A stretch of 64,000 bases of DNA, from contig NZ_AP029018.1 in the NCBI RefSeq assembly GCF_037076525.1, positions 496,001 to 560,000 on the forward strand, read 5' to 3'. The first letter of the stretch is position 1. Each line of letters begins with the position of its first letter. The notes beneath the pieces are model-generated. The model worked only from the letters and a program-made list of their open reading frames with translations. It had not been told where the DNA came from and ran no database searches. A program made the position numbers and the translations under genes. Positions 1 to 64,000 of this stretch are shown here, in pieces. Origin of the DNA: Selenomonas sp. TAMA-11512 (lineage in GTDB: Bacteria; Bacillota; Negativicutes; Selenomonadales; Selenomonadaceae).

Positions 1-24
1 TTACATATGTTCCAATTGGAAATA

Positions 25-53
25 TTGACAATGTAAAGTGCGGATGATATACT
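25..53 (+). promoter_or_regulatory. Sigma-A-type promoter of the sorbitol operon
   Basis: TTGACA at 25-30 and TATACT at 48-53 are separated by 17 bp. It lies about 100 bp before srlE. The leader between them has small inverted repeats (around 66-95) that could be operator sites for the SorC-type regulator at the end of the locus, which is inference. Confidence 0.75.
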
Positions 54-153
54 TTGGCTTGTCAAGACAAAGTGCACTTCGTACGACGTACATCTTTTTG
101 TGAGAGAAAGGTGAATCTGAGCTAAGATAAGAAAGCAAAGGAGGCAAAGGATC

Positions 154-1146
154 ATGGATTATAACTCAATCAAGGTTGTTGCCGGCAGCGGCGGCTGGGG
201 TGGCCCCCTTGTCTTGAGACCAACAGAGGAGCGCCACAAGATTGTCTCTGTGACGGGCGGGGGAATTCACCCGTTAGCTGATAAGATTGCTGAGATGACA
301 GGTGGAGAAGTCGTCGACGGATTTACGACAGGGGTGCCAGATGAGGAAATATTGGTAGCGATCGTGGATTGTGGGGGTACGGCAAGATGTGGCGTATATC
401 CAAAGAAAAATGTTCTAACGATTAACCTTATGCCGGTCGGCAAAGTCGGTCCTCTTGCGAAGTTCATCGTGGAAGAATTATATGTTTCGGCGGTTACAGA
501 AAAGGAACTCTCCTTCCTTGATCCAAGTGAGGCATCTCGGTTCGAAGAGGTGAAGAAGAGCGCTCCAAAAACAAAGGTGGAAGCAAAAGCCGAGATTGCA
601 GAAATGCGTAATCGCAAGAAGAGCAATATGATAACGCGTCTTGGTATGGGTATTGGCGGTGTCGTTAATAAATTCTATGCGGCAGGTCGAGAAACGATCG
701 AGATGACCATTAAGTCTATCCTTCCGTTCATGGCGTTTGTTTCGATGATTCTCGGCATCATTAGCGCATCGGGTTTGGGTAATGTAATTGCAACGACGAT
801 CAGTCCTCTTGCATCCACATTGCCTGGGATGCTCATCATATCGCTTATATGTGCCATTCCGTTCATTTCGCCGATCCTTGGGCCGGGCGCGGTAATTGCA
901 CAGGTTGTCGGCACACTTCTTGGTGCGCAAATAGGGTTAGGGAACATTCCGCCGCAGTATGCGTTGCCTGCACTGTTTGCAATCAATGCACAGGTTGGAG
1001 CAGATTTTGTGCCCGTTGGGTTGTCCCTTGGAGAGGCTGATCCGGACACCATTGAGCTCGGCGTGCCGGCGGTACTCTACTCTCGCGTTATTACAGGTCC
1101 CTTTGCAGTCGCAATTGCCTACGCAGCCTCTATTGGATTGTACTAG
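154..1146 (+). CDS. srlE: PTS glucitol/sorbitol-specific IIBC component
   Basis: Membrane component of the sorbitol phosphotransferase system, which imports D-glucitol and phosphorylates it to glucitol 6-phosphate. The N-terminal third is the cytosolic IIB domain, with the family motif GSGGWGGPL near residue 11 and the DCGGTARCG stretch near residue 73 that carries the candidate phospho-cysteine. The C-terminal half is hydrophobic (LPFMAFVSMILGI, then the GPGAVIAQVVG and FAINAQ motifs typical of SrlE). The 330-residue length fits the family. A strong AAAGGAGG ribosome site lies about 10 bases before the ATG. It is first in the operon; the usual order places srlA first, so the gene order is rearranged. 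Confidence 0.95.
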   Translation: MDYNSIKVVAGSGGWGGPLVLRPTEERHKIVSVTGGGIHPLADKIAEMTGGEVVDGFTTGVPDEEILVAIVDCGGTARCGVYPKKNVLTINLMPVGKVGPLAKFIVEELYVSAVTEKELSFLDPSEASRFEEVKKSAPKTKVEAKAEIAEMRNRKKSNMITRLGMGIGGVVNKFYAAGRETIEMTIKSILPFMAFVSMILGIISASGLGNVIATTISPLASTLPGMLIISLICAIPFISPILGPGAVIAQVVGTLLGAQIGLGNIPPQYALPALFAINAQVGADFVPVGLSLGEADPDTIELGVPAVLYSRVITGPFAVAIAYAASIGLY

Positions 1147-1217
1147 ACGCACACGCTATATAAGGTGCATGAGTAGAATATGCACATCGAATACAAAGAA
1201 TGTAAGCAGGTGATGAT

Positions 1218-1589
1218 ATGAAGTTTTCAGCTAAAATTACGGCCATAGGAGAGCTTGCGGGGTCTTTCCTAACAGAGCCGGAGATGAAATCTATCGTGCT
1301 CTTCAATGATAACGCACCGGCAGAGCTTGCCGAAATCTCGGTGCTGCACACGCGATCCGAGGTGTATTTGGCTCCGGCTGTTGGTGATCAGCTTGTCATA
1401 GGAGAAAAGGTCTTTGACATCACTGCGGTCGGCGATGAAGCTGTGAAAACCCTCAAGGAATTGGGGCATTGTACGATTGTGTTTAAAGGCGGAGACACAC
1501 CCGAGCGCCCCGGATGCATCATGGTTCAAGGCGAGGCAGCGCTGGCAGAGGCAGACCTGACGGTAGGTAATGTAATCGAAATCTATTGA
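1218..1589 (+). CDS. srlB: PTS glucitol/sorbitol-specific IIA component
   Basis: Cytosolic IIA component that passes phosphate from HPr to the IIB domain of SrlE. The 123-residue length and the ending GCIMVQGEAALAEADLTVGNVIEIY fit the SrlB/GutB family, as does the LGHCTIVFKGGD motif, where His is the likely phospho-acceptor neighbourhood. It follows srlE by about 70 bp and precedes the oxidoreductase gene on the same strand. Confidence 0.93.
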   Translation: MKFSAKITAIGELAGSFLTEPEMKSIVLFNDNAPAELAEISVLHTRSEVYLAPAVGDQLVIGEKVFDITAVGDEAVKTLKELGHCTIVFKGGDTPERPGCIMVQGEAALAEADLTVGNVIEIY

Positions 1590-1652
1590 CATTCATATGT
1601 GATGCAGATGAGATCAAATATATACCGTTATAGACACAGGGAGGAATAATAC

Positions 1653-2960
1653 ATGATCAATATAGACAAAAAACTGGCAAAGCGCCAGGAAGAGGGCAAG
1701 ATTATTCGCGCGGGCATCGTTGGCGCAGGTCAGATGGGGCGCGGCATGGTTTCACAGATGGCGATGATGAAGGGGATGACGCCAGCCATTGTTGCCGATA
1801 TTAATTTGGAAAATGTCAAGAACGCATTTAAGTACGCCGGTGCAAAAGATGAGGATATCGCGGTAGCGAAGACGGTCGAGGAAGCAGATCGATTCATGCA
1901 GCAGGGGAAATTCGTCGCTACGGAAAATGCGGATCTTGTCAGTCATGCCAATCTGGTGGACTGTGCAATTGATGTTACGGGTGTCCCTGAGGTCGGCGTC
2001 AAGATTGCCATTGATGCAATGACAAACAAGAAGCATGTGGTCATGATGGATGTCGAGACGGATATTGTTATCGGTGCATACCTTAAGAAACTCGGCGATG
2101 AGAATGGCGTAATCTACACAGGATCGGACGGCGATGAGCCGGGTGCCGTCATGCACCTATACTCCTTTGCCAAGGCAATGGGAATGGATGTCAAGGTCAT
2201 GGGCAAAGGCAAGAACAATAAATTGGATTACGAGTGCAACCCGGACACTGTTTTGGAAGAAGCTACTCGGCGCAAGATGAGCCCACGTATGCTCACGGCG
2301 TTTAAGGACGGCACGAAGACAATGGTCGAGATGACGGCGATGTCAAATGCGACAGGGCTGGTGCCGGATGTGATCGGCGGACACGGTATTGAGGGGACGT
2401 TCACCGATCGCTTCCAAGAGCTTAATAAGAAGTTTGCCCTCAAAAAAGATGGAGGCATCTTCAACCGGCATGGCGTGGTCGAGTTTGTCAACGGCATTGC
2501 TCCCGGCGTCTTTGTAACGGTGGCTACGGATAACGAAGAAATTGCCTATCAGATGGGCTATCACAGCATGGGGCCGGGCCCCTTGTGGACACTCTATCGC
2601 CCCTATCACCTCTGCAATTTGGAAACACCGCTTACGGTTGCCCGTGCCGTCATAGACCACGAACCGATCATCGTCCCGCTCGGCGCACCGGTATCGGAGG
2701 TCATTACGGTGGCAAAAAGGGATCTCAAGGCCGGTGAAACCATCGACGGCATCGGCGGCTACACGACCTACGGATCAATCGCAAAGGCAGAAGAGGCTTA
2801 TGAAAAGGGATATGTCCTCTACAGTCTTGTCAACAAGAATGCTAAGATGAAGAGGGATGTCAAAAAGGGTCAGCTCCTTACGATGGAAGATGTCGACTTG
2901 GACACATCCACGCAGCTTTACGCGGTGCGAAAAGAGCAGGATAAGATGTTTGGGCGGTAA
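1653..2960 (+). CDS. NAD(P)-dependent oxidoreductase with SAF domain (homoserine dehydrogenase-like)
   Basis: A 435-residue protein with an N-terminal Rossmann fold (RAGIVGAGQMGRGMV near residue 20) of the homoserine-dehydrogenase/GFO-IDH kind. A central catalytic-like region (GSDGDEPGAVM near residue 158, FNRHGVVEFVNGIAPGVF near residue 276) follows. The C-terminus resembles an SAF domain (ITVAKRDLKAGETIDGIGGYTTYG, then KKGQLLTMEDVD). SAF-type oxidoreductases of this kind are often annotated only as hypothetical or FlgA-like. It sits between the PTS genes srlB and srlA with a good ribosome site (GGGAGGAA). The position suggests a role in handling sorbitol 6-phosphate or a related polyol phosphate, replacing the absent SrlD. 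That role is inference. Confidence 0.75.
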   Translation: MINIDKKLAKRQEEGKIIRAGIVGAGQMGRGMVSQMAMMKGMTPAIVADINLENVKNAFKYAGAKDEDIAVAKTVEEADRFMQQGKFVATENADLVSHANLVDCAIDVTGVPEVGVKIAIDAMTNKKHVVMMDVETDIVIGAYLKKLGDENGVIYTGSDGDEPGAVMHLYSFAKAMGMDVKVMGKGKNNKLDYECNPDTVLEEATRRKMSPRMLTAFKDGTKTMVEMTAMSNATGLVPDVIGGHGIEGTFTDRFQELNKKFALKKDGGIFNRHGVVEFVNGIAPGVFVTVATDNEEIAYQMGYHSMGPGPLWTLYRPYHLCNLETPLTVARAVIDHEPIIVPLGAPVSEVITVAKRDLKAGETIDGIGGYTTYGSIAKAEEAYEKGYVLYSLVNKNAKMKRDVKKGQLLTMEDVDLDTSTQLYAVRKEQDKMFGR

Positions 2961-3004
2961 ATAGGGAATAAGGTTGGTTCGACCGTTTCAAAGGAGGTAT
3001 TTTC

Positions 3005-3532
3005 ATGGAATTACTGGCCAATCTCGCCAATGGGTTTATGTCGCTTTTTCAAGCCGGTGCAACGACGTTTGCAGGCTGGGTTGTGGGAATTATCCCGCTA
3101 ATTGTAATTCTTATGACGGCTGTTTCTTCGGTCATTAAACTGATCGGAGAGAAGCGCGTAGAGCGCGTGGCACAACAAGCTACCCGCAACATCATCACAC
3201 GCTATACGGTACTGCCCATTCTGGCGGTTATCTTTACGGGAAATCCTATGTGCTATACCTTTGGTCGATTTGTCGAGCAGAAGTTCAAGCCTGCATTCTA
3301 CGATGCGACAGTGTCGTTTGTCCATCCGGTTACGGGGCTGTTTCCACATGCCAATGGCGGCGAGCTGTTCGTCTACATGGGTATTGCAGCAGGGATACAG
3401 ACGCTGGGACTGCCTCTGGGAGAGCTGGCGGTAAGATATTTTCTAGTAGGTATTGTTGTCATCCTCATTCGTGGGATTGTGACAGAAAAAATCTATTTGT
3501 ACATGCGTAGTAAAGAAGAGGCCAGATCGTAA
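3005..3532 (+). CDS. srlA: PTS glucitol/sorbitol-specific IIC component
   Basis: Integral membrane IIC subunit (175 residues) that forms the sorbitol translocation path with SrlE. It shows the SrlA pattern: ANGFMSLFQAGATTFAGW at the N-terminus, a hydrophobic segment IIPLIVILMTAVSSVIKLIGE, CYTFGRFVEQKFKP, the GLFPHANGGELFVYMGIA motif and a final membrane segment with LVGIVVILIRG. An AAAGGAGG ribosome site precedes the ATG. The stop overlaps the start of gutM, so the two are probably translationally coupled. Confidence 0.94.
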   Translation: MELLANLANGFMSLFQAGATTFAGWVVGIIPLIVILMTAVSSVIKLIGEKRVERVAQQATRNIITRYTVLPILAVIFTGNPMCYTFGRFVEQKFKPAFYDATVSFVHPVTGLFPHANGGELFVYMGIAAGIQTLGLPLGELAVRYFLVGIVVILIRGIVTEKIYLYMRSKEEARS

Positions 3533-3930
3533 TGGAGATCACGCATTTTCTTGGCATCCTCTTTCTATTGATGTGTTTGCAAGTGGTCGGAACACATATG
3601 CAGGTCAAGCGGTATAAGGCGGCTGTGCGCCGCCTTCATGCCCTTGGCGCGGTCGGTATCGGCTCGCAGCGAAAGATGTTTGGCGCGGGAGAGATTGTAC
3701 TGTTGGCGGTAAAGTCTGATGGATCTATTCAAGCTGCTGAGAGAATGCGTGGGATGACCATATGGGCCAGGTTTAAACCCGTGCCCGAGCTGGTTGGAGA
3801 TACGATACAGAAGGTAGGGGCACGAATAGAAGCACTTCCCGTAAAAGAACAAAAGAAGCATAAAGCCTTATTGGATGCTGTTGAAGCGCTTATGAGGAGA
3901 TTTGAAGAGGAAGCTCTCAAAAAAGAGTAG
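3532..3930 (+). CDS. gutM: Glucitol operon activator protein GutM/SrlM
   Basis: A 132-residue GutM-family protein, known in enterobacteria as an activator of the sorbitol operon. It has an N-terminal hydrophobic helix (FLGILFLLMCLQVV) followed by a soluble domain with RRLHALGAVGIGSQRKMFGAGEIVLLAV, a family signature. It starts on the last base of srlA and closes the PTS operon. The 3' end of the coding region forms the left arm of a rho-independent terminator. Confidence 0.88.
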   Translation: MEITHFLGILFLLMCLQVVGTHMQVKRYKAAVRRLHALGAVGIGSQRKMFGAGEIVLLAVKSDGSIQAAERMRGMTIWARFKPVPELVGDTIQKVGARIEALPVKEQKKHKALLDAVEALMRRFEEEALKKE

Positions 3931-3943
3931 CTTCCTCTTTTTT
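3904..3943 (+). terminator. Rho-independent terminator of the srl operon
   Basis: GAAGAGGAAGCT pairs with AGCTTCCTC followed by a run of T. The left arm lies inside the last codons of gutM. It separates the PTS operon from the regulator gene. Confidence 0.8.
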
Positions 3944-3953
3944 CTGTACAGAT

Positions 3954-3982
3954 TTGTAGGATATGTGAAAATATGATAGAAT
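3954..3982 (+). promoter_or_regulatory. Candidate promoter of the SorC-type regulator
   Basis: TTGTAG at 3954 and TAGAAT at 3977-3982 with a 17-bp spacer. Just downstream, GATAATCTGTTAACTGATAA contains the dyad GTTAAC and may be an autoregulatory site. Confidence 0.5.
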
Positions 3983-4021
3983 GATAATCTGTTAACTGAT
4001 AAACGCAAAGAAGGAGACTAT

Positions 4022-4999
4022 ATGCGCAGACTTGTAGATGACCCCAGACTTATGTGGAAATGCTGTAGTCTCTACTATCAAGATGGACTGGGACAGCAGG
4101 AGGTAGCGCAGGCACTCGGTATCAGTCGTCCGACGGTTTCACGAATGCTCAAAAACGGGAGAGACAGCGGCATGGTACGCATTGAGGTAGCAAGTCCTGC
4201 AGGGACTCTCTATGGAGAGATGGAAAGAGCGCTGGAGAAGCAATTTGGGTTGCAGGAGGTTATCATTGTTCAGCCGACGGTGACGGAGGAGGGGACAGAG
4301 AAAATTGTATCGCCGCTGGGTGCAGCCGTATTCCAATATCTCCTGCGGATCTTACGCGCAGGGGATTACGTCGGCGTGACCATGGGTATGACTTTGCAAA
4401 ATGTCGTCCGTTCAGAGAGCGTCATCGAAGATCCGCTCGATGTCACGTTTGTTCCTGTCTTAGGCGGCGTGAGCGAAACGCGCTACGATGTTCACTCCAA
4501 TACGATCGCAGCCGGCTTTGCCGAACGGTTCCATGCAACGTGCGTGCAGTTCTTTTCACCGGCAGTATTCTCATCCGGCGAGATCTTAGAAGCGTTCAAA
4601 ACAGAGAAAGAGGTAGAGAAAATATATCGGTTGTTCTCCTGCCTGGACGCCATCGTCATGGGCATCGGCATCTTGGAGGAGCATCTCTCCACCATTCGCA
4701 AGCTGGGCTATATCGATACTCATACGCTGGAAAGGTTTAAAGCGAATGGTGCGGAAGGAGATATTGCGCTCCAGTATTTTGACAACAAGGGGAACACGAA
4801 GGCGTTTTCAGAGCACAATTCCTGTGTGGCCGGAATACGCATAGAAACCATCCACAATATCCGTTATCGCATTGGTGTGACCTCCGGACAGGAAAAGGCG
4901 AAAGCCGTGCTCGCTGCCATTAACGGTGACTTTATCAATGTGTTGATTACCGATGTGAACTGTGCCGGGGAAATATTGCGGTTATCGGAGACAGAGTAA
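4022..4999 (+). CDS. SorC family sugar-binding transcriptional regulator
   Basis: A 325-residue protein with an N-terminal helix-turn-helix (LGQQEVAQALGISRPTVSRMLKNGRDSGMVRIEV, residues about 22-57). A SorC/DeoR-type effector domain follows, with the GDYVGVTMGMTLQNVV motif that binds phosphorylated sugars. Such proteins control sugar PTS operons in response to the sugar phosphate. Its position behind srlE-gutM makes sorbitol 6-phosphate the likely effector (inference). E. coli uses the DeoR-type SrlR here instead. Start is an ATG with AGAAGGAG upstream. Confidence 0.9.
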   Translation: MRRLVDDPRLMWKCCSLYYQDGLGQQEVAQALGISRPTVSRMLKNGRDSGMVRIEVASPAGTLYGEMERALEKQFGLQEVIIVQPTVTEEGTEKIVSPLGAAVFQYLLRILRAGDYVGVTMGMTLQNVVRSESVIEDPLDVTFVPVLGGVSETRYDVHSNTIAAGFAERFHATCVQFFSPAVFSSGEILEAFKTEKEVEKIYRLFSCLDAIVMGIGILEEHLSTIRKLGYIDTHTLERFKANGAEGDIALQYFDNKGNTKAFSEHNSCVAGIRIETIHNIRYRIGVTSGQEKAKAVLAAINGDFINVLITDVNCAGEILRLSETE

Positions 5000-5106
5000 A
5001 TATGGTGGGAGGAGAGCGCCCTCCTTTTGGTGGAGATGCGGAAGGCCTCTGCATCTCTTTAGGGAAGAGCCACCACTTTTAAATGAAAAAATAAATAAAT
5101 AGACCT

Positions 5107-5155
5107 AATACCCTTGCAGTTACTGAATCTGCAGGGGTATTTTAATGCTTTTTTA
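5107..5155 (+). terminator. Terminator after the SorC-type regulator
   Basis: AATACCCTTGCAG (5107) pairs with CTGCAGGGGTATT, followed by TTTTAATGCTTTTTT. Two weaker hairpins lie between it and the regulator stop (about 5008-5028 and 5033-5057). Confidence 0.65.
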
Positions 5156-5226
5156 CAGAGAAAGAGAAAAGAAAGCCATATTTTTTGGAGAGTTTTGCAG
5201 GAAAATAAAAGAAAGTGAAAAAATAA

Positions 5227-5261
5227 AGTGGTATAAAGTGGGGAAATGTGGTTTAATATGG
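5227..5261 (+). promoter_or_regulatory. MraZ operator: four 10-bp-spaced GTGG boxes
   Basis: GTGG occurs at 5228, 5238 and 5248, with ATGG at 5258, exactly 10 bp apart. MraZ is known to bind tandem GTGG/TGGG repeats with this period upstream of its own gene. The boxes end about 20 bp before the chosen mraZ start, so they probably overlap the dcw promoter and mediate autoregulation. Confidence 0.8.
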
Positions 5262-5280
5262 TTTGGGGGTGACAAAGGCT

Positions 5281-5709
5281 ATGCTGTTGGGCGGACATAA
5301 ACATATTATCGACACGAAGGGCAGAGTAATTCTGCCGGCGGAATTCCGTCCGGAACTCGGCGAAACCTTTGTCATCACGAAAGGGCTGGACGAGTGCCTT
5401 TCGCTCTACAACATGATGGAGTGGGAAAAGCTCGCGGATAAGATCAAGGCCCTTCCCATGACGAACCCGAAAGCGCGTGCCTTTGCCCGCTTTTTCTTTG
5501 CGAGCGCGCGCATGGTGGAGACGGATAAGCAGGGGAGATTCCTCATTCCTGCCGATCTGCGCGCCCACGCCGGCCTCAAAAAGGAGGTCATGCTCAATGG
5601 CCTCATCAATCATGCGGAAATTTGGAGCAAGGATCGTTGGGAGGCTTACAACGAGGAGTCGGATTCCATAGAGATGAATGCTGAAAGCCTGGAGGGGCTC
5701 GGCATCTGA
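5281..5709 (+). CDS. mraZ: Transcriptional regulator MraZ
   Basis: A 142-residue MraZ, a SpoVT/AbrB-fold DNA-binding protein that regulates the division and cell-wall cluster. Two repeated domains are visible: GGHKHIIDTKGRVILPAEFRPELG near residue 4 and ARMVETDKQGRFLIPADLRAHAGL near residue 79. The family begins with a short MFxGEYxH-like stretch, so the ATG at 5281 is preferred over the in-frame TTG at 5263; GGGGGTG at 5265-5271 then serves as ribosome site. It is first in the cluster, with rsmH 12 bp downstream. Confidence 0.95.
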   Translation: MLLGGHKHIIDTKGRVILPAEFRPELGETFVITKGLDECLSLYNMMEWEKLADKIKALPMTNPKARAFARFFFASARMVETDKQGRFLIPADLRAHAGLKKEVMLNGLINHAEIWSKDRWEAYNEESDSIEMNAESLEGLGI

Positions 5710-5721
5710 GAGGGCAGTTGT

Positions 5722-6669
5722 ATGGCGGAAAACTTTCATCATATCAGCGTGCTGCCCGAGGAGACGATTCGAGGACTTATCACGGATCCGGACGGCGTCT
5801 ATATCGATGCGACGCTCGGCGGAGCCGGGCACAGCCGACGTATAGCGGACCGGCTGTCAGAGAACGGCCGCCTCATCGGCATCGATCAGGATGATGCCGC
5901 CATTGAAGCGGCAAGGGAGCGACTGCTCCGACATCCCGCTGCACCCCGCGTCGACATCGTTCGAGCGAATTTCTCCGAGCTCTCGCATGTCTTGTCCGAG
6001 CTTGGTGTGGAGCGGGTGCAGGGCGTGCTCTTCGATCTGGGTGTATCCTCGCATCAGCTGGATACAGCGGAGCGCGGCTTTTCCTATATGCAGGACGCGC
6101 CGCTCGACATGCGCATGGATCGGCGGGCGAAGCTGTCGGCGTACGAGGTCGTCAACACCTATGTGGAGGACGAGCTCATCCGCATCTTCTACAAGTACGG
6201 AGAAGAGCGCTGGTCGAAGCGCATCGCTGAGTTCATCGCAGCCGCGAGGGAAAAGGCGCCCATAGAGACCACGGGCGAGCTTGTCGATATCATCTCTCGC
6301 GCGGTGCCGAAGGGTGCGCGTCAAAAGGGCGGTCATCCCGCAAAGCGCGTGTTTCAGGCCGTTCGCATCGAGGTCAATGACGAGCTGGGGATTCTGGACG
6401 CAAGCTTTCGGCAGGCGGTCGACGCGCTGATGCCGGGAGGGCGCATCGCCGTTATTACGTTTCACTCACTTGAGGATCGGCAGGCGAAGGAGACGTTAAA
6501 GGAACTCGCACAGGGCTGCACTTGCCCGAAAGACATTCCCGTCTGTATCTGCGGGAAGAAACCCGAGGTTAAATTATTAGGCAAGGCAATCAAGCCGACG
6601 CCGGAGGAAATAGAGGCAAACCCGCGCGCCAAGAGCGCAAAGCTTCGAATCGCTGAGAAGCTGCCGTAG
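5722..6669 (+). CDS. rsmH: 16S rRNA (cytosine(1402)-N(4))-methyltransferase RsmH
   Basis: SAM-dependent methyltransferase (MraW) that methylates N4 of C1402 in 16S rRNA. The start HHISVLPEETIRGL is the RsmH signature; the SAM site lies in YIDATLGGAGHSRRI (residues about 34-48). FDLGVSSHQLDTAERGFSY, KRVFQAVRIEVNDEL and VITFHSLEDRQAK are all family motifs. Its 315 residues match the usual length. Confidence 0.97.
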   Translation: MAENFHHISVLPEETIRGLITDPDGVYIDATLGGAGHSRRIADRLSENGRLIGIDQDDAAIEAARERLLRHPAAPRVDIVRANFSELSHVLSELGVERVQGVLFDLGVSSHQLDTAERGFSYMQDAPLDMRMDRRAKLSAYEVVNTYVEDELIRIFYKYGEERWSKRIAEFIAAAREKAPIETTGELVDIISRAVPKGARQKGGHPAKRVFQAVRIEVNDELGILDASFRQAVDALMPGGRIAVITFHSLEDRQAKETLKELAQGCTCPKDIPVCICGKKPEVKLLGKAIKPTPEEIEANPRAKSAKLRIAEKLP

Positions 6670-6700
6670 GATCGATGGAATCGATAGGGGGGATGATGTC

Positions 6701-7072
6701 ATGCTGGCAAGACAGGAAGAAGAACTGTATGAGCTCGTAGAGGAAGACCATGCGCGGGTTCGAATTCCCGGTCACCGGCAGACAAGGGAGCGCCGTCCGG
6801 AGCTCAATACGCGTCTGCGGGCGCGTGTGTTCCTGCTGATCACGGTGCTGTGCGTGATGGCCATGATTGTGACCGTTCGGAGCGGTATCGTGGCGAGCCG
6901 CGGCTATGATCTCGTAAAGATGCAGCGGCAAGCGGCCGCTGTGGAGAGGGAAAACGATCACCTGAAAATTGAGATCGCGCAGCTGAAATCGCCGGATCGC
7001 ATCCGTCGCCTCGCGTCGGATAATCTCGGGATGAGCACGCCGAAGAATGTATACTTTGCGAATGAACAGTGA
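6701..7072 (+). CDS. ftsL: FtsL-like cell division protein
   Basis: A 123-residue bitopic protein: a charged cytosolic N-terminus (about 40 residues), one membrane segment (VFLLITVLCVMAMIVTV), and a periplasmic coiled coil (KMQRQAAAVERENDHLKIEIAQLKS). It ends in the RIRRLASDNLGM motif of FtsL/DivIC-like proteins, which form the FtsQLB divisome complex. Identification rests on topology, this motif and its position after rsmH. Unusually, no ftsI/pbpB gene follows. Confidence 0.8.
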   Translation: MLARQEEELYELVEEDHARVRIPGHRQTRERRPELNTRLRARVFLLITVLCVMAMIVTVRSGIVASRGYDLVKMQRQAAAVERENDHLKIEIAQLKSPDRIRRLASDNLGMSTPKNVYFANEQ

Positions 7073-7259
7073 GAAAGTATACGGTGAGACTGTCAGAGGG
7101 CGCATACCGCACTGCGGAGGGCTGCTGGCGGTCTTTTTCTTTGTCTCGACAGTTTTTTATGAATCTGCCCCGATTTTTATGGAAAAACCTATAAAAAAGC
7201 TGTAAAAGTCAAATTAAGTGATATATAATAAAAAAGTTAGCGAATGGAGGGTGAGGCAA

Positions 7260-10157
7260 TTGGCAGAAAAGAATCTGAAGGATTTAGCGGCTCGTATTGA
7301 GGGAGCCGTCGTCAAAGGCCGCAATGTGAAGATCCGGGACATTGCGGATGACTCTCGTGAAGTGACGAAGGGTGCGCTCTTTATTGCCATGCGCGGACTC
7401 CACGTCGACGGATTGAGCTTTCTGCCGAAGGCGGTTGAACTCGGGGCGGTCGCCGTGCTCGCGGATCGCGATGTCGAGGTCCCCCACGGCATTGCCGTCC
7501 TTCGGGTTCCCGATTTAGCCGCGGCACTGGCGGAAATGGTTCCGTATTTTCACGACTACCCGGCGAAAAAGTTGACGATGATCGGCATCACGGGGACTAA
7601 CGGAAAGACGACGACGAGCTATATGCTGCGTCACATCCTCCGCTCGGCGGGCCGCAAGGTCGGCCTTATAGGAACGATCAAGATCCTGATAGAGGAAGAA
7701 GAGCTTCCCATCCACAATACGACGCCGAACGTCGTCGTCCTGCAGCGTCTCTTGGCAAGGATGGCGGAGCGGGGCATCGATACGGTCGTGATGGAGGTCT
7801 CTTCGCATGCGCTCGCGCTGAACCGCATCGCGGGATGCTTCTTTGACCGCGCCGTCTTTACAAATCTCACGCAGGATCACCTGGACTTTCACAAGACGAT
7901 GGAAGTGTATGCCCTTGCCAAGGCAAAGCTCTTTGAGAGTCTCGCCGCGGGCGGCAAGGAAAAGCCCTGCGCCATCGTCAATATCGATGACGCGGCGGGA
8001 GCGCTCATGATCGAGCATACGAGCGTTCAGAAATACACCTACGGCGTGCGTTCCGCGGATGCTGCCGTGCGCGCAGGCGATCTTCACATTGAAGCGACGG
8101 GGGCGCGGTGCGTCTTGTCGGACGGGCAATGTGAGATGTCTCTGAATATGCAGGTCACGGGTCTCTTCAATGTGTACAACATGCTGGCGGCGGCGGCGAC
8201 GGCGATTTCGCTCGGCGTGTCCCGCGATCACATCAAGGCGGCACTGGAGAGCTTCGCGGCGGTCGACGGCCGCTTTGAGCAGGTGCGCGCGGGGCAGGAC
8301 TACGCGGTCATCGTTGACTACGCGCATACGCCCGACGGATTGGAAAACATACTGAAAACGGCGAGAGAAATCGCCAAGGCGCGCATCATTACCGTATTCG
8401 GCTGCGGCGGCGACCGGGACAACACGAAGCGTCCCATCATGGGGCGCATTGCGGCGCGTCTCTCGGACGTCGTGCTTGCCACCTCGGACAATCCGCGCTC
8501 GGAAGATCCCGCCGCCATTCTTCGGGAGGTCGAGACCGGTGTGCTGGAAGCCATCGGAACGAAGTGGCATGAGCTGCACATCGATCGCCGGAAGGCGATA
8601 CAGCGTGCCGTTGAGATTGCCGAGAAGGACGATATCGTCATCATTGCGGGCAAGGGGCACGAGGACTATCAGATACTGAAGGATCGGACGATTCATTTCG
8701 ACGACCGTGAAGAGGCGCGGTTTGCCGTTGAAGCGCGCAGAAAGGCGGACGAGCTGACGCTCACAACCGCCGAAGTCATGGAGGCGACAAGCGCGGCGGA
8801 CGCGCTCGGTGAGGCGGATGACCGCGTCTTTACGAGCGTGACGACGGATACGAGAAAGATCAAAGAGGGCGCGCTCTTCGTCGCGCTCAAGGGCGAGAAG
8901 TATGACGGTGCGGACTTTGCGCTTGACGCCGTCCGCGCGGGAGCGGCAGGCGTCGTGGTCGCTGAGAACGCACCACAGCTGGCTGCCATGAGGAAGGCGA
9001 AGGAAGCGAAGGGAGCCCTGCTTCTGACGGTCGGGGATACGCTTCTTGCTTACCAACAGATTGCCGCGGCGTGGCGGCGGAGGTTTTCCATTCCTGTTGT
9101 CGCCGTGACGGGCTCAAGCGGCAAGACGACGACGAAGGAGCTCACGGCGGCTGTCTTAGGGGCGCGCAATCCCGTCCTGAAAACAGAGGCGAACTACAAC
9201 AACGAAATCGGACTGCCGCTGACGCTCTTGGGGCTGCGTCTCCGCCATAAGGCGGCGGTTGTCGAGATCGGCATGAGCGGGCTGGGGCAGATCGCCGCGC
9301 TGGCGCCGGTCGCCGCGCCCGATATCGCCATTGTGACGAATGTCGGCGAGGTGCATATCGAACATCTCGGCTCCATAGAGAACATCGCGAAGGCGAAGTT
9401 AGAGCTTGTCGAATCGCTCGAAGCCGGAGGGACCGCCATCCTCAACGCGGATGATCCGCGCGTGGCGGCGATGGCGGAGCAGGTGAAGCCCGGTGTCAAG
9501 GTCGTGACATACGGTCTGTCGAAGGGGGCAACGGTGCGCGGCGAGGCGATCGCGGCCGCCGCGGACGGCATGCACTTTATGGTCACCTTCGGCAGGGAGC
9601 GCCACAGCGCCTTTGTGCCGATTCCCGGACGCCACAACATTTACAACGGACTTGCCGCCATTGCCGCGGGACTTGCAGCGGGCTGCCCGATCGCGAGCAT
9701 CCTGGCGGGGCTGTCGCAGGCGAAGAGCGGGAAGATGCGCATGGACAGGACGGAAGTGCGCGGGATCACGCTGATCGACGATACGTACAACGCCAATCCG
9801 ACGTCGACACGCGCCGCGCTTGCGGCCGTCGCGGGGGTGAGCGGCGGACGCAGGGTCGCCGTTCTCGGCGACATGCTCGAACTCGGCGAATGGGCGGAGG
9901 CAAGGCATCGTGAAATTGGCGAGGCGGTGGCAAAGCTCGGCTATGACGCGCTCTTTCACTATGGCGAGCTGTCGCGGCACATGGGGAAGGGGGCCGCGGA
10001 CGCCGGCGTGAAAAAGGTCGTCGCCTGCGATTCGCATGAGGCGGCGGCGAAGGCTCTCGCCGACTATCTGCGGCCCGGTGACACGGTGCTCTTCAAGGGA
10101 TCTCGCGGTATGCACATGGAGCATGTGCTGACGAAAGTGAAGGAGTTTATAGCTTGA
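7260..10157 (+). CDS. murE-murF: MurE-MurF fusion: UDP-MurNAc-tripeptide synthetase / UDP-MurNAc-pentapeptide synthetase
   Basis: A 965-residue fusion of two consecutive Mur ligases of cytosolic peptidoglycan-precursor synthesis. Residues 1 to about 490 are MurE, adding meso-diaminopimelate: ATP loop GITGTNGKTTTS near residue 112 and DNPRSEDP near residue 410, the motif tied to DAP specificity. From about residue 497 (LTLTTAEVMEAT) the chain is MurF, adding D-Ala-D-Ala: VTGSSGKTTTKEL near residue 617 and DDTYNANPTSTRAAL. There is no stop or frameshift between them. TTG at 7260 is chosen because GGAGG at 7246-7250 sits 9 bases ahead; a GTG at 7218 would add 14 unlikely residues. The stop overlaps mraY. 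Confidence 0.95.
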   Translation: MAEKNLKDLAARIEGAVVKGRNVKIRDIADDSREVTKGALFIAMRGLHVDGLSFLPKAVELGAVAVLADRDVEVPHGIAVLRVPDLAAALAEMVPYFHDYPAKKLTMIGITGTNGKTTTSYMLRHILRSAGRKVGLIGTIKILIEEEELPIHNTTPNVVVLQRLLARMAERGIDTVVMEVSSHALALNRIAGCFFDRAVFTNLTQDHLDFHKTMEVYALAKAKLFESLAAGGKEKPCAIVNIDDAAGALMIEHTSVQKYTYGVRSADAAVRAGDLHIEATGARCVLSDGQCEMSLNMQVTGLFNVYNMLAAAATAISLGVSRDHIKAALESFAAVDGRFEQVRAGQDYAVIVDYAHTPDGLENILKTAREIAKARIITVFGCGGDRDNTKRPIMGRIAARLSDVVLATSDNPRSEDPAAILREVETGVLEAIGTKWHELHIDRRKAIQRAVEIAEKDDIVIIAGKGHEDYQILKDRTIHFDDREEARFAVEARRKADELTLTTAEVMEATSAADALGEADDRVFTSVTTDTRKIKEGALFVALKGEKYDGADFALDAVRAGAAGVVVAENAPQLAAMRKAKEAKGALLLTVGDTLLAYQQIAAAWRRRFSIPVVAVTGSSGKTTTKELTAAVLGARNPVLKTEANYNNEIGLPLTLLGLRLRHKAAVVEIGMSGLGQIAALAPVAAPDIAIVTNVGEVHIEHLGSIENIAKAKLELVESLEAGGTAILNADDPRVAAMAEQVKPGVKVVTYGLSKGATVRGEAIAAAADGMHFMVTFGRERHSAFVPIPGRHNIYNGLAAIAAGLAAGCPIASILAGLSQAKSGKMRMDRTEVRGITLIDDTYNANPTSTRAALAAVAGVSGGRRVAVLGDMLELGEWAEARHREIGEAVAKLGYDALFHYGELSRHMGKGAADAGVKKVVACDSHEAAAKALADYLRPGDTVLFKGSRGMHMEHVLTKVKEFIA

Positions 10158-11137
10158 CAGGTATATTTTTCAATGCGGATGTGCAGTCGCTCGTCCTTGC
10201 CGCGGCGATTGCCGCGGGGACCGTACTCGCCATAGGCCCTGTGGCGATACCGAAGCTCCACGCGCTGAAATTCGGACAGAGCATCCGCGAGGACGGGCCG
10301 AAGAGCCATCAGGCGAAGAGCGGTACGCCGACGATGGGCGGCATCCTCATCGTCTTCGGCATCACGCTGGCGACGTTTATCGCGGCGCCGATGACGGCGG
10401 ATGTGCTGCTTGCCCTCGGCATGCTTTTGGGGCACTATGTGCTCGGTTTCCTTGACGATTACATCAAGGTGGTCAAGAAGCGCAATCTGGGTCTTCGTGC
10501 GAAACAGAAGCTGCTGGGGCAGGTCGTCATCGCACTGCTGGTCACCTATTTCTCAATCGAGTTTCTCCACATGGATACGAGCCTCTGGCTGCCGTTCGGT
10601 CTGCCTGCCGTTTCGCTCGGTGCCGGCTACTATCTCTTTGTCATCTGCGTCCTCGTCGGTACGAGCAACGCGGTCAACCTGACGGACGGGCTCGACGGAC
10701 TCGCTGCGGGTACGGTGACGATTGCGGCGCTTGCCTATACGGTGATTGCTCTCGGGATGGGAATGGAAGGTCTGGCGATTTTTGGCGCCGCGACGGCGGC
10801 GGCCTCATTTGCCTTTCTCCGCTTCAACGCGCATCCGGCGAAGATCTTCATGGGCGATACGGGCTCCCTGGCCCTCGGCGGCGCCATTGCGGCGATGGGC
10901 ATCCTGACGCATACGGAGCTGCTGCTTGCGGTCATCGGTTTTGTCTTTGTCGTCGAGGCACTGTCGGTCATTCTGCAGGTAGCGTCCTTCAAGTCGACGG
11001 GCAGGCGCATCTTTCGCATGAGCCCGATTCACCATCACTTTGAGCTTGGCGGCTGGAGCGAGTGGCGGGTCGTGCTGACGTTTTGGGCATGCGGCCTGAT
11101 CGCCGCCGCCGCTGGTGTGTGGATCTATTTGGCATAG
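10154..11137 (+). CDS. mraY: Phospho-N-acetylmuramoyl-pentapeptide-transferase MraY
   Basis: Integral membrane enzyme that transfers phospho-MurNAc-pentapeptide to undecaprenyl phosphate, forming lipid I. Family motifs are in order: SHQAKSGTPTMGGILI (residues about 50-65), FLDDYIKVVKKRNLGL, GTSNAVNLTDGLDGLAAG, FLRFNAHPAKIFMGDTGSLALGG and RIFRMSPIHHHFELGGWSE. Its 327 residues fit the family, with about ten membrane segments. It starts with TTG overlapping the murE-murF stop by 4 bases, so translation is coupled. Confidence 0.97.
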   Translation: MTGIFFNADVQSLVLAAAIAAGTVLAIGPVAIPKLHALKFGQSIREDGPKSHQAKSGTPTMGGILIVFGITLATFIAAPMTADVLLALGMLLGHYVLGFLDDYIKVVKKRNLGLRAKQKLLGQVVIALLVTYFSIEFLHMDTSLWLPFGLPAVSLGAGYYLFVICVLVGTSNAVNLTDGLDGLAAGTVTIAALAYTVIALGMGMEGLAIFGAATAAASFAFLRFNAHPAKIFMGDTGSLALGGAIAAMGILTHTELLLAVIGFVFVVEALSVILQVASFKSTGRRIFRMSPIHHHFELGGWSEWRVVLTFWACGLIAAAAGVWIYLA

Positions 11138-11154
11138 TATTTGGGGGGAAACAG

Positions 11155-12537
11155 GTGGACTTGAAAGACAAGAACGTTCTCGTCATCGGTGCGGGAATCA
11201 GCGGCTTTGCAGCGGCAAAAACGGCGGCAGAACTCGGCGCGCGCGTCACGCTGACCGACGCGAAGGACAAGAACGCCATTCATGCGGAGGACACGGATTG
11301 GCAGGCGATGGAGCAAGCCGGCATCCGCTTGGCGCTCGGCGGGCAGACGGTCGATCTCCTCGAGAATTTGGATCTCATCATTCCTTCTCCGGCCGTTCCC
11401 GTCCGCATTCCCTTTTTGCAGGAGGCGATCAAGCGCGGCATTCCCGTCATCAGTGAAGTTGAGCTGGCGGCAAGTCTCGCGAAATCCCCTATATTCGCTA
11501 TCACGGGAACGAACGGCAAGACGACGACGACGACGCTCCTCGGCCTGCTGATGAAAGAGAAGTACGGCGATTCGGCGCGCGTCGGCGGCAATATCGGCTA
11601 TCCTCTCGTCTACGCGGCGCAGGAGGCGGGCGTGTCGGGGGCGATCATAGCGGAGATATCGAGCTATCAGATGGAGACGACGAAGCACTTCCATCCGCAC
11701 ATCGCCGCCGTGCTGAACCTCACTCCCGACCATATCAAGCGGCACGGCTCCATGCAGGTCTATCAGGAGATGAAGGAGAGGATCTTCGCCGAGCAGACGG
11801 CGGAGGACTTCCTCGTCTTGAACATGGATGACGACGCGGTGCGTGAGATGAAGGCGCGCGCCAAGGGCAGAGTGCTCTACTTCAGCCGAAAGACGGAGCT
11901 CGAAGAGGGGGCGTATCTCGTGGACGGCGTGCTGACGATCCGTTGGCAGGGCGTCGTGCATCCGCTGCTGCGCACGTTGGAGATGGGCATTGTCGGCGGA
12001 CACAACGTGGAAAACGCCCTGGCGGCAGCTCTGATGGCGTTCCTCGCGGGTGTCGCGCCCGAGGCGATCGCGCGCGTGCTCAGGAGCTTCCGGGGCGTTG
12101 CGCACCGCATCGAATTTGTCCGGGAGCGCGGCGGTGTCCGCTGGTACAACGACTCGAAGGCGACGAATACGGATTCCGCCATCAAGGCGCTGGAGAGCTT
12201 TGACGGACACATCGTGCTGATCGCCGGAGGGGACGATAAGGGCACGGATCTGACGGAGTTTATGAAGCTCGTCCGCGAAAAGGTCGATGACCTCATCCTC
12301 GTGGGCGATGCCGCCCTGCGCTTCCACACGGCTGCGGCGGATGCCGGATTCCCGGAGGAGCACATATTTGAGACGGCGTATTCCATGAAGACAGCGGTCG
12401 ACGTGGCGGCTCGGCACGCGGCGCCTCCGCAGACGGTGCTGCTGTCGCCCGCGTGTGCCAGCTTCGATATGTTCGACGGCTTCGAGGAGCGCGGCGATGT
12501 CTTTAAGCGACTTGTGACGGAGCTGGGCGATGCGTGA
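11155..12537 (+). CDS. murD: UDP-N-acetylmuramoylalanine--D-glutamate ligase MurD
   Basis: Cytosolic ligase adding D-glutamate to UDP-MurNAc-L-Ala (460 residues from the chosen start). The N-terminus has a nucleotide-binding VLVIGAGISGFAAAK. The ATP loop AITGTNGKTTTTTLLG is at about residue 117, with NLTPDHIKRHGSM, HRIEFVRERGGVRWYNDSKATN and the C-terminal SPACASFDMFDGFEERG of MurD. The GTG at 11155 is preferred because GGGGGGA lies 7 bases upstream and the family starts there; an upstream ATG would fall inside mraY. It overlaps murG by 8 bases. No ftsW follows murD, as would be usual. Confidence 0.96.
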   Translation: MDLKDKNVLVIGAGISGFAAAKTAAELGARVTLTDAKDKNAIHAEDTDWQAMEQAGIRLALGGQTVDLLENLDLIIPSPAVPVRIPFLQEAIKRGIPVISEVELAASLAKSPIFAITGTNGKTTTTTLLGLLMKEKYGDSARVGGNIGYPLVYAAQEAGVSGAIIAEISSYQMETTKHFHPHIAAVLNLTPDHIKRHGSMQVYQEMKERIFAEQTAEDFLVLNMDDDAVREMKARAKGRVLYFSRKTELEEGAYLVDGVLTIRWQGVVHPLLRTLEMGIVGGHNVENALAAALMAFLAGVAPEAIARVLRSFRGVAHRIEFVRERGGVRWYNDSKATNTDSAIKALESFDGHIVLIAGGDDKGTDLTEFMKLVREKVDDLILVGDAALRFHTAAADAGFPEEHIFETAYSMKTAVDVAARHAAPPQTVLLSPACASFDMFDGFEERGDVFKRLVTELGDA

Positions 12538-13645
12538 CCGAATGAAGATTATCGTCTCGGGCGGCGGCACGGGCGGACACATCTATCCGGCGCTGACCGT
12601 CATTGAAGCGCTGCGGGCAGAGTGCCCGGCGGCGGAGTTCCTCTACGTCGGGACGAAAGAGGGCCTCGAGGCGGACATCGTTCCGAAGGAGGGAATTCCC
12701 TTTCGCGCCGTCGACGCGGCAGGGCTGAAGCGCAGTCTTTCGCCGGCGAATTTCCTGCGCATCGGGCGCACGATGAAGGGCGTCCTGGAGGCGCGGTCCA
12801 TCGTCCGGGAGTTCGCGCCCGATCTCGTCATCGGCACAGGCGGCTATGCAGCCGGGCCGATTCTGTTGACGGCCGCGCTCTCCGGGGTGCCGACGCTCAT
12901 CCAGGAGCAGAATGTGTACGCGGGGATCACGAACAAGCTCCTCGCGCGATTTGTAACGAAGATCGCGGTAGGTCTCGAAGAGGCGCGCCATTTTTTCCCG
13001 GCAGAGAAGACGGTCGTTACGGGAAATCCCATCCGCGGCGCGGTGCTGACGGCGGAGCCGGCGTATGACGCCTATGGGTTTACGCCGGAGAAGCCGGTCG
13101 TATTGATCTCCGGCGGCAGCCGCGGGGCGCGCACGATCAACCTGGCCATGGTCGATGTGCTGCGAAAGGCGAGCGGCGATGCGGGCGTGCAGTATTTTCT
13201 TGTCACGGGGCAAGGGGAGTACGCGCTCGTGCGCAAAAAGCTTTCCGAAGCCGGCATATCCTTGGAGACGGCAGCGCATATCAAAGTGGAGCCATATCTC
13301 TACGATATGCCGAGCGCGATGGCGATGGCGGATCTTGCCGTCTTTCGCGCCGGTGCGACGGGGATCGCGGAGCTCACGGCGAAGGGAATCCCCTCGATTC
13401 TCGTGCCGTATCCGTACGCGGCGGAGAACCACCAGGAGAAAAATGCGCGCGCACTCGAGCGCGTGGGGGCGGCAAGGGTCATCTTGAATCGTGAGCTCAC
13501 AGGAGAGCTGCTGAAGACGAGCATCGATGCACTGCTTGGGGATCGTGCGGCGCTGCGGGCCATGGGAGAGCGCAGTCTCGCTCTGGGCAAGCCGAACGCC
13601 GCGAGGGACATTGCAAAATTGGGATTATCGCTGATACGTCATTGA
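12530..13645 (+). CDS. murG: UDP-GlcNAc:lipid I N-acetylglucosaminyltransferase MurG
   Basis: Peripheral membrane glycosyltransferase that converts lipid I to lipid II. The glycine-rich loop IIVSGGGTGGHIYPALTV (residues about 7-24), GTKEGLEADIVP, the QEQNVYAGITNKLLA acceptor-side motif, LISGGSRGARTIN and the donor-binding FRAGATGIAELTAKGIPSILVPYPYAAENHQEKNA are all present. Length 371 fits. It starts inside the end of murD; a second ATG at 12542 is an alternative start. Confidence 0.96.
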   Translation: MRDRMKIIVSGGGTGGHIYPALTVIEALRAECPAAEFLYVGTKEGLEADIVPKEGIPFRAVDAAGLKRSLSPANFLRIGRTMKGVLEARSIVREFAPDLVIGTGGYAAGPILLTAALSGVPTLIQEQNVYAGITNKLLARFVTKIAVGLEEARHFFPAEKTVVTGNPIRGAVLTAEPAYDAYGFTPEKPVVLISGGSRGARTINLAMVDVLRKASGDAGVQYFLVTGQGEYALVRKKLSEAGISLETAAHIKVEPYLYDMPSAMAMADLAVFRAGATGIAELTAKGIPSILVPYPYAAENHQEKNARALERVGAARVILNRELTGELLKTSIDALLGDRAALRAMGERSLALGKPNAARDIAKLGLSLIRH

Positions 13646-13765
13646 GCGAGCCGAAGCGCACCGCGCTCTTAAACGCCTCGGCACCGCGTCACGGCGCGAA
13701 GCCGGAGACAGAGAGACGGGGGCTGCCGGCGAAGTCGGCGGGGTATGATAAAGGGAGGACTTTTT

Positions 13766-15184
13766 TTGGCACAGGATGCGATGCGAAGAGTAGATATAGA
13801 CAGCATAGCGGATATGCGGCGGTTTCACTTCATCGGCATTGGCGGCGCGGGCATGAGCGCGTTGGCGCACATTCTCCTCGAGGAGGGATGCACCGTCACG
13901 GGCTCCGATCTCAGTGAATCGGGCCTCCTAAGAGAGCTGCGCGCTCTCGGAGCGACGATTCACCAGGGGCACGCCGCGGAGAACCTCGGCGATCCGGAAG
14001 CGGTTGTCGTATCCACGGCGATTCATGACGATAACCCGGAGCTCGTCCTGGCAAGGGAAAAAGGGATTCATATCCTGCACCGCTCCGATGTCAACGCGAT
14101 GCTTCTCAATCGTCGGAAGGGCATCGCTGTCGCCGGCGCGCACGGCAAGACGACGACAACGGCGATGATCGGCGTCGTGCTCGATACCTGTGACGTTTCG
14201 CCGACCATCATCATCGGCGGAGAGTCGCCCGATCTCGGGACGAATGCGAAGCTCGGCAAGAGTGATTATCTCGTCAGCGAGGCGGATGAGAGTGACGGAT
14301 CCTTTGTCAAGCTGCAGCCGCATTTCGCCATTGTGACGAACATCGAGGACGACCATCTGGACCACTACGGAACGATGGAGAAGCTGGAAGACGCCTTCGT
14401 CGCGTTTTTGAACAACGTCAAGGAGGGCGGCACGGCAATTCTCTGCTATGACAGCGAGATCGTCCGCAAGATCGCTCCTCGCGTCAAAACGCCGATCATC
14501 TCCTACGGCATCGAAGAGAATGCGGACTATCAGGCGGCGAACGTCAAAGCGCATCCGGGCGGCATGACATTCACGCTCCTGCACAAGGGGGAGACATTGG
14601 GCGAGATTTCGCTGCATCTGCCGGGACGGCACAATGTGGCGAATGCCCTGGCGGCGATCGCGGCGGGACGTGAAATCGGACTGTCCGTGGAAGCGCTGCA
14701 GAAAGGGCTGGACGCGTTCCACGGGGCAAAACGCCGCTTCCAGACGCTGTACAAGGCGAACGATGTGTGGATTGTCGACGACTACGCGCATCATCCGACG
14801 GAGATTGCCATGACGCTGCAGGCGGCGAAGCAGACAAAGCCGGGGCGGCTTGTATGCGCGTTCCAGCCGCATCGCTATACGAGGACGCAGCTGCTCGCGG
14901 ACGAGTTCGGCGTCGCCTTCGGCGAGGCGGATGTGCTCATCCTGACGGATGTCTACGCGGCGGGCGAGGATCCGATTCCCGGCATCGACGGCAGGACGCT
15001 TGTGGAGGCGGTCAAGCGGCAGACGGGGAAAGACGCGATTTACATTGAGCGGATCGAGGATATCGCTCCGTATCTCGAAGGCATGTGTGAAGCGGGCGAT
15101 CTCATCATCTCGATGGGCGCGGGAGACATCCACAAAGCGGGTGAAGAATTGGCGGAGCGTTTGGGGGGGAAAGTGCGTGACTAA
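13766..15184 (+). CDS. murC: UDP-N-acetylmuramate--L-alanine ligase MurC
   Basis: First Mur ligase, adding L-Ala to UDP-MurNAc (472 residues). The N-terminal domain has FIGIGGAGMSALAHILLEEG, the ATP loop is VAGAHGKTTTTAMIG near residue 123, and DEADESDGSF, TNIEDDHLDHYG and VDDYAHHPTEI are MurC signatures. TTG at 13766 is taken as start because GGGAGG lies 8 bases ahead. About 100 bp of non-coding sequence separates it from murG, and murB, often found beside murC, is missing. Its end overlaps the ddl start. Confidence 0.95.
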   Translation: MAQDAMRRVDIDSIADMRRFHFIGIGGAGMSALAHILLEEGCTVTGSDLSESGLLRELRALGATIHQGHAAENLGDPEAVVVSTAIHDDNPELVLAREKGIHILHRSDVNAMLLNRRKGIAVAGAHGKTTTTAMIGVVLDTCDVSPTIIIGGESPDLGTNAKLGKSDYLVSEADESDGSFVKLQPHFAIVTNIEDDHLDHYGTMEKLEDAFVAFLNNVKEGGTAILCYDSEIVRKIAPRVKTPIISYGIEENADYQAANVKAHPGGMTFTLLHKGETLGEISLHLPGRHNVANALAAIAAGREIGLSVEALQKGLDAFHGAKRRFQTLYKANDVWIVDDYAHHPTEIAMTLQAAKQTKPGRLVCAFQPHRYTRTQLLADEFGVAFGEADVLILTDVYAAGEDPIPGIDGRTLVEAVKRQTGKDAIYIERIEDIAPYLEGMCEAGDLIISMGAGDIHKAGEELAERLGGKVRD

Positions 15185-16106
15185 AGGGCTGATCATCGTC
15201 GTTATGGGCGGGCCGTCGACGGAGGCGGAGGTTTCCCGCCGCACGGGCACGGAGATTCTGAAGGCGCTGAAGAGCAAGGGATATCCGGCGGAACCGTTGG
15301 AGCTTGATCCGCCGCATTTTGCGGAGACGATTTTGGCGAAGAAGCCCGCCATCGTCTTCAACGCGCTGCATGGCCGCTATGGGGAAGACGGTCTGATGCA
15401 GGGGACGCTCGACATGCTGGGCATTCCCTATACGGGCTCCGGCGTGCTTGCCGCGGCGGTGACGATGGATAAGGCGGCGACGAAGCGCATCTTTTTCGGC
15501 GCCGGCATTCCCACGCCTCCGGCGAGTTTTTTCCATCGCTCCGAAGCGGAGCGCGCCATCGAGATGATCAAGAAGGACTTTTCATTTCCTCTCGTAGTCA
15601 AGGCGGTTTCGCAGGGATCCTCCATCGGCGTTGTCATTGTCGAGAGGGAAGAGGAACTCGGCGATGCGCTCAAAGAGGCGTTTCGCTATGATGAGGAAAT
15701 CCTCGTCGAGACGTTTATACGCGGCCGGGAGCTTACGGTAGCGGTCAAGGGAACACCGACACATGCGGAAGCGCTGCCCGTCATTGAAATCGTGACTACC
15801 ACGGGCCGTTACGACTACGAGACGAAGTACAAGCCCGGCGCTTCGGCGCATATCGTGCCGGCGGAGCTCTCGGAGGCGCTGACGGCGTCCGTGCAGGAGA
15901 TCGCCTGCGAGGCGTTTCGCATATGCGGCTGCAAGGGTGTCGCGCGCGTCGACTTCATGCTGGCGGAGGACGATACGCCGTATGCCATCGAGGTCAATTC
16001 GGTGCCCGGAATGACGGAGACCTCGCTTGTGCCGGATGCGGCACGCGCGGCGGGGCAGGAGTTCCCCGAGCTCTGTGAGGAGATCCTGCAGCTTGCAGGG
16101 TACTGA
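15177..16106 (+). CDS. ddl: D-alanine--D-alanine ligase
   Basis: ATP-grasp ligase making the D-Ala-D-Ala dipeptide used by the MurF half of the fusion. Seen are VVMGGPSTEAEVSRRTG, HGRYGEDGLMQGTLDMLGIPYTGSG, PLVVKAVSQGSSIGV, the omega-loop YDYETKYKPGAS (the Tyr form expected of D-Ala-D-Ala rather than D-Ala-D-Lac enzymes), and IEVNSVPGMTETSLVPDAA. The GTG at 15177 overlaps murC and follows GGGGGGGAAAG; the protein is then 309 residues, standard for Ddl. Confidence 0.95.
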   Translation: MTKGLIIVVMGGPSTEAEVSRRTGTEILKALKSKGYPAEPLELDPPHFAETILAKKPAIVFNALHGRYGEDGLMQGTLDMLGIPYTGSGVLAAAVTMDKAATKRIFFGAGIPTPPASFFHRSEAERAIEMIKKDFSFPLVVKAVSQGSSIGVVIVEREEELGDALKEAFRYDEEILVETFIRGRELTVAVKGTPTHAEALPVIEIVTTTGRYDYETKYKPGASAHIVPAELSEALTASVQEIACEAFRICGCKGVARVDFMLAEDDTPYAIEVNSVPGMTETSLVPDAARAAGQEFPELCEEILQLAGY

Positions 16107-16204
16107 TATAACGAAAAGAATGTCCCCTTCCCCGATAGGCGGGGACTATCGAGAACAGGCTATAACTCCTGCCTCGTTGAAACGCAAATGGGAGGATTTT
16201 TCCT

Positions 16205-16234
16205 TTGGAAAAATTTGAACAATGGCGTTATAAT
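16205..16234 (+). promoter_or_regulatory. Candidate internal promoter before ftsQ
   Basis: TTGGAA at 16205-16210 and TATAAT at 16229-16234 with an 18-bp spacer, in the 154-bp gap after ddl. It would give the ftsQ-sbp group transcription independent of the mur genes. Confidence 0.55.
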
Positions 16235-16260
16235 ATACACAGCGGAAAAGAGGTGATGAC

Positions 16261-17034
16261 ATGACCGACGAAGAGCATTACGAGCTGGGCGGAGAGTTGC
16301 AGGAGAAACGACGAAGTCCGCGTCGTCTGCTCAAGGGATTTGCATTTATTATCATTTCATCGGCGCTTCTGGCAGTTCTTGTCTATTCACCGCTTTTCGC
16401 TGTCCGGCATATTGAGGTCATCGGCAATCGATACATGCCGGAGAAGGACGTTATCCGTATTTCGGGGGCGTATATGGGGGCGCCGCTCTTCGCACTGGAG
16501 ACAAACGCGATGACGCAGAACCTGAAAAAGGACCTGCGCATCGAACAGGCTGTCGTGCGCCGCTCCCTGCCGTCGACCTTGGAAATCGAGATCAAGGAAC
16601 GCCGTCCGATCGCGACATTGGCGGCCGATTTCGGCTATGTCGACCTCGATCGGGAAGGCACCGTCATCGACGCCTATAAGACGTTGAAGACGATGCAGAT
16701 ACCCATGATTACAGGCAAAGAGGTCAGAGATCTCTATATCGGAGACAAGACGGAGGACAGCGATACGCAAAAGGCGATTCGATATCTCATGGAGCTGCAG
16801 GAATCGACACAGAGCCTCATGTCCGAAGTATCTCTGGCGGATGTGGAAAATGTCACCGCCTTTACGACGACGGGTGCGACCATTTACCTGGGCAGTATTG
16901 ACACGCTCGATGAAAAAGTCGCGATGACGGATCAGTTCGCGAAGGACATGGCAAGTTCGTCGCGACCGATTGCCTACGTGGATTTCAAATACGCGGCACC
17001 GTTTATCAAGTTTAAGGAACCGCTGATAAAATGA
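16261..17034 (+). CDS. ftsQ: Cell division protein FtsQ/DivIB
   Basis: A 257-residue bitopic divisome protein: basic cytosolic N-terminus, one membrane segment (GFAFIIISSALLAVLVYSPLF, residues about 24-44) and a periplasmic POTRA domain (VRHIEVIGNRYMPEKDVIRISGA). The FtsQ beta domain follows (KDLRIEQAVVRRSLPSTLEIEIKERRPIATL). It links the cluster to the FtsQLB complex. Oddly, the last six codons and the stop (KEPLIK-TGA) are encoded by the end of the 165-bp repeat that begins at 17014, so the natural C-terminus has been altered. RBS AAGAGGTGA precedes the ATG. Confidence 0.92.
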   Translation: MTDEEHYELGGELQEKRRSPRRLLKGFAFIIISSALLAVLVYSPLFAVRHIEVIGNRYMPEKDVIRISGAYMGAPLFALETNAMTQNLKKDLRIEQAVVRRSLPSTLEIEIKERRPIATLAADFGYVDLDREGTVIDAYKTLKTMQIPMITGKEVRDLYIGDKTEDSDTQKAIRYLMELQESTQSLMSEVSLADVENVTAFTTTGATIYLGSIDTLDEKVAMTDQFAKDMASSSRPIAYVDFKYAAPFIKFKEPLIK

Positions 17035-17178
17035 AGTCTGTCAGATTGGTACAGATTTTTTCGTCCGGACAAGGTGACAAACCGGACGCAGAGTGGTACT
17101 CTGTGGAGGATTTGCCGCCGAAGTGCGGGCAAAAAAGATGTGCCAAGATGATCGGATTGAATTTATCAGTGATTCCTT
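17014..17178 (+). repeat. 165-bp dispersed repeat, copy A (full length)
   Basis: Bounded by imperfect 17-bp inverted ends of consensus AAGGAAYCRCTGATAAA. It contains a central hairpin around GCAGAGTGGTACTCTG (about 17088-17103) followed by GGAGGATTTG. It begins inside the 3' end of ftsQ and supplies its stop codon. Flanking TTAA on both sides may be the target sequence. It encodes no protein. Other copies are at 18385, 40712 and 42378, with fragments at 17179, 23059 and 42315. Confidence 0.85.
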
Positions 17179-17201
17179 AAGGAACCGCTGATAAAATGAA
17201 G
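17179..17201 (+). repeat. Truncated left end of the 165-bp repeat
   Basis: Immediately after copy A the first 23 bases of the repeat recur, then unrelated sequence follows. This tandem fragment suggests a partial duplication or a deletion derivative of a second copy. Confidence 0.8.
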
Positions 17202-17276
17202 TTATCTCCGTACGTCCTTAAACAGTCTTTAGACAGCGGCAAAGACAGAAAGCCATTAGGAGGCATACATATATCT

Positions 17277-17975
17277 ATGTTGAAAATCAAACAGAGCGGA
17301 CGCATTTCCATTATCTGCGTTTCCATGGTTTTGGGCTTCATGATTGCCGTGCAGTTCCGCGCGACGGAGGATCTGCGGTCGTCGGTCGCCAACCAGCGCG
17401 TGGAGACGCTGGTTGAGCGCCTCCTGCAGACCGAAGATGAGCGGGATCGCCTGCAGGAAGAGCTCAAGGCGATGAAGGAAAAGGAGAGAGACGGACAGGC
17501 GCCCGCCATGGACCCGGAGATTTTGATGAAGGGCGGCTTTACGCCGCTTGTCGGAACCGGCGTGACCGTGACGCTTGACGACAGTAAGGCGACGAGCAAG
17601 GCGGGCGAGAATCCCAACCTCTACATCATCCACGATGATGACATCCTGCGCGTCATCAACGAGCTGCGGGCGGCAGGCGCGGAAGCCGTGTCCATCAACG
17701 GGCAGCGGCTCGTCGGAACCTCGGAGATACGCTGCGCGGGGCCGACGCTGTCGGTCAATAATGTCCGTTCGGCCGCCCCTTTCGTCATCAAGGCGATCGG
17801 CAACTCGGAGGATCTCGAAAAATCGATCAAGATGCGCGGGGGCGTAGAGGACACGCTGAAAGTCTGGGGCATCCGCGTCAGTGTGGAAAAGGAAAAAGAA
17901 GTCAACATTCCGGCCTATACGGGAGCGGCGGCTTTTAAATACGCGAAGCAGGGAAAGGAGGAGGCGTCGTCATGA
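17277..17975 (+). CDS. DUF881 family protein (YlxW/YlxX-like)
   Basis: A 232-residue protein with an N-terminal membrane anchor or signal (RISIICVSMVLGFMIAVQF). A coiled coil follows (VETLVERLLQTEDERDRLQEELKAMKEKE), then the DUF881 domain with GVTVTLDDSK, LYIIHDDDILRVINELRAAGAEAVSINGQRL and VIKAIGNSEDLEKSIKMRGG. In Bacillus, DUF881 proteins (YlxW, YlxX) lie in the same position before sbp and the ftsAZ genes; their function is unknown. The ATG at 17277 follows AGGAGG; an upstream ATG lies inside the repeat fragment and is not credible. It overlaps sbp by 4 bases (ATGA). Confidence 0.88.
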   Translation: MLKIKQSGRISIICVSMVLGFMIAVQFRATEDLRSSVANQRVETLVERLLQTEDERDRLQEELKAMKEKERDGQAPAMDPEILMKGGFTPLVGTGVTVTLDDSKATSKAGENPNLYIIHDDDILRVINELRAAGAEAVSINGQRLVGTSEIRCAGPTLSVNNVRSAAPFVIKAIGNSEDLEKSIKMRGGVEDTLKVWGIRVSVEKEKEVNIPAYTGAAAFKYAKQGKEEASS

Positions 17976-18328
17976 TCTTGGCTGTACTCGGTCTTTTGCT
18001 GGGCCTCATCCTGGGCATGTTTCTGCCGTGGACCGTGCCGATTGCCTACGCGAAGCTCTCCTCCGTCGCGCTGCTGGCATCGCTGGATTCCGTGTTCGGA
18101 GGTCTGCGCTCGGCGACCGAAGGAAAATTCAACAACGCCGTTTTCATCTCCGGCTTTTTTATGAACGCACTTATGGCGGCGTTTCTCGTATACGTCGGCG
18201 ATCGTTTGGGCATTGATCTCTACTATGTGGCTCTCCTGGCGTTTGGCCTGCGCATCTTCCAAAACCTGGCGGCGCTGCGTCATCATTACTTCAAACCGTC
18301 GCACGCGGAGGAAAAAAACGAACATTAG
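17972..18328 (+). CDS. sbp: Small basic protein Sbp (DUF1290 family)
   Basis: A 118-residue membrane protein with three predicted membrane helices (LAVLGLLLGLILGMFLPW, VFISGFFMNALMAAFLVYVG, LYYVALLAFGLRIFQNLA). The conserved stretch ASLDSVFGGLRSATEGKFN marks the Sbp/DUF1290 family found before ftsA/ftsZ in Firmicutes; its function is unknown. Its start overlaps the DUF881 gene stop. Confidence 0.9.
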   Translation: MILAVLGLLLGLILGMFLPWTVPIAYAKLSSVALLASLDSVFGGLRSATEGKFNNAVFISGFFMNALMAAFLVYVGDRLGIDLYYVALLAFGLRIFQNLAALRHHYFKPSHAEEKNEH

Positions 18329-18384
18329 AAAAAAATAGGTGGCACGACAATCAAAAAAATGGTAATATATTGGGTGTATTATTT

Positions 18385-18549
18385 ACGGAAGCACTGATAA
18401 ATTCAGCCCGATCATCTCGGCACATCTTTTTTGCCCGCACTTCGGCGTCAAATCCTCCACAGAGCACCACTCTGCGTCCGGTTTGCCACCTTGTTCGGAC
18501 GAAAAAATCTGCACCAATCTGATAGACTTCATTTTATCAGCGGTTCCTT
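18385..18549 (-). repeat. 165-bp dispersed repeat, copy B (full length, inverted relative to copy A)
   Basis: Same length and structure as copy A but on the opposite strand: it starts CGGAAGCACTGATAAATTC and ends TTTATCAGCGGTTCCTT. It fills most of the 298-bp gap between sbp and ftsZ, so any ftsZ-proximal promoter must lie inside or beside it. With copy A it brackets the DUF881-sbp pair in inverted orientation. Confidence 0.85.
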
Positions 18550-18626
18550 AAAATACCTCGAAGAGAATAGTTTTAGCAGTGCGTGAAGACGCGCTTCTTG
18601 TGTTTGTATACGGGGGTTGGTTACAA

Positions 18627-19772
18627 GTGCCATTCGAATTAGACGACAGCGATTTGAACCAGTTAGCAAAGATCAAAGTCATCGGTGTAGGCGGCGGCGG
18701 CGGAAATGCTGTCAATCGCATGATTCAGGCGGGTCTGCAGGGCGTAGAGTTCATTGCTGTAAATACCGATGCGCAGGCACTCATGCACTCGGAAGCACCG
18801 AAACAGATGCAGATCGGCGAGAAGCTGACGCGCGGGCTTGGCGCCGGTGCGCAGCCGGAGATCGGTGAAAAGGCCGCCGAGGAGAGCAGAGAAGATATCC
18901 TGAAGGCTCTCGCCGGTGCAGACATGATTTTCGTTACGGCCGGTATGGGCGGCGGTACGGGAACGGGCGCAGCACCTATTGTTGCCGCGTGCGCACGTGA
19001 AGTCGGCGCATTGACGGTCGGCGTCGTGACACGTCCGTTCGGATTTGAGGGGCGTCAGCGTCAGAAGAACGCCGATGCCGGCATTGAGCGCCTCAAGCAG
19101 CACGTGGATACGATTATCACGATTCCGAACGATCGTCTGCTGGAAATTGTCGATAAGCGCACCTCGATTACCGAGGCGTTTACGGTTGCGGATGATGTCC
19201 TGCGTCAGGGCGTCAAGGGCATCTCCGATCTCATCGCGGTGCCCGGCCTAGTCAATCTGGACTTCGCGGATGTCCAGTCCATTATGACGAACGGCGGATC
19301 GGCACTGATGGGCATCGGTGAGGCCTCCGGAGAGAATGCGGCTGTTGCCGCGGCTCGCGCCGCGATTGAATCGCCGCTCTTGGAAGCATCCATTCAAGGG
19401 GCGCACAAGGTGCTCTTTAACATCACAGCCGGCGCGGATCTCGGGATGCTCGCGACGCGCGAAGCGTCGGAAGCGATTCAGGAAGCCGCCAGCCCGGACG
19501 CGGAGATCATCTTCGGTGTCTCGCTCGATGAGACGCTGGGGGATATCGTGCGCATTACGGTCATTGCGACGAGCTTCGACGGGGAGGCGCCGATCGGACG
19601 ACCGGCACGTCCTGCAGCCTCGACACAGCCGGCGGGAGATGCGGCGCAGGCTTCGTCGACGACACAGACATCTGCCGTACCGGAAGTCAAGAATCTTTCC
19701 GACGATGTCCCTATGCCGAAATCTCCCTTCAGCACATTGGACATTCCTGTATGGCTGCACAAGAACAAGTAA
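18627..19772 (+). CDS. ftsZ: Cell division protein FtsZ
   Basis: Tubulin-like GTPase that forms the Z ring. Seen are [18 protein letters not shown] near residue 12, the tubulin signature [12 protein letters not shown] near residue 106, [15 protein letters not shown] and [12 protein letters not shown] short linker rich in Ala, Thr and Ser leads to the C-terminal peptide [11 protein letters not shown] that contacts partner proteins. The GTG at 18627 with GGGGG 10 bases upstream gives a standard N-terminus; an upstream ATG at 18579 would add 16 atypical residues. No ftsA precedes it. Length 381. Confidence 0.97.
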
Positions 19773-19785
19773 TATCGGATACGAA

Positions 19786-19818
19786 AAATCCCTCGCAGAT
19801 CGCTGCGAGGGATTTCTT
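19786..19818 (+). terminator. Terminator between ftsZ and the convergent deacetylase gene
   Basis: AAATCCCTCGCAG pairs perfectly with CTGCGAGGGATTT. The symmetry and the A/T runs on both sides suit bidirectional termination of the two converging genes. Confidence 0.85.
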
Positions 19819-19828
19819 ATGGGTATAT

Positions 19829-20677
19829 TTACGGAATCGGCAGGCTGTTGACAAAGTCGGTGAGCCCATGCGCGCGTCCCCAGAGGCGGAACTCTTCGAG
19901 TCTGGCGCAGAGCGGCGCATAGAGAAGTCGGATGCGGAAGCGGAGGAACGAATGATCGATGCAGCCGAAGACGGGGATTCGATCCAAGAGGTAGAGGTTT
20001 TCCGCCGGGTCGGAGAGTCCGAAACGGACCGTAAATCCGGCGTAAAAGCCGGCTTCCTGCGCGAGACGGGGAATGCGCTCGTCAACTTTGCCGCCCGGAT
20101 ACGCAATGAAGGCGCTCCATTTTCCGAGTTTATCGTAGATGGCAAGCCGGGAGCCGATGAACTCATGGCGAATCTCCTCTTCACTCAGTTTAGAGAGATC
20201 CGAGTGGCTCATGGTATGACTTTCCACGATGAGCGTACCGTCCCGCTCGAGCGCGCGGGCATCTGCCCAGGAGATATAATTATCAAAGCGATCGAGAAAA
20301 TCGGTGACGATGAAGATGGTGCCCTTCATGCCGTACTTTTGCAGAATGGGAACCGCGTTGACGGCATTGTCCTTGTATCCGTCGTCAAAGGCGAGAATGA
20401 CGGGCTTTTCCGGGAGAGGCGTGCCGTTCCGCAGATGGTCGATGTATTCGTAGGGAGAAATGGACGTATAGCCGTTTTCCTTCAAATAGCGCATCTGTGT
20501 CTCAAATTCCGGGGTGGAGACGGTGAGGACATTTTCGTCGACATCGTTGATCTGATGGTAGTTGAGAACGGGAACCCCGGGATGTTGAGCCGACGCTCCG
20601 AAATAGAGCAACAGGATGAAGAATCCGCAGAGAAAAACAGCGAGGATAAGAAGTCTTGTCTTAAAAAAACGAAGCAT
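19829..20677 (-). CDS. Polysaccharide deacetylase family protein
   Basis: A 282-residue membrane-anchored NodB-type deacetylase (carbohydrate esterase 4). One N-terminal membrane helix (LLILAVFLCGFFILLLYFGAS) is followed by VPVLNYHQI, the metal-binding FDDGYKDN, the HTMSHSDL motif and AYPGGKVDERIP. It probably acts on a cell-surface polysaccharide or peptidoglycan; the substrate is not shown by sequence. The ATG at 20677 is preferred as it places the membrane helix at the N-terminus, but in-frame starts up to 20746 exist. Convergent with ftsZ, divergent from the TonB-like gene. Confidence 0.88.
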   Translation of the reverse strand: MLRFFKTRLLILAVFLCGFFILLLYFGASAQHPGVPVLNYHQINDVDENVLTVSTPEFETQMRYLKENGYTSISPYEYIDHLRNGTPLPEKPVILAFDDGYKDNAVNAVPILQKYGMKGTIFIVTDFLDRFDNYISWADARALERDGTLIVESHTMSHSDLSKLSEEEIRHEFIGSRLAIYDKLGKWSAFIAYPGGKVDERIPRLAQEAGFYAGFTVRFGLSDPAENLYLLDRIPVFGCIDHSFLRFRIRLLYAPLCARLEEFRLWGRAHGLTDFVNSLPIP

Positions 20678-20785
20678 AAGAGAACGAGTCCTTTCAAGGG
20701 TGTGGTCTATGGAGTCAACTATAAACCCATGTGACGCTACTGTCAATGCTTTTCGGTAAACGAAATGGAACGTTTTTGCAGGATG

Positions 20786-20794
20786 TGCTATAAT
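20786..20794 (+). promoter_or_regulatory. Extended -10 promoter of the TonB-like gene
   Basis: TGCTATAAT, an extended -10 element, about 45 bp before the start codon. No good -35 is seen. Confidence 0.5.
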
Positions 20795-20838
20795 GGCGGG
20801 TATAGAGACGGTTGCAGACAGAAGTCGAGGTGAGCGGG

Positions 20839-21486
20839 GTGCAGTATAAACCGAGATGGGCGAGGAGTTTGATTTGCGCCTCGGTATTGCACGCTGTCCT
20901 TCTTCTGCTGTTTTGTATGTGGCTGCCGCGTGCGGAGCCTGTGGAAGACGAGGGGTTTCTGTGGGTGGAGTTGGGTGAAGAGAGCCGGGAGGAGGAGCGC
21001 GTCCCGGAGAATGTCATCGAGGAGACGCCGCCTGCCGAGGAAGCTGCGGAGGATGACGCGGCGATCCTGCCGGAAAATCCCGTGCCCGCACCCCCCGCGC
21101 CGCCGCCCGCGTCCCCGCCTGAATCGCATCCGCCGAAGCCCTCGCTGTTTCAGAAGAACAAGAAAGAGATCAAGTCCATCGGCAGACCGGCTGTGATTCA
21201 GCCGGCTACGCGGGTGAGCCTCAAAGAGACGGAAACCGCCTATCGAGGCGAAGCGTCCTTCTATGTGACCGTGACGAGTGAGGGGTGTGTCGCGGCGGTC
21301 AAGGAGATGAGTCTGGAGCCTCCCGTCGAAGACAAAGTGGAGAGACGTGCGCTCGAGGCGAAGATCGCCGCGCTCGTCATCTACAAGTGGAGGTATACAC
21401 CGAGCCGGACTGCGGACGGCACACCGCAGGAGCAAACGAAATGGGAAACGCTTACGATACCGATGAGCGAAGAGGAAAAAAAATAG
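20839..21486 (+). CDS. TonB-like energy transducer
   Basis: A 215-residue protein with TonB architecture: short cytosolic N-terminus, one membrane anchor (SLICASVLHAVLLLLFCMWLP), an acidic then proline-rich periplasmic spacer (PVPAPPAPPPASPPESHPPKP), and a C-terminal beta domain (YRGEASFYVTVTSEGCVAAVKEM, IYKWRYTPSRTADGTP). Such proteins power TonB-dependent outer-membrane transport, consistent with a diderm cell. No exbB or exbD is adjacent. The GTG at 20839 follows CGAGG by 8 bases; earlier in-frame starts have no ribosome site. Confidence 0.72.
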   Translation: MQYKPRWARSLICASVLHAVLLLLFCMWLPRAEPVEDEGFLWVELGEESREEERVPENVIEETPPAEEAAEDDAAILPENPVPAPPAPPPASPPESHPPKPSLFQKNKKEIKSIGRPAVIQPATRVSLKETETAYRGEASFYVTVTSEGCVAAVKEMSLEPPVEDKVERRALEAKIAALVIYKWRYTPSRTADGTPQEQTKWETLTIPMSEEEKK

Positions 21487-21520
21487 AGCCGACATCGAAA
21501 AAATGTCGGCTCTATTTTTG
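21481..21520 (+). terminator. Terminator of the TonB-like gene
   Basis: AAATAGAGCCGACAT and ATGTCGGCTCTATTT form a perfect 15-bp stem overlapping the stop codon, followed by T residues. Confidence 0.88.
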
Positions 21521-21528
21521 CCTTTAGG

Positions 21529-21553
21529 AAACGCTGCAGCGCTTCCTTAGTAA
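21529..21553. repeat. Near-perfect palindrome resembling joined repeat ends
   Basis: AGGAAACGCTGCAGCG followed by CTTCCTTAG. Both arms match the outer bases of the 165-bp repeat (AGGAAACGCTG), so this may be an internal deletion derivative, or simply a terminator shared by the two convergent genes here. Confidence 0.4.
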
Positions 21554-21903
21554 CAGGTTACCTCTGCAATCGAGGCAAACTGCAGATACTGCCCCGCATC
21601 GACAGGATTTCCCTCCAGGATGGCAGCTTTTGCAGCGGCAAGGTCCTCTGCAGATGCTTTGACATGATCCTCTTCGATCTGTCCCGAGACCTTTTTCCAC
21701 AGTGCATTTCTTCCAACCTTTGTGTCGCGGAAAATCTCGCGGTTATAGAAAATATTCATCGACGTCTGGGATTTTTCGTTGTCGCAGTTGAAGAAGATAA
21801 AAGCAAGTGAGCTCTTTGCAGCTGCCGGCTTCTTCGCAGGAGCCTTCTTTGCAGCAGGCTTTTTGGCTGGTGCCTTTGCAGATGATTTCGTTGTGCTTGG
21901 CAT
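21547..21903 (-). CDS. Small Lys/Ala/Pro-rich protein of unknown function
   Basis: A 118-residue protein I cannot assign. The first about 40 residues are low-complexity repeats of AKAPAKKPAAKK type, like the basic tails of histone H1-like or tailed HU proteins. Residues about 41-118 form a compact domain (FIFFNCDNEKSQTSMNIFYNREIF, GRNALWKKVSGQIEEDHV). A basic tail suggests nucleic-acid binding, which is inference. The ATG at 21903 follows an excellent AAAGGAGG site. Confidence 0.75.
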   Translation of the reverse strand: MPSTTKSSAKAPAKKPAAKKAPAKKPAAAKSSLAFIFFNCDNEKSQTSMNIFYNREIFRDTKVGRNALWKKVSGQIEEDHVKASAEDLAAAKAAILEGNPVDAGQYLQFASIAEVTCY

Positions 21904-22088
21904 AGGGTCGCCTCCTTTCTGCTTTAAAATGAAGAACATAAATAAGATAATACAAGTGTGGCTTACAAACTCACAAGGGCTATTATATCATATATTTCAG
22001 GAAATGCAAAATCGGAAAGATTAAAAACAAGAAAAGACACGGAGGATATAATCATGTAAAATAAATCACAATAATGGACCTTGAAGTG

Positions 22089-22097
22089 TGGTATAAT
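22089..22097 (+). promoter_or_regulatory. Extended -10 promoter of the flavodoxin-like gene
   Basis: TGGTATAAT, an extended -10 element 44 bp before the start codon. Confidence 0.5.
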
Positions 22098-22140
22098 TAG
22101 CGTATACGAAAAAAGAGTCGGTACAGAAAGAGGTATGGAT

Positions 22141-22692
22141 ATGTCGAAATGGTGTGTCATCTATTCTTCCGTCACAGGCAATACGAAGATGATTGCGGAG
22201 GCGATCGCCGAGGAGGCGGGTGCGGATATATTCAAGGTGCAGGAGGCGCCGGAGGATCTCTCCGCCTACGATATCATTGCTGTCGGCTATTGGCTCCGTC
22301 TCGGACAGCCGGATCCTATGATGATGCCGTATCTTCCGAAGATCAGGAACAAGCCGGTTGTGCTGTTCCAGACGCACGGGACGGAGCCGACGACGGAGCA
22401 CGCGATCACATCCTTTGCCCGTGCCGGACACATGCTGGGGGAGGGCTGCGATATCCTCGGCACGTTCGGCAGTCAGGGCAAGGTCAATCCGAAGCTGCTT
22501 GAAAAGCGCGTGAAGGTGAATACCGACCCGGACGATCCGCATCAGTCGAAGGAAAATCGGGAGCGCCGCGCGAAGGCCGCCACGCATCCGGACGCGGAGG
22601 ATATAGCGAATGCCCGAGCGCTTGTAGCGAAGATGGAAAAGAAGAAGCTCCAGCGTGAGAAATATGCCGCCATGCGCGCAGTGAAGAAATAA
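22141..22692 (+). CDS. Flavodoxin family protein
   Basis: A 183-residue protein whose N-terminal part is flavodoxin-like: the FMN phosphate loop is YSSVTGNTKMIAEAIAEE (residues about 8-25), followed by AYDIIAVGYWLRLGQPDP and VVLFQTHGTEP. The C-terminal about 50 residues are charged and helical, unlike plain electron-carrier flavodoxins. Probably an FMN-binding electron carrier or flavodoxin-like reductase; partner unknown. ATG at 22141 is chosen from AGAGG 7 bases ahead; ATG at 22135 is possible. Confidence 0.8.
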   Translation: MSKWCVIYSSVTGNTKMIAEAIAEEAGADIFKVQEAPEDLSAYDIIAVGYWLRLGQPDPMMMPYLPKIRNKPVVLFQTHGTEPTTEHAITSFARAGHMLGEGCDILGTFGSQGKVNPKLLEKRVKVNTDPDDPHQSKENRERRAKAATHPDAEDIANARALVAKMEKKKLQREKYAAMRAVKK

Positions 22693-22737
22693 TTGAGAAT
22701 GAAAACGACATGAATTATCAAATTGTCAGAAAATTGT

Positions 22738-22766
22738 TTGACAAGGATAAATTTGAATGATATAAT
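22738..22766 (+). promoter_or_regulatory. Consensus promoter of the P1B-ATPase unit
   Basis: TTGACA at 22738-22743 and TATAAT at 22761-22766 with a 17-bp spacer: a perfect match to the housekeeping consensus. Upstream, ATTATCA (22714-22720) and AATTGTCA form a short direct repeat; ATTATCA matches one half of a Fur box, but the other half is poor. Confidence 0.8.
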
Positions 22767-22850
22767 GGCAGAGAAGACAGGTTGCTGCAGCTGATGATGC
22801 ATTAGCCGGAGTATCTTGCCTACGTTGTATACGGTTTAGGAGGTTTTATC

Positions 22851-23060
22851 ATGGGCTCGATTTTTTCAAGAAGTGATTTTTGGATAGGTTTGGCTGTCGG
22901 TGCTGTCGCAGGCGTCTTCGGCTATCGTTTCATGCAGGAGCGCGAGATGATGGGCGCGGCAGAGGCACTGCCGGCAGGTCAGGTTCCGCTCGCCGAGCTG
23001 CAGCGCCAGAAGGAAGAGCTGGAGGATCTCATTGCAGCACAGGAAGCCGCTGCGAATTAA
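22851..23060 (+). CDS. Small single-pass membrane protein
   Basis: A 69-residue protein: glycine/alanine-rich membrane helix (FWIGLAVGAVAGVFGYRF, residues about 10-27) followed by a charged helical tail (LAELQRQKEELEDLIAAQ) of coiled-coil character. No family recognised. TTTAGGAGG precedes its ATG. It is the first gene after the consensus promoter and in the same unit as the ATPase, so it may be a membrane or scaffold component of that system (inference). Its stop lies on the edge of a truncated repeat. Confidence 0.75.
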   Translation: MGSIFSRSDFWIGLAVGAVAGVFGYRFMQEREMMGAAEALPAGQVPLAELQRQKEELEDLIAAQEAAAN

Positions 23061-23084
23061 GGAATCGCTGATAAAATGAAGTCT
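23059..23084 (+). repeat. Truncated left end of the 165-bp repeat
   Basis: AAGGAATCGCTGATAAAATG and a few following bases match the left end of copy A; the rest of the element is absent. It overlaps the stop codon of the small membrane protein. Confidence 0.8.
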
Positions 23085-23096
23085 TGCATGTAGAGA

Positions 23097-23150
23097 CAAG
23101 GACTGCATAGGGGGAGGGTATATATGTCACCGGCCTCCGGCAGTCCTTTT
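23097..23150 (+). terminator. Possible terminator or attenuator within the ATPase unit
   Basis: AAGGACTGC pairs with GCAGTCCTTTT across a long loop. Weak; it could reduce read-through from the small gene to the downstream genes. Confidence 0.4.
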
Positions 23151-23197
23151 GCTGTAATCGGACCATTTTGCTTTTAAGGCAGGATAAGGAGGGCGTC

Positions 23198-23725
23198 ATG
23201 AAGAAAATATCATTGGGTGTACCGCTGGCATTGGCCGGTGCAGCGACCGTTCTGACCGTGTGTCCGGGGCTGCGTCGCGCGCATACATTTTTCGGCGTCG
23301 TATGGACGGCGTTGTCGGTGGCACACGCCTATCAGTATCGAAATAAGATGGCGAAAGACTTCTTCGGGGAGACAGCGGTGACGGAATTCTTCGGAGGTGC
23401 AAAGGCGAAGGCGGCTGCGCTCAAGCAAAAGGCACTGGAGAAATTCCCTGCTCCGCCGACGCGTCTCGGTGGGCTGATTCGCTCGATGCGGGCAGCTTTC
23501 TACATGCCGGGGAGGATTCGCCTGTACTCGCCGTCGTTTATCGATAATGAGGCTCTTTCTGAGCAGGTACTGCAAGTCTTGGGGGAGTACGAAGCCTTCG
23601 ATTCCGTGGATATCAATCTGCGGACAGGCTCTCTTCTGCTCATCTATGAGCCGGAGAAACTCCGTGAGAATGATGAGCTCAGAGTGATTGAAGACTATGT
23701 AAAGACACACGTCGTAAGGAGGTAA
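23198..23725 (+). CDS. Membrane protein with Cys-less HMA-like domain
   Basis: A 175-residue protein. The N-terminus is hydrophobic (SLGVPLALAGAATVLTVCPGL, then FFGVVWTALSVAHAY). Residues about 95-170 resemble the HMA_2 variant of heavy-metal-associated domains: PGRIRLYSPSFIDNEALSEQV, a beta-alpha-beta pattern with DSVDINLRTGSLLLIYEP, carrying the GRIR motif and no CxxC metal site. It is encoded 4 bases before the next HMA-like gene, in the P1B-ATPase operon. The ATG at 23198 follows AAGGAGG. Confidence 0.72.
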   Translation: MKKISLGVPLALAGAATVLTVCPGLRRAHTFFGVVWTALSVAHAYQYRNKMAKDFFGETAVTEFFGGAKAKAAALKQKALEKFPAPPTRLGGLIRSMRAAFYMPGRIRLYSPSFIDNEALSEQVLQVLGEYEAFDSVDINLRTGSLLLIYEPEKLRENDELRVIEDYVKTHVVRR

Positions 23726-23729
23726 TATA

Positions 23730-24326
23730 GTGTCCTACGTTTCAGGGTTTATGATGGGCGCCGCCATCGGGAAGAATATCCACAAGGCATTCTTCGGCAA
23801 GAGGCAGGCAAAGCATCGAGCAGGCAGTTGTCTGAAGCGGGGGGCGACGCCGGATTGGGCGCTGAAGAGCATGCTCCCGGGGCGTCGACGTTACTACGCA
23901 GTCGCTTTCATTGGCAATGCCGCACTGGCAGAGCATGTGGCGGTGACGATGGAAGAAATTCCCTTTATACGGAAGGTAACGGTATCGACGATCACAGGCA
24001 GTCTTCTCGTCGAGTATACAGGCGAGGAGGAAGAGATCGATCGCGTCATGCAGGAGATCAAGACCCGCCTCATGACGATCCGACAGGAGGAGAGAGGCCG
24101 GGGCGGATCGCTTGCCAAGGTCGGTGTCAGCATTCGACGGACGGTGCTCTCGATGAACGATTGCCTGCGCCGTGCAACGGCCGGTTGGCTTGATTTCAGC
24201 TCGCTGCTGTCGCTCGTCTTCATCGTTCGAGGACTGCGGAAGGTCATCGACCTCGGACAGAGACCGTCCGGACCGCAGATGCTTTGGTGGGCGGTATCGC
24301 TCCTTCGGGGGTGGAGGCTTGTATGA
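23730..24326 (+). CDS. Second HMA-like accessory membrane protein
   Basis: A 198-residue protein that begins with a glycine-rich helix (SYVSGFMMGAAIGKNI). Its middle domain is HMA-like (RRRYYAVAFIGNAALAEHVAVTMEEIPFIRKVTVSTITGSLLVEYTG) with no CxxC, and it ends in a hydrophobic segment (DFSSLLSLVFIVRGLRKVI and MLWWAVSLLRGW). It starts at GTG after AGGAGG and overlaps the ATPase start. Related in layout to the preceding gene product; the pair may have arisen by duplication. Function unknown beyond association with the ATPase. Confidence 0.7.
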   Translation: MSYVSGFMMGAAIGKNIHKAFFGKRQAKHRAGSCLKRGATPDWALKSMLPGRRRYYAVAFIGNAALAEHVAVTMEEIPFIRKVTVSTITGSLLVEYTGEEEEIDRVMQEIKTRLMTIRQEERGRGGSLAKVGVSIRRTVLSMNDCLRRATAGWLDFSSLLSLVFIVRGLRKVIDLGQRPSGPQMLWWAVSLLRGWRLV

Positions 24327-26398
24327 TGATTCGCACGCGCTATTCGATCAAGGCCGAGCTGCCGCAGGATAAGCGGGCACTTCTGGCGGCGCAGCTGCGC
24401 ACCCTTGCGGGGGTCAAGGCGGCAACAATCCAGGGGAAATGCATCGCTGTCTACCATACGACACCTTTGCGGGCGAGAGCGTATCAGCTCATCAAGCGCA
24501 TGGAGGAGCAGGCGACACCGGCCGATCCCGATACGGATATGGCGGAGTATCGCCGCGAAGCGATTGTATCTCTGGCGAGCTTTGCCGCGATGAAGATGCT
24601 CGAGAAGGCGGCGCCGACGACGTTTGCGGGCATGAAGCTGATCCGGAGTCTCCTGGTCGTTGCCATCGCGCGTAACTTTCTCAAGAACGGCATTGTCGGA
24701 CTTCTAAAGAATCGCCAACCCAATGCGGATACGCTGACGAGTACCGCGGTCATCGCCTCTGTTCTTGCGGGGAAGCCGGAGTCGTCACTGACGCTTCTGA
24801 CGCTGTCAAACTGCGCCGAGATGCTCACGAGCTACGCTGCGGAGCGCGCGCGCAAGCAGATTTCGGGACTCTTGAATCTCAACCAGCGCTATGTCTGGCT
24901 GATCGAGAATGGGGAAGAGCGTCAGGTGCCCGTCGAGCAGATCAAGGTCGGCGATACGGTCGCTGCGCATACAGGAGAGATGATCTGCGTAGACGGCCGC
25001 GTCATCAAAGGCACGGGCGCCATCAATCAGGCATCCATCACGGGGGAGTCAGCACCTGCAATGAAGAAGCCGAATTCGCCTGTCTACGCCGGTTCAGTCG
25101 TCGAGGCGGGTGAGCTCGTCATTCACGTGGAAAAGGTGGGGGCGGATACTTCACTCGCCCGCATTGTTCACCTTGTTGAAGAGGCGCAGACGAGACGTGC
25201 GCCAGTGCAGAACTTTGCCGATCACATGGCGAATATGCTCGTGCCGATCTCCTTTATCGGCGCGGCCGTTGTCTACGGGGCGACACGTGATTGGCAGCGT
25301 GTCCTCAATCTTCTCTTCATCGATTTCTCCTGCGGATTGAAGCTTTCGACGGCGACGGCTATCTCCGCGTCCATTGCGGCCGCCGCGAAGAAGGGCATTC
25401 TCGTCAAGGGCGGCAACTACATGGAGGCGCTTGCCGAGACCGATACGCTCGTCCTCGATAAGACCGGGACGATTACCGTCGGCATCCCGCAGATTTCCGA
25501 GGTGCACACGGCGGAGGATGTCGCCGAGAAGGAAATGATTCTCCTCGCCGCATCCGCGGAGATACACTCCGTCCATCCGCTTGCCGTTGCCATTCGCAGA
25601 TACGTCGAAGAGAAGAAGTGGAAGATTCCTCGGCATCGCTCTTCCAAGACCATCGTTGCGCGCGGCATGCAGGCAGTCGTACCGGACTTTGAGGGGTATA
25701 AGGGCGGCGATGTGCTCGTCGGAAGCTACAAGTTCATGAAAGAGCGCGGCGTTACGAATACCGAGGACTTCAACGTCGAGGATACAAATGTCAGCCTCCT
25801 CTATATCGCCCGATCGGGCGAGCTTCTCGGTACGATTGCCATCAACGATCCTGTTCGGCCCAAGATGAAGAAAACGCTCAACCAGATGCGTCGCTACGGC
25901 ATCGACGAAATTGTCATGCTGACGGGCGACTCTGAGAAGGTGGCGCATCAGGTCGCGCACGAACTGGACATTGATTCCTACTATGCCGAAGTCCTGCCCG
26001 AGGATAAGGCGGAGTACGTCATGAAGCTCAAGAAGCGCGGGCGTGTCATGATGGTCGGCGACGGCATCAACGATGCGCCGGCACTTGCGTTCGCCGATGT
26101 CGGAGTCACGCTCGGAGGCCGACAGACGGATATCGCGGCAGAGTCCTCGGCGGTCACGATTCGTTCGGAGGATCCGGAGGGACTCATGCAGGCATTGAAG
26201 CTCGGCAAAGAGACGATGAATCTCATCCATCAGAACTTCCGCGCGACCATTCTCGTTAACTCGGCGGCGATGCTTTTAGGAGCACTCGGACGCATCAGTC
26301 CGCTCTGGGCGGCTGTCATCCATAATACGGCGACGCTCGCCGTTGTGCTGAACAGTGCCCGCATCTTGACGATAGACGCACCGAAGTCGAGAAGATAG
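24323..26398 (+). CDS. Heavy-metal translocating P1B-type ATPase, atypical (FezB-like candidate)
   Basis: A 691-residue P-type ATPase. Residues about 3-50 form an HMA-like domain without CxxC. The actuator loop is ITGESAPAMKK, the phosphorylation site is DKTGTIT (Asp near residue 379), and the hinge is MVGDGINDAPALAFADVGV. In the metal-site membrane helix the usual CPC is replaced by FSCGLKLSTATAI. These departures point away from Cu/Zn/Cd exporters and towards the P1B-6 group that includes FezB, which loads iron into ferrosomes; that assignment is from memory and context. It overlaps the previous gene (ATGA). Confidence 0.85.
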   Translation: MMIRTRYSIKAELPQDKRALLAAQLRTLAGVKAATIQGKCIAVYHTTPLRARAYQLIKRMEEQATPADPDTDMAEYRREAIVSLASFAAMKMLEKAAPTTFAGMKLIRSLLVVAIARNFLKNGIVGLLKNRQPNADTLTSTAVIASVLAGKPESSLTLLTLSNCAEMLTSYAAERARKQISGLLNLNQRYVWLIENGEERQVPVEQIKVGDTVAAHTGEMICVDGRVIKGTGAINQASITGESAPAMKKPNSPVYAGSVVEAGELVIHVEKVGADTSLARIVHLVEEAQTRRAPVQNFADHMANMLVPISFIGAAVVYGATRDWQRVLNLLFIDFSCGLKLSTATAISASIAAAAKKGILVKGGNYMEALAETDTLVLDKTGTITVGIPQISEVHTAEDVAEKEMILLAASAEIHSVHPLAVAIRRYVEEKKWKIPRHRSSKTIVARGMQAVVPDFEGYKGGDVLVGSYKFMKERGVTNTEDFNVEDTNVSLLYIARSGELLGTIAINDPVRPKMKKTLNQMRRYGIDEIVMLTGDSEKVAHQVAHELDIDSYYAEVLPEDKAEYVMKLKKRGRVMMVGDGINDAPALAFADVGVTLGGRQTDIAAESSAVTIRSEDPEGLMQALKLGKETMNLIHQNFRATILVNSAAMLLGALGRISPLWAAVIHNTATLAVVLNSARILTIDAPKSRR

Positions 26399-26408
26399 GG
26401 AATGTGAG

Positions 26409-26449
26409 AACCTGTCATCATGTGTGATTGTATGATGACAGGTTTTTTT
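26409..26449 (+). terminator. Terminator of the P1B-ATPase unit
   Basis: AACCTGTCATCAT pairs perfectly with ATGATGACAGGTT, followed by seven T residues. Confidence 0.92.
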
Positions 26450-26477
26450 ATGTCCCAATATTTTTGAAAATTTACTC

Positions 26478-26506
26478 TTGTAAAATATCTTTCAAAATGA
26501 TATTAT
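26478..26506 (+). promoter_or_regulatory. Candidate promoter of gntK-gnd
   Basis: TTGTAA at 26478-26483 and TATTAT at 26501-26506 with a 17-bp spacer, in an AT-rich region. Confidence 0.55.
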
Positions 26507-26563
26507 TTAATTGAAATGTATCTATCATGAAGATGAATCAATAGTGATAGGAGGATGCAAGCT

Positions 26564-28102
26564 GTGGAAGTAACGGAAAAGGTATGGATCGGGGTCGATC
26601 TTGGGACGACGGGCGTGCGAGCTATATCCTACACGAAGGACGGCCGCAGCTTATCCTCGGCGGAGGCGTTTTATCCGCTGTTGACGCCGCAGCCGGATTG
26701 GGCGGAAGAAAACCCCTTTCAGATTTTCAAAGCGGTACAGCAGGTTATTCACAAGGCGGCGGCAGCGCTTCGCTACAAGGAAGTTTCCATTGAGGGCATA
26801 GCGCTTTCGACGGTTATGCACAGCTTTGCTCCGCTGGATGCCTATCATCAGCCGCTGACAGATATGGTGACGTGGGCGGACAGTCGGGCAGCGGGCATTG
26901 TCCGGGAAATGAAGCAGGATAAAGAGACATGCCGGAAGTTCTACCACAAGACGGGTTGCCCGATTCACGCCTGCTATCCGCTTGCCAAGGTGCTTTGGTT
27001 CAGGAAGTATAACCCCGATCTCTTTCAGAAAATGCAATATGTCGGCTCGTTGAAGGACTATCTCTTCTACAATCTGACCGGAGAGTGGGTCATCGACCAC
27101 TCGACGGCGAGTACGAGCGGCATGTACAATGAGGAACGGATGGACTGGGATGAAGAAATCCTGGCCTTCACGGGCCTTCGCAAGGAGCAGCTCCCGGAGG
27201 TGCGTTCGACGACCTATATGGGGCGTCTTTCGAAGGAGGCGGGGAATGCGCTGGAGCTGCCGACGGGGCTCCCTGTAGTCCTCGGCGCGACGGACGGCGT
27301 CCTCGTCAATGTCGGCATCGGCGCGGTGCATCCGGGGCAAATCTCGGCGACGATCGGTACGAGCGGTGCACTCAGGATGCTGACGGATAAGCCGATGACG
27401 GATCCGAAGATGCGTACCTGGTGCTACAATCTCGTCGACGACGTCTGGGTCGCGGGGGGCGCCATCAACAACGGCGGTATGATTCTGCGCTGGGTGCGCG
27501 ATAAGGTCTGCCACTATACGGACTCGGTGCTTGAAAGTCTCGATGTCGACGGCTATGATTTGATGACGATGAAGGCGTCGCACGTTAAACCCGGCGCGGA
27601 CGGGCTTATCATGCTGCCTTGCTTCACAGGAGAGCGGGCACCGTATTGGAATTCGGAGCTTCGAGGCATGTTCTTCGGGCTCAGCCTCAATCACAGCCGC
27701 TCCCACATGATCCGCGCGGCGATGGAGGGGATTGCCTACAGCATGAATGCGGTGCTTGTCGCCTTGAAGGAATTTGGTGAGATCAAGGATATTCGTGTCA
27801 GCGGCAGCTTTACGAAGTCGGAGCTGTGGCTGCAGATTCTCTCGGATGTGCTCGGTGAGAGTCTCACGCTGCCGGATAACAGCGAGGGCGCCGCCTTCGG
27901 CGCAGCCGTCCTCGGCTTTGTGGCAAGCGGCGAGATGAAGAGTATTTCGGATACGGCGGAGCTTGTCTCGGCGAAGAAGATCTACACGCCGACACCGGCA
28001 AACGTCGAGGTCTATCAGGAAATGTACGATATCTTCGAGCGACTGTACTGGAACTTGCAGGGAGAGTTCAGAGATATTGTAAGGTTCCAAAACACACATT
28101 AA
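26564..28102 (+). CDS. gntK: Gluconokinase (FGGY family)
   Basis: Sugar kinase of 512 residues, phosphorylating gluconate to 6-phosphogluconate. The FGGY ATPase fold is seen in WIGVDLGTTGVRAISY at the N-terminus, TWADSRAAG, GTSGALRMLTDKP, GGAINNGGMILRW and ERAPYWNSELRGMFFGL, the last two typical of Firmicutes GntK. The following gene, gnd, uses its product. GTG at 26564 is preferred: TAGGAGG sits 9 bases upstream, whereas the ATG at 26555 touches it. Confidence 0.9.
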   Translation: MEVTEKVWIGVDLGTTGVRAISYTKDGRSLSSAEAFYPLLTPQPDWAEENPFQIFKAVQQVIHKAAAALRYKEVSIEGIALSTVMHSFAPLDAYHQPLTDMVTWADSRAAGIVREMKQDKETCRKFYHKTGCPIHACYPLAKVLWFRKYNPDLFQKMQYVGSLKDYLFYNLTGEWVIDHSTASTSGMYNEERMDWDEEILAFTGLRKEQLPEVRSTTYMGRLSKEAGNALELPTGLPVVLGATDGVLVNVGIGAVHPGQISATIGTSGALRMLTDKPMTDPKMRTWCYNLVDDVWVAGGAINNGGMILRWVRDKVCHYTDSVLESLDVDGYDLMTMKASHVKPGADGLIMLPCFTGERAPYWNSELRGMFFGLSLNHSRSHMIRAAMEGIAYSMNAVLVALKEFGEIKDIRVSGSFTKSELWLQILSDVLGESLTLPDNSEGAAFGAAVLGFVASGEMKSISDTAELVSAKKIYTPTPANVEVYQEMYDIFERLYWNLQGEFRDIVRFQNTH

Positions 28103-28131
28103 GGCAATTCTATAGAAGAGGGGGAATACAC

Positions 28132-29520
28132 ATGATGGATTTTGGTATGGTCGGCATGGCGGTCATGGGGAGCAATCTGGCGCTCAACATTGCGGATCAC
28201 GGCTATGACGTCGCCTGCTACAACTACACGCGCGATCTCACGGACAAAGTGCTCGCGGAGCATCCGCACCCGCATATGCACGGTTTCTTTGACGCGGAGT
28301 CATTCGTCAAATCGCTCAAGCGTCCGCGCAAGATCATGCTCCTCATCATGGCAGGATCGCCTGTGGATTCGACACTCGATACGCTGCTTCCGCTCCTGGA
28401 GGAGGGAGACATCATCCTCGATGGCGGCAACTCTTTCTTTGAAGATACGCGTCGTCGCTGTGAGCGGGCGAAAGCGGCGGGTATCCGTTACTTCGGCGTC
28501 GGCGTCTCCGGCGGTGAGAAGGGCGCGCGCAACGGCCCGGCGCTTATGCCCGGCGGAGATAAGGCAGCCTACGAGGAGGTCCGTCCCATCTACGAGGCAA
28601 TTGCCGCAAAGGTCGGCGATGAGCCCTGCTGCACATACATCGGCGAGGACGGTGCCGGACACTATGTCAAAATGGTGCACAACGGTATCGAGTACGCGGA
28701 TATGCAGCTTATTGCCGAGAGCTATCTCCTCTTGAAAGAGGTCGGCAGCCTTACCAATGCGGAGATTGCCGATGCGTTTGCCGCGTGGAATGAGGGTGAG
28801 CTCAAGAGCTTTCTCATCGGCATCACGGCGCGCATCTTCCGCGAAGCGGACGATATGGGCCCTGGCGAGCTCGTCGATGTTATCAAGGACAGCGCAGGAC
28901 AGAAAGGCACCGGCCGTTGGACGAGCATCGAGGCGATGAAGGAAGGCGTCAATACCTCCCTGATCACCGCCGCCTGCAACGCGCGCATCACCTCCAACCA
29001 AACAATCGTGCGCCGGGAGATGGGGCGTCTGCTAGGGGATCCGACGGGAGCAAAAGCCGGCAAAGAATTTGTCGAAGCCGTTCGTCAAAGTCTTTACCTC
29101 GGGAAGATCGTTGCCTACGCACAGGGATTTGACCTCTATAAAGCGGCGGCGAAGACATACGGCTGGGATCTCGACTACGGCCGCATCGCTTCCATCTTCC
29201 GCGGAGGCTGCATCATACAGGCGGAGTTCCTCAATGAGATTACAAAGGCGTATAAGCGCAATCCGGATCTTGAAAATCTGATGCTCGATGAATTCTTCTC
29301 CGAGAAGATCCGTAAAAATCTTGACAGCCTCCGTCAAGTCGCAGGGGCAGCAATCGGGAACGGCATCCCCGCACCGGCTCTGCTTGAGGCCGTCGGCTAC
29401 ATAGATGCATATCGTGCGCCGCTTCTCGGCGCAAATCTCATACAGGCACAGAGAGACTGCTTCGGAGCGCATACGTACGAGCGCACGGACCGCGAGGGCG
29501 TATTCCATCATCAGTGGTAA
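28132..29520 (+). CDS. gnd: 6-phosphogluconate dehydrogenase, decarboxylating
   Basis: Oxidises 6-phosphogluconate to ribulose 5-phosphate and CO2. A Rossmann loop GMVGMAVMGSNLALNIADHGY opens the protein. ILDGGNSFFEDT, the active-site GVSGGEKGARNGPALMPGG, KMVHNGIEYADMQ and GQKGTGRWT are classic. At 462 residues it is close to the usual 470. Co-directional with gntK 29 bp upstream, completing gluconate entry into the pentose phosphate pathway. Confidence 0.96.
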   Translation: MMDFGMVGMAVMGSNLALNIADHGYDVACYNYTRDLTDKVLAEHPHPHMHGFFDAESFVKSLKRPRKIMLLIMAGSPVDSTLDTLLPLLEEGDIILDGGNSFFEDTRRRCERAKAAGIRYFGVGVSGGEKGARNGPALMPGGDKAAYEEVRPIYEAIAAKVGDEPCCTYIGEDGAGHYVKMVHNGIEYADMQLIAESYLLLKEVGSLTNAEIADAFAAWNEGELKSFLIGITARIFREADDMGPGELVDVIKDSAGQKGTGRWTSIEAMKEGVNTSLITAACNARITSNQTIVRREMGRLLGDPTGAKAGKEFVEAVRQSLYLGKIVAYAQGFDLYKAAAKTYGWDLDYGRIASIFRGGCIIQAEFLNEITKAYKRNPDLENLMLDEFFSEKIRKNLDSLRQVAGAAIGNGIPAPALLEAVGYIDAYRAPLLGANLIQAQRDCFGAHTYERTDREGVFHHQW

Positions 29521-29687
29521 TCGCATCGATTCGAATGTGAAGAATTGGCAAGAGTCTGTTCGCCGGACAGGCTGAGATCGGCAAAAGATGGCGTCGATGC
29601 TTTTATACAGCATCGGACGGCATATTTGGCAATAAGCACGTGTCGGATGAATGCAGGTTTGGAAGGATTTAAAGGAGGCTATTTATC

Positions 29688-30719
29688 ATGAATCGAAGGT
29701 TGAAGTTTTTTCTCGGCGTTATGCTGCTTATATGCATGACGATTGTCGGCGGCTGCGGCGGCGGTGGCGATAAGCAGCAGGCATCCGACAGCAAAGAGAA
29801 GGTCGTTCTGCGTATCGGATATGAAAATAATCCGGGGGAACCGCTCGATGTAGCATTGAACAAGTGGAAGGAACTCGTCGCAAAGAAGAGCAACGGACAG
29901 ATGGAGCTGGAATTGTACCCGTCCAGTCAGCTGGGTTCGAAGAACGATTTGATTGACCAAATGATTGTCGGCGAGCCGGTTATGACACTCGCAAACGGGG
30001 CATGGTATGCAGATCGCGGGGTCAAAGATTTCGGGATCATGTTTGCACCGTATCTCTTTGACAACTGGGATCAGGTATGGAAAGTTGTGGGCAGTGATTG
30101 GTACAAGGAACAGTCCGCCAAGGTGGAAGAGAAGGGGATAAAGATTGTCAGCAACTGGATTTACGGGACACGCCATCTTGCGCTTGTAAAGCCGTACAGT
30201 CAGGTTTCTGATCTCAAGGGACAAAAGATTCGCGTTCCGAACAACACAATACAGGTTGAAAGCTTCAAAGCCCTTGGAATTGCGCCTACACCTATGCCCC
30301 TTGGCGAGGCCTATACGGCTCTCCAGCAAGGCACGATTGACGGGTTGGAAAATTCGCTGCAATTCCTGGACAGTGCAAAGTATGGTGAGGTTGTAAAGTA
30401 CGTTGTGCTTGACGGGCATATTCGTGACCTTACTTCGTGGGTTTGTGGAAAGACGTTTTGGGAAAGCCTGACGAAAGAACAACAGGATATTCTTACATCG
30501 ACGGCGGAAGAAGCAAGCAAGTATAACAGTGAGCTTCAAGATGCGGCGGATAAAAAAGCTATGGAGGAACTCAAGGCGCAGGGCGTTACGATCATTGAGC
30601 CGGATATGGCTATGCGCGAACAGTTCAAGCAGGAGTCGGAGGGATTCTACAGTTCTGACGCTGCAAAAGATTGGTCTCCGGGACTTCGAGAAAAAATTCT
30701 TAACATCATTAAAATGTGA
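29688..30719 (+). CDS. dctP: TRAP transporter substrate-binding protein DctP
   Basis: A 343-residue DctP-type receptor exported as a lipoprotein (lipobox IVGGC, Cys23) that delivers a carboxylate substrate to the DctQM permease. Typical stretches are LRIGYENNPGEPLDVALNKWKELVAKKSNGQMELELYPSSQLG, KIRVPNNTIQVESFKALGIAPTPMPLGEAYTALQQGTIDGLENSL. The conserved Arg that binds the carboxylate is probably in KIRVPNN. A strong AAAGGAGG precedes it. The leader at 29595-29615 holds a small hairpin. Neighbours suggest a sugar acid or hydroxyacid ligand. Confidence 0.93.
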   Translation: MNRRLKFFLGVMLLICMTIVGGCGGGGDKQQASDSKEKVVLRIGYENNPGEPLDVALNKWKELVAKKSNGQMELELYPSSQLGSKNDLIDQMIVGEPVMTLANGAWYADRGVKDFGIMFAPYLFDNWDQVWKVVGSDWYKEQSAKVEEKGIKIVSNWIYGTRHLALVKPYSQVSDLKGQKIRVPNNTIQVESFKALGIAPTPMPLGEAYTALQQGTIDGLENSLQFLDSAKYGEVVKYVVLDGHIRDLTSWVCGKTFWESLTKEQQDILTSTAEEASKYNSELQDAADKKAMEELKAQGVTIIEPDMAMREQFKQESEGFYSSDAAKDWSPGLREKILNIIKM

Positions 30720-30825
30720 TTGTGACGAGGGATTTGTTGAAGAAGGGGGATGCATATCCCCCTTTCCGGTCAGATAGAGAACATCTCAATAGTGCCTGCA
30801 TATTGTGTGGAAGGCGGAAAGAGTA

Positions 30826-31350
30826 ATGGAAAATAAAAAGGATATATTATACTATTTGAGAAATCTGGATCTGATTGTCACAGGTTTATCGGTAGTCGCA
30901 TTGATCATACTGACATTTGCAAATGTAATATGCCGATATGTTATCAACAGTCCGATCACGTGGTGCGAGGAAGTCCAGCTCTGGCTCTTTGTCTGGATTA
31001 CATTTTTGGGCGCCGGTGCGGCTTTTCGCTCAAAAAGTCATGTCTGTATTGAGTTCTTGGTGGACAGGCTGCCACATGCGGGGCAGCGTGCAGTTGAGAT
31101 CATCAATTATGCTGTCGTTGTCGGATTACTTATCTTTGTCACTTGGGCAAGCGGCCTGATTGTACAGCAGATGGAAATGATGGGGCGCGTGACTAATATT
31201 CTGCATATTCCGTTTACTCTGATTTACGCCGCCGTACCGATCGGCTGCGTTATCATGATACTGAGCTTTACCGTGACGTTCATAGAGCGAATGCGTTATT
31301 TTCCCGTTTCACACGAGGCTTTGGAAAAAGAGACGGAAGGGGAGGGGTAG
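30826..31350 (+). CDS. dctQ: TRAP transporter small permease DctQ
   Basis: A 174-residue four-helix membrane subunit (for example LDLIVTGLSVVALIILTFANVICRYV and the motif WCEEVQLWLFVWITFLGAGAAFRSKSHVCIEFLV). It couples DctP to DctM. ATG at 30826 is preferred to the in-frame ATG at 30805. It lies between dctP and dctM. Confidence 0.92.
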   Translation: MENKKDILYYLRNLDLIVTGLSVVALIILTFANVICRYVINSPITWCEEVQLWLFVWITFLGAGAAFRSKSHVCIEFLVDRLPHAGQRAVEIINYAVVVGLLIFVTWASGLIVQQMEMMGRVTNILHIPFTLIYAAVPIGCVIMILSFTVTFIERMRYFPVSHEALEKETEGEG

Positions 31351-31353
31351 CAT

Positions 31354-32640
31354 ATGTCGTTTGAAGTGATCGTTGCGTTTATTTCCATGCTGGTGCTCCT
31401 CTTCATGAAAGTGCCTGTCTTTGTATCGGTGATGGGCGCCAGCGCGGCATATTTTATTTTAACGCCGAACATTACGAGCCGGATTCTCGTCCAAAGGATG
31501 ATTGCAGGCTCGGAAAATGTCGCCTTGCTGGCGATTGTTTTCTTCGTTTGTGCCGGAATCTTTATGGGATGCTCGGGTGTTACGAAACGCCTGATGAACT
31601 TCTGTGATTTACTGGTGGGCGGTTTTGTCGGCGGACTCGGTCAAGTCAGTGTTTTGCTGGCGACATTGATGGGCGGTATTTCAGGCTCCAGTTATGCGGA
31701 TGCGGCAATGCAGTCGAAAATGATTGTACCGGAAATGGTGAAGCGCGGTTTCAGCTTGGAGTTCTCTTCCGTCATCACTGCTATGGCGGCGATCATCACA
31801 CCTCTGATTCCACCGGGCATCGCGCTGATCATCTATGGATCGATTGCCAATATATCCATCGGCAAGTTGTTTGTTGCGGGTCTCGGTCCGGGGATACTGC
31901 TTTGTATACTGCTCATGATCATGGTCAGTATTATTTCACATAAGCGGCACTATAAGGCTACGCGAACAGAGCCGATTACGCTGAAAGCCTTCCTGGAAGC
32001 ATTTCGAGGTGCCATTGCCGTCCTTATTCTTCCCGTTGTCATCATCGGGGGGATACGTCTCGGCGTATTCACGCCTACGGAGGCAGGTGTGGTGGCAATC
32101 GTATATTCGATCGTGCTTGGCCTTTACTACCGTGAGCTGACGTGGGATATATTTTTGGAAGGCATCAAGGAGACAGTCATTGCATCCTCATCGATTATGA
32201 TGATTATTGCGGCAGCTTCCGCATTTTCATGGGTGTTGACGAAGGAAATGGTTCCTCAGTATTTCACGCAGACGGTTCTCATGTATATCACGGAGCCGTG
32301 GCAATTCCTTGTCATAGTGAATATCTTTCTCCTCTTCGTCGGCATGTTCCTCGAGGGAAATGCGGCGCTCATCATTCTGATCCCTTTGTTTGCACCTGTT
32401 GCGGCACAGCTCGGCATCGACCCCATTCACTTCGCCATGGTGTTCATCTTCAATATGGCAGTCGGTTCGATTACGCCTCCTATGGGGATGCTCATGTTTA
32501 TCACGTGCAGTGTGACAAAGTGCAAGACGGGGGCGTTCATCAAAGAGGCAATTCCGTTCTACGTGCTGTTGTTGTTGGCGATCATCATGATGACGGTCTT
32601 TCCGGCCTTCAGTGTTGGGATTGTCAACCTGCTTTATTGA
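31354..32640 (+). CDS. dctM: TRAP transporter large permease DctM
   Basis: A 428-residue, about 12-helix transporter subunit, sodium-coupled in known systems. Signature regions are LLATLMGGISGSSYADAAMQSKMIVPEMVKRGFS, ITPLIPPGIALIIYGSIANISIGKLF and FTPTEAGVVAIVYS. It follows dctQ by 3 bases and precedes the LarA-like gene by 12, so all four genes form one operon. Confidence 0.94.
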   Translation: MSFEVIVAFISMLVLLFMKVPVFVSVMGASAAYFILTPNITSRILVQRMIAGSENVALLAIVFFVCAGIFMGCSGVTKRLMNFCDLLVGGFVGGLGQVSVLLATLMGGISGSSYADAAMQSKMIVPEMVKRGFSLEFSSVITAMAAIITPLIPPGIALIIYGSIANISIGKLFVAGLGPGILLCILLMIMVSIISHKRHYKATRTEPITLKAFLEAFRGAIAVLILPVVIIGGIRLGVFTPTEAGVVAIVYSIVLGLYYRELTWDIFLEGIKETVIASSSIMMIIAAASAFSWVLTKEMVPQYFTQTVLMYITEPWQFLVIVNIFLLFVGMFLEGNAALIILIPLFAPVAAQLGIDPIHFAMVFIFNMAVGSITPPMGMLMFITCSVTKCKTGAFIKEAIPFYVLLLLAIIMMTVFPAFSVGIVNLLY

Positions 32641-32652
32641 GAGGAAACTACG

Positions 32653-33912
32653 ATGAAAGAGATATATCTTGAAGCGCAGAAAGAGATTGACTATGCCGAG
32701 ATGGAAGCTGCTGTCGACAAGCTCTTGCAGCAATTTCCGGGCGTCAAAAAGGTGCTCATCGTTCCTCCCGATTTCACACGATGCTTTTCCATGGCGGGAG
32801 AACTGACACAGATCTTATACAAGCGGCTGCATGAAAGCGCGGAGGTCGACATCATGCCCGCTGTCGGTACGCATGCGGAGCTTTCCGCGGAAGAGCGTAA
32901 GAAGATGTTCGGAGACATTCCGGCGGACGTATTTCGCCATCATCAGTGGCAGGAGGATACGGTGCGCATCGGTGAAATTCCCGAGGAAGTTGTTGCAAAG
33001 ATCTCGGAAGGATTGTTTTCCGAGTCGATTGAGATCGAGGTGAACCGCCGTTTCCGGGAGGGCGGTTACGATTTGATTCTTTCGGTGGGGCAAGTCGTTC
33101 CGCATGAGGTCGTCGGGATGGCCAATTACAGCAAGAACATTTTCGTCGGACTGGGCGGACGGCAGATGATCAACAAGAGTCATATGCTGAGCGCAATATG
33201 CGGAATAGAACAGACTCTTGGTGTCGACCATGCGCCCGCTCGACAGGTATTTGACTATGCGCAGGAACATTGTCTGCAGGATATGCCGCTTGTTTACCTG
33301 CTGACCGTGACGACGGCGGATCAGGCGGGAACACATCTCCACGGTCTGTTTATCGGGGACAGCCGGGAGCCGTTTGATAGGGCGGTGGCGCTTTCACAGA
33401 AGCGAAACATCACGTATCTTGACAGGCCAGCGAAAAAAGTCGTGGCATATCTGGACCCCTTTGAATTGAAAACCACGTGGGTGGGAAACAAGGGAATCTA
33501 TCGCTCCCGCATGGCAATCGCAGACGGAGGAGAGCTATTGCTTCTCGCGCCGGGGGTTCACGCCTTTGGTGAAAACGAAGAAGTGGATAAGGCGATTCGT
33601 GCCTATGGCTATGTAGGACGGGACAAGATTCTTGACTACTATAACGGAAATCATTTCCCGAACCAGTATATGGTTCCGGCACATCTGATCCAGGGTTCCT
33701 CGGACGGCAGATTTTCCATCACATACGCAGTGGATCCGCAGAAGATGAGCAGAGAGGAAATCGAGGGTGTCGGCTTCCGGTATATGGATGTGGCGGAGGC
33801 AATGCGCCGCTATGATCCGGAAGTGCTGCAAGACGGCTGGCAAACGATGCCGGACGGAGAAGAAATCTACTTTATTCGGAATCCTGCAATCGGATTGTGG
33901 CGGCTGCCCTGA
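32653..33912 (+). CDS. LarA-like nickel-pincer racemase/epimerase (DUF2088 family)
   Basis: A 419-residue member of the lactate racemase LarA family, whose enzymes use a covalently bound nickel-pincer nucleotide to racemise or epimerise 2-hydroxyacids. N-terminal VLIVPPDFTRCFS and PAVGTHAELSAEER carry the first His; GQVVPHEVVGMANYSKNIFVGLGGRQMINKSHM carries the other His and Lys residues expected for cofactor attachment and catalysis. Larger relatives act on substrates other than lactate, including D-gluconate. Position behind a TRAP transporter and gntK-gnd suggests epimerising an imported aldonate. Exact substrate unknown; larB, larC and larE are not in the window. Confidence 0.82.
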   Translation: MKEIYLEAQKEIDYAEMEAAVDKLLQQFPGVKKVLIVPPDFTRCFSMAGELTQILYKRLHESAEVDIMPAVGTHAELSAEERKKMFGDIPADVFRHHQWQEDTVRIGEIPEEVVAKISEGLFSESIEIEVNRRFREGGYDLILSVGQVVPHEVVGMANYSKNIFVGLGGRQMINKSHMLSAICGIEQTLGVDHAPARQVFDYAQEHCLQDMPLVYLLTVTTADQAGTHLHGLFIGDSREPFDRAVALSQKRNITYLDRPAKKVVAYLDPFELKTTWVGNKGIYRSRMAIADGGELLLLAPGVHAFGENEEVDKAIRAYGYVGRDKILDYYNGNHFPNQYMVPAHLIQGSSDGRFSITYAVDPQKMSREEIEGVGFRYMDVAEAMRRYDPEVLQDGWQTMPDGEEIYFIRNPAIGLWRLP

Positions 33913-33961
33913 GGAGGGGGAGCAAATTCACGGCGTACATACAATGAGCGCAAGGATCAAG

Positions 33962-33995
33962 AAGGCGCACCTGTCACCGCGGTGGCAGGTGCCTT
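33962..33995 (+). terminator. Terminator after the TRAP-LarA operon
   Basis: AAGGCGCACCTGTCACC pairs with GGTGGCAGGTGCCTTT, with minor mismatches. Confidence 0.7.
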
Positions 33996-34040
33996 TCGAA
34001 TCGTGCATGGAAGAGTGACCTTGCGTGAGGAGGTTTTGAA

Positions 34041-35726
34041 ATGAGTAACGGTATATCTGCCGCAATAAAAAATACGAAACGTTCTTTTCAGGATCCTGTG
34101 GTTGCTTTTTTTGCAATCGCGATGATCGTCCTGCTGAGCATATTTGTCGTCTTGCCGCTGCTGCAGGTTGTCAAACAGAGTTTGATCGGAGTGGACGGAA
34201 CGCTGAGCCTGTCATCGTATATAAAGATCATAACGACAAGGCAAAACTATGAAGCCTTTATGAACACGATGCAGCTGGCCGTCATCGTGAGTGTGCTGGC
34301 AACGATTATAGGATTCCTGTTTGCCTACTGCACGTCCCATCTGGCCATTCCGGGGAAAAAGATCTTCTCCCTGATGGCTATGCTGCCCATGGTGTCGCCC
34401 CCTTTTTCCGTAGCGATGTCCATGATCATGCTCTTTGGGGCGCGAGGTTTGATCACATACACTTGCTTGGGCATGACGGATGCCAACATCTATGGCTTTA
34501 TGGGGCTGGTATTCACACAGACCATATCGTATTTCCCGATCGCCTTCCTGCTCTTGGCGGGCATGCTGCGTACGATCGATCCTTCGATTGAAGATGCAGC
34601 GCGCGATCTGGGCGCATCGAAATGGCAGACATTTCGCACGGTGACGCTTCCGTTGGTTCGCCCCGGGATAGCAAACGCGTTTTTGCTCGTATTCATCAAG
34701 TCGGTAGCCGACTTTGCCAATCCGATGGCGATTGGCGGGAATTATATTACACTTGCCACACAGATTTACCTCCAGGCGATCGGCAGCTATGATATGCAGG
34801 GCGGCGCTGCGGTTGCCGTCGTACTTCTGAACATAGCGATTCTGCTGTTTATCATTTCCAAGTACTGGCTGGAGAAAAAAAGCTATGTGACGATCACGGG
34901 AAAAGCCAGCCAGGCGCGCGTCATGATGCGCGATAAGGCGATTATCTATCCGGTTGCCGGTTTCTGCTTCCTGGTCAGCATCATCGTTATCGCGATCTAC
35001 GCGCTGATCCCTGTCGCATCGGTCATCAAGGTGTGGGGCATGGACTACGGGCTCACGCTGGAACACTATAAATACGCCGTGACCGTGGGCGGACGAGCCA
35101 TCAAGGATACGACGCTGCTCTCGATCGTTGCCACTCCGATCGCGGGTATTCTGGGAATGATCATAGCGTACCTTGTCGTTCGCAAGAATTTTATCGGCCG
35201 TGGGTATATCAACTTCTCCTCGCTTTTAAGTATTGCCGTGCCGGGTACGGTTATAGGTATCGGGTACATCATGACGTTCAATACGCTTCCCCTGCAGCTC
35301 ACGGGGACTGCTACCATCCTGATTGCGGCGTTTGTCGTACGCGCGCTGCCTATAGGAATACGTGCGGGCGTATCTTCTCTGCAGCAGATCGATCCTTCCA
35401 TCGAAGAGGCGGCATCCGATCTTGGCGCCAATGCGACGAAGGTGTTTCGGACCATCACGCTGCCGCTCATAAAGAGCGCCTTCTTCAGCGGTCTGGTATA
35501 CGCCTTTATTCGCAGTATGACTTCGATCAGCGCCGTGATATTCCTTGTTTCAGCAAACTACAGTCTCTTGACGATATTGATCCTGGATCAGGTAGAGGAC
35601 AGCCGTTACGGCGTGGCGAGCGCCTTTTCGACCATTCTGATTCTGATCGTTTACGTCGCCATAGGCATCATCAATTTGCTGCTGCGCCGTATGGGGTCTG
35701 AAAACAGCACGATGAATCATCAATAA
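34041..35726 (+). CDS. ABC transporter permease, two fused permease domains (FbpB/AfuB type)
   Basis: A 561-residue membrane protein with two tandem BPD-type permease domains, each with an EAA loop: SIEDAARDLGASKWQTFRTVTLPLVRPG near residue 182 and SIEEAASDLGANATKVFRTITLPLIKSA near residue 455. This fused layout is typical of Fe3+/sugar-phosphate/2-aminoethylphosphonate importers. First gene of a permease-ATPase-binding protein operon. Good GAGGAGG ribosome site. Confidence 0.9.
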   Translation: MSNGISAAIKNTKRSFQDPVVAFFAIAMIVLLSIFVVLPLLQVVKQSLIGVDGTLSLSSYIKIITTRQNYEAFMNTMQLAVIVSVLATIIGFLFAYCTSHLAIPGKKIFSLMAMLPMVSPPFSVAMSMIMLFGARGLITYTCLGMTDANIYGFMGLVFTQTISYFPIAFLLLAGMLRTIDPSIEDAARDLGASKWQTFRTVTLPLVRPGIANAFLLVFIKSVADFANPMAIGGNYITLATQIYLQAIGSYDMQGGAAVAVVLLNIAILLFIISKYWLEKKSYVTITGKASQARVMMRDKAIIYPVAGFCFLVSIIVIAIYALIPVASVIKVWGMDYGLTLEHYKYAVTVGGRAIKDTTLLSIVATPIAGILGMIIAYLVVRKNFIGRGYINFSSLLSIAVPGTVIGIGYIMTFNTLPLQLTGTATILIAAFVVRALPIGIRAGVSSLQQIDPSIEEAASDLGANATKVFRTITLPLIKSAFFSGLVYAFIRSMTSISAVIFLVSANYSLLTILILDQVEDSRYGVASAFSTILILIVYVAIGIINLLLRRMGSENSTMNHQ

Positions 35727-35752
35727 ATACTTGCTATACAAGGGAGGAAAAG

Positions 35753-36844
35753 ATGTTGAAGGATTTGAGCATAGAGGTAAAAAATCTTGTTAAAGAATTT
35801 CCGAATTTGGACGGTCATGGCAGCTTCTTTGCGGTAAACGGGGTTAATATCGAGGTGCCGAAAGGGAGCTTCGTCACGCTTCTGGGGCCGTCCGGCTGCG
35901 GCAAGACCACGATTCTGCGCATGATTGCCGGATTTGAAACAGCGACAAGCGGCGACATTTTTCTGAACGGGACGCGAATCAACAGCGTTACACCGGATAA
36001 GCGCGATACGGCGATGGTGTTCCAGAGCTATGCGCTCTTTCCGCACTACAATGTATTCGATAATGTCGCCTATGGTCTGGAGAATAAAAAATTATCCAAA
36101 GAAGAAATCAAGAGCAAGGTCATGCACATGTTGGACCTTGTAGGTCTTAACGGCTTGGAAAATCGAAGCACGAACCAGCTCTCCGGAGGACAGCAGCAGC
36201 GTGTCGCTTTGGCTCGCGCACTCGTCATGGAACCGTCGGTGCTGCTCTTCGATGAGCCGCTGTCCAATCTGGACGCGAAACTGCGCGTATACATGCGCAA
36301 GGAAATCCGTAAGATTCAGCAGAGTGTCGGAATAACGAGCATCTATGTGACGCATGATCAATCGGAGGCAATGGCCCTATCGGATATCATCATCATCATG
36401 AACAAGGGAAATATCGAGCAGATCGGCACGCCGCAGGAGGTGTATCAGCATCCCGCAAATCGTTTTGTGGCGGATTTTATAGGCAGTTCAAACTTTGTTC
36501 CGGCAAAGGTGTTGAACAGTCAGGGAGAGAGTGTGGAGATAGATCTGTTAGGCCAGACTCTCACCCTAGCGGCAAATCACCAATCGTTTACGGAAGGGGA
36601 GATGGTTGATATCGTCGTACGCCCGGAGGGAGTAAGACTCTCAGATCAAGGAGAGGTAGAGGCGGAGGTCACTTCATCCGTTTACATGGGTCACTATCAG
36701 GAGTATGCCGTCCGGTCGCAGGATGTGGAGCTGAATCTCGAGGCGTATGATCCTGCGGGCAGTAAGATTTATCAGGCCGGGGAGCGGGTGTATCTGCAGT
36801 TCAAACCGCAGAATCTGCATCCGATAAAGAGTAAAGAAGTTTAA
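35753..36844 (+). CDS. ABC transporter ATP-binding protein (FbpC/PotA type)
   Basis: A 363-residue importer ATPase with Walker [12 protein letters not shown] (near residue 42), Q-loop [22 protein letters not shown], signature [15 protein letters not shown], Walker [17 protein letters not shown] and the switch His in VTHDQSEA. The C-terminal about 120 residues form a TOBE-type regulatory domain. It energises the fused permease encoded just upstream. Confidence 0.93.
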
Positions 36845-36858
36845 AGGGAGGCATTTTT

Positions 36859-37896
36859 ATGAAATCGTGGAAAAGAACGTTAATCGGCGTCGGCATGCTC
36901 ATTTCCGCCGTCGGCATACTTGGCGGCTGCGGTGAGGAGCAGAAGCAGGCAGCCGAGGAGACGCCGAAAGAGATAACGGTATACATGGGCGTGGTGGAAA
37001 AGCAGGCGCAGGTCCTGGCGGAAGAGTTTGAGAAGGATACGGGCATCAAGGTCAATTTTGTACGCATGTCCGGCGGAGAAACCTTGAGCCGTATTCGTGC
37101 GGAAAAGGACGCACCGAAAGCGGATGTTTGGTATGGCGGCAGCGCGGACAGCTATATCGTGGCTGCAAACGAGTCCTTACTGGAGCCGTATAAGTCGCCG
37201 AATGCGGATATTATTCCCGCACAGTACAAGGATAAGGACGGATATTGGACCGGTGTATATCAGGGCTATTTGGGATTTATTTGCGACAGCCGGTTTTTCT
37301 CTGAAAACAACGTGCCTGTTCCGAAGAAATGGGAAGACTTGCTGAATCCGGCGCTCAAGGGGCAGATCATTGTCTCCAACCCTGGCTCGGCATCTACGGG
37401 TTACGTCCTGGTCTCCGCATTGACGCAGATGTGGGGAGAAGACAAGGCAATGGATTACTTCAGCAAACTCAACGGTCAGGTTAAGCAGTATACAAAGGCC
37501 GGATCGGCTCCCGCACGCAGTGCCGCACTGGGTGAATGCGCCATAGGAATCACGTATATTCACAACGGTATCCGCCTGATGAAGGAAGGATATACGAACG
37601 TTGAGCTGGCTGTCCCGGAAGACGGTACAGCTTATGAACTGGGAGCGGTCGCCATCATCAAGAATGCGCCTGCAAAGGCAGGGGCACAGAAGTTTGTTGA
37701 CTGGGTGCTGACGAAGAAAGCGCAGGAGTTGGGGCAGCAGAACGGATCCTTCCAATTCCTGACAAATCCGGAAGCCAAGCTGCCGGAAGAAGCCGTTCCC
37801 TTTAAGGATGCAAAGCTGATCGATTATGACTTTGCATGGTCCGGTGAGAACAGAGCCAGACTGTTGGAAGCTTGGAATGCTGCCGTTAAGCAGTAA
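36859..37896 (+). CDS. ABC transporter substrate-binding lipoprotein (FbpA/AfuA-like)
   Basis: A 345-residue lipoprotein (lipobox ILGGC, Cys24) of the ferric/sugar-phosphate/phosphonate binding-protein group: ITVYMGVVEKQAQVLAEEFEKDTGIKVNFVRMSGGETLSRI, DVWYGGSADSY and GSAPARSAALGECAIGITYIHNG. The adjacent Tyr pair that binds iron in FbpA is not seen, so a phosphorylated organic ligand is more likely than ferric iron (inference). Last gene of the operon; a terminator and an RpiR regulator follow. Confidence 0.85.
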   Translation: MKSWKRTLIGVGMLISAVGILGGCGEEQKQAAEETPKEITVYMGVVEKQAQVLAEEFEKDTGIKVNFVRMSGGETLSRIRAEKDAPKADVWYGGSADSYIVAANESLLEPYKSPNADIIPAQYKDKDGYWTGVYQGYLGFICDSRFFSENNVPVPKKWEDLLNPALKGQIIVSNPGSASTGYVLVSALTQMWGEDKAMDYFSKLNGQVKQYTKAGSAPARSAALGECAIGITYIHNGIRLMKEGYTNVELAVPEDGTAYELGAVAIIKNAPAKAGAQKFVDWVLTKKAQELGQQNGSFQFLTNPEAKLPEEAVPFKDAKLIDYDFAWSGENRARLLEAWNAAVKQ

Positions 37897-37933
37897 TGCA
37901 GTCATACTTCTGTATAGGAGGAATGGCTTGTGA

Positions 37934-37972
37934 AAGAAAGAGCGGCAGCAAAGCGCTGCCGCTCTTTCTTAT
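37934..37972 (+). terminator. Terminator of the ABC importer operon
   Basis: AAGAAAGAGCGGCAGC pairs perfectly with GCTGCCGCTCTTTCTT. Confidence 0.92.
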
Positions 37973-38016
37973 TGCACTGTAATGAAGGAGAGATTTCGAC
38001 ATTTGAGGACTGAATC

Positions 38017-38862
38017 ATGAAAAAAAATACATACCTGCTTCCGATCCTCCGCACGGCCTATGAGAGTCTGACAAAGTCCGAAAAGCGGATCGCCGACTGC
38101 ATAAGCGCGGATGTTACAACCTTCATCGGCATGGGCATCGCGGAGATCGCCGATCGAACGGACAGCTCCGAAATTACGGTCAATCGGTTTTGCAAGAAGC
38201 TAGGATTTGCAGGATTACAGGCATTAAAGCTGGCGCTTGCCTCCGTGCCTTCGGAAGAAGTGATAAGTGAGGAGGGATTTGCGAAGGAAGACTCCTATCA
38301 GCACATCGCGGAGAAGATCTTTCAGAACATCCAAAACGGTCTTGCGGACACGCTTTCACTTCTTGACTATGACGCTGTGGAGGAGGCGGTGGAAGCGCTT
38401 CTCGCCGCACGCCGTATCGTCGTCTTCGGCGTCGGCAACTCGGCGACGATCTGTCAGGATTTCGAGACCCGTTTCTTGCGTTTCGGCTCGATTGTCGAGG
38501 CATACAGCGACGTGCATCAGCAGGCCACCGTAGCATCCCTGCTGTCCGCGGAGGACGTCGTCGTCGCTATCTCGCATTCGGGGGCAACACGCGAGGTCCT
38601 TGACACGACTGCAATAGGAAAGGCGGCGGGAGCAACGGTCATCAGCATTACGAGCCGCATGGGGAGCCCGTTGGCAAAGCTTTCGGATATCGTGCTCATC
38701 GGGATGGGGCGCGAGGTGCGCTATCGATCCGAGGCAACCGCCTCCAGACTCGTCCATATGGCAATCATCGATATTCTCTACACGGGGATTGCCTTGCGTC
38801 GTAAGGATTACGCCGCAAATATTGCGAAAATGCGGACCGTCATACGCGTACGGAAGCAATGA
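38017..38862 (+). CDS. MurR/RpiR family transcriptional regulator
   Basis: A 281-residue regulator with the N-terminal RpiR helix-turn-helix (SLTKSEKRIADCI, MGIAEIADRTDSSEITVNRFCKKLGFAGLQALKLAL). Its C-terminal SIS sugar-phosphate-binding domain reads RRIVVFGVGNSATICQDFETRFLRFG and VVAISHSGATREVLDTTAIGKAAGATVISIT. Such proteins sense phosphosugars. It probably controls the ABC importer upstream or the dehydratase operon that converges on it. Confidence 0.9.
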   Translation: MKKNTYLLPILRTAYESLTKSEKRIADCISADVTTFIGMGIAEIADRTDSSEITVNRFCKKLGFAGLQALKLALASVPSEEVISEEGFAKEDSYQHIAEKIFQNIQNGLADTLSLLDYDAVEEAVEALLAARRIVVFGVGNSATICQDFETRFLRFGSIVEAYSDVHQQATVASLLSAEDVVVAISHSGATREVLDTTAIGKAAGATVISITSRMGSPLAKLSDIVLIGMGREVRYRSEATASRLVHMAIIDILYTGIALRRKDYAANIAKMRTVIRVRKQ

Positions 38863-38886
38863 AGCGGAAAATACCGGAGACGGTGT

Positions 38887-40569
38887 TTATAGGTGATCGA
38901 ACTTCATAATGCCGCCTTCTGCGCCCGAAGATGCCAGCTTGCAGTAGAGTCCCAGCCATCCCTTTTTGAACTTGGGCTCGGGGCGTTTCCATGCTTTTCG
39001 GCGTTCCGACAGCTCTTCCGGCGAGACCAAAACATCAAGCTTTTTGTTGTTCACATCGATCTCGATCAAATCCCCGTCGCGTACGAGCGCAATGGGGCCT
39101 CCTTCCGCCGCTTCGGGAGAAATGTGACCGACGAAGCAGCCGTTGTTTGTGCCCGAAAAGCGTCCGTCGGTGATCAATGCCGTACTCTTTGTCAGTCCGC
39201 GTCCGTAGAGATACTTCATCGCTTTATACATCTCGCGCATGCCCGGACCGCCTTTGGGGCCTTCATAGCGGATGACGACCACGTGACCGTCGCGCACCTT
39301 GCCGGCCAGAATGGCCTCCTCCGCCGCTTCCTCGGAGTCGAAGCAGATGGCCTCTCCCTTGAAATAATGCAGGCTCTTGTCAAAGGCTCCCGGCTTCGTG
39401 ATGCCCGTGTTCGGAGCGAGTGTGCCCCGCAGCACGGCAATGCCGCCGGTGTAGCCGAAGGGATTATCCGGCGTGTGATTGACAAGTCCCGTGGCGGGGT
39501 AACGGTACTTATGAGAGGAGATATTTTCCGCCAGTGTATGCGCCGTGACCGTCATTGCATCGGTTTCAAGCAGGGATTGGAGATGCTCCATCAGGCGCGG
39601 GACTCCGCCGTCAAGGTAAAAGTCGATGATATTGTACTGACAGGACGGATTCATTTTTGCAAGCTGCGGGGTGGACGCGGAAAGAGCGTCAAACTCATTG
39701 AGCACATGGATATCGAGTTCCGCTTCATGGGCGATTGCGGTCAGATGCATCACGGCATTGGTGGAACCGCTCATGGCGAGACAGGTTTTGATGGCATTGC
39801 GTATGGCTGCGTTAGTCAAAATCTTACGCGCGGTAATCTGCTTTTCAACGAGCTCCATGATTTTAACGCCCGTATCCTGCCCCTGAACGAGGCGGGCAGC
39901 GGAAGCGGCAGGTGCGGTACCGCCATCCGGCAGGGTCATGCCGAGAGCCTCGGAGAGTGCGCACATGGTGTTGGCGGTGCCGAGATAGGAGCAAGAGCCG
40001 CAGCCGGGACAGGCAGTATCCTCCAATGCAACGTATTCGGCCTCCGTGATCTTTCCGGCGGAAAGCATGCCGTAGGCCTCGGTGCTGGAGGTTTGGTCAG
40101 ACTGACGGCCGTCAAACATCACGCCGCCCTCCATCGGGCCTCCGGGGAGGACAATGCACGGAATATCCAGACGAGCGGCGGCCATTAGCATACCGGGAAC
40201 GATTTTGTCGCAGGAACCCAAGAGGACCAGACCGTCAAACAGATTGATCTGCGCCATGGATTCAATCGAATTGGCAATGAGCTCTCGCGACGGCATAATG
40301 AAATGCATGCCGTCATGGCCCTGCCCCATGCCGTCGCAGCCGCCGATGACGCCGAACTCGACGGGCGTGCCGCCGGCACGGTAAACGCCGTCCTTGACGC
40401 GCTGTGCGACCTGGCGCAGATTGTAGTGGCCGGGGACACATTCGCTCCACGCATTTGCGATGCCGATCAGAGGCCGCTTCAAATCCTCCGTGGAAAAGCC
40501 CATGGACTTGTAAGTGGCCCGGTAATACTGGTTGTGAAGACCTTCTAAGATGTGCGTACTCCTTAACAT
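38887..40569 (-). CDS. Dihydroxy-acid/sugar-acid dehydratase (IlvD/Edd family)
   Basis: A 560-residue Fe-S dehydratase. Candidate cluster cysteines are in WSECVPGH, GSCDKIVPGMLMA and ACPGCGSCSYLGTANTMCAL; LPGGPMEGG, SGSTNAVMHL and ITDGRFSGTNNGCFVGHISPEAAEGG are family hallmarks. The context (GntP permease, KDG-type aldolase, no other ilv genes) argues for an aldonate dehydratase forming a 2-keto-3-deoxy sugar acid, rather than the branched-chain amino acid enzyme; sequence alone does not settle this. The ATG at 40569 follows CGAGGAGG. Last gene of the minus-strand operon. Confidence 0.85.
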   Translation of the reverse strand: MLRSTHILEGLHNQYYRATYKSMGFSTEDLKRPLIGIANAWSECVPGHYNLRQVAQRVKDGVYRAGGTPVEFGVIGGCDGMGQGHDGMHFIMPSRELIANSIESMAQINLFDGLVLLGSCDKIVPGMLMAAARLDIPCIVLPGGPMEGGVMFDGRQSDQTSSTEAYGMLSAGKITEAEYVALEDTACPGCGSCSYLGTANTMCALSEALGMTLPDGGTAPAASAARLVQGQDTGVKIMELVEKQITARKILTNAAIRNAIKTCLAMSGSTNAVMHLTAIAHEAELDIHVLNEFDALSASTPQLAKMNPSCQYNIIDFYLDGGVPRLMEHLQSLLETDAMTVTAHTLAENISSHKYRYPATGLVNHTPDNPFGYTGGIAVLRGTLAPNTGITKPGAFDKSLHYFKGEAICFDSEEAAEEAILAGKVRDGHVVVIRYEGPKGGPGMREMYKAMKYLYGRGLTKSTALITDGRFSGTNNGCFVGHISPEAAEGGPIALVRDGDLIEIDVNNKKLDVLVSPEELSERRKAWKRPEPKFKKGWLGLYCKLASSGAEGGIMKFDHL

Positions 40570-40641
40570 ATACATCCTCCTCGTATACGAATGCATGAGA
40601 CATGTAAAATACATGCGCGCAGCATGCTGTGAGATGTGAAT

Positions 40642-40688
40642 AAGACTGCTGCAGAGACGGTTGCATCCGCCTCTGCAGCAGTCTTTTA
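40642..40688. terminator. Hairpin between gntP-like gene and dehydratase gene
   Basis: AAGACTGCTGCAGAG and CTCTGCAGCAGTCTT form a perfect 15-bp stem. The T run is better on the plus strand, but either strand could use it. If active on the minus strand it would split the operon. Confidence 0.6.
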
Positions 40689-40711
40689 TGTGGTCGTATG
40701 GAAGAATCTTT

Positions 40712-40876
40712 TAGGAAATCACGGATAAAATGAAGGCACCCGGATTTGCACAGATGCGCCGTATCTATCCGGGAGACAAGCCGCAGGCGCAGCGGTGCTG
40801 CGCCGAGGAGCTGTCGACGACGAGAGGACAGTGCAGATGCGTGAAGATGGGTGGCTGCATGCATCCGTGATTCCTT
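40712..40876 (+). repeat. 165-bp dispersed repeat, copy D (divergent, full length)
   Basis: Ends TAGGAAATCACGGATAAA and its inverted counterpart CATCCGTGATTCCTT; length exactly 165 bp like copies A and B. The interior differs at many positions, but the layout is kept: the central stem is GCGCAGC-GGT-GCTGCGC instead of CAGAGT-GGT-ACTCTG, with the following GAGGA conserved. The end overlaps the stop codon of the GntP-family gene. Confidence 0.75.
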
Positions 40877-42284
40877 AGATAAATCCGAGCGTCATGCATG
40901 CAAGAATCGCGGCAAAGCAGAAGATACCGCAGATAGAGGCAAGCAATGTGAGATACTTCAGCCCCTGCTTGGATGTAAGGTTGAAGAGCGAGGTGCCGAC
41001 CCAGAACCCGGAATCGCTGAAGTGTGAACCGACCATGGTGCCCGCACCGATGAGAAGCGCGCAGGCGACAGGGGAAAGACCGAGCGTTGCCATCATGGGT
41101 ACGCAAATGCCCGCAGCGGTCATACCTGCCGTTGTACGCGAACCGACAGCGGTCATCATGACAGCGCCCAGGACAAACGGAACGAGAAGCGTGGGAATAT
41201 TGTAGCTGACGATGATTTCAGCAAGGTCCTTGATTCCCGGGAACGCCTTGATGATGGCGCTGAAGCCGCCGCCCATAGCCGTGACGAGAAGCGGGATAAG
41301 AGCAACGTGGAGAGCCTCTGCGACCCACTTGTTGACCATGATGTCAAAGATGCTCGTATCCTTGCTGCCGGAGTTCTGATTGAAGTTCTTTATGACATTG
41401 TCCTTGTAGGTCAGACCGACAAAGAACGTCAGGAGGACGCCGATGAAGAGAGCGATGTTGCGCTCACCGAGAATCCCGAGAAGAACCCGGAGAGGAGCTT
41501 CCTCCGCAAGATATATATTCGCGAAGGAACCGGCGGTGATGAGAATGACGGGGACAATAACGGGGGAGACGCCGATGAGGACGTTTGGCAGGCCCTCCTC
41601 CTTGATGAGAATGTCGCGATAGTCATCGCTCTTCGCAGGCTCGACACCCTGGACGTAGTCTTCCATAGGATCGATCCACTCTTTGGAAACCCATGCTCTC
41701 ATGAGGATCCAGGTGATGATGTAAGCGATGAAGGTGACAACGATACCCCAGAAGATAACGAGACCGACCTCAGCGCCCAAGAGGATGGAGACAGCCAGGA
41801 TGCCGGGCGTAGGCGGGACGAGGGAGTGCGTAAGCGAAGAACCGAGGATGGTAAAACCGGACATGGTGGACATGGAGCGATTTGTTCGCTTCGCGATGGT
41901 GGACGAGATCGGGGCCATAAGAACCTGAACGATATCGCCGAAGACGGGGATACTCATGATGTAAGAGGAAAGACCGGTCGAGAGTTCGAGATTCTTGCCT
42001 CGGAAGAGAGTGACGAAGAAGTTGACGAGACTCTTTGCGGAGCCGGTGTCACGAATACCTTGCGCGATGATCGAACCGAAGATGATCGTACATCCGATCG
42101 CGCCGAGCGTGCTGCCGAAGCCGCCCGTAAAGGTGGAGATGGTCGTGGCCATACCGTAATTCAGCATGAGACCGCCCGTGATACCCGTGATAAACAGAGC
42201 GAGAACGGGGTGGACGTTCAGTTTGATTATGAGGACACAAAGAATGGCGACGGCGACCACGATGGTAATAATAAATTGATCCAT
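40875..42284 (-). CDS. GntP family gluconate/sugar-acid permease
   Basis: A 469-residue, about 12-helix permease of the GntP family: KLNVHPVLALFITGITGGLMLNYGM, GGFGSTLGAIGCTIIFGSIIAQGIRDTGSA, IPVFGDIVQVLMAPI, HSLVPPTPGILAVSILLGAEVG and the C-terminal GAGTMVGSHFSDSGFWVGTSLFNLTSKQGLKY. These import gluconate and related acids with protons. It sits between the dehydratase and hydroxyacid dehydrogenase genes on the same strand and is flanked on both sides by copies of the 165-bp repeat. Confidence 0.92.
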   Translation of the reverse strand: MDQFIITIVVAVAILCVLIIKLNVHPVLALFITGITGGLMLNYGMATTISTFTGGFGSTLGAIGCTIIFGSIIAQGIRDTGSAKSLVNFFVTLFRGKNLELSTGLSSYIMSIPVFGDIVQVLMAPISSTIAKRTNRSMSTMSGFTILGSSLTHSLVPPTPGILAVSILLGAEVGLVIFWGIVVTFIAYIITWILMRAWVSKEWIDPMEDYVQGVEPAKSDDYRDILIKEEGLPNVLIGVSPVIVPVILITAGSFANIYLAEEAPLRVLLGILGERNIALFIGVLLTFFVGLTYKDNVIKNFNQNSGSKDTSIFDIMVNKWVAEALHVALIPLLVTAMGGGFSAIIKAFPGIKDLAEIIVSYNIPTLLVPFVLGAVMMTAVGSRTTAGMTAAGICVPMMATLGLSPVACALLIGAGTMVGSHFSDSGFWVGTSLFNLTSKQGLKYLTLLASICGIFCFAAILACMTLGFI

Positions 42285-42314
42285 TGGGGGAAACCCTCCT
42301 TAAAAATAATATTT

Positions 42315-42376
42315 GCGGAAGCACTGATAAATGCAGCCCGATCATCTCGACACATCTTTTTGTCCGCACTTCGGCC
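42315..42376 (-). repeat. Partial copy of the 165-bp repeat
   Basis: CGGAAGCACTGATAAATGC and the next about 45 bases match the outer part of copy B (through CACTTCGGC). A second, complete copy begins directly after, so this is a remnant beside or interrupted by it. Confidence 0.75.
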
Positions 42377-42377
42377 T

Positions 42378-42541
42378 AGGGAAACACGGATAAATGCAGC
42401 ACAGCCATCTTGACGTATCTTTTCCGCCCTCGCTTTGTTGGCAAATCCTCCGCAGAGCACCACTCTGCGTTCGGTTTGCCTCCTTGATAGAACAAAAAAT
42501 CTACACCAATCTGACAGGCTTCATTTTATCAGCGTTTCCTT
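42378..42541 (-). repeat. 165-bp dispersed repeat, copy E (full length)
   Basis: 164 bp from AGGGAAACACGGATAAATG to TTTATCAGCGTTTCCTT, minus orientation, with the conserved central stem GCAGAG...CTCTGC. Lies in the gap between the hydroxyacid dehydrogenase and GntP genes. Confidence 0.82.
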
Positions 42542-42547
42542 GGGAAA

Positions 42548-43510
42548 TTATTTCGCGCATACCTCTTTGTTGACGACATTGTAAGGAATTTCGCCACAAA
42601 GAACTGCGGTAAGCCCCGTAAGTGCTTCGATTGCCATGCCTACACGAGCTTTCATCGTGCCGCTGGCAATGTGCGGTGTGAGGACGACATTGTCGAGCTG
42701 CTTCAGCGCATCCGAAATTTGCGGCTCGAATTCATATACATCCAGCCCCGCGCCTCGGATGATGCCTTCCTTGAGCGCCGTGACGAGATCCGCTTCGCAG
42801 ACGATAGGGCCGCGGGCGCAATTGACGAGATAGGCGTCCTTCTTCATCTTTTTGAGCATGGCCAGATCAAAAAGATGATGGTTCTCAGGAATGAACGGCA
42901 TATGCAGGGATATGCAGTCCGCCGTCTTGACGACGTCGTCCAGCTCCATATAGGTGACGCCATACTCCGCTTCGACCTCCGGCGCGGCACGGAATTTATC
43001 ATAGTATATGACCTTCATGCCGAGTCCCTGCGCTTTTTTGCAGACGAGCTTGCCGATGCGGCCGAAGCCGAGAATGCCGAGCGTGCTCTCATTGATCGCC
43101 GTATTGAACTCGGGGAACATGGGGCTGATCCATTCGCCGCGCCGGAGCTCGCGGTCCGAGCGTGCAATGCCGCGCATCGCAGCCACGATGAGAGCAACCG
43201 TATGCTCTGCCGTGGCATCCGTAACCTGCGTCGGCGTGTTGACGACAGCGATGCCCTTCTCGGTAGCGTATTTCCAATCGATATTGTCATAGCCGACCCC
43301 GAAATTGGCGATGGCTTTGAGGTTTTTGCCTGCATCTAAAAGAGCTTTATCCCCTTTGTTTCCAATGATCATGTAGGCGTCGTATTCGCCGATGACCTGC
43401 ATGACCTCATCATAGGTCATGGGGGCATCGGGAATCGTAATGTCAAACTTGTCTTTGAACTGCGCAAGGCAAATATCCGGCACCGGCTGTGACAGAAGTA
43501 TCTTTGCCAT
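42548..43510 (-). CDS. D-isomer-specific 2-hydroxyacid dehydrogenase
   Basis: A 320-residue NAD(P)-dependent reductase of the glyoxylate/hydroxypyruvate reductase type. NAD-binding loop STLGILGFGRIGKLVCKKAQGLGMKVIYYD (residues about 145-174), substrate-loop NFGVGYDNID, catalytic Arg in VNCARGPIV, Glu near GLDVYEFEPQ and His in LTPHIASGT. It may reduce a keto acid such as hydroxypyruvate, glyoxylate or a 2-keto sugar acid made in this operon. Located between aldolase and permease genes. Confidence 0.9.
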   Translation of the reverse strand: MAKILLSQPVPDICLAQFKDKFDITIPDAPMTYDEVMQVIGEYDAYMIIGNKGDKALLDAGKNLKAIANFGVGYDNIDWKYATEKGIAVVNTPTQVTDATAEHTVALIVAAMRGIARSDRELRRGEWISPMFPEFNTAINESTLGILGFGRIGKLVCKKAQGLGMKVIYYDKFRAAPEVEAEYGVTYMELDDVVKTADCISLHMPFIPENHHLFDLAMLKKMKKDAYLVNCARGPIVCEADLVTALKEGIIRGAGLDVYEFEPQISDALKQLDNVVLTPHIASGTMKARVGMAIEALTGLTAVLCGEIPYNVVNKEVCAK

Positions 43511-43640
43511 GTCTTCATCTCCTTATGGCTATGCTTTCTCATGAAACGCCAAGGGGGCAGGCGAAAGCAGCCCGATTGGCAATTTCATGGGAAAGACGAT
43601 GTACAGTGCGCACAAAGCGGATGCTTGTGCAAACCGTTTA

Positions 43641-44429
43641 TTACAGACTTGATGCCAGATGCTTTACTTCCTTCAGCGCTCCGTTCCAAACGGACATCTG
43701 ATTTCGGAACTCATCGCCGATGCAGAAGTGCTTTACGCCGAGGCTCTTATAGTACTCCGCTTTTTCGAGCGTGTCGCATTCGCAGCGAGGATGTACGCCG
43801 TGCGCAAGAGCGACCTTGATCATGCGCTCTTCTTCCGCGCGGACTTCGTCCTGATGCTCCTTTGCGTTCCATCCGCGGCTCATGCAGTAATCGGAAGGAC
43901 CGAACTGCAGCATGTCGACGCCCGGTATGGAGCAGATTTCCTCGATGTTGTCCATGGTAGCCTTTTTCTCGACCATGAAGCAGCGGACGGTATTCTTGAC
44001 CATGGTCGCGTAGTCCATCTGTGAGAGGTACGGCTGATAGCCGACCCAGCGGTTGTTCGGATAGCCGAAGCGGCCCTTATCCTCAACATGCGGAGATGTC
44101 ATGAAGATGGATTCTCTGACTTCATCAGGGGTCTCATGGTCGGTGAAGAGGATCGCCTGGAAGCCGGCGGCCATGGCACGTTGTGCGACATAGAACCGAT
44201 TCTGGAAGTCCACCTTGATCATCGAGGAGATGCCGCTGGCTTCGCAGGCACGAGCGATGTTCTCCAGGTCGTACTGATCGAACGGTGCATATTCCGCAAC
44301 GAATTCAATGTAATCGACATTCCCGGTCGAAGCGCAGGCCTCGGTCATGACAGGCCAGCTGCTCCAGATGCGCGTGCCGACAGTCGGCTTGCCCTGGGAT
44401 AAACGCTGACGAAAGGCATTTTCTTTCAT
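43641..44429 (-). CDS. HpcH/HpaI family aldolase
   Basis: A 262-residue class II aldolase-like protein: VGTRIWSSWPVMTEACASTGNVDYIEFVAEYAPFD, a metal-site region with EYAPFDQYDLEN, VEKKATMDNIEEICSIPGVDMLQFGPSDYCMSRG, and a C-terminal GVKHFCIGDEF. Members cleave 2-keto-3-deoxy sugar acids to pyruvate or a pyruvate derivative and an aldehyde; some relatives are only citrate-lyase-like. First gene of the minus-strand operon, so it likely processes the dehydratase product. The ATG at 44429 follows CAGGAGG. Confidence 0.85.
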   Translation of the reverse strand: MKENAFRQRLSQGKPTVGTRIWSSWPVMTEACASTGNVDYIEFVAEYAPFDQYDLENIARACEASGISSMIKVDFQNRFYVAQRAMAAGFQAILFTDHETPDEVRESIFMTSPHVEDKGRFGYPNNRWVGYQPYLSQMDYATMVKNTVRCFMVEKKATMDNIEEICSIPGVDMLQFGPSDYCMSRGWNAKEHQDEVRAEEERMIKVALAHGVHPRCECDTLEKAEYYKSLGVKHFCIGDEFRNQMSVWNGALKEVKHLASSL

Positions 44430-44762
44430 TGTACGCAACCTCCTGAAACAAAACTTCATCCGATGATTCTGACAACTATACCAACAACTTATATTATAGC
44501 AGTAAAGACGAGATAAGTCGATAAACTACATGAATTAAAATGTGTAAAATATAAGGATTATACAGGTATATGAAGGCGGATTTCCTGCATTGCCAACTCG
44601 AAAAGATTGAAATATCTTGTTTGAGTCGTAATACTGGTTATTTTGAATCATATTTCAATTGTGATAATTGTAAAATATGAAGATCATATGTAAAAAACGC
44701 GGACTGCATATTTTATTTTTAGAGGAAATATGGTAATCTATGGGGCATGGGAGGGGTAGTGC
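44430..44762. other. Divergent regulatory region between aldolase operon and AraC regulator
   Basis: A 333-bp AT-rich stretch without a gene. It holds the minus-strand promoter described separately. Several AT-rich segments (for example around 44640-44690, with TTTCAATTGTGATAATTGTAAAAT) could be AraC-type binding sites, but I see no clear repeated motif. Confidence 0.5.
44493..44521 (-). promoter_or_regulatory. Candidate promoter of the minus-strand sugar-acid operon
   Basis: On the minus strand, TCGACT (44521-44516) and TATAAT (44498-44493) are separated by 17 bp, about 65 bp before the aldolase start. Confidence 0.55.
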
Positions 44763-45638
44763 ATGTATGCCATACAGAATGTTTCCAGATTAAGAGGAAA
44801 TGTAGATACCTACGGCGGGATGGAGATCAACTTTTACCCGACGAGTGAGACGGTAGCACAGTACGTTCATTATCACGATTACTACGAGATTATCATCTAT
44901 CTGGGAGATACGCCGGCAACATTTATTCATAAGGAGACAGCTGCGAAGCGCCCTGTTCATATGGGTGATATCCTGCTGATCGATATCTTTGACGGACATA
45001 TGCTGGATGCAAGAGGAAATGAGCAGTCTGCGCGGTTCAGCGTGGGAATTTCGCCGGAATATATCAAGCTCTGTTCGGCGAATTCCGTTTCGCTCAAAAA
45101 TCTTTTCAGTCGCAGCAATAAAGGCTATCCTGTTTTTCGCCCGTCCATGTGGGAATTTCAAAAGTATGTTAACTTAATCCAACAATATCGAAGCAGCTCC
45201 TTTGAGAAGGCGGACATTGTTTATAAGCAGGGGATTGTACATCAGATGCTGGCATTCCTCTATGAGGATTTTTATCATGACGGTAAGGAAAGCATCGTCG
45301 ACGATCAAAAAGCGCATATCGTGCGAGAGACGATCGGATATATTCACGAGCACATATCGGAAGATTTGCGGCTGGATAAGATTGCGGCAAAGATGCAGTA
45401 CAGCAAGCAGCATCTGGCGTCCATATTCAAGGAGATAACGCACACAACGCTGAACAGCTATATAGCGGAAAAGCGCATCACGACGGCGATTGCCATGATG
45501 AAAAACGGTCCGATACCTTTGACTGAGGTAGCGGAAAAGATCGGATTCTTAAACTACAGCACATTTTTTAAAGCGTTTAAAAAGGTAACCGGAGTGTCAC
45601 CGAAGGAGTATATAAGTTATCCTATGGATCGGGGATGA
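44763..45638 (+). CDS. AraC family transcriptional regulator
   Basis: A 291-residue regulator with a cupin-like N-terminal sensing domain (YVHYHDYYEIIIYLGDTPATFIHKETAAKRPVHMGDILLIDIFDGH). The C-terminus has two helix-turn-helix motifs (LRLDKIAAKMQYSKQHLASIFKEITHTTLNSYIAEKRITTAIAMM and PLTEVAEKIGFLNYSTFFKAFKKVTGVSPKEY). It is divergent from the aldolase-dehydratase operon and upstream of a second dehydrogenase gene, so it probably activates one or both. Confidence 0.92.
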   Translation: MYAIQNVSRLRGNVDTYGGMEINFYPTSETVAQYVHYHDYYEIIIYLGDTPATFIHKETAAKRPVHMGDILLIDIFDGHMLDARGNEQSARFSVGISPEYIKLCSANSVSLKNLFSRSNKGYPVFRPSMWEFQKYVNLIQQYRSSSFEKADIVYKQGIVHQMLAFLYEDFYHDGKESIVDDQKAHIVRETIGYIHEHISEDLRLDKIAAKMQYSKQHLASIFKEITHTTLNSYIAEKRITTAIAMMKNGPIPLTEVAEKIGFLNYSTFFKAFKKVTGVSPKEYISYPMDRG

Positions 45639-45767
45639 GAGACGGCTTTCTTAGCTTTACAAACATAAGCAATCTTGTTATACTTTGAGTAGATTCGATG
45701 TCTGACAATTTATTACATATCGTAGGGGCGCTTGCCTTTTGAGCTTAGTATAATGGGAGGTCAAATT

Positions 45768-46733
45768 ATGAAAATTGTCGTGTTGGACGGTTATACGGAA
45801 AATCCTGGGGATATCTCGTGGGGGCCGCTGGAAGCGCTTGGAGAGCTTACGGTATACGACCGTGTTTCCTATGAAGAGTCTCCTGCCATCGCGGAAAAGC
45901 TGCAGGGTGCAGCCGTGGCTGTCACGAACAAGACCCCGATCAGCCGCGAAACAATCGATAAGTGCACGGATCTCAAAGCGATTGCCGTGCTCGCAACCGG
46001 CTACAATGTGGTCGACTATACGTATGCCAAGGAAAAGGGCATCCCCGTCATGAACGTCCCCGTCTACGGTACGGATAACGTCAGCCAGTTCGCCGTATCG
46101 CTCCTTTTGGAGGTGTGCTCGCATATCGGACATCACAGCTTCACCGTCCATCAGGGCGAGTGGGCGTCAAATCCCGACTGGTGCTACTGGAAGTCTCCCA
46201 TGATCGAGGTCTCCGGAAAGACGGCGGGCATCATCGGCCTCGGACGTATCGGCGTCAATACGGCGAAGATACTTCGGGCGATGAATGTCAACGTGCTTGC
46301 CTATGATCGCAGCCAGCATGATGCGGGACGTGCCGTGGCAACTTACGTCGAGCTTGACGAGCTCCTCGCAAAGTCTGACTTTATCTTCCTGCACTGCCCC
46401 CTCTTCCCTGAGACGGAGGGTATCATCAACAAGGCGAACATCGCCAAGATGAAAGACGGCGTCATCATCGTCAACAACAGCCGCGGACCGCTCGTCGTGG
46501 AGCAGGATCTCTACGAGGCGCTCGAGAGCGGAAAGGTCTACGCGGCGGCGCTGGATGTCGTTTCGACTGAGCCCATCAAAGCGGATAATATCCTCCTGAA
46601 GGCGAAGAACTGCATCATCACGCCGCATATCTCGTGGGCGACGAAAGAAGCTCGTGAGCGCATCATGCAGACGACGGCGGACAATGTCGCCGCCTTTCAG
46701 AAAGGCGCTCCGACGAACGTCGTCAATGCGTAA
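45768..46733 (+). CDS. D-2-hydroxyacid dehydrogenase (hydroxypyruvate/glycerate type)
   Basis: A 321-residue NAD-dependent reductase resembling glycerate dehydrogenase HprA: ITNKTPISRETI-like region KTPISRETIDKCTDLKAIAVLATGYNVVDYTYAKEKGIPVMNVPVYGTDNVSQFAV, NAD loop GIIGLGRIGVNTAKILRAMNVNVLAYD, catalytic Arg in NNSRGPLVVE and His in ITPHISWAT. Distinct in sequence from the enzyme at 42548. ATG at 45768 follows GGGAGG. An attenuator-like hairpin separates it from the SDR gene. Confidence 0.9.
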   Translation: MKIVVLDGYTENPGDISWGPLEALGELTVYDRVSYEESPAIAEKLQGAAVAVTNKTPISRETIDKCTDLKAIAVLATGYNVVDYTYAKEKGIPVMNVPVYGTDNVSQFAVSLLLEVCSHIGHHSFTVHQGEWASNPDWCYWKSPMIEVSGKTAGIIGLGRIGVNTAKILRAMNVNVLAYDRSQHDAGRAVATYVELDELLAKSDFIFLHCPLFPETEGIINKANIAKMKDGVIIVNNSRGPLVVEQDLYEALESGKVYAAALDVVSTEPIKADNILLKAKNCIITPHISWATKEARERIMQTTADNVAAFQKGAPTNVVNA

Positions 46734-46755
46734 GTGCATATCGTGTATGGAAAAA

Positions 46756-46790
46756 GCTGTCGCACCGTACGGTGCGGCAGTCATTTTATA
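46756..46790 (+). terminator. Hairpin between dehydrogenase and SDR genes
   Basis: GCTGTCGCACC and GGTGCGGCAGT form a stem with a GTAC loop, followed by CATTTTAT. Possible partial terminator. Confidence 0.55.
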
Positions 46791-46805
46791 ACGGGGGTGT
46801 CTTTT

Positions 46806-47573
46806 TTGAACGCGAAAGAATTGTTCTGTATCGAGGGAAAGAAAGCCATTGTGACAGGCGGTACGCGTGGACTGGGACACGGCATGGCGGAAGGGCTGAT
46901 GGAGGCAGGCGCCGAGGTTGCAATCATCGGCACATCAGATAAGGTATATGAGGTCGCTGCGGATTTTCGGACTGGAGGGTATTCCTGCCATGGAGTAAAG
47001 GCCGATTTTTCCAAACGCGAAGAAGTATACGGGGGATTTCAGGATGCCATGAAGGCGCTGGGCGATCTCGACATACTTGTCACGGCGCACGGCATACAGC
47101 GCCGACACAGTGCGGAGGAGTTTCCGATCGAAGAATGGGACGAGGTGATGCGCGTCAACCTCGATGCGGTGTTCATCCTCTGCCAGGAGGCTGCAAAGGT
47201 AATGCTGCCGAAGGGATATGGCAAAATCATCAATATCGCCTCGCTCATTTCTTTCTTCGGCGGACAGACGATTCCGGCGTATTCCGCCTCCAAGGGCGGT
47301 GTCGCACAGCTGACAAAAGAGATGTCCAATGACTGGATGGCACGGGGCATCAATGTCAATGCGATCGCGCCCGGCTACATGGCAACGGAAATGAATACCG
47401 CATTGCTGGATCAGACGAAACCGCGCTATAGGGAAATCACGGATCGCATCCCCGCAAAGCGATGGGGAACCGGCGACGATATGAAGGGCTGCTGCATCTT
47501 CCTGGCTTCGCATGCGAGCGACTACCTCGGCGGGGCCATCATTCCCGTCGACGGCGGATACCTGGTGAAATAA
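46806..47573 (+). CDS. SDR family oxidoreductase, KduD-like (2-keto-3-deoxygluconate/gluconate 5-dehydrogenase type)
   Basis: A 255-residue classical short-chain dehydrogenase: IVTGGTRGLGHGMAEGL (cofactor loop near residue 13), LVTAHGIQRRH, IINIASLISFFGGQTIPAYSASKGG with catalytic Ser, Tyr and Lys, NVNAIAPGYMATEMN, and DYLGGAIIPVDGGYL. The run from NVNAIAPGYMAT to the C-terminus matches KduD closely. It would oxidise or reduce a sugar acid or deoxy-sugar acid. TTG at 46806 is chosen because GGGGGTG lies 7 bases upstream; no other start gives the usual short N-terminus. Confidence 0.85.
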   Translation: MNAKELFCIEGKKAIVTGGTRGLGHGMAEGLMEAGAEVAIIGTSDKVYEVAADFRTGGYSCHGVKADFSKREEVYGGFQDAMKALGDLDILVTAHGIQRRHSAEEFPIEEWDEVMRVNLDAVFILCQEAAKVMLPKGYGKIINIASLISFFGGQTIPAYSASKGGVAQLTKEMSNDWMARGINVNAIAPGYMATEMNTALLDQTKPRYREITDRIPAKRWGTGDDMKGCCIFLASHASDYLGGAIIPVDGGYLVK

Positions 47574-47764
47574 GGACGTGTGCGGGGAAAGAGTAAGAAC
47601 CGTTTTACAGACCGATGCATGTTGCAAACGGCCTGCAGAATGCACTAGTCAACAAAAACTGGACACAAAAACCTAAAAATTAGTCATTAGAATTGAGATA
47701 CTGTACATATTCATCGAAGATGTGATACACAGAATATCCATGACCTCCATTCAAAGGACACGTA

Positions 47765-48634
47765 TCAAGGAGCCGCACCTTCGTGCTTTGGCGCGAACTG
47801 CTCCCGATACTGCTTCGGCGTAAGGTATCCAAGGGCATATGCAGGGCGCTCCTCGTTGAAGAAGCGGATGTAGTCGGATACCTGAGCGGGGACATTCTCC
47901 GGCGAAGTAATATGGAAATCTGTAAAGAGTTCGGCCTTGATCCAACCATTAATCGCCTCCATCGCGGCATTGTCTGTCGGTGTGCCGGCTCTGGACATTG
48001 ACCTGACAATGTTGTACATGGGCAGGAGTTCGTTGTAGCTCTTGGATGCGTAAACAGAGCCTTGATCGCTGTGCAGGATGAGCTTCTGATTCGGATACTG
48101 CTTCTTGAACGCAAGCACGTCCTGCAAGCCGTCGAGGTAGGTCATACGATCGCCGCGCTTGGATGAGAGCGCGTGGGCAATGAGCTCGTCATTCCACAAA
48201 TCCATATATAGTGTGAGCTCGTAGTATGTGCGCTCCACATAAAAGGCGGTCATATCACTCACCACACATTCCATGGGGCCGGTGATGTTGATTCCTGCAA
48301 GCAACAAGTTCGGATAGGTTCTGGACGGATCGCCCTCCTTCTTGTAGCTGTAATGTTTGCAAAGGCTCTTGATCCCTGCGATCTTACAGCATTTATGGGC
48401 ATAGGGATCGGAAAATACGATTCCTTTGTCCAATCGGATTTTGGCATTCAGCCAGCGGTAGCCATGGGAGGGAAAGCGCCCATGGTATTCCTGAAACAAT
48501 CCGATGCTCTGCACAAGCCGTTTCTTCTGTTCGGGTGGATGTTCCACGCTCTTCTTCCAGTTGTAGAAGCTGCTGCGTGGGATTCCGGTCTTTGTACAGA
48601 GCAGCCGGATGGGGAACTGTCCGGAAAGCTCCAT
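47765..48634 (-). CDS. IS3 family transposase OrfB
   Basis: A 289-residue integrase-core transposase with the DDE residues in CVVSDMTAFY, LILHSDQGSVY and NAAMEAINGWIKAELF, and the IS3 ending VSDYIRFFNEERPAYALGYLTPKQYRE. Its ATG lies 2 bases after the OrfA stop, which would allow reinitiation; a frameshift fusion is the usual IS3 alternative. Confidence 0.92.
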   Translation of the reverse strand: MELSGQFPIRLLCTKTGIPRSSFYNWKKSVEHPPEQKKRLVQSIGLFQEYHGRFPSHGYRWLNAKIRLDKGIVFSDPYAHKCCKIAGIKSLCKHYSYKKEGDPSRTYPNLLLAGINITGPMECVVSDMTAFYVERTYYELTLYMDLWNDELIAHALSSKRGDRMTYLDGLQDVLAFKKQYPNQKLILHSDQGSVYASKSYNELLPMYNIVRSMSRAGTPTDNAAMEAINGWIKAELFTDFHITSPENVPAQVSDYIRFFNEERPAYALGYLTPKQYREQFAPKHEGAAP

Positions 48635-48636
48635 GA

Positions 48637-49005
48637 CTACTTGGTATTCTTCCTGCCGATAGGAATGAACGTCTTTTCCGCACCAACTCCTTCCACCAGA
48701 TAACCTTTTTTTAAGCGTGCCTCTGTGATCCTTGCCATAACGAGGGCATCGATTAGTTCTTTTTTCGTCATGGACTGGAGATCTTCCAGGCCGGTGGGAA
48801 CTGGTATGGATTTGGTCTTGGCAAGACCCAAGCAGCTGCGCACCCCCCTTTTCGGCGGGAGCTGGTTGGCATCCCGGTAGTGGCGCATGTAATCCCGTGC
48901 GGTCTGCTCGCTGATCCCGTATTCTTCTGCTGCTTCATATCTCGTGAGCTCGCCGTCGTAGATCCGACGGCCTATGTCCAAACGTTGCTCCTTGGTGTAC
49001 TTCAC
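48637..49005 (-). CDS. IS3 family transposase OrfA
   Basis: A 122-residue helix-turn-helix protein (YTKEQRLDIGRRIYDGELTRYEAAEEYGISEQTARDYMRHYRDAN) that recognises the IS ends. GTG at 49005 follows AGGAGG; an upstream ATG at 49026 is less likely. Translationally linked to OrfB. Confidence 0.85.
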   Translation of the reverse strand: MKYTKEQRLDIGRRIYDGELTRYEAAEEYGISEQTARDYMRHYRDANQLPPKRGVRSCLGLAKTKSIPVPTGLEDLQSMTKKELIDALVMARITEARLKKGYLVEGVGAEKTFIPIGRKNTK

Positions 49006-49122
49006 GTGGCAACCTCCTGTCTGCATCGGGAGATAGGCTGTCCGCTGCCTGTCATCCTGTGTACAGGATACTGCAAACAGTGTCCATTTTCTACCCCCTC
49101 TGTGTCCAGTTTTAGTTTACCA

Positions 49123-49315
49123 CTTCACAGAACGGTTCTTTTTTGTCCCCAAAAGAAAGGTAACAAAATAAAATATAACTCCAAAACTTTAAAATAAAAC
49201 TTAAAGTTTTATTTTAAATATGATATGCTGACCTTGTGGTAAGGAAATACCGCGAAGACGATTCTTATTCATGAGGAGGAAATTATTATGCCAATGCTAG
49301 GTAAAAATGTCGTAA
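49123..49315. other. Remnant of a promoter region between two insertion sequences
   Basis: 193 bp of AT-rich sequence left between the two IS elements. It contains a perfect 31-bp palindrome (49188-49218), a GAGGAGG ribosome site at 49272 and the truncated gene start at 49288. It appears to be the regulatory region of a gene destroyed by the ISLre2-like insertion. Confidence 0.7.
49188..49218. promoter_or_regulatory. Perfect 31-bp palindrome, candidate operator
   Basis: TTTAAAATAAAACTT is followed after one base by its exact complement AAGTTTTATTTTAAA. No T-run terminator context; it sits about 70 bp before a ribosome site, as an operator would. Confidence 0.6.
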
Positions 49316-49326
49316 GTGTAAAATAG
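49288..49326 (+). pseudogene. Truncated gene start cut by the ISLre2-like element
   Basis: ATG with a good GAGGAGG site 8 bases upstream opens a frame MPMLGKNVV at the left edge of the insertion sequence, and stops three codons inside the element. The original gene cannot be identified from nine residues. Confidence 0.55.
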
Positions 49327-50875
49327 TTCTCGGAGGGGGTTGCAAAAAGAGAAAGAGACCAGTACCCTAAAGTGTATGCTAACGAGGCGAATACACAAGA
49401 AGGAAGGTCTCTTATGGAAACTATTGTAACAGAAATCCTGGAAATAATAAAGGGTACAAAAGACAATATCTCCCAAGAAGAACAACTGCGCAGTTACTTT
49501 GAGATCCTGATATGCCGTGCAGTTAGCGAAGCACTCGAACGAATTGACAAAGAACTGGCAGAGCGATACGCAGCCAAAGGCTGGCACGTGGAACGGCTTG
49601 ATGCACGGTGCGTGCAAGCAAGCTACGGAACGATTCAAATCCGTCGCAGGCGCATGAAAAAAGAAGGAGAAGCCAGTATATACCCCTTGGACAAAGAAGT
49701 GGGTATTCGCCCTTACCGGAGATACACCGCCTATTTGGAATACGTTATTGCCTGTATTGCAGCCAAGAGCGTCTACCGTGATACAGCCGCTGTCGTCAAC
49801 CTGCTGAGTCCCGTCACGATAAGCCACCAACAAGTTGCACATGTCGTGAGACGAGTAGGAGAAACCTATGGTGCTTGGGAGAAATTGCAGGAAAGCACCG
49901 ATCCCATGGAAGAGACAGAACTGCGCCGACCGGAAGTTCTCTACATCGAAGGGGATGGACTCATGCTGCACGGGCAGAATAAGAAACAGATCGAGCTCCA
50001 TCGATTCCAAATCGCCGAAGGCGTGCAAGAAAACGGCAACCGTCGTACCCTTATTGGCACCCACTATGTAGCGAATCTCGATCACGAGAAAGCCAAAGAG
50101 AGTCTGCTGCACTATCTGGGGAGCCACTATGATCTAACCCATACCCTGGTTCTGAGCAACAGTGATGGAGGTGCCGGTTACACCTGCGGCGTCTTTGAAG
50201 AAATCCTTGGAAGCGTCGGCCGGCATGAGCACTTTCTGGATTGGTACCACGTACAAAGAAAATGCAGAGAACGCCTTTTATGGGCGAATTCGACCCTATA
50301 CAAGAAACTATACAAAGCGCTGTATACCCATGAACGTGAGGAAATGGGCCTAGTATTGGATACCGTGGAATCTATGTCCCAAGATGAGCGACAAACGGAA
50401 CAAGTGGAGCTTCTTCGAAAGTACATAGAAAGAAACTGGATATACCTTGCCGGCTTGGAAGAACGAGGGATCGGGGAATACAGGAAGCTTTTGGGGACGT
50501 GTGAAAGCAACCATAGGCTCTACAGCTACCGGATGAAGAAGCAAGGCAGACGATGGAGTCGAGCCGGTGGCGAAGCGATGGTAAAGATCATCACGGGATT
50601 GAAGAACGGTGATCTGCGAGAGGCCATGGCGGCGAAGGCGGAGTGGTTCAATGCGAAGGTAGGAAGAGACTTCCGCGGAGCCGTGCGAGAGGCATTGAAA
50701 AGAAGAAAAAGCACGACGTATGACGGGGTCCGAGATGGGAGGATTACAGTAAGTGCGCCGATGAGCAGTGGGATTGGACATTTGTCCAAATGCTTTGCTT
50801 AGAGGCAAAAAAAGACTATGCCACGAAGGCAGACACATCAAGGGTGAAAACTCACCACCGAGAAAATCTTGACAC
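49316..50875 (+). mobile_element. ISLre2-family-like insertion sequence
   Basis: About 1,560 bp with imperfect ends (GTGTAAAATAGTTCTCGG left; GTGTCAAGATTTTCTCGG right, reverse complement). It encodes one UPF0236-type transposase. The right end carries an outward TTGACA (50869-50874), a potential -35 for the adjoining dctM. No obvious 9-bp target duplication is seen. Confidence 0.8.
49414..50802 (+). CDS. ISLre2 family transposase (UPF0236)
   Basis: A 462-residue UPF0236 protein: GTIQIRRRRM, RRYTAYLEYVIACIAAKSVYRDTAAVVNLL, YIEGDGLMLHGQ (first Asp), SNSDGGAGYTCGVFEEI (second Asp) and DWYHVQRKCRERL. The C-terminal CESNHRLYSYRMKKQGRRWS fits the family. Apparently intact. ATG at 49414 follows AAGGAAGG. 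Confidence 0.9.
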   Translation: METIVTEILEIIKGTKDNISQEEQLRSYFEILICRAVSEALERIDKELAERYAAKGWHVERLDARCVQASYGTIQIRRRRMKKEGEASIYPLDKEVGIRPYRRYTAYLEYVIACIAAKSVYRDTAAVVNLLSPVTISHQQVAHVVRRVGETYGAWEKLQESTDPMEETELRRPEVLYIEGDGLMLHGQNKKQIELHRFQIAEGVQENGNRRTLIGTHYVANLDHEKAKESLLHYLGSHYDLTHTLVLSNSDGGAGYTCGVFEEILGSVGRHEHFLDWYHVQRKCRERLLWANSTLYKKLYKALYTHEREEMGLVLDTVESMSQDERQTEQVELLRKYIERNWIYLAGLEERGIGEYRKLLGTCESNHRLYSYRMKKQGRRWSRAGGEAMVKIITGLKNGDLREAMAAKAEWFNAKVGRDFRGAVREALKRRKSTTYDGVRDGRITVSAPMSSGIGHLSKCFA

Positions 50876-50879
50876 ATAC

Positions 50880-52163
50880 ATGAGTATGAGCTTAGTTATT
50901 ATATTGCTGTTTATCGTGTTAATGTTTCTCGGCGTGCCGATTGCAGTATCTTTGGGAGCAGCATCCGTCATTGTTATGGCAACGATGACCGATCTGCCGC
51001 TGAACATGGCGGCGCAGTCGATGTTTACGGCGATGAATTCATTTATCATGGTTGCCGTACCGCTGTTTATCCTCTGCGGATCATTGATGGATGAAGGCGG
51101 CATAGCGGACCGCATATATGATTTGGCAGAATCGGCGGTAGGCTGGATCTTTGGCGGTCTGGGGCACGTTTCTGTAGCGGTTAATATGTTATTTGCCGGG
51201 ATGTCCGGTTCATCCGTTGCCGCGATCGCTTCCATCGGCAAGATGAGCATCAATGCGCTCGATAAAAAAGGCTATCCCAAGGACTACGCTACAGCGATCA
51301 ATCTCTCCGGCTCCATGCTTGCATCGGTTATTCCTCCATCAATCCTGATGATTAATGCAGCTGCGACAGGCAATGTGTCCATAGGGCAGGCGCTTCTTGC
51401 GGGTCTGGTGCCGGGCGTGTTGATCGGCATGCTGTTCATGATTTACAATTATATTTATTGCAAAAAACACAATATCGGTGATCGCATACCGTTTTCCTCC
51501 GCTAGACTCGGAAAAGCGGTGTTTAGAGCCATTCCGGCATTGTTGACGCCGGTTATCCTCTTGGGCGGCGTATATACGGGAATCTATACTCCTACGGAGG
51601 GCGCAGGCATAGCCGTTGTCTATACCGTATTGGTATCCATCTATGTCTTTAAGAATCTGAAATGGAGCGATATTCCGAGGATTATCATTAAAAACGCACG
51701 CTCCACAGGGACAATTCTGTTTGTGGCGATTGCCGCGAAACCTGCTTCTTTGCTGTTTGAGATTGACGGTTTGCCGGCCCTTGTTGCAAATATGATTACG
51801 GGAATCTCCGATAATCGCATCGTAATATTATTTGTACTGTATGCATTCCTGATCTTTGTCGGTATGTTTATGGATGCCACGGCAGCAATCTTCATACTGG
51901 TACCTATCTTGCTGCCGGCGGTACAGGCGGTGGGAGTTACTCCGCTCTTCTTTACGGTATTTCTTGTCATTACACTTTCCTTCGGGCTGATTACTCCGCC
52001 GGTGGGCGTATGCTTATATGCCGCGGAAAATGTTACCGGGCTGCCGATAGAATCGATTATAAAAGCCTCACTTCCTTGGATCTTACTGATCGCCGTTTCA
52101 CTGTGCGCGCTGATTCTCTTTCCTCAACTGATTGAGATTCCTGTCAAGATCGTATTTGGTTGA
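50880..52163 (+). CDS. Orphan TRAP transporter large permease DctM
   Basis: A complete 427-residue DctM subunit (IAVSLGAASVIVMATMTDLPLNMAAQSM, LLFAGMSGSSVAAIASIG, SGSMLASVIPPSILMINAAATGNVSIGQALLAG, YTPTEGAGIAVVYTV, FGLITPPVGVCLYAAENVTG). No dctP or dctQ is adjacent. Its ATG is only 5 bp from the end of the ISLre2-like element and no ribosome site of its own is visible, so the insertion has removed its upstream partners or leader. Expression is doubtful. Confidence 0.88.
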   Translation: MSMSLVIILLFIVLMFLGVPIAVSLGAASVIVMATMTDLPLNMAAQSMFTAMNSFIMVAVPLFILCGSLMDEGGIADRIYDLAESAVGWIFGGLGHVSVAVNMLFAGMSGSSVAAIASIGKMSINALDKKGYPKDYATAINLSGSMLASVIPPSILMINAAATGNVSIGQALLAGLVPGVLIGMLFMIYNYIYCKKHNIGDRIPFSSARLGKAVFRAIPALLTPVILLGGVYTGIYTPTEGAGIAVVYTVLVSIYVFKNLKWSDIPRIIIKNARSTGTILFVAIAAKPASLLFEIDGLPALVANMITGISDNRIVILFVLYAFLIFVGMFMDATAAIFILVPILLPAVQAVGVTPLFFTVFLVITLSFGLITPPVGVCLYAAENVTGLPIESIIKASLPWILLIAVSLCALILFPQLIEIPVKIVFG

Positions 52164-52200
52164 GTTGTGAAAACAGCTTTGCAAAAGATAAGGGATGTAA

Positions 52201-52440
52201 ATGGCAAGAAATAATTTTTTCAGCAGGATAGGTAATACTCTTAATGAGTATCGCGAAATGGAAAGGACGGAAAAAAAGAGCAAAGAGGTCAGGAATAAGG
52301 GGTTGCTGCTCGGCGTCCTGTTGGGTGCGATTCTTTATATGTACACGGACAACTATGCCGTGGTCTTGATCTCGATGTTTTTAGGCATGATGCTGGGTAT
52401 CGGCATGGATAGAAGGTCGAAGCAAAAGGACAAAGAGTAA
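52201..52440 (+). CDS. Small membrane protein of unknown function
   Basis: A 79-residue protein with a charged N-terminal helix (RIGNTLNEYREMERTEKKSKEVRNK) and two hydrophobic segments (GLLLGVLLGAILYMY and YAVVLISMFLGMMLGIGM), ending in a basic tail. I recognise no family. It lies 37 bp after the orphan dctM and before rpiB. Confidence 0.6.
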   Translation: MARNNFFSRIGNTLNEYREMERTEKKSKEVRNKGLLLGVLLGAILYMYTDNYAVVLISMFLGMMLGIGMDRRSKQKDKE

Positions 52441-52524
52441 TATATAGCCTGTTTGACAATGCCCTCTAGGTAGATTATTATAGTGCTTAGAGGGTATTGT
52501 CTTGTGAAAAGAGGGGAGAACCTT

Positions 52525-52983
52525 ATGACAAAGACTATTGTAATCGGCTCCGATCATGCAGGTTATCCGATGAAGGAGTATCTCAAGAAGGAACTGGGTG
52601 CACTCGGCTATACGTTCGAGGATAAGGGTACGCACAGCGAGGATTCCTGTAGTGCGGCGGACTTCGCTTGGGCCGTTGCCGAGGAAGTCGCGGCACATCC
52701 CGGTGAGAAGCGAGGCATCATCATCTGCGCTACGGGTATTGCTGTGAGCGTGGCCGCAAACAAGGTCAAGGGTATCTGCGCCGCACTCGTCAGCGATCTC
52801 TTTACGGCGCACGCAACGCGTGAGCACAACGATACCAACGTCCTCTGCATGGGACAGCGCGTCATTGCGAACAACATGGCGTTTGAGATAGCGAAAGTCT
52901 GGCTCACGACGGAAGCGCTCGGCGGCAAATACGCCGATCGCCGCAAGAGCATTGCGGCGTACGAAGAAAAGCATATGAAGTAA
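52525..52983 (+). CDS. rpiB: Ribose 5-phosphate isomerase B (RpiB/LacAB family)
   Basis: A 152-residue isomerase interconverting ribose 5-phosphate and ribulose 5-phosphate, or a related phosphosugar. IVIGSDHAGYPMKEYLKKEL is the family N-terminus; IICATGIAVSVAANKVKGICAALV holds the catalytic Cys region, and ATREHNDTNVLCMGQRVI is also diagnostic. ATG at 52525 follows GAGGGGAGAA. It could serve the pentose phosphates made by gnd or the HPS/PHI operon downstream. Confidence 0.9.
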   Translation: MTKTIVIGSDHAGYPMKEYLKKELGALGYTFEDKGTHSEDSCSAADFAWAVAEEVAAHPGEKRGIIICATGIAVSVAANKVKGICAALVSDLFTAHATREHNDTNVLCMGQRVIANNMAFEIAKVWLTTEALGGKYADRRKSIAAYEEKHMK

Positions 52984-53008
52984 ATCTCCGACTTATAGGA
53001 CACAGAAG

Positions 53009-53049
53009 AAGCTGCTGCACGAAGGATGACTTCGGTCAGCAGCTTTTTT
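53009..53049 (+). terminator. Terminator of rpiB
   Basis: AAGCTGCTG pairs with CAGCAGCTT across a 19-base loop, followed by a run of T. Confidence 0.75.
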
Positions 53050-53063
53050 GATCTGCAAGTAAA

Positions 53064-53150
53064 ATGGAAGCTGCATGCATGGCGTTTTGCCATCGCAAGA
53101 AGCCTCCTCGACGGCGGCTTCAAATGAAAGCTGCATGCAGGGCATTCTGC
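53064..53150. repeat. Imperfect 27-bp direct repeat with 60-bp period
   Basis: ATGRAAGCTGCATGCA followed by KGGCRTTYTGC occurs at 53064-53090 and 53124-53150, exactly 60 bp apart. Between them GAAGCC and GGCTTC (53098-53121) form a hairpin. Location: gap between rpiB and the LacI-type gene. Confidence 0.65.
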
Positions 53151-53199
53151 GGCACAAAGCGTCCAAAAGTGAGATTTATTTCACGAGAAGGTGAATTAT

Positions 53200-53208
53200 G
53201 CTATAATG
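53200..53208 (+). promoter_or_regulatory. Extended -10 promoter of the LacI-type regulator
   Basis: TGCTATAAT, about 41 bp before the chosen start codon; the preceding TTCAC...GTGAA dyad (about 53181-53196) could be an operator. Confidence 0.55.
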
Positions 53209-53248
53209 CATAAAGATATTGTTTGACGAAGAGAAAGAGACGGTCACT

Positions 53249-54253
53249 ATGACGATATACGACATTGCACGGGAAACGGGTGTGTCCATCGCCACAGTCT
53301 CACGTGTGGTGAACAACAAAGGATATGTCAGTCAGGAAACGAGAGACAAGATACAAAAGGCTTTGGAGCGCAGCAAGTATCAGCCGAGCGCAATTGCCCG
53401 AGGCCTTGCGACGGGATCTATGAAGACGGTTGCGATTCTTGTTGTCGATGTGCGCGTTCCGCATTACGCGATGACGACGTATATCATGGAAGATCTTCTG
53501 TCGAAGGAAGGCTATGCCGTGCTGGTATGCAATACCAATACGGATATGGAAAAGACGAGCCGGTACCTGCGCATGCTGGGCGAGCGCAATGTGGACGGGA
53601 TTATTTTAGTCGGCTCCGTTTACCGCGACTTATGTACGGAGGATGCGCTGCAGGCCGTGAAAAAGATTCCGCTGATCCTGGCGAATGGAAAGCTGGAGCA
53701 GGACAACGCGTATTCGGTTCTTGTGGATGAAGGGTATGGGATCGGCCTCGCGGCAGAGCAGATGCTGCGGACGGGGCACACGCATTTAGCTTACGTAGCG
53801 GATCTGCAGACCGAGTCGTCGGAGCGCAAGCAGAAGGGCTTTTGTGAGGCGATGGAGCGCGCGGGAGCGAGGGAGTCACGGCAGCACATTTTTCATACGG
53901 AATACGGTATGGATGGCGGCCGTGATGTCGTGGAGCGCATCTGTCAAACGTATTATGACGAAGAAAAGCATATTCCCTATGACGGCATTGTATGCGGAGA
54001 GGATCTGACGGCGGTCGGAGTGCTGTATGCCTTACAGGAAAAAGGCTTTAAAGTGCCGCAGGACATTGCGGTGTCCGGATGCAACAATTCGGAGTACGCG
54101 TATATCTGCAATCCGAAGCTTACAACGATCAACAACAAAGGGGAGCTGCTCAGCCGTCTTACGGTCGAACTGCTGATTGAGATTTTGACGGAGGGCGAAC
54201 AGAAAGCGGAACGAAGAATTTTGCCGGAGCTGACGGTTCAGGAAACAACATAG
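53249..54253 (+). CDS. LacI family transcriptional regulator
   Basis: A 334-residue repressor-type regulator: DNA-binding head TIYDIARETGVSIATVSRVVNNKGYVSQETRDKI with the hinge SAIARGLATGSMKTVAILV, then a periplasmic-binding-protein-like sugar domain (GIILVGSVYRDL, AYVADLQTESSERKQKGFCEAM, GVLYALQEKGFKVPQDIAVSGCNNSEYA, TTINNKGELLSRLTVELL). ATG at 53249 gives the usual LacI start. It precedes a co-directional catabolic operon whose promoter overlaps a LacI-type palindrome, its likely target. Confidence 0.93.
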   Translation: MTIYDIARETGVSIATVSRVVNNKGYVSQETRDKIQKALERSKYQPSAIARGLATGSMKTVAILVVDVRVPHYAMTTYIMEDLLSKEGYAVLVCNTNTDMEKTSRYLRMLGERNVDGIILVGSVYRDLCTEDALQAVKKIPLILANGKLEQDNAYSVLVDEGYGIGLAAEQMLRTGHTHLAYVADLQTESSERKQKGFCEAMERAGARESRQHIFHTEYGMDGGRDVVERICQTYYDEEKHIPYDGIVCGEDLTAVGVLYALQEKGFKVPQDIAVSGCNNSEYAYICNPKLTTINNKGELLSRLTVELLIEILTEGEQKAERRILPELTVQETT

Positions 54254-54266
54254 ATATGTAGGACAT

Positions 54267-54301
54267 TGCGGTTTCGAGCTTGCCTCGGAATCGCATTTTT
54301 T
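54267..54301 (+). terminator. Terminator of the LacI-type gene
   Basis: TGCGGTTTCGAG pairs with CTCGGAATCGCA (including two G-T pairs), followed by six T. Confidence 0.8.
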
Positions 54302-54324
54302 ATTTTGAAATATACAAAAAAGAA

Positions 54325-54377
54325 TTGACATCAAAAGAAAATGGGATATAATAATGTGTGTGTAAGGGCTTACACAC
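54325..54377 (+). promoter_or_regulatory. Promoter and LacI-type operator of the HPS/PHI operon
   Basis: TTGACA (54325-54330) and TATAAT (54347-54352) with a 16-bp spacer. Just downstream, GTGTGTAAGGGCTTACACAC (54358-54377) is a perfect 9+2+9 palindrome resembling LacI-family operators (TGTAA-NN-TTACA type). A repressor bound here would block transcription. Confidence 0.82.
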
Positions 54378-54442
54378 GCGAAGGAGGAGAGAAAAAACTT
54401 GTAAAGTGAGATGAAACAAGAAGGTTTTGGAGGAGGATTGAC

Positions 54443-55795
54443 ATGGAGTATATAGTTGGTATCGTGCTTTTGGTGTCTTTCTTCGGGCTGGTTGTATATG
54501 CCGTGCGCGGCGGCAATCTGATGCTCGGAATTTTTGCAATGGCAATCATTTGGACAGCAGTGCCTATGATCGGCAATATGCTGGTCACGGATGCCTCTTT
54601 TCTTGAGATGGCCGGAAAGACGGTCCAGATTTCCTGGACAGACGCATTGAAGAAGGTATTCCAATCCGGGCCGGAGGGCTGGGGATCGGTGCTTGTCAAT
54701 GTGTGCTTCGGTGCGTGGTTCGGACGTGTGCTGATGCGCACGGGCATTGCATCGAGTCTCATCCGGACAACGACGGAGCTCGGCGGAGACAAGCCGTGGC
54801 TGACCTGCATCCTGCTCTGTATCGTGACGACGGCGATTTTCTCATCGGTATTCGGTGCGGGCGCGGTCATCGCGATCGGCGTCATTGTTCTTCCGATTTT
54901 CCTGTCGCTCGGCATCAATAAGATTGTCGCGACGGTCTCCTTTATGATGAGCGTCGGTGCGGGCATGTTCCTGAACCCCGTGCTCTATGGACAGTTTGCG
55001 GCATTCTTCCTGGACGCGAACGGCAAGACGATGTATCCCTATGAGCTGCAGGTGAGCTGGGGTATCTACGGGATGCTGATACAGCTTGCCGTTATCATCA
55101 TGCTCGTAATCCTTTCGACGCGCAAGAAAAAGGTGCACAGCTGGGCGGCGACGCTTCCGCAGAGTCAAAGACCTCGTGATCGCGTATCCGGCTATGCGCT
55201 CCTTACGCCGATTATTCCTGTCGTACTCCTGATCGTGTTCAAGATTCCGATCATTCTCGGATTTGTCTGCGGCAGCTTTTATGCGCTGGCCACTTGCGGG
55301 AAGCTTGAGTCGTGGGCGCAGACGGCACGCACAATCAATAAAGACTTCTTTGACGGCGTGTGCGATACGGCGCCTCTCGTCGGATTCCTTCTCTTCCTGC
55401 CGATGTTCAACAAGGCGGCGGAGCTCTGCGTGCCGTATTTCCGCGCGCTGCTCGGCGGCGTCATCCCGCAGGACACGCTGGTTTTGTCGGTTGCCTTTGC
55501 CTTGCTTGCGCCCATGGGGCTGTTTCGCGGTCCGTTCACGCTGTTCGGATGCGGCGCTGCGACGCTCGGCATATTGAATTCACTCAATTTGCCTGTCTCA
55601 TATCTTGCTCCGCTCATTATTATCCCCAGCATTGTCATGAATGTCTCCTGCTGCATCACGCAGTCGTGGATCGTATGGGGCGTCAGCTATACGAAGGTGC
55701 CTACGCGTGAGTACCTGATGATCAGCGCGACGGCGGGCTGGATCATCACGGCTGTGCTGGAAATCATGATCTATGTCATGTTTGGAAATATTTGA
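54443..55795 (+). CDS. Membrane transporter, citrate/GntP-like superfamily, substrate unknown
   Basis: A 450-residue protein with about 11-12 hydrophobic segments: IVGIVLLVSFFGLVVYAV, LGIFAMAIIWTAVPMIGNML, VLVNVCFGAWFGRVLMRTGIASSLIRTTTELGGDKPW, AVIAIGVIVLPIFLSLGI, and a C-terminal repeat-like half with PMGLFRGPFTLFGCGAATLGIL. The layout recalls ion-transporter-superfamily permeases for organic acids; I do not recognise a named member. As first gene of the LacI-controlled operon it probably imports the substrate. Confidence 0.75.
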   Translation: MEYIVGIVLLVSFFGLVVYAVRGGNLMLGIFAMAIIWTAVPMIGNMLVTDASFLEMAGKTVQISWTDALKKVFQSGPEGWGSVLVNVCFGAWFGRVLMRTGIASSLIRTTTELGGDKPWLTCILLCIVTTAIFSSVFGAGAVIAIGVIVLPIFLSLGINKIVATVSFMMSVGAGMFLNPVLYGQFAAFFLDANGKTMYPYELQVSWGIYGMLIQLAVIIMLVILSTRKKKVHSWAATLPQSQRPRDRVSGYALLTPIIPVVLLIVFKIPIILGFVCGSFYALATCGKLESWAQTARTINKDFFDGVCDTAPLVGFLLFLPMFNKAAELCVPYFRALLGGVIPQDTLVLSVAFALLAPMGLFRGPFTLFGCGAATLGILNSLNLPVSYLAPLIIIPSIVMNVSCCITQSWIVWGVSYTKVPTREYLMISATAGWIITAVLEIMIYVMFGNI

Positions 55796-55814
55796 GCAGG
55801 ATAGGAGGGGCATC

Positions 55815-57956
55815 ATGACTACGGAAACCAAACGTCAGGTACGCATGGGAATAGATGTAGGCGGCACGCATACGAAAGCGGTTGCGATTGACAACGCGAC
55901 GCAGAAGATCATCGGAAAAGCATCGGTCAAAACGACGCATGATGATGAATATGGCGTAGCGGCAGGCGTCGTGCAGGCATTTCAGAAATGCATGACGGAG
56001 CATAAAATTGCACCGGAGGAAGTCATCTTCGTGGCGCATTCGACGACGCAGGCGACGAACGCCTTGGTCGAGGGCGATGTCGCGAAGGTCGGAATCATCG
56101 GGACCTCGGAGGGCGGTATTCAGGGCCTTCTGGCGAAGATACAGATGAAGCTCGGAAATATCGACCTCGGCAACGGACGGGAGATAGAGATTGTAAATCA
56201 ATACATCTCCGAGAAGAACTTTTCGCATGATTCGGTGGAAAAGGCGGCAAAGGCGCTGCAGGAGAAGGGCGCCGAGGTGTTTGTCGCGACCCAGGCGTTC
56301 GGCGTCGATGACATGGCGGAGGAGCAGAACATCGCTTCCGTGACGAAGGATGAGATGGGCGTCGAGACGACGATGGCATCGGAGATTACAAAGCTCTACG
56401 GGCTGACGCGCAGGACGCGCACCGCCGCGATCAATGCCTCGATTCTGCCCAAAATGCTCAATACGGCAAACCAAACGGAGCACTCGGTGCGCGAAGCGGG
56501 CGTCCATGTGCCGCTGATGATCATGCGCGGCGACGGCGGCGTCATGGAGATCACGGAGATGAAGAAGCGCCCCGTGCTCACAATGCTCTCGGGGCCGGCC
56601 GCGTCGGTCATGGGCTCGCTCGTCTACCTGCGCGCGTCGAACGGCGTGTATTTCGAGGTGGGCGGCACGACGGTCAACATCGGCGTCATCAAGGACGGCA
56701 GACCGGCAATCGACTATTCCATCGTCGGCGGGCATCGCACGTACATTACTTCCCTGGATGTCCGCGTTTTGGGTGTCGCGGGCGGCAGCATGATCCGCGC
56801 AAGCGAGAAGGGCGTAAAGGATGTGGGCCCTCGCAGCGCACATATCGGAGGACTGGAATACGCCGTCTTTACGCCGGAGGAAGAGATTGTCGATCCGAAG
56901 CTGGAGCTCTTCTCGCCGCGGCCGGGGGATCCGAATGACTATGTCTGCATACGCCTGGCCGGCGGGAAGCGCATCACGATCACGAATACCTGCGCGGCGA
57001 ATGTGCTCGGCCTGGTCGATCCGCAGTATTTCTCGTACGGAAACGCCGCTGCGGCCCGCAAGGCAATGCAGCCCGTTGCGGATTACATGGGGACGACGGT
57101 CGAAGATGTGGCGCGGCAAATTTTGACGCGCGCTTATGAGAAGATCAGTCCGATTATCTTTGAGCTCGCGGACAAATACAAGCTGGAGCGCGATATGATT
57201 CATCTCGTCGGTGTCGGCGGCGGCGCGGCTGCGCTGATCGGTTTCTGCGCAGAAAAGATGGGGGTTCAGTACAGCATTCCGGAAAATGCGGAGGTCATCT
57301 CCTCCATCGGCGTTGCGCTTGCGATGGTTCGCGACGTGGTTGAGCGCACGGTGCCCGATCCGACGGCGGAGGATATCCGCGCCATCAAGCAGGAGGCGAC
57401 GGATAAGGCGATTGAGAGCGGAGCGGCGCCCGATACGGTAGAGGTTCATATTGAGATTGATCCCCAGACCTCCAAGCTGACCGCCATAGCGAGCGGCTCG
57501 ACGGAAGTGAAGGCGCAGGATCTGATGGCGGAATGCAGTGAGCAGGAAGCGTATGAACTCGCTGCGGAGGATATGAAGAAAAGCGTCGACGAAATCGAGA
57601 TCACGGCGAGCAGCGCAAACTTCCGCGTATTTCAGCCGAAGGCGGAAAGCGGGGCACGCGCCGTGCGTATTGTCGACAAGAAAGGCTTCATCAAAGTACA
57701 GCGTGCGGACGGGAAAGCCATGACCACCCGCGCAACAGGCTATCGCGCCGTTGTAACGCAGATGTGGGAAGAGCTTGCCGTGTATAAGGCCGATGCAATC
57801 CTGCGTCCGGATTACTATATTTGTGCAGGGCCTAGAGTGATGGACTTTTCGGGGAGCACGGAGCTGGATCGCGTTTTGATGCTGATGGATGTGGAGATGC
57901 AGTCCATGGATGCGTCCCTGGATATTTTGGTTATCGGCGCACGAACCATGATGTAA
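55815..57956 (+). CDS. Hydantoinase/oxoprolinase family protein (HyuA-like)
   Basis: A 713-residue protein with an actin-like ATPase N-terminus: MGIDVGGTHTKAVAID (residues about 11-26), VIFVAHSTTQATNALVEGDVAKVGIIGTSEGG, MLSGPAASVMGSLVY and FEVGGTTVNIGVIKDGRP, all typical of HyuA/5-oxoprolinase-type proteins. The family uses ATP to activate or hydrolyse cyclic amides, or to carboxylate ketones. No HyuB partner is present, unlike hydantoinase or acetone carboxylase operons, so its reaction here is unclear. The C-terminal about 180 residues are atypical. AGGAGG precedes ATG at 55815. Confidence 0.85.
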   Translation: MTTETKRQVRMGIDVGGTHTKAVAIDNATQKIIGKASVKTTHDDEYGVAAGVVQAFQKCMTEHKIAPEEVIFVAHSTTQATNALVEGDVAKVGIIGTSEGGIQGLLAKIQMKLGNIDLGNGREIEIVNQYISEKNFSHDSVEKAAKALQEKGAEVFVATQAFGVDDMAEEQNIASVTKDEMGVETTMASEITKLYGLTRRTRTAAINASILPKMLNTANQTEHSVREAGVHVPLMIMRGDGGVMEITEMKKRPVLTMLSGPAASVMGSLVYLRASNGVYFEVGGTTVNIGVIKDGRPAIDYSIVGGHRTYITSLDVRVLGVAGGSMIRASEKGVKDVGPRSAHIGGLEYAVFTPEEEIVDPKLELFSPRPGDPNDYVCIRLAGGKRITITNTCAANVLGLVDPQYFSYGNAAAARKAMQPVADYMGTTVEDVARQILTRAYEKISPIIFELADKYKLERDMIHLVGVGGGAAALIGFCAEKMGVQYSIPENAEVISSIGVALAMVRDVVERTVPDPTAEDIRAIKQEATDKAIESGAAPDTVEVHIEIDPQTSKLTAIASGSTEVKAQDLMAECSEQEAYELAAEDMKKSVDEIEITASSANFRVFQPKAESGARAVRIVDKKGFIKVQRADGKAMTTRATGYRAVVTQMWEELAVYKADAILRPDYYICAGPRVMDFSGSTELDRVLMLMDVEMQSMDASLDILVIGARTMM

Positions 57957-57984
57957 TGCGGAGCGCGGATGGGAGGAGATGGGC

Positions 57985-58758
57985 GTGGATTGGGCAAAAC
58001 TGTTCCGACGGTCAAAGCCGGCGCCGTATGAACCGTATGCAGAGCAGCCGATCTATCCGATCGGGGAGATGATGCGGCATATGGCGCAGATCGCGCCGGA
58101 GGACTACGGCTGGTACGCCTTTTCAAGGGAGCTCCTGCGCGACAAATTTGCGGATGATGAGAAGCGCGCGCTGATGGAGCGGGCGCATCGCTGCGGCACG
58201 GAGGAGGCGGAGCTCCTCCGTGCCGCGTGCGGTGTGACGGGCGGTGTGCTGACGCCCGCGCGTGCGGCGGACTTCCTCGGGGTGGAGATCGCATACGAGG
58301 ATGCGCCGTCGGACGGCGGGCAGGTGCTCTTTGCGACCTTTACGGAACCGGATCGCGTCACCGTCTATCGGGACGCGGTGCGGCGCGGGGAGGAGCTGCT
58401 GAAGGATGCGGCGGTGAGGGAGGCGCTCCCGCAGCTTGATAGCACGCGCGTCCTGCTGTGGCATGAGCTGTTTCATGTCGTGGAGCTGCAAAAGAAGGCG
58501 ACGATCTTTACGAAGACCGAGAAGATCGCGCTGTGGCGCGGCCCCATTCCCAATCGATCCGGGATACTGTGCCTTGGCGAGATCGCAGCGATGCAGTTTG
58601 CGGCTGCGATGGAGGGACTGACGTATTCGCCCTACTGCCTCGACGTGCTGCTCGTGTACGGCTATGACGCGCACGCGGCAAGCGCCTTGTTTGATGAGAT
58701 AAAGCAGGTGTTGTCATCCCGTGCGGAAGGGACAACGAAGGAGGATGCACCATGTTGA
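57985..58758 (+). CDS. HExxH-motif protein of unknown function
   Basis: A 257-residue soluble protein with a zinc-protease-like LLWHELFHVVELQKK (His160-Glu-Leu-Phe-His164) and a downstream GEIAAMQFAAAM whose Glu (near 199) could be the third ligand. Residues about 70-95 (CGVTGGVLTPARAADFLGVEIAYED) have no family I recognise. It lacks a signal peptide. Presence in a sugar-catabolic operon is unusual. GTG at 57985 is preferred, as GGGAGGAG lies 8 bases upstream; the ATG at 57979 is too close. It overlaps the next gene. Confidence 0.7.
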   Translation: MDWAKLFRRSKPAPYEPYAEQPIYPIGEMMRHMAQIAPEDYGWYAFSRELLRDKFADDEKRALMERAHRCGTEEAELLRAACGVTGGVLTPARAADFLGVEIAYEDAPSDGGQVLFATFTEPDRVTVYRDAVRRGEELLKDAAVREALPQLDSTRVLLWHELFHVVELQKKATIFTKTEKIALWRGPIPNRSGILCLGEIAAMQFAAAMEGLTYSPYCLDVLLVYGYDAHAASALFDEIKQVLSSRAEGTTKEDAPC

Positions 58759-59216
58759 CGGAAAATATAAAAATCGAGGGAAAGTGGAACTATCGTTCCG
58801 AGAAATTTCGTCGTGCGATTGCGTTCCTGAAGGAAACGGATTTTTCGAAGGAGCAGCCGGGCAGCGTGCTGCAGATCGGCGACGGGATGCGCGCGGAGAT
58901 ACAGGAGTATGAGACCATGCCCGCAGACACCTGCCGTTTCGAGTCGCACCGCAAATACTTTGATATCCAGTATGTGGCGAGCGGTGAGGAGTGCATGGGC
59001 TATATCAAGCAGTCCGAGCTGACGCCGGCGGAGCCGTACGATGAGGAGCGCGATCTCGCGTTCTATGAGGAGCCGCAGACCTCGGGACGAGTGCATCTGC
59101 GCGCGGGCGATTTCGCGATTGTCTCGCCGGACGACGGGCATAAGCCGCGCTGCATCGGTGACGCCGTGTGCCTCGTTCGGAAAATCGTTGTGAAGGTCCC
59201 CGTGGAAGAAGCTTGA
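58752..59216 (+). CDS. YhcH/YjgK/YiaL family protein
   Basis: A 154-residue DUF386 cupin-like protein: FESHRKYFDIQYVASGEECMGYI and GDFAIVSPDDGHKPRCIGDAVCLVRKIVVKV hold the metal-ligand His and acidic residues of the family. Relatives occur with sialic acid, ascorbate/2,3-diketogulonate and rhamnose pathways; several are suspected sugar isomerases or anomerases. Starts inside the HExxH gene end, so translation is coupled. Confidence 0.88.
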   Translation: MLTENIKIEGKWNYRSEKFRRAIAFLKETDFSKEQPGSVLQIGDGMRAEIQEYETMPADTCRFESHRKYFDIQYVASGEECMGYIKQSELTPAEPYDEERDLAFYEEPQTSGRVHLRAGDFAIVSPDDGHKPRCIGDAVCLVRKIVVKVPVEEA

Positions 59217-59229
59217 AGGGAGAAGTCCG

Positions 59230-60177
59230 ATGACAGAGGTAATTTTATTTGGTGAGCCGATGGCCATGTTTGTGGCGGACACGGAAGGGCCGCTGGACGA
59301 GGTGGAGCAGTTCACGAAGCTTCTGGCGGGCGCGGAGGTCAACGTCGCAATCGGGCTTCAGCGCCTCGGGCACAGCGTGACCTATGCGACGCGGCTCGGG
59401 ACGGACCCGTTCGGCACGTATATTGAAAAGAAGCTGCAAAAGGAGCGGATTCATACGCAGATCGTCCGCGATGCGGAGCACTTTACGGGCTATCAGCTGA
59501 AAAGCAGGGTGATGCAGGGCGATCCCGAGGTCTTCTACTTCCGGAGGAACAGCGCCGCCTCGCATTTGAACGAGCGGGATGTGGAGGCGATTCCGCTGGA
59601 CGGGGTCAAGGTGCTCCATATGACGGGCATCCCAGCCGCGCTTTCGCAGAGCTGCCGCAATGCGACATATCGCTTGATTGAACGCGCCAAGGAGCGGGGG
59701 ATTTGTGTGACGTTTGACCCGAACCTTCGCCCGGCCCTATGGGAGAGCAAATCCGCGATGATTCGCACGGTGAATCACCTTGCGTCCATGGCTGATATTG
59801 TGCTGCCCGGAACCGCAGAGGGCGAGATCCTGATGGGAAGTGCGGATGCGGAAGAAATCGCCGCGTTCTATCGCAAGCTGGGCGCGCGCATGGTATTTGT
59901 CAAAGAAGGCGACAAGGGCGCGTACGCGGACACGCCGGAAATGCGCGCCCATGTAAAGGGCATTCCGGCAGACAAGGTTGTTGATACGGTCGGCGCGGGA
60001 GACGGTTTTGCGGTCGGCATCATAAGCGGATGGATTGAAAATCTGCCGATTCCGCAGATGGTGGAGCGTGCCAACGCAATCGGCTCCATACAGGTTACCG
60101 TGAAGAGCGACAATGAAGGCCTGCCCACACGAGAAGAATTGGAGAAATACATAGAGGAACGGGGAGGGCATGCATAG
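59230..60177 (+). CDS. 2-keto-3-deoxygluconate kinase-like PfkB kinase
   Basis: A 315-residue PfkB (ribokinase-fold) kinase: ILFGEPMAMFVADTEGPLDEVEQFTKLLAGAEVNVAIGLQRLGHSVTYATRLGTDPFG at the N-terminus, FDPNLRPALWES, VFVKEGDKGAY and the ATP/catalytic motif DTVGAGDGFAVGIISGW (Asp near residue 256). N-terminal and FDPNLRP stretches match KDG kinases. It phosphorylates a keto sugar or deoxy sugar acid. ATG after GAAGGGAGA; overlaps the next start. Confidence 0.88.
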   Translation: MTEVILFGEPMAMFVADTEGPLDEVEQFTKLLAGAEVNVAIGLQRLGHSVTYATRLGTDPFGTYIEKKLQKERIHTQIVRDAEHFTGYQLKSRVMQGDPEVFYFRRNSAASHLNERDVEAIPLDGVKVLHMTGIPAALSQSCRNATYRLIERAKERGICVTFDPNLRPALWESKSAMIRTVNHLASMADIVLPGTAEGEILMGSADAEEIAAFYRKLGARMVFVKEGDKGAYADTPEMRAHVKGIPADKVVDTVGAGDGFAVGIISGWIENLPIPQMVERANAIGSIQVTVKSDNEGLPTREELEKYIEERGGHA

Positions 60178-60815
60178 TGCAGCTGCAGGTGGCAATCGAC
60201 CGCGTTACCGTACCCGAAGCGATCGAATTGATTCGGCGTGTGGGCGGAAATGCAGACATCGTTGAAATCGGGACGTCTCTGATCAAGGAATACGGACTGG
60301 CAGACAGCGTCGGAAAAATTTGCCGGGAGTTTCCGGGGCAGGCATTTCTTGCCGACATTAAAACGTGTGACGAGGGGGCGTATGAGTTTCAAAAAACGTA
60401 CGAGGCGGGGGTGGAAATAGCTACGGTGATGGGCTTTTCTTCCTTTTCGACTGTCCGTGCGTGTGAGCAGGTTGCCCAATCTCTGGGCAAGCCCTACCTG
60501 ATTGATTTGCTCGAGTGCGATGCGGCACGCGTCAAGCGCCTTGCCGCCGAGTTTCCGCAGGCGATTTTCGGCATCCATCTTCCTTCGGACTGCGAGGGAG
60601 AAGGATTGACAGAGCTGGTTGAGCAGATGGCGGGACAGTTGTCGGACGAAGCCGCGGCAGCGCCCAAGATAGCTGCGGCCGGCGGTGTTCGCCTGTCGGC
60701 GGTGCCGCTGCTGAAGCAATTCGGGATCGAGGTCAGCATTGTCGGAGGTGCCATTACGAAGGCGGCCGATGTTTCCGCGGCGGCGCGGGCATTTTATGAA
60801 GCGGTTCATATGTAG
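60177..60815 (+). CDS. hxlA: 3-hexulose-6-phosphate synthase-like protein (HPS/KGPDC family)
   Basis: A 212-residue OMP-decarboxylase-fold enzyme: LQVAIDRVTVPEAIELIRRVGGNADIVEIGTSLIKEYG, FLADIKTCDEGAYEFQKTYEAGVEIATVMGFS (the catalytic DxKTxD variant), and PKIAAAGGVRLSAVPLLKQFGIEVSIVGGAIT. The family includes hexulose-6-phosphate synthase (ribulose 5-phosphate plus formaldehyde) and 3-keto-L-gulonate-6-phosphate decarboxylase (UlaD). The PHI gene next to it favours HPS; reversed, the pair makes ribulose 5-phosphate from fructose 6-phosphate. GTG start overlaps the kinase stop. Confidence 0.85.
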   Translation: MQLQVAIDRVTVPEAIELIRRVGGNADIVEIGTSLIKEYGLADSVGKICREFPGQAFLADIKTCDEGAYEFQKTYEAGVEIATVMGFSSFSTVRACEQVAQSLGKPYLIDLLECDAARVKRLAAEFPQAIFGIHLPSDCEGEGLTELVEQMAGQLSDEAAAAPKIAAAGGVRLSAVPLLKQFGIEVSIVGGAITKAADVSAAARAFYEAVHM

Positions 60816-60830
60816 GAAAAGAGGGGCAAT

Positions 60831-61373
60831 ATGGTAGAGGTACTGGAGCAAATCGAAGAGGAAATCCATCATGTGCTCTGCAAGGTCAAGGCAGAGGACA
60901 TGGAGCGCTTCGCAGGCGAACTTCATCATGGAAAACGGATTTTTGTTGACGGGGAAGGGCGTTCAGGATTCAGCGCGAAAGGGTTCACCATGCGCCTGAT
61001 GCACCTTCGCTATACGGTGTATTTTGTCGGCGAGACGATTACACCCGCCATGGAAGCGGGTGATGTATTCATCGCGGTTTCGGGCTCGGGGAAAAGTCAG
61101 AACGTAGTCAATGATGCGGAAAAGGCGAAGCAAAAGGGACTGCGTGTGCTTGCCGTCACGAGGAAGCCGGATTCGCCGCTCGCCAAGCTTGCGGATGTCA
61201 TATTGGAGATTCCAGGGACGGTGAAGGGCGATGCCGGAGAAGAGCGCAAATCCATCCAGCTTCTAAGTTCGCTTTTCGATCAGAGTCTGCATATCGTTTT
61301 GGATGCCGTTTGCTTGGAGCTGTCGCAGCGAGATCATGTTGCGAATGACCAGGCGACGGCGACGCACTGGTGA
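60831..61373 (+). CDS. hxlB: 6-phospho-3-hexuloisomerase-like protein
   Basis: A 180-residue SIS-domain isomerase: RIFVDGEGRSGFSAKGFTMRLMHLRYTVYFVGETITPAMEAGDVFIAVSGSGKSQNVVNDAEKAKQKGLRVLAVTRKPDSPLAKLADVILEIPG is the HxlB signature. It interconverts hexulose 6-phosphate and fructose 6-phosphate. It ends in a family-type C-terminus (LSQRDHVANDQATATHW) and closes the operon. Confidence 0.92.
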   Translation: MVEVLEQIEEEIHHVLCKVKAEDMERFAGELHHGKRIFVDGEGRSGFSAKGFTMRLMHLRYTVYFVGETITPAMEAGDVFIAVSGSGKSQNVVNDAEKAKQKGLRVLAVTRKPDSPLAKLADVILEIPGTVKGDAGEERKSIQLLSSLFDQSLHIVLDAVCLELSQRDHVANDQATATHW

Positions 61374-61450
61374 GAGAGGCGGCTGCTTCTACAGAGGACG
61401 GTCACTTGGCGGCCGGCTCCCCTTGCATACAGAAGAAGATGTTATAGAAT

Positions 61451-61499
61451 AATCCCCCTTACACAGATAGGGAAATACCCGATCTGTGCAAGGGGGATT
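61451..61499 (+). terminator. Long hairpin, probable terminator of the HPS/PHI operon
   Basis: AATCCCCCTTACACAGAT pairs with ATCTGTGCAAGGGGGATT (one mismatch). No T run, so termination strength is uncertain. Confidence 0.6.
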
Positions 61500-61645
61500 T
61501 GCTGTCTCTGATATTCATCAGCATAAGGCTGTCTTGGGAAAGCTTACTCAAAAAAGAGGAATGGGGCTTTCGTGCATAAGTATTGGCTATATTTTTTTGC
61601 ATAGCAATAGATTGAGATTTTTATCCTATAGTCAGGATTTGGATT

Positions 61646-61664
61646 CTCTAATATAATCATTATC
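61646..61664. promoter_or_regulatory. Fur-box-like site upstream of nikA
   Basis: The right 12 bases, ATAATCATTATC, match the second part of the classical Fur box exactly; the left seven match poorly (13 of 19 overall). It overlaps the TATAAT that may serve as a -10. A metal-responsive repressor is plausible. Confidence 0.45.
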
Positions 61665-61717
61665 GGCTATAAATGAGAATGAAAGTACTACGCTTTCTCA
61701 ATTGCAAGGAGGATTCC

Positions 61718-63301
61718 ATGAAAAAAGGTCGTTTGAAGCTCTTGGCGGCTGCATTAGCGCTTGGAGCATCACTCATCGTCGGCGGTTGCGGCGGTTCCAA
61801 TACGGCAGAGCGTGCCAAGGATGAAATCGTCTATGTCAACTTCCGCGATACGCGTGATTTGAACCCGCATCTGTTTGCCGGTGAGATGTACGCGCAGAAG
61901 CTTCTCTATGATACGCTCATCACGATCAATACGGACGGCACGTATGCGCCTTCGCTTGCGACGAGCTGGGAGATCAGCCCGGACGGACTGACGTATACGT
62001 TCAAGATTCGTGAGGGCGTCAAGTTTACGGACGGCGAGGTCTGCGATGCGAATGCAATCCTTGCGAACTTCAACGCGCTGAACGGATTCATGGAGCGCTA
62101 TAAGTGGACGTTCCTTCAGGTGCTCGATCACTTCGAGGTGCCCGATGCGCACACGTTCGTCATCAAGCTCAAGGAGCCTCGCGGCGCCATGATGACGGAG
62201 CTCGGCGTCCTTCGTCCGTTTGCGATGTGCTCGCCGAAGGTCATGAAGAACGGTCTCACGAAGGACGGTATCACGGAGTATATCGGTACGGGTCCTTATA
62301 AGCTTGTCGAGCACGTCACGGATGAGTATGCGGTTTTCGAGCGCAATGAAGATTACTGGGGAGAAAAGCCGGCCATCCGCAAGATCACGGTCAAGGTCAT
62401 ACCGGATAACCAGACGCGCCTGATGGCTCTTGAAAAGGGCGAAATCGACCTTATCTTCGGCAAGAACATGATTGACGGTGACGCGATCAAGAAGTTCTCG
62501 AATCAGAAGGGCTTCAAGACGGCGCTTTCGGAGCCTGCCTCTACGCGCGAGCTCATTCTCAATACGACGAACCCGATCCTCAACGATCTGAGTGTCCGCC
62601 GCGCGCTCAACTATGCGACGAATCGACAGGCCATTTCGGAGAACATCTTCTACGGCTATGAGCCTGCCGCGGAGACGCTCTTCGCCAAGAATGTGCCGTA
62701 CGCCAACATCAACGTCATGGAGTACAAGTACAATGCCGATACGGCTTCGCAGCTCCTTGAGCAGGCCGGATGGAAGGCGGGCGCGGACGGAATCCGCGAG
62801 AAGAACGGGCAGAAGCTCAGCCTCAATCTCCTCTACAACGCGGACTCGGTTATGGAAAAGACCATCTCGGAGTATCTCCAGGCGGAGTATGCAAAGCTCG
62901 GCATTCAGCTCAACATCGCCGGACAGGAGGAGCAGTCCTATCGTGACAACATGAAGGCCGGACATTTTGACATCATTTTCAACATCGTTTGGGGTATGCC
63001 TTACGATCCGATGTCCTCGCTTGCCGGCATGACGGAGCCTGTCTACGGTGACTATGCCGCACAGCAGGGGATCCCGACAAAGGCTGAAATTGACCGCAAC
63101 ATCCTCATGGCGAACAAGGATACGACCGATGCCGCTCGCCAGGAGCACTACAGCTATGTGCTGAATCAGTTTGCGGAGCAGGCTGCCTATATCCCCATCA
63201 CGTATGAGGTCAATAAGGCGATCTATCGTGAAGGTCTCGAGGGTGTTCAGTTCACGTCTTCGCAGTATGAGGTTCCCTTCTGGCTCATGAGCTGGAAGTA
63301 A
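61718..63301 (+). CDS. nikA: Nickel/peptide ABC transporter substrate-binding protein, NikA-like
   Basis: A 527-residue periplasmic binding lipoprotein (lipobox IVGGC, Cys24) of the family 5 solute-binding proteins. Its order of motifs tracks E. coli NikA: DLNPHLFAGEMYAQKLLYDTLI, YAPSLATSWEISPDGLTYTFKIREGVKFTDGE, GTGPYKLVEH, FERNEDYWGEKPAIRKITVKVIPD, LMALEKGEIDLIFG, ETLFAKNVPYAN and the WGMPYDPMSSL region. It captures nickel (probably chelated) for the NikBCDE-type importer beginning at 63438. Nickel supply would fit the LarA-like enzyme upstream. AAGGAGG precedes the ATG; in-frame upstream starts lack one. Confidence 0.88.
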   Translation: MKKGRLKLLAAALALGASLIVGGCGGSNTAERAKDEIVYVNFRDTRDLNPHLFAGEMYAQKLLYDTLITINTDGTYAPSLATSWEISPDGLTYTFKIREGVKFTDGEVCDANAILANFNALNGFMERYKWTFLQVLDHFEVPDAHTFVIKLKEPRGAMMTELGVLRPFAMCSPKVMKNGLTKDGITEYIGTGPYKLVEHVTDEYAVFERNEDYWGEKPAIRKITVKVIPDNQTRLMALEKGEIDLIFGKNMIDGDAIKKFSNQKGFKTALSEPASTRELILNTTNPILNDLSVRRALNYATNRQAISENIFYGYEPAAETLFAKNVPYANINVMEYKYNADTASQLLEQAGWKAGADGIREKNGQKLSLNLLYNADSVMEKTISEYLQAEYAKLGIQLNIAGQEEQSYRDNMKAGHFDIIFNIVWGMPYDPMSSLAGMTEPVYGDYAAQQGIPTKAEIDRNILMANKDTTDAARQEHYSYVLNQFAEQAAYIPITYEVNKAIYREGLEGVQFTSSQYEVPFWLMSWK

Positions 63302-63330
63302 AGGAAACCTAACCGTTCTTGGATAGGGAG

Positions 63331-63359
63331 GGCTGTCGCAGAAAGCGGCAGTCCTTTTC
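63331..63359 (+). terminator. Hairpin between nikA and nikB
   Basis: GGGCTGTCGC pairs with GCGGCAGTCC (two G-T pairs), followed by TTTT. It could lower expression of the downstream permease relative to the binding protein. Confidence 0.65.
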
Positions 63360-63437
63360 CTGTGTTCTGTGAACATACCCTAGCATGAATAGAGGACGGA
63401 TTCTTTTTATCGTGTTGTATAATGAGTGGTGTGATTT

Positions 63438-64000
63438 ATGAAACAGTATATCATTCGGCGAATCCTGCTGACGATTCCGCTTCTCTTTGCGATCTCGTTT
63501 GTCTGCTTCGCCCTCATCAGTCTGATTCCATCCGATCCCGCGGAGGTGGCGCTGCGCGTTCGCCAGATTCCCGTCATCAGTGACGAGATGATCGCACAGA
63601 CGCGGGCGGAGCTCGGTCTCGATCAGCCGTACCTCATCCGCTATTTCACGTGGGTGTGGAACGTCCTCCATGGGGATTTCGGCTTCAGCTATGTCAATCC
63701 TCTGCGCAATGTCGCGGATGAATTGCTGCGCTGCCTCCCGGCGACGCTGGAGCTGGCGGGCGCGTCGCTTGTCCTCGTCATCCTCATCTCGCTGCCGGTC
63801 GGCTTCCTCTGCGCGGTCTACAAGAATACGTGGATCGACAAGATCGTCCGCCTCTTTGTCTTTATGACGACGGCGATGCCTGCGTATTGGATCGGCCTTC
63901 TGCTCATGTGGCTTGTCGCCATCGAGATGAATCTCCTGCCGACGAGCGGCAACAACGGCTTTTCGTCGCTGATCCTGCCCGCCTTTACGGTGGCGCTGAC
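63438..64000 (+). CDS. nikB: ABC transporter permease, NikB-like (partial, runs off the window)
   Basis: An open frame from ATG at 63438 to the window end without a stop: MKQYIIRRILLTIPLLFAISF, then LISLIPSDPAEVALR, RAELGLDQPYLIRYFTWVWNVLHGDFGFSYVNPLRNVADELLRCLPATLELAGASLVLVILISLPVGF and AMPAYWIGLLLMWLVA. This is the standard N-terminal half of DppB/NikB-type permeases. 187 codons are visible. Start has only a weak GTGGTG upstream. Follows nikA as expected in a nickel operon. Confidence 0.88.
   Translation, partial: MKQYIIRRILLTIPLLFAISFVCFALISLIPSDPAEVALRVRQIPVISDEMIAQTRAELGLDQPYLIRYFTWVWNVLHGDFGFSYVNPLRNVADELLRCLPATLELAGASLVLVILISLPVGFLCAVYKNTWIDKIVRLFVFMTTAMPAYWIGLLLMWLVAIEMNLLPTSGNNGFSSLILPAFTVAL

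Follow-up and report, generated by a model that had tools for sequence, protein, structure and literature searches.

2-Keto-6-phosphogluconate has the D-arabino configuration of fructose-6-phosphate and differs from it by a carboxylate at C1. Reduction at C2 of 2-keto-D-gluconate (2KG), an oxidation product of glucose, yields D-mannonate, the substrate of UxuA. 3-Keto-L-gulonate-6-phosphate decarboxylase (KGPDC), a relative of the hexulose-phosphate synthase (HPS)-like protein described below, decarboxylates 3-keto-L-gulonate-6-phosphate. The substrates of HyuA relatives include amide rings and ketones. Knocking out kgu genes in P. plecoglossicida reduces its ability to use 2KG, which also acts as the effector of PtxS, a LacI-family regulator (PMC11678583). 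In R. gnavus, hyuA, an HExxH 'peptidase', uxuA, yiaK and yhcH form a single strongly induced operon, the one with the strongest induction in the experiment; among the papers found, this transcriptome study alone touches the permease-HyuA-HExxH module, and it assigns no pathway (PMC11581127). We found no pathway description in the literature that links HPS and its partner isomerase (PHI) with YhcH, hydantoinase or ketogluconate.

Here we describe an operon that joins these components in a 64,000-nt stretch of the Selenomonas sp. TAMA-11512 genome (NZ_AP029018.1, positions 496,001 to 560,000), referred to as the window. From its gene content and from the sequences of its products, we lean towards the reading that this LacI-controlled operon serves a hexonate entering metabolism as 2KG, through a KguK-type kinase, PHI and HPS.

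A seven-gene operon under a LacI-type operator

The seven genes are a real, LacI-controlled catabolic operon that is widely shared among bacteria. The features of the locus, in window coordinates, are as follows.

53180-53207: promoter-like site of lacI
53249..54253, + strand: lacI, LacI-family regulator (Pfam LacI and Peripla_BP_3), its own transcription unit
54267..54295, + strand: terminator-like hairpin at the lacI/operon boundary, 12-pair stem with a T run after it
54325..54352, + strand: sigma-70-type promoter, TTGACA-16-TATAAT, 12/12 consensus match
54358..54377, unstranded: LacI-type operator GTGTGTAAGGGCTTACACAC, perfect 9+9 nt palindrome GTGTGTAAG-GG-CTTACACAC
54443..55795, + strand: permease gene, weak DcuC match, ion-transporter superfamily fold (TRAP-M/DASS-like)
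55815..57956, + strand: hyuA, Pfam Hydant_A_N and Hydantoinase_A, stand-alone, clade A
57979..58758, + strand: HExxH metalloprotein gene, invariant HExxH residues, no Pfam match
58752..59216, + strand: yhcH (YhcH/YiaL), Pfam DUF386 (4e-38)
59230..60177, + strand: PfkB kinase gene, KguK clade by identity to Klebsiella KguK and by tree
60177..60815, + strand: HPS-like gene with GTG start, own subfamily with invariant R9
60831..61373, + strand: PHI-like SIS isomerase gene, above the TIGR03127 cutoff, with GEGRSG and SLFDQ
about 61451..61499, + strand: hairpin 3′ of PHI; the fold of 61441-61515 has -34.8 kcal/mol

The hairpin at 54267-54295 divides lacI, a separate unit, from the operon (54443-61373), whose intergenic gaps range from -7 to +22 nt; the strong hairpin 3′ of PHI is probably its end. 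All eight genes lie where the earlier note had placed them, and its single promoter with a LacI-type operator is borne out by the elements listed above. The operon that it described also stands, but the phrase 'several overlapping' was slightly generous, the overlaps being confined to two junctions, HExxH/yhcH (7 nt) and kinase/HPS (1 nt).

Of the 20 LacI-bearing loci, 18 have a TG[AT]AAGCGCTT[AT]CA-like site ahead of their first operon gene. As judged from sequence, the kgu arrangement of a LacI-family repressor with a palindromic operator ahead of the operon thus appears to be present here. Because the predicted operator is also similar to a CcpA cre site, the protein that binds it is putative. 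RpiB, encoded just 5′ of lacI, was dropped as a candidate pathway member; its linkage is not kept in Centipeda.

Recurrence of the gene set in related operons

Neighbourhood maps of relatives were built from gene calls with homology support. In the closest locus, that of Centipeda periodontii, every gene is kept at 68-92% identity, and partial or full sets were also found in Lachnospiraceae, Clostridium, Fonticella and Enterococcus. The recurrence of the gene set is far beyond chance. The co-occurrence that the earlier note had made a test of its own idea does hold. The permease gene lies next to hyuA in 84 of the 85 loci where this could be tested, and the HExxH gene follows in 80 of 86, a module spread over Lachnospiraceae, Clostridium, Paenibacillus, Enterococcus and Bifidobacterium. 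Downstream (3′) of it lies either kinase-HPS-PHI (10 loci) or YiaK (20 loci), the latter often with YhcH or UxuA; no locus contained both sets, and lacI orthologues (34-75% identity) accompany both. UxuA occurs in nine HyuA operons and UxuB in three, frequently with a GntR regulator, and one HyuA locus adjoins a UxaC-like gene. In one locus (L084), YiaK, UxuA, 2-keto-3-deoxygluconate (KDG) kinase and KDPG aldolase lie within a single operon.

Plasmids of Lactobacillales carry a KguE-like TIM barrel, a permease, a KguK-like kinase, HPS, PHI, KDPG aldolase and LacI, and KguD is absent from this operon; it is the known kgu operon with HPS and PHI in place of the KguD reductase. The same set is found in clostridial and enterococcal operons. 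The KguE-like protein, assigned at 29.5% identity (E 4e-24), is absent from the window operon and present in sister operons L130, L133, L140, L179, L180 and L186 and in lactobacilli.

Kinase and YhcH

The kinase is 48% identical over 97% to the protein annotated as 2-ketogluconate kinase in a Klebsiella kgu operon (PtxS-KguE-KguK-transporter-KguD). In the tree it falls within the KguK clade (support 100/99), apart from the KDG kinases, and by its sequence it belongs to that clade. NCBIfam scores for KDG kinase and IolC were all below cutoff, and both identities were set aside on account of this placement. Because the kinase sits in the KguK clade, 2KG is the likely key intermediate. YhcH exceeded the cutoff of TIGR00022 and fell below that of the N-acetylneuraminate anomerase equivalog model; it is probably an anomerase of a sugar-acid hemiketal.

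HPS-like and PHI-like proteins

The HPS-like protein scored 159.4 bits against TIGR03128 (HxlA), below the cutoff of 200, and the PHI-like protein scored 194.5 bits against TIGR03127 (HxlB), above the cutoff of 160. The HPS-like protein falls in a subfamily of its own (support 100/99), every member of which has R9 beside the active-site Asp; R9 occurs in no other row of the alignment. EIGTSL and a changed HTGxD further mark the protein, and the catalytic D-x-K-x-x-D (the D-K-D triad) is retained as DIKTCD. At positions 112, 139 and 169 of KGPDC it has D, S and A. The first of these, D110, is the Asp of formaldehyde-fixing HPS, and the set E112, R139 and T169, which we take to be that of KGPDC specificity, is missing. 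KGPDC forms a separate clade in the tree.

Where canonical PHI has GAGRSG and SLFEQ, the PHI-like protein has GEGRSG and SLFDQ, and this Glu to Asp change is shared by all partners of the HPS subfamily. P. phocaensis also carries a canonical HPS/PHI pair elsewhere in its genome. We propose that the HPS-like protein is a 3-keto-6-phosphogluconate decarboxylase and the PHI-like protein a 2-keto/3-keto-6-phosphogluconate isomerase.

The permease-HyuA-HExxH module

An AF2 model of the permease (pLDDT 86) matched SiaQM, INDY and NaCT with E values down to 7e-7, and on this modelled TRAP-M/DASS-like fold we assign it as an organic-anion transporter. No Hydantoinase_B match was found among the operon proteins; in place of HyuB, the near-constant partner of these HyuA relatives is the HExxH metalloprotein. 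In HyuA, the nucleotide motifs TFTD and DxGGTSTD are replaced by T[HFY]TK and ExGGTxxN, with the loss of acidic residues: K21, E281 and N288 are invariant in nine homologues at positions where a solved hydantoinase has Asp. In the HExxH protein, H162, E163, H166, E169 and E201 are invariant in 46 homologues, all of which thus have the HExxH plus downstream Glu ligand (E201) of ImmA/IrrE (M78). A fold search with its model gave no significant match, the best being IrrE/PprI (E 0.7-1.3, probability about 0.5).

The neighbours of HyuA clade B (about 42% identity), identified by eye, are different ones, namely NanE-like, galactonate-dehydratase-like enolase and FAD oxidoreductase genes, and they gave no clue to the HyuA substrate. 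Because permease-kinase-HPS-PHI operons also occur without HyuA (L180, L186 and lactobacilli), HyuA should add a precursor.

A proposed route for 2-ketogluconate

We infer the substrate and each reaction from context and phylogeny. The permease would import the acid, and HyuA with the HExxH protein would most likely generate 2KG from an imported precursor (a cyclic lactone, lactam or amide). YhcH may accelerate hemiketal opening or anomerisation. The KguK-type enzyme would phosphorylate 2KG at C6 to 2-keto-6-phosphogluconate, the PHI-like enzyme would then shift the keto function from C2 to C3, as is known chemistry for its family, and the HPS-like enzyme would decarboxylate the resulting β-keto acid to D-ribulose-5-phosphate. 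The KguD reductase step of the kgu pathway would thereby be replaced by redox-neutral PHI and HPS. The complete scheme, with 2KG yielding ribulose-5-phosphate and CO2 without KguD or 6-phosphogluconate dehydrogenase, and with a precursor-converting permease-HyuA-HExxH module in which HExxH takes the place of HyuB, is put forward tentatively, at somewhat less than an even chance.

The imported sugar acid and the KDG/2-ketogluconate-type kinase of the earlier note are supported, the kinase now being placed in the KguK clade. Its HPS-type enzyme is likewise retained, with a phosphorylated acid as substrate and decarboxylation as the plausible reaction, but is predicted to act after PHI; isomerisation as the last step, to fructose 6-phosphate, gives way to PHI before HPS, with ribulose-5-phosphate as the product. 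The ring opening that the note gave to the HyuA-like protein is no more than a possible function, given the altered nucleotide-site motifs and the HExxH protein in place of HyuB.

Several observations count against the 2KG model. The specificity positions of the HPS-like protein (D, S, A) are nearer to HPS than to KGPDC, which speaks against decarboxylation, and KguE is missing from the window operon. In three relatives a PTS and a possible glycosidase accompany the kinase-HPS-PHI set, so there may be substrates other than 2KG. KDPG aldolase, present in several sister operons, has no role in the model, and L067 has HPS and PHI without a nearby kinase. No 2-hydroxyacid dehydrogenase for the KguD role is encoded among the seven operon genes, and KguD-family proteins are found elsewhere in the genome; because the genome also encodes 6-phosphogluconate dehydrogenase, the classical route is possible.

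Alternative explanations

That the HyuA module opens D-isoascorbate (the 2KG enol-lactone) or another 2KG lactone or lactam as the true substrate is a refinement of the 2KG model rather than an exclusive alternative. The HyuA-less operons and the family's action on amide rings and ketones agree with it, but the replacement of the acidic ATP-site residues in HyuA does not, and we regard it as rather doubtful. In a hexuronate route, HyuA and the HExxH protein would yield D-fructuronate or a similar compound, to be reduced by UxuB/YiaK and dehydrated by UxuA, with kinase, HPS and PHI acting on a phosphorylated uronate. The UxuA, UxuB, GntR and UxaC-like neighbours suggest such a route; the KguK clade of the kinase argues against it, as does the chemistry, since fructuronate has its keto group at the wrong end with respect to the carboxylate for KguK, PHI and HPS to act plausibly. 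We judge it unlikely.

The recurrence of YiaK (Ldh_2 family) and YhcH/YiaL in related operons with the same LacI type prompted a comparison with L-ascorbate/2,3-diketo-L-gulonate breakdown as in yia/ula, with the HPS-like protein as KGPDC, YhcH as YiaL and the YiaK relatives on the same substrate. The absent KGPDC specificity residues and the separate KGPDC clade led us to reject this assignment, and UxuA, KDPG aldolase and the KguK-type kinase indicate D-series acids, so that ascorbate breakdown is quite improbable. Formaldehyde detoxification or ribulose-monophosphate use, with HPS and PHI in their usual roles and the other genes as unrelated passengers, would fit the best family names (HxlA and HxlB), the PHI score and the retained D-K-D triad. 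However, the HPS-like protein is under the HxlA cutoff, the two proteins show correlated motif changes in a subfamily of their own within sugar-acid operons with a KguK-type kinase, and P. phocaensis has its canonical pair in addition. The earlier note had named HPS/PHI as the only co-regulated members as grounds for abandoning its pathway; because other genes are co-regulated with them and both proteins depart in their motifs from the formaldehyde type, plain detoxification is disfavoured, and we consider the formaldehyde explanation very improbable.

If the 2KG route is correct, two formaldehyde enzymes known from textbooks have sister families degrading a common sugar acid, and the label 'hexulose-6-phosphate synthase' would be predictably and testably wrong in those gut and lactic-acid bacteria whose HPS has R9 and whose PHI has SLFDQ. 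Fermenting bacteria would gain a route from 2-ketogluconate to the pentose phosphates with no reductant spent, and the widespread permease-HyuA-HExxH module would acquire a concrete handle.

Comparison with known systems

The locus resembles the kgu operon in its LacI-family regulator in a unit of its own, the terminator before the operon, the palindromic operator, the KguK-clade kinase and, in sister operons, the KguE-like protein; unlike kgu, it has neither a KguD reductase nor an MFS transporter, and carries HPS-like, PHI-like and HyuA-HExxH-YhcH proteins instead. It shares with HxlA/HxlB of the ribulose monophosphate pathway the protein families, the HPS catalytic triad and the order HPS-PHI, but differs in the HPS (R9, EIGTSL, changed HTGxD) and PHI (GEGRSG, SLFDQ) motifs, in the carboxylated substrate expected and in having no formaldehyde link. 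With KGPDC (UlaD/SgbH) it has the OMPDC suprafamily in common, and decarboxylation of a β-keto-acid 6-phosphate is proposed by analogy, although E112/R139/T169 are absent, the clade is separate and a D-series substrate is expected.

The Hydant_A_N and Hydantoinase_A domains are those of HyuA/OplA/CapA, the α subunits of ATP-dependent hydantoinase, 5-oxoprolinase and caprolactamase, whereas here HyuB is missing, TFTD and DxGGTSTD are altered, and HyuA is constantly accompanied by a permease and an HExxH protein. YhcH/YiaL and an OMPDC-suprafamily enzyme, together with YiaK in sister operons, recall the E. coli yia operon (YiaK, YiaL, SgbH), but here the kinase is a KguK-type PfkB protein rather than LyxK, there is no TRAP transporter and the enzyme is HPS-like rather than KGPDC. 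The R. gnavus operon FXV78_RS16940-16965 likewise combines yhcH, hydantoinase-type hyuA, the HExxH 'peptidase', uxuA and yiaK in one induced operon, with YiaK/UxuA as its downstream set rather than kinase-HPS-PHI (PMC11581127).

Operon layout and regulation

Gene calls bore out the positions that the earlier note had assigned to all eight genes, a lacI gene followed by an operon in the order permease, hyuA, HExxH gene, yhcH, PfkB kinase, HPS-like (hexulose-phosphate synthase) and PHI-like (6-phospho-3-hexuloisomerase). Intergenic gaps in the operon are -7 to +22 nt, and a strong hairpin lies 3′ of it. The upstream features are:

53249-54253: lacI, with its own promoter-like site
54267-54295: terminator-like hairpin after lacI
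54325-54352: operon promoter, 12/12 consensus matches
54358-54377: perfect palindrome GTGTGTAAG-GG-CTTACACAC at the operon start

Sites resembling TG[AT]AAGCGCTT[AT]CA were found ahead of the first operon gene in 18 of 20 LacI-bearing loci, the window counted, where they beat at least 98% of shuffles. Because the CcpA cre consensus is also fitted by such a site, this footprint indicates conserved regulation rather than the identity of the binding protein.

A conserved permease-HyuA-HExxH core

Scanning 300 genomes of the same class as the host separated HyuA into clade A, with 55-92% identity, and clade B, with about 42%. When a clade A profile was searched against named genomes, it yielded 80 loci, distributed over Selenomonadaceae, Lachnospiraceae, other Eubacteriales, Clostridium, Paenibacillus, Enterococcus, Bifidobacterium, Lactococcus and some spirochaetes. 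The nearest relative of the window locus is that of Centipeda periodontii (68-92% identity for all genes). Neighbourhood counts across 88 clade A loci placed the permease directly beside hyuA in 84 of 85 testable loci and an HExxH protein after hyuA in 80 of 86, indicating that these three form the core and the remainder a variable downstream set.

The modelled structure of the permease has its matches among organic-anion transporters with the TRAP-M/DASS fold. The HExxHxxE...E pattern was invariant in 46 HExxH protein sequences, with a weak IrrE/PprI-like fold signal. Clade A HyuA has invariant Lys, Glu and Asn at nucleotide-motif positions that are Asp in a solved hydantoinase, and no HyuB is present among the window operon proteins.

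In three loci (L039, L043 and L050), clade B HyuA and a permease lie beside genes identified by eye as NanE-like, ROK kinase, galactonate-dehydratase-like enolase or FAD oxidoreductase, and L039 also has an HExxH protein; these neighbourhoods raise the possibility that the HyuA module handles several sugars. Several clade B matches (L010, L011, L012, L016 and L023) were reported to contain a single in-frame stop codon.

Kinase, HPS and PHI in a proposed 2-ketogluconate route

The best functionally annotated match of the window kinase was the 2-ketogluconate kinase (KguK) of a Klebsiella kgu operon (PtxS-KguE-KguK-transporter-KguD; 48% over 97%), and a maximum-likelihood tree placed both in one clade (100/99), apart from KDG kinases. 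HPS proteins of kinase-HPS-PHI operons likewise form their own clade (100/99). An Arg (R9) right after the strand 1 active-site Asp was present in 19/19 clade members and in no other row; we infer that it anchors the substrate carboxylate. This clade keeps D-K-D and lacks E112/R139/T169, the specificity set of 3-keto-L-gulonate-6-phosphate decarboxylase (KGPDC). All PHI partners are of the SLFDQ or STLFDQ type (SLFEQ in canonical PHI), and most have GEGRSG instead of GAGRSG. P. phocaensis has a second, canonical HPS/PHI pair elsewhere in its genome.

2-Keto-6-phosphogluconate is fructose-6-phosphate with a C1 carboxylate, both having the D-arabino configuration. The known PHI reaction shifts the keto group of such a 6-phosphate from C2 to C3 or back, and KGPDC, a relative of HPS, decarboxylates a 3-keto-hexonate 6-phosphate. 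After phosphorylation of 2-ketogluconate, PHI would convert 2-keto-6-phosphogluconate to 3-keto-6-phosphogluconate, a beta-keto acid, and HPS would decarboxylate the latter, with ribulose-5-phosphate as the expected product. Since permease-kinase-HPS-PHI operons without HyuA exist (a clostridial locus, L186; an Enterococcus locus, L180; lactobacilli), HyuA and the HExxH protein probably make 2-ketogluconate from a precursor, which might be D-isoascorbate (the enol-lactone of that acid) or an amide.

Other routes are possible because the host genome also encodes KguD-family proteins, KDPG aldolases, UxuA and, inside the window (28132-29520), 6-phosphogluconate dehydrogenase. The 2-ketogluconate model also leaves unexplained three Bacillales operons in which the same kinase-HPS-PHI set is joined by a PTS and by an unclassified protein of 546 residues. 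Kinase-HPS-PHI sets were seen in L179, L181, L182 and L183 (Enterococcus, Amphibacillus and Paenibacillus); those of Amphibacillus and Paenibacillus are accompanied by PTS EIIBC and the 546-residue protein, which has no Pfam match and is possibly a beta-propeller glycosidase.

Elsewhere in the window, an FGGY kinase gene precedes the 6-phosphogluconate dehydrogenase gene (26555-29520), a probable gluconate operon. Another sugar-acid or hydroxyacid cluster (40875-47573) encodes a GntP permease, two D-2-hydroxyacid dehydrogenases, an HpcH/HpaI aldolase, an AraC regulator and an SDR. At 49372-52163, a UPF0236 transposase-like gene immediately precedes a TRAP DctM gene and, considering only the DctM subunit, may have inserted into a TRAP operon.

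Alternative downstream sets and known systems

HPS and PHI occur together in 10 clade A loci, nine of which also have the PfkB kinase, and a YiaK-family (Ldh_2) reductase in 20; none of the 88 loci has both HPS+PHI and YiaK. YhcH accompanies either set (5 HPS+PHI loci, 13 YiaK loci). UxuA is present in nine loci, five with YiaK and none with HPS. One YiaK locus, L084, contains LacI, YiaK, permease, HyuA, HExxH, YhcH, UxuA, KDPG aldolase and KDG kinase; taken together, these look like a complete pathway via D-mannonate and KDG. Because the LacI proteins of both operon kinds are related (34-75% identity to the window LacI) and the operator type is common to both, the simplest reading is that they share an inducer and hence an intermediate, for which the kinase clade makes 2-ketogluconate the likely candidate.

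Plasmids of Tetragenococcus, Loigolactobacillus and Lacticaseibacillus encode a KguE-like TIM barrel (29.5% to KguE, E 4e-24), permease, KguK-like kinase, HPS, PHI, KDPG aldolase and LacI, and most or all of this set recurs in L186 and in Enterococcus (L179 and L180). These look like kgu operons with HPS and PHI in place of the KguD reductase. In Pseudomonas plecoglossicida, the kgu genes have a demonstrated role in 2-ketogluconate catabolism, and PtxS has 2-ketogluconate as its effector (PMC11678583).

In Ruminococcus gnavus grown on agaro-oligosaccharides, the most strongly induced genes (log2 4.1-4.4) make up a single operon comprising yhcH, a hydantoinase gene, a 'peptidase' gene, uxuA, yiaK and one hypothetical gene, and the authors proposed no pathway for it; locus tags differ between their discussion text and Table 3 (PMC11581127). 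This induced operon matches the YiaK-type version of the HyuA operon.
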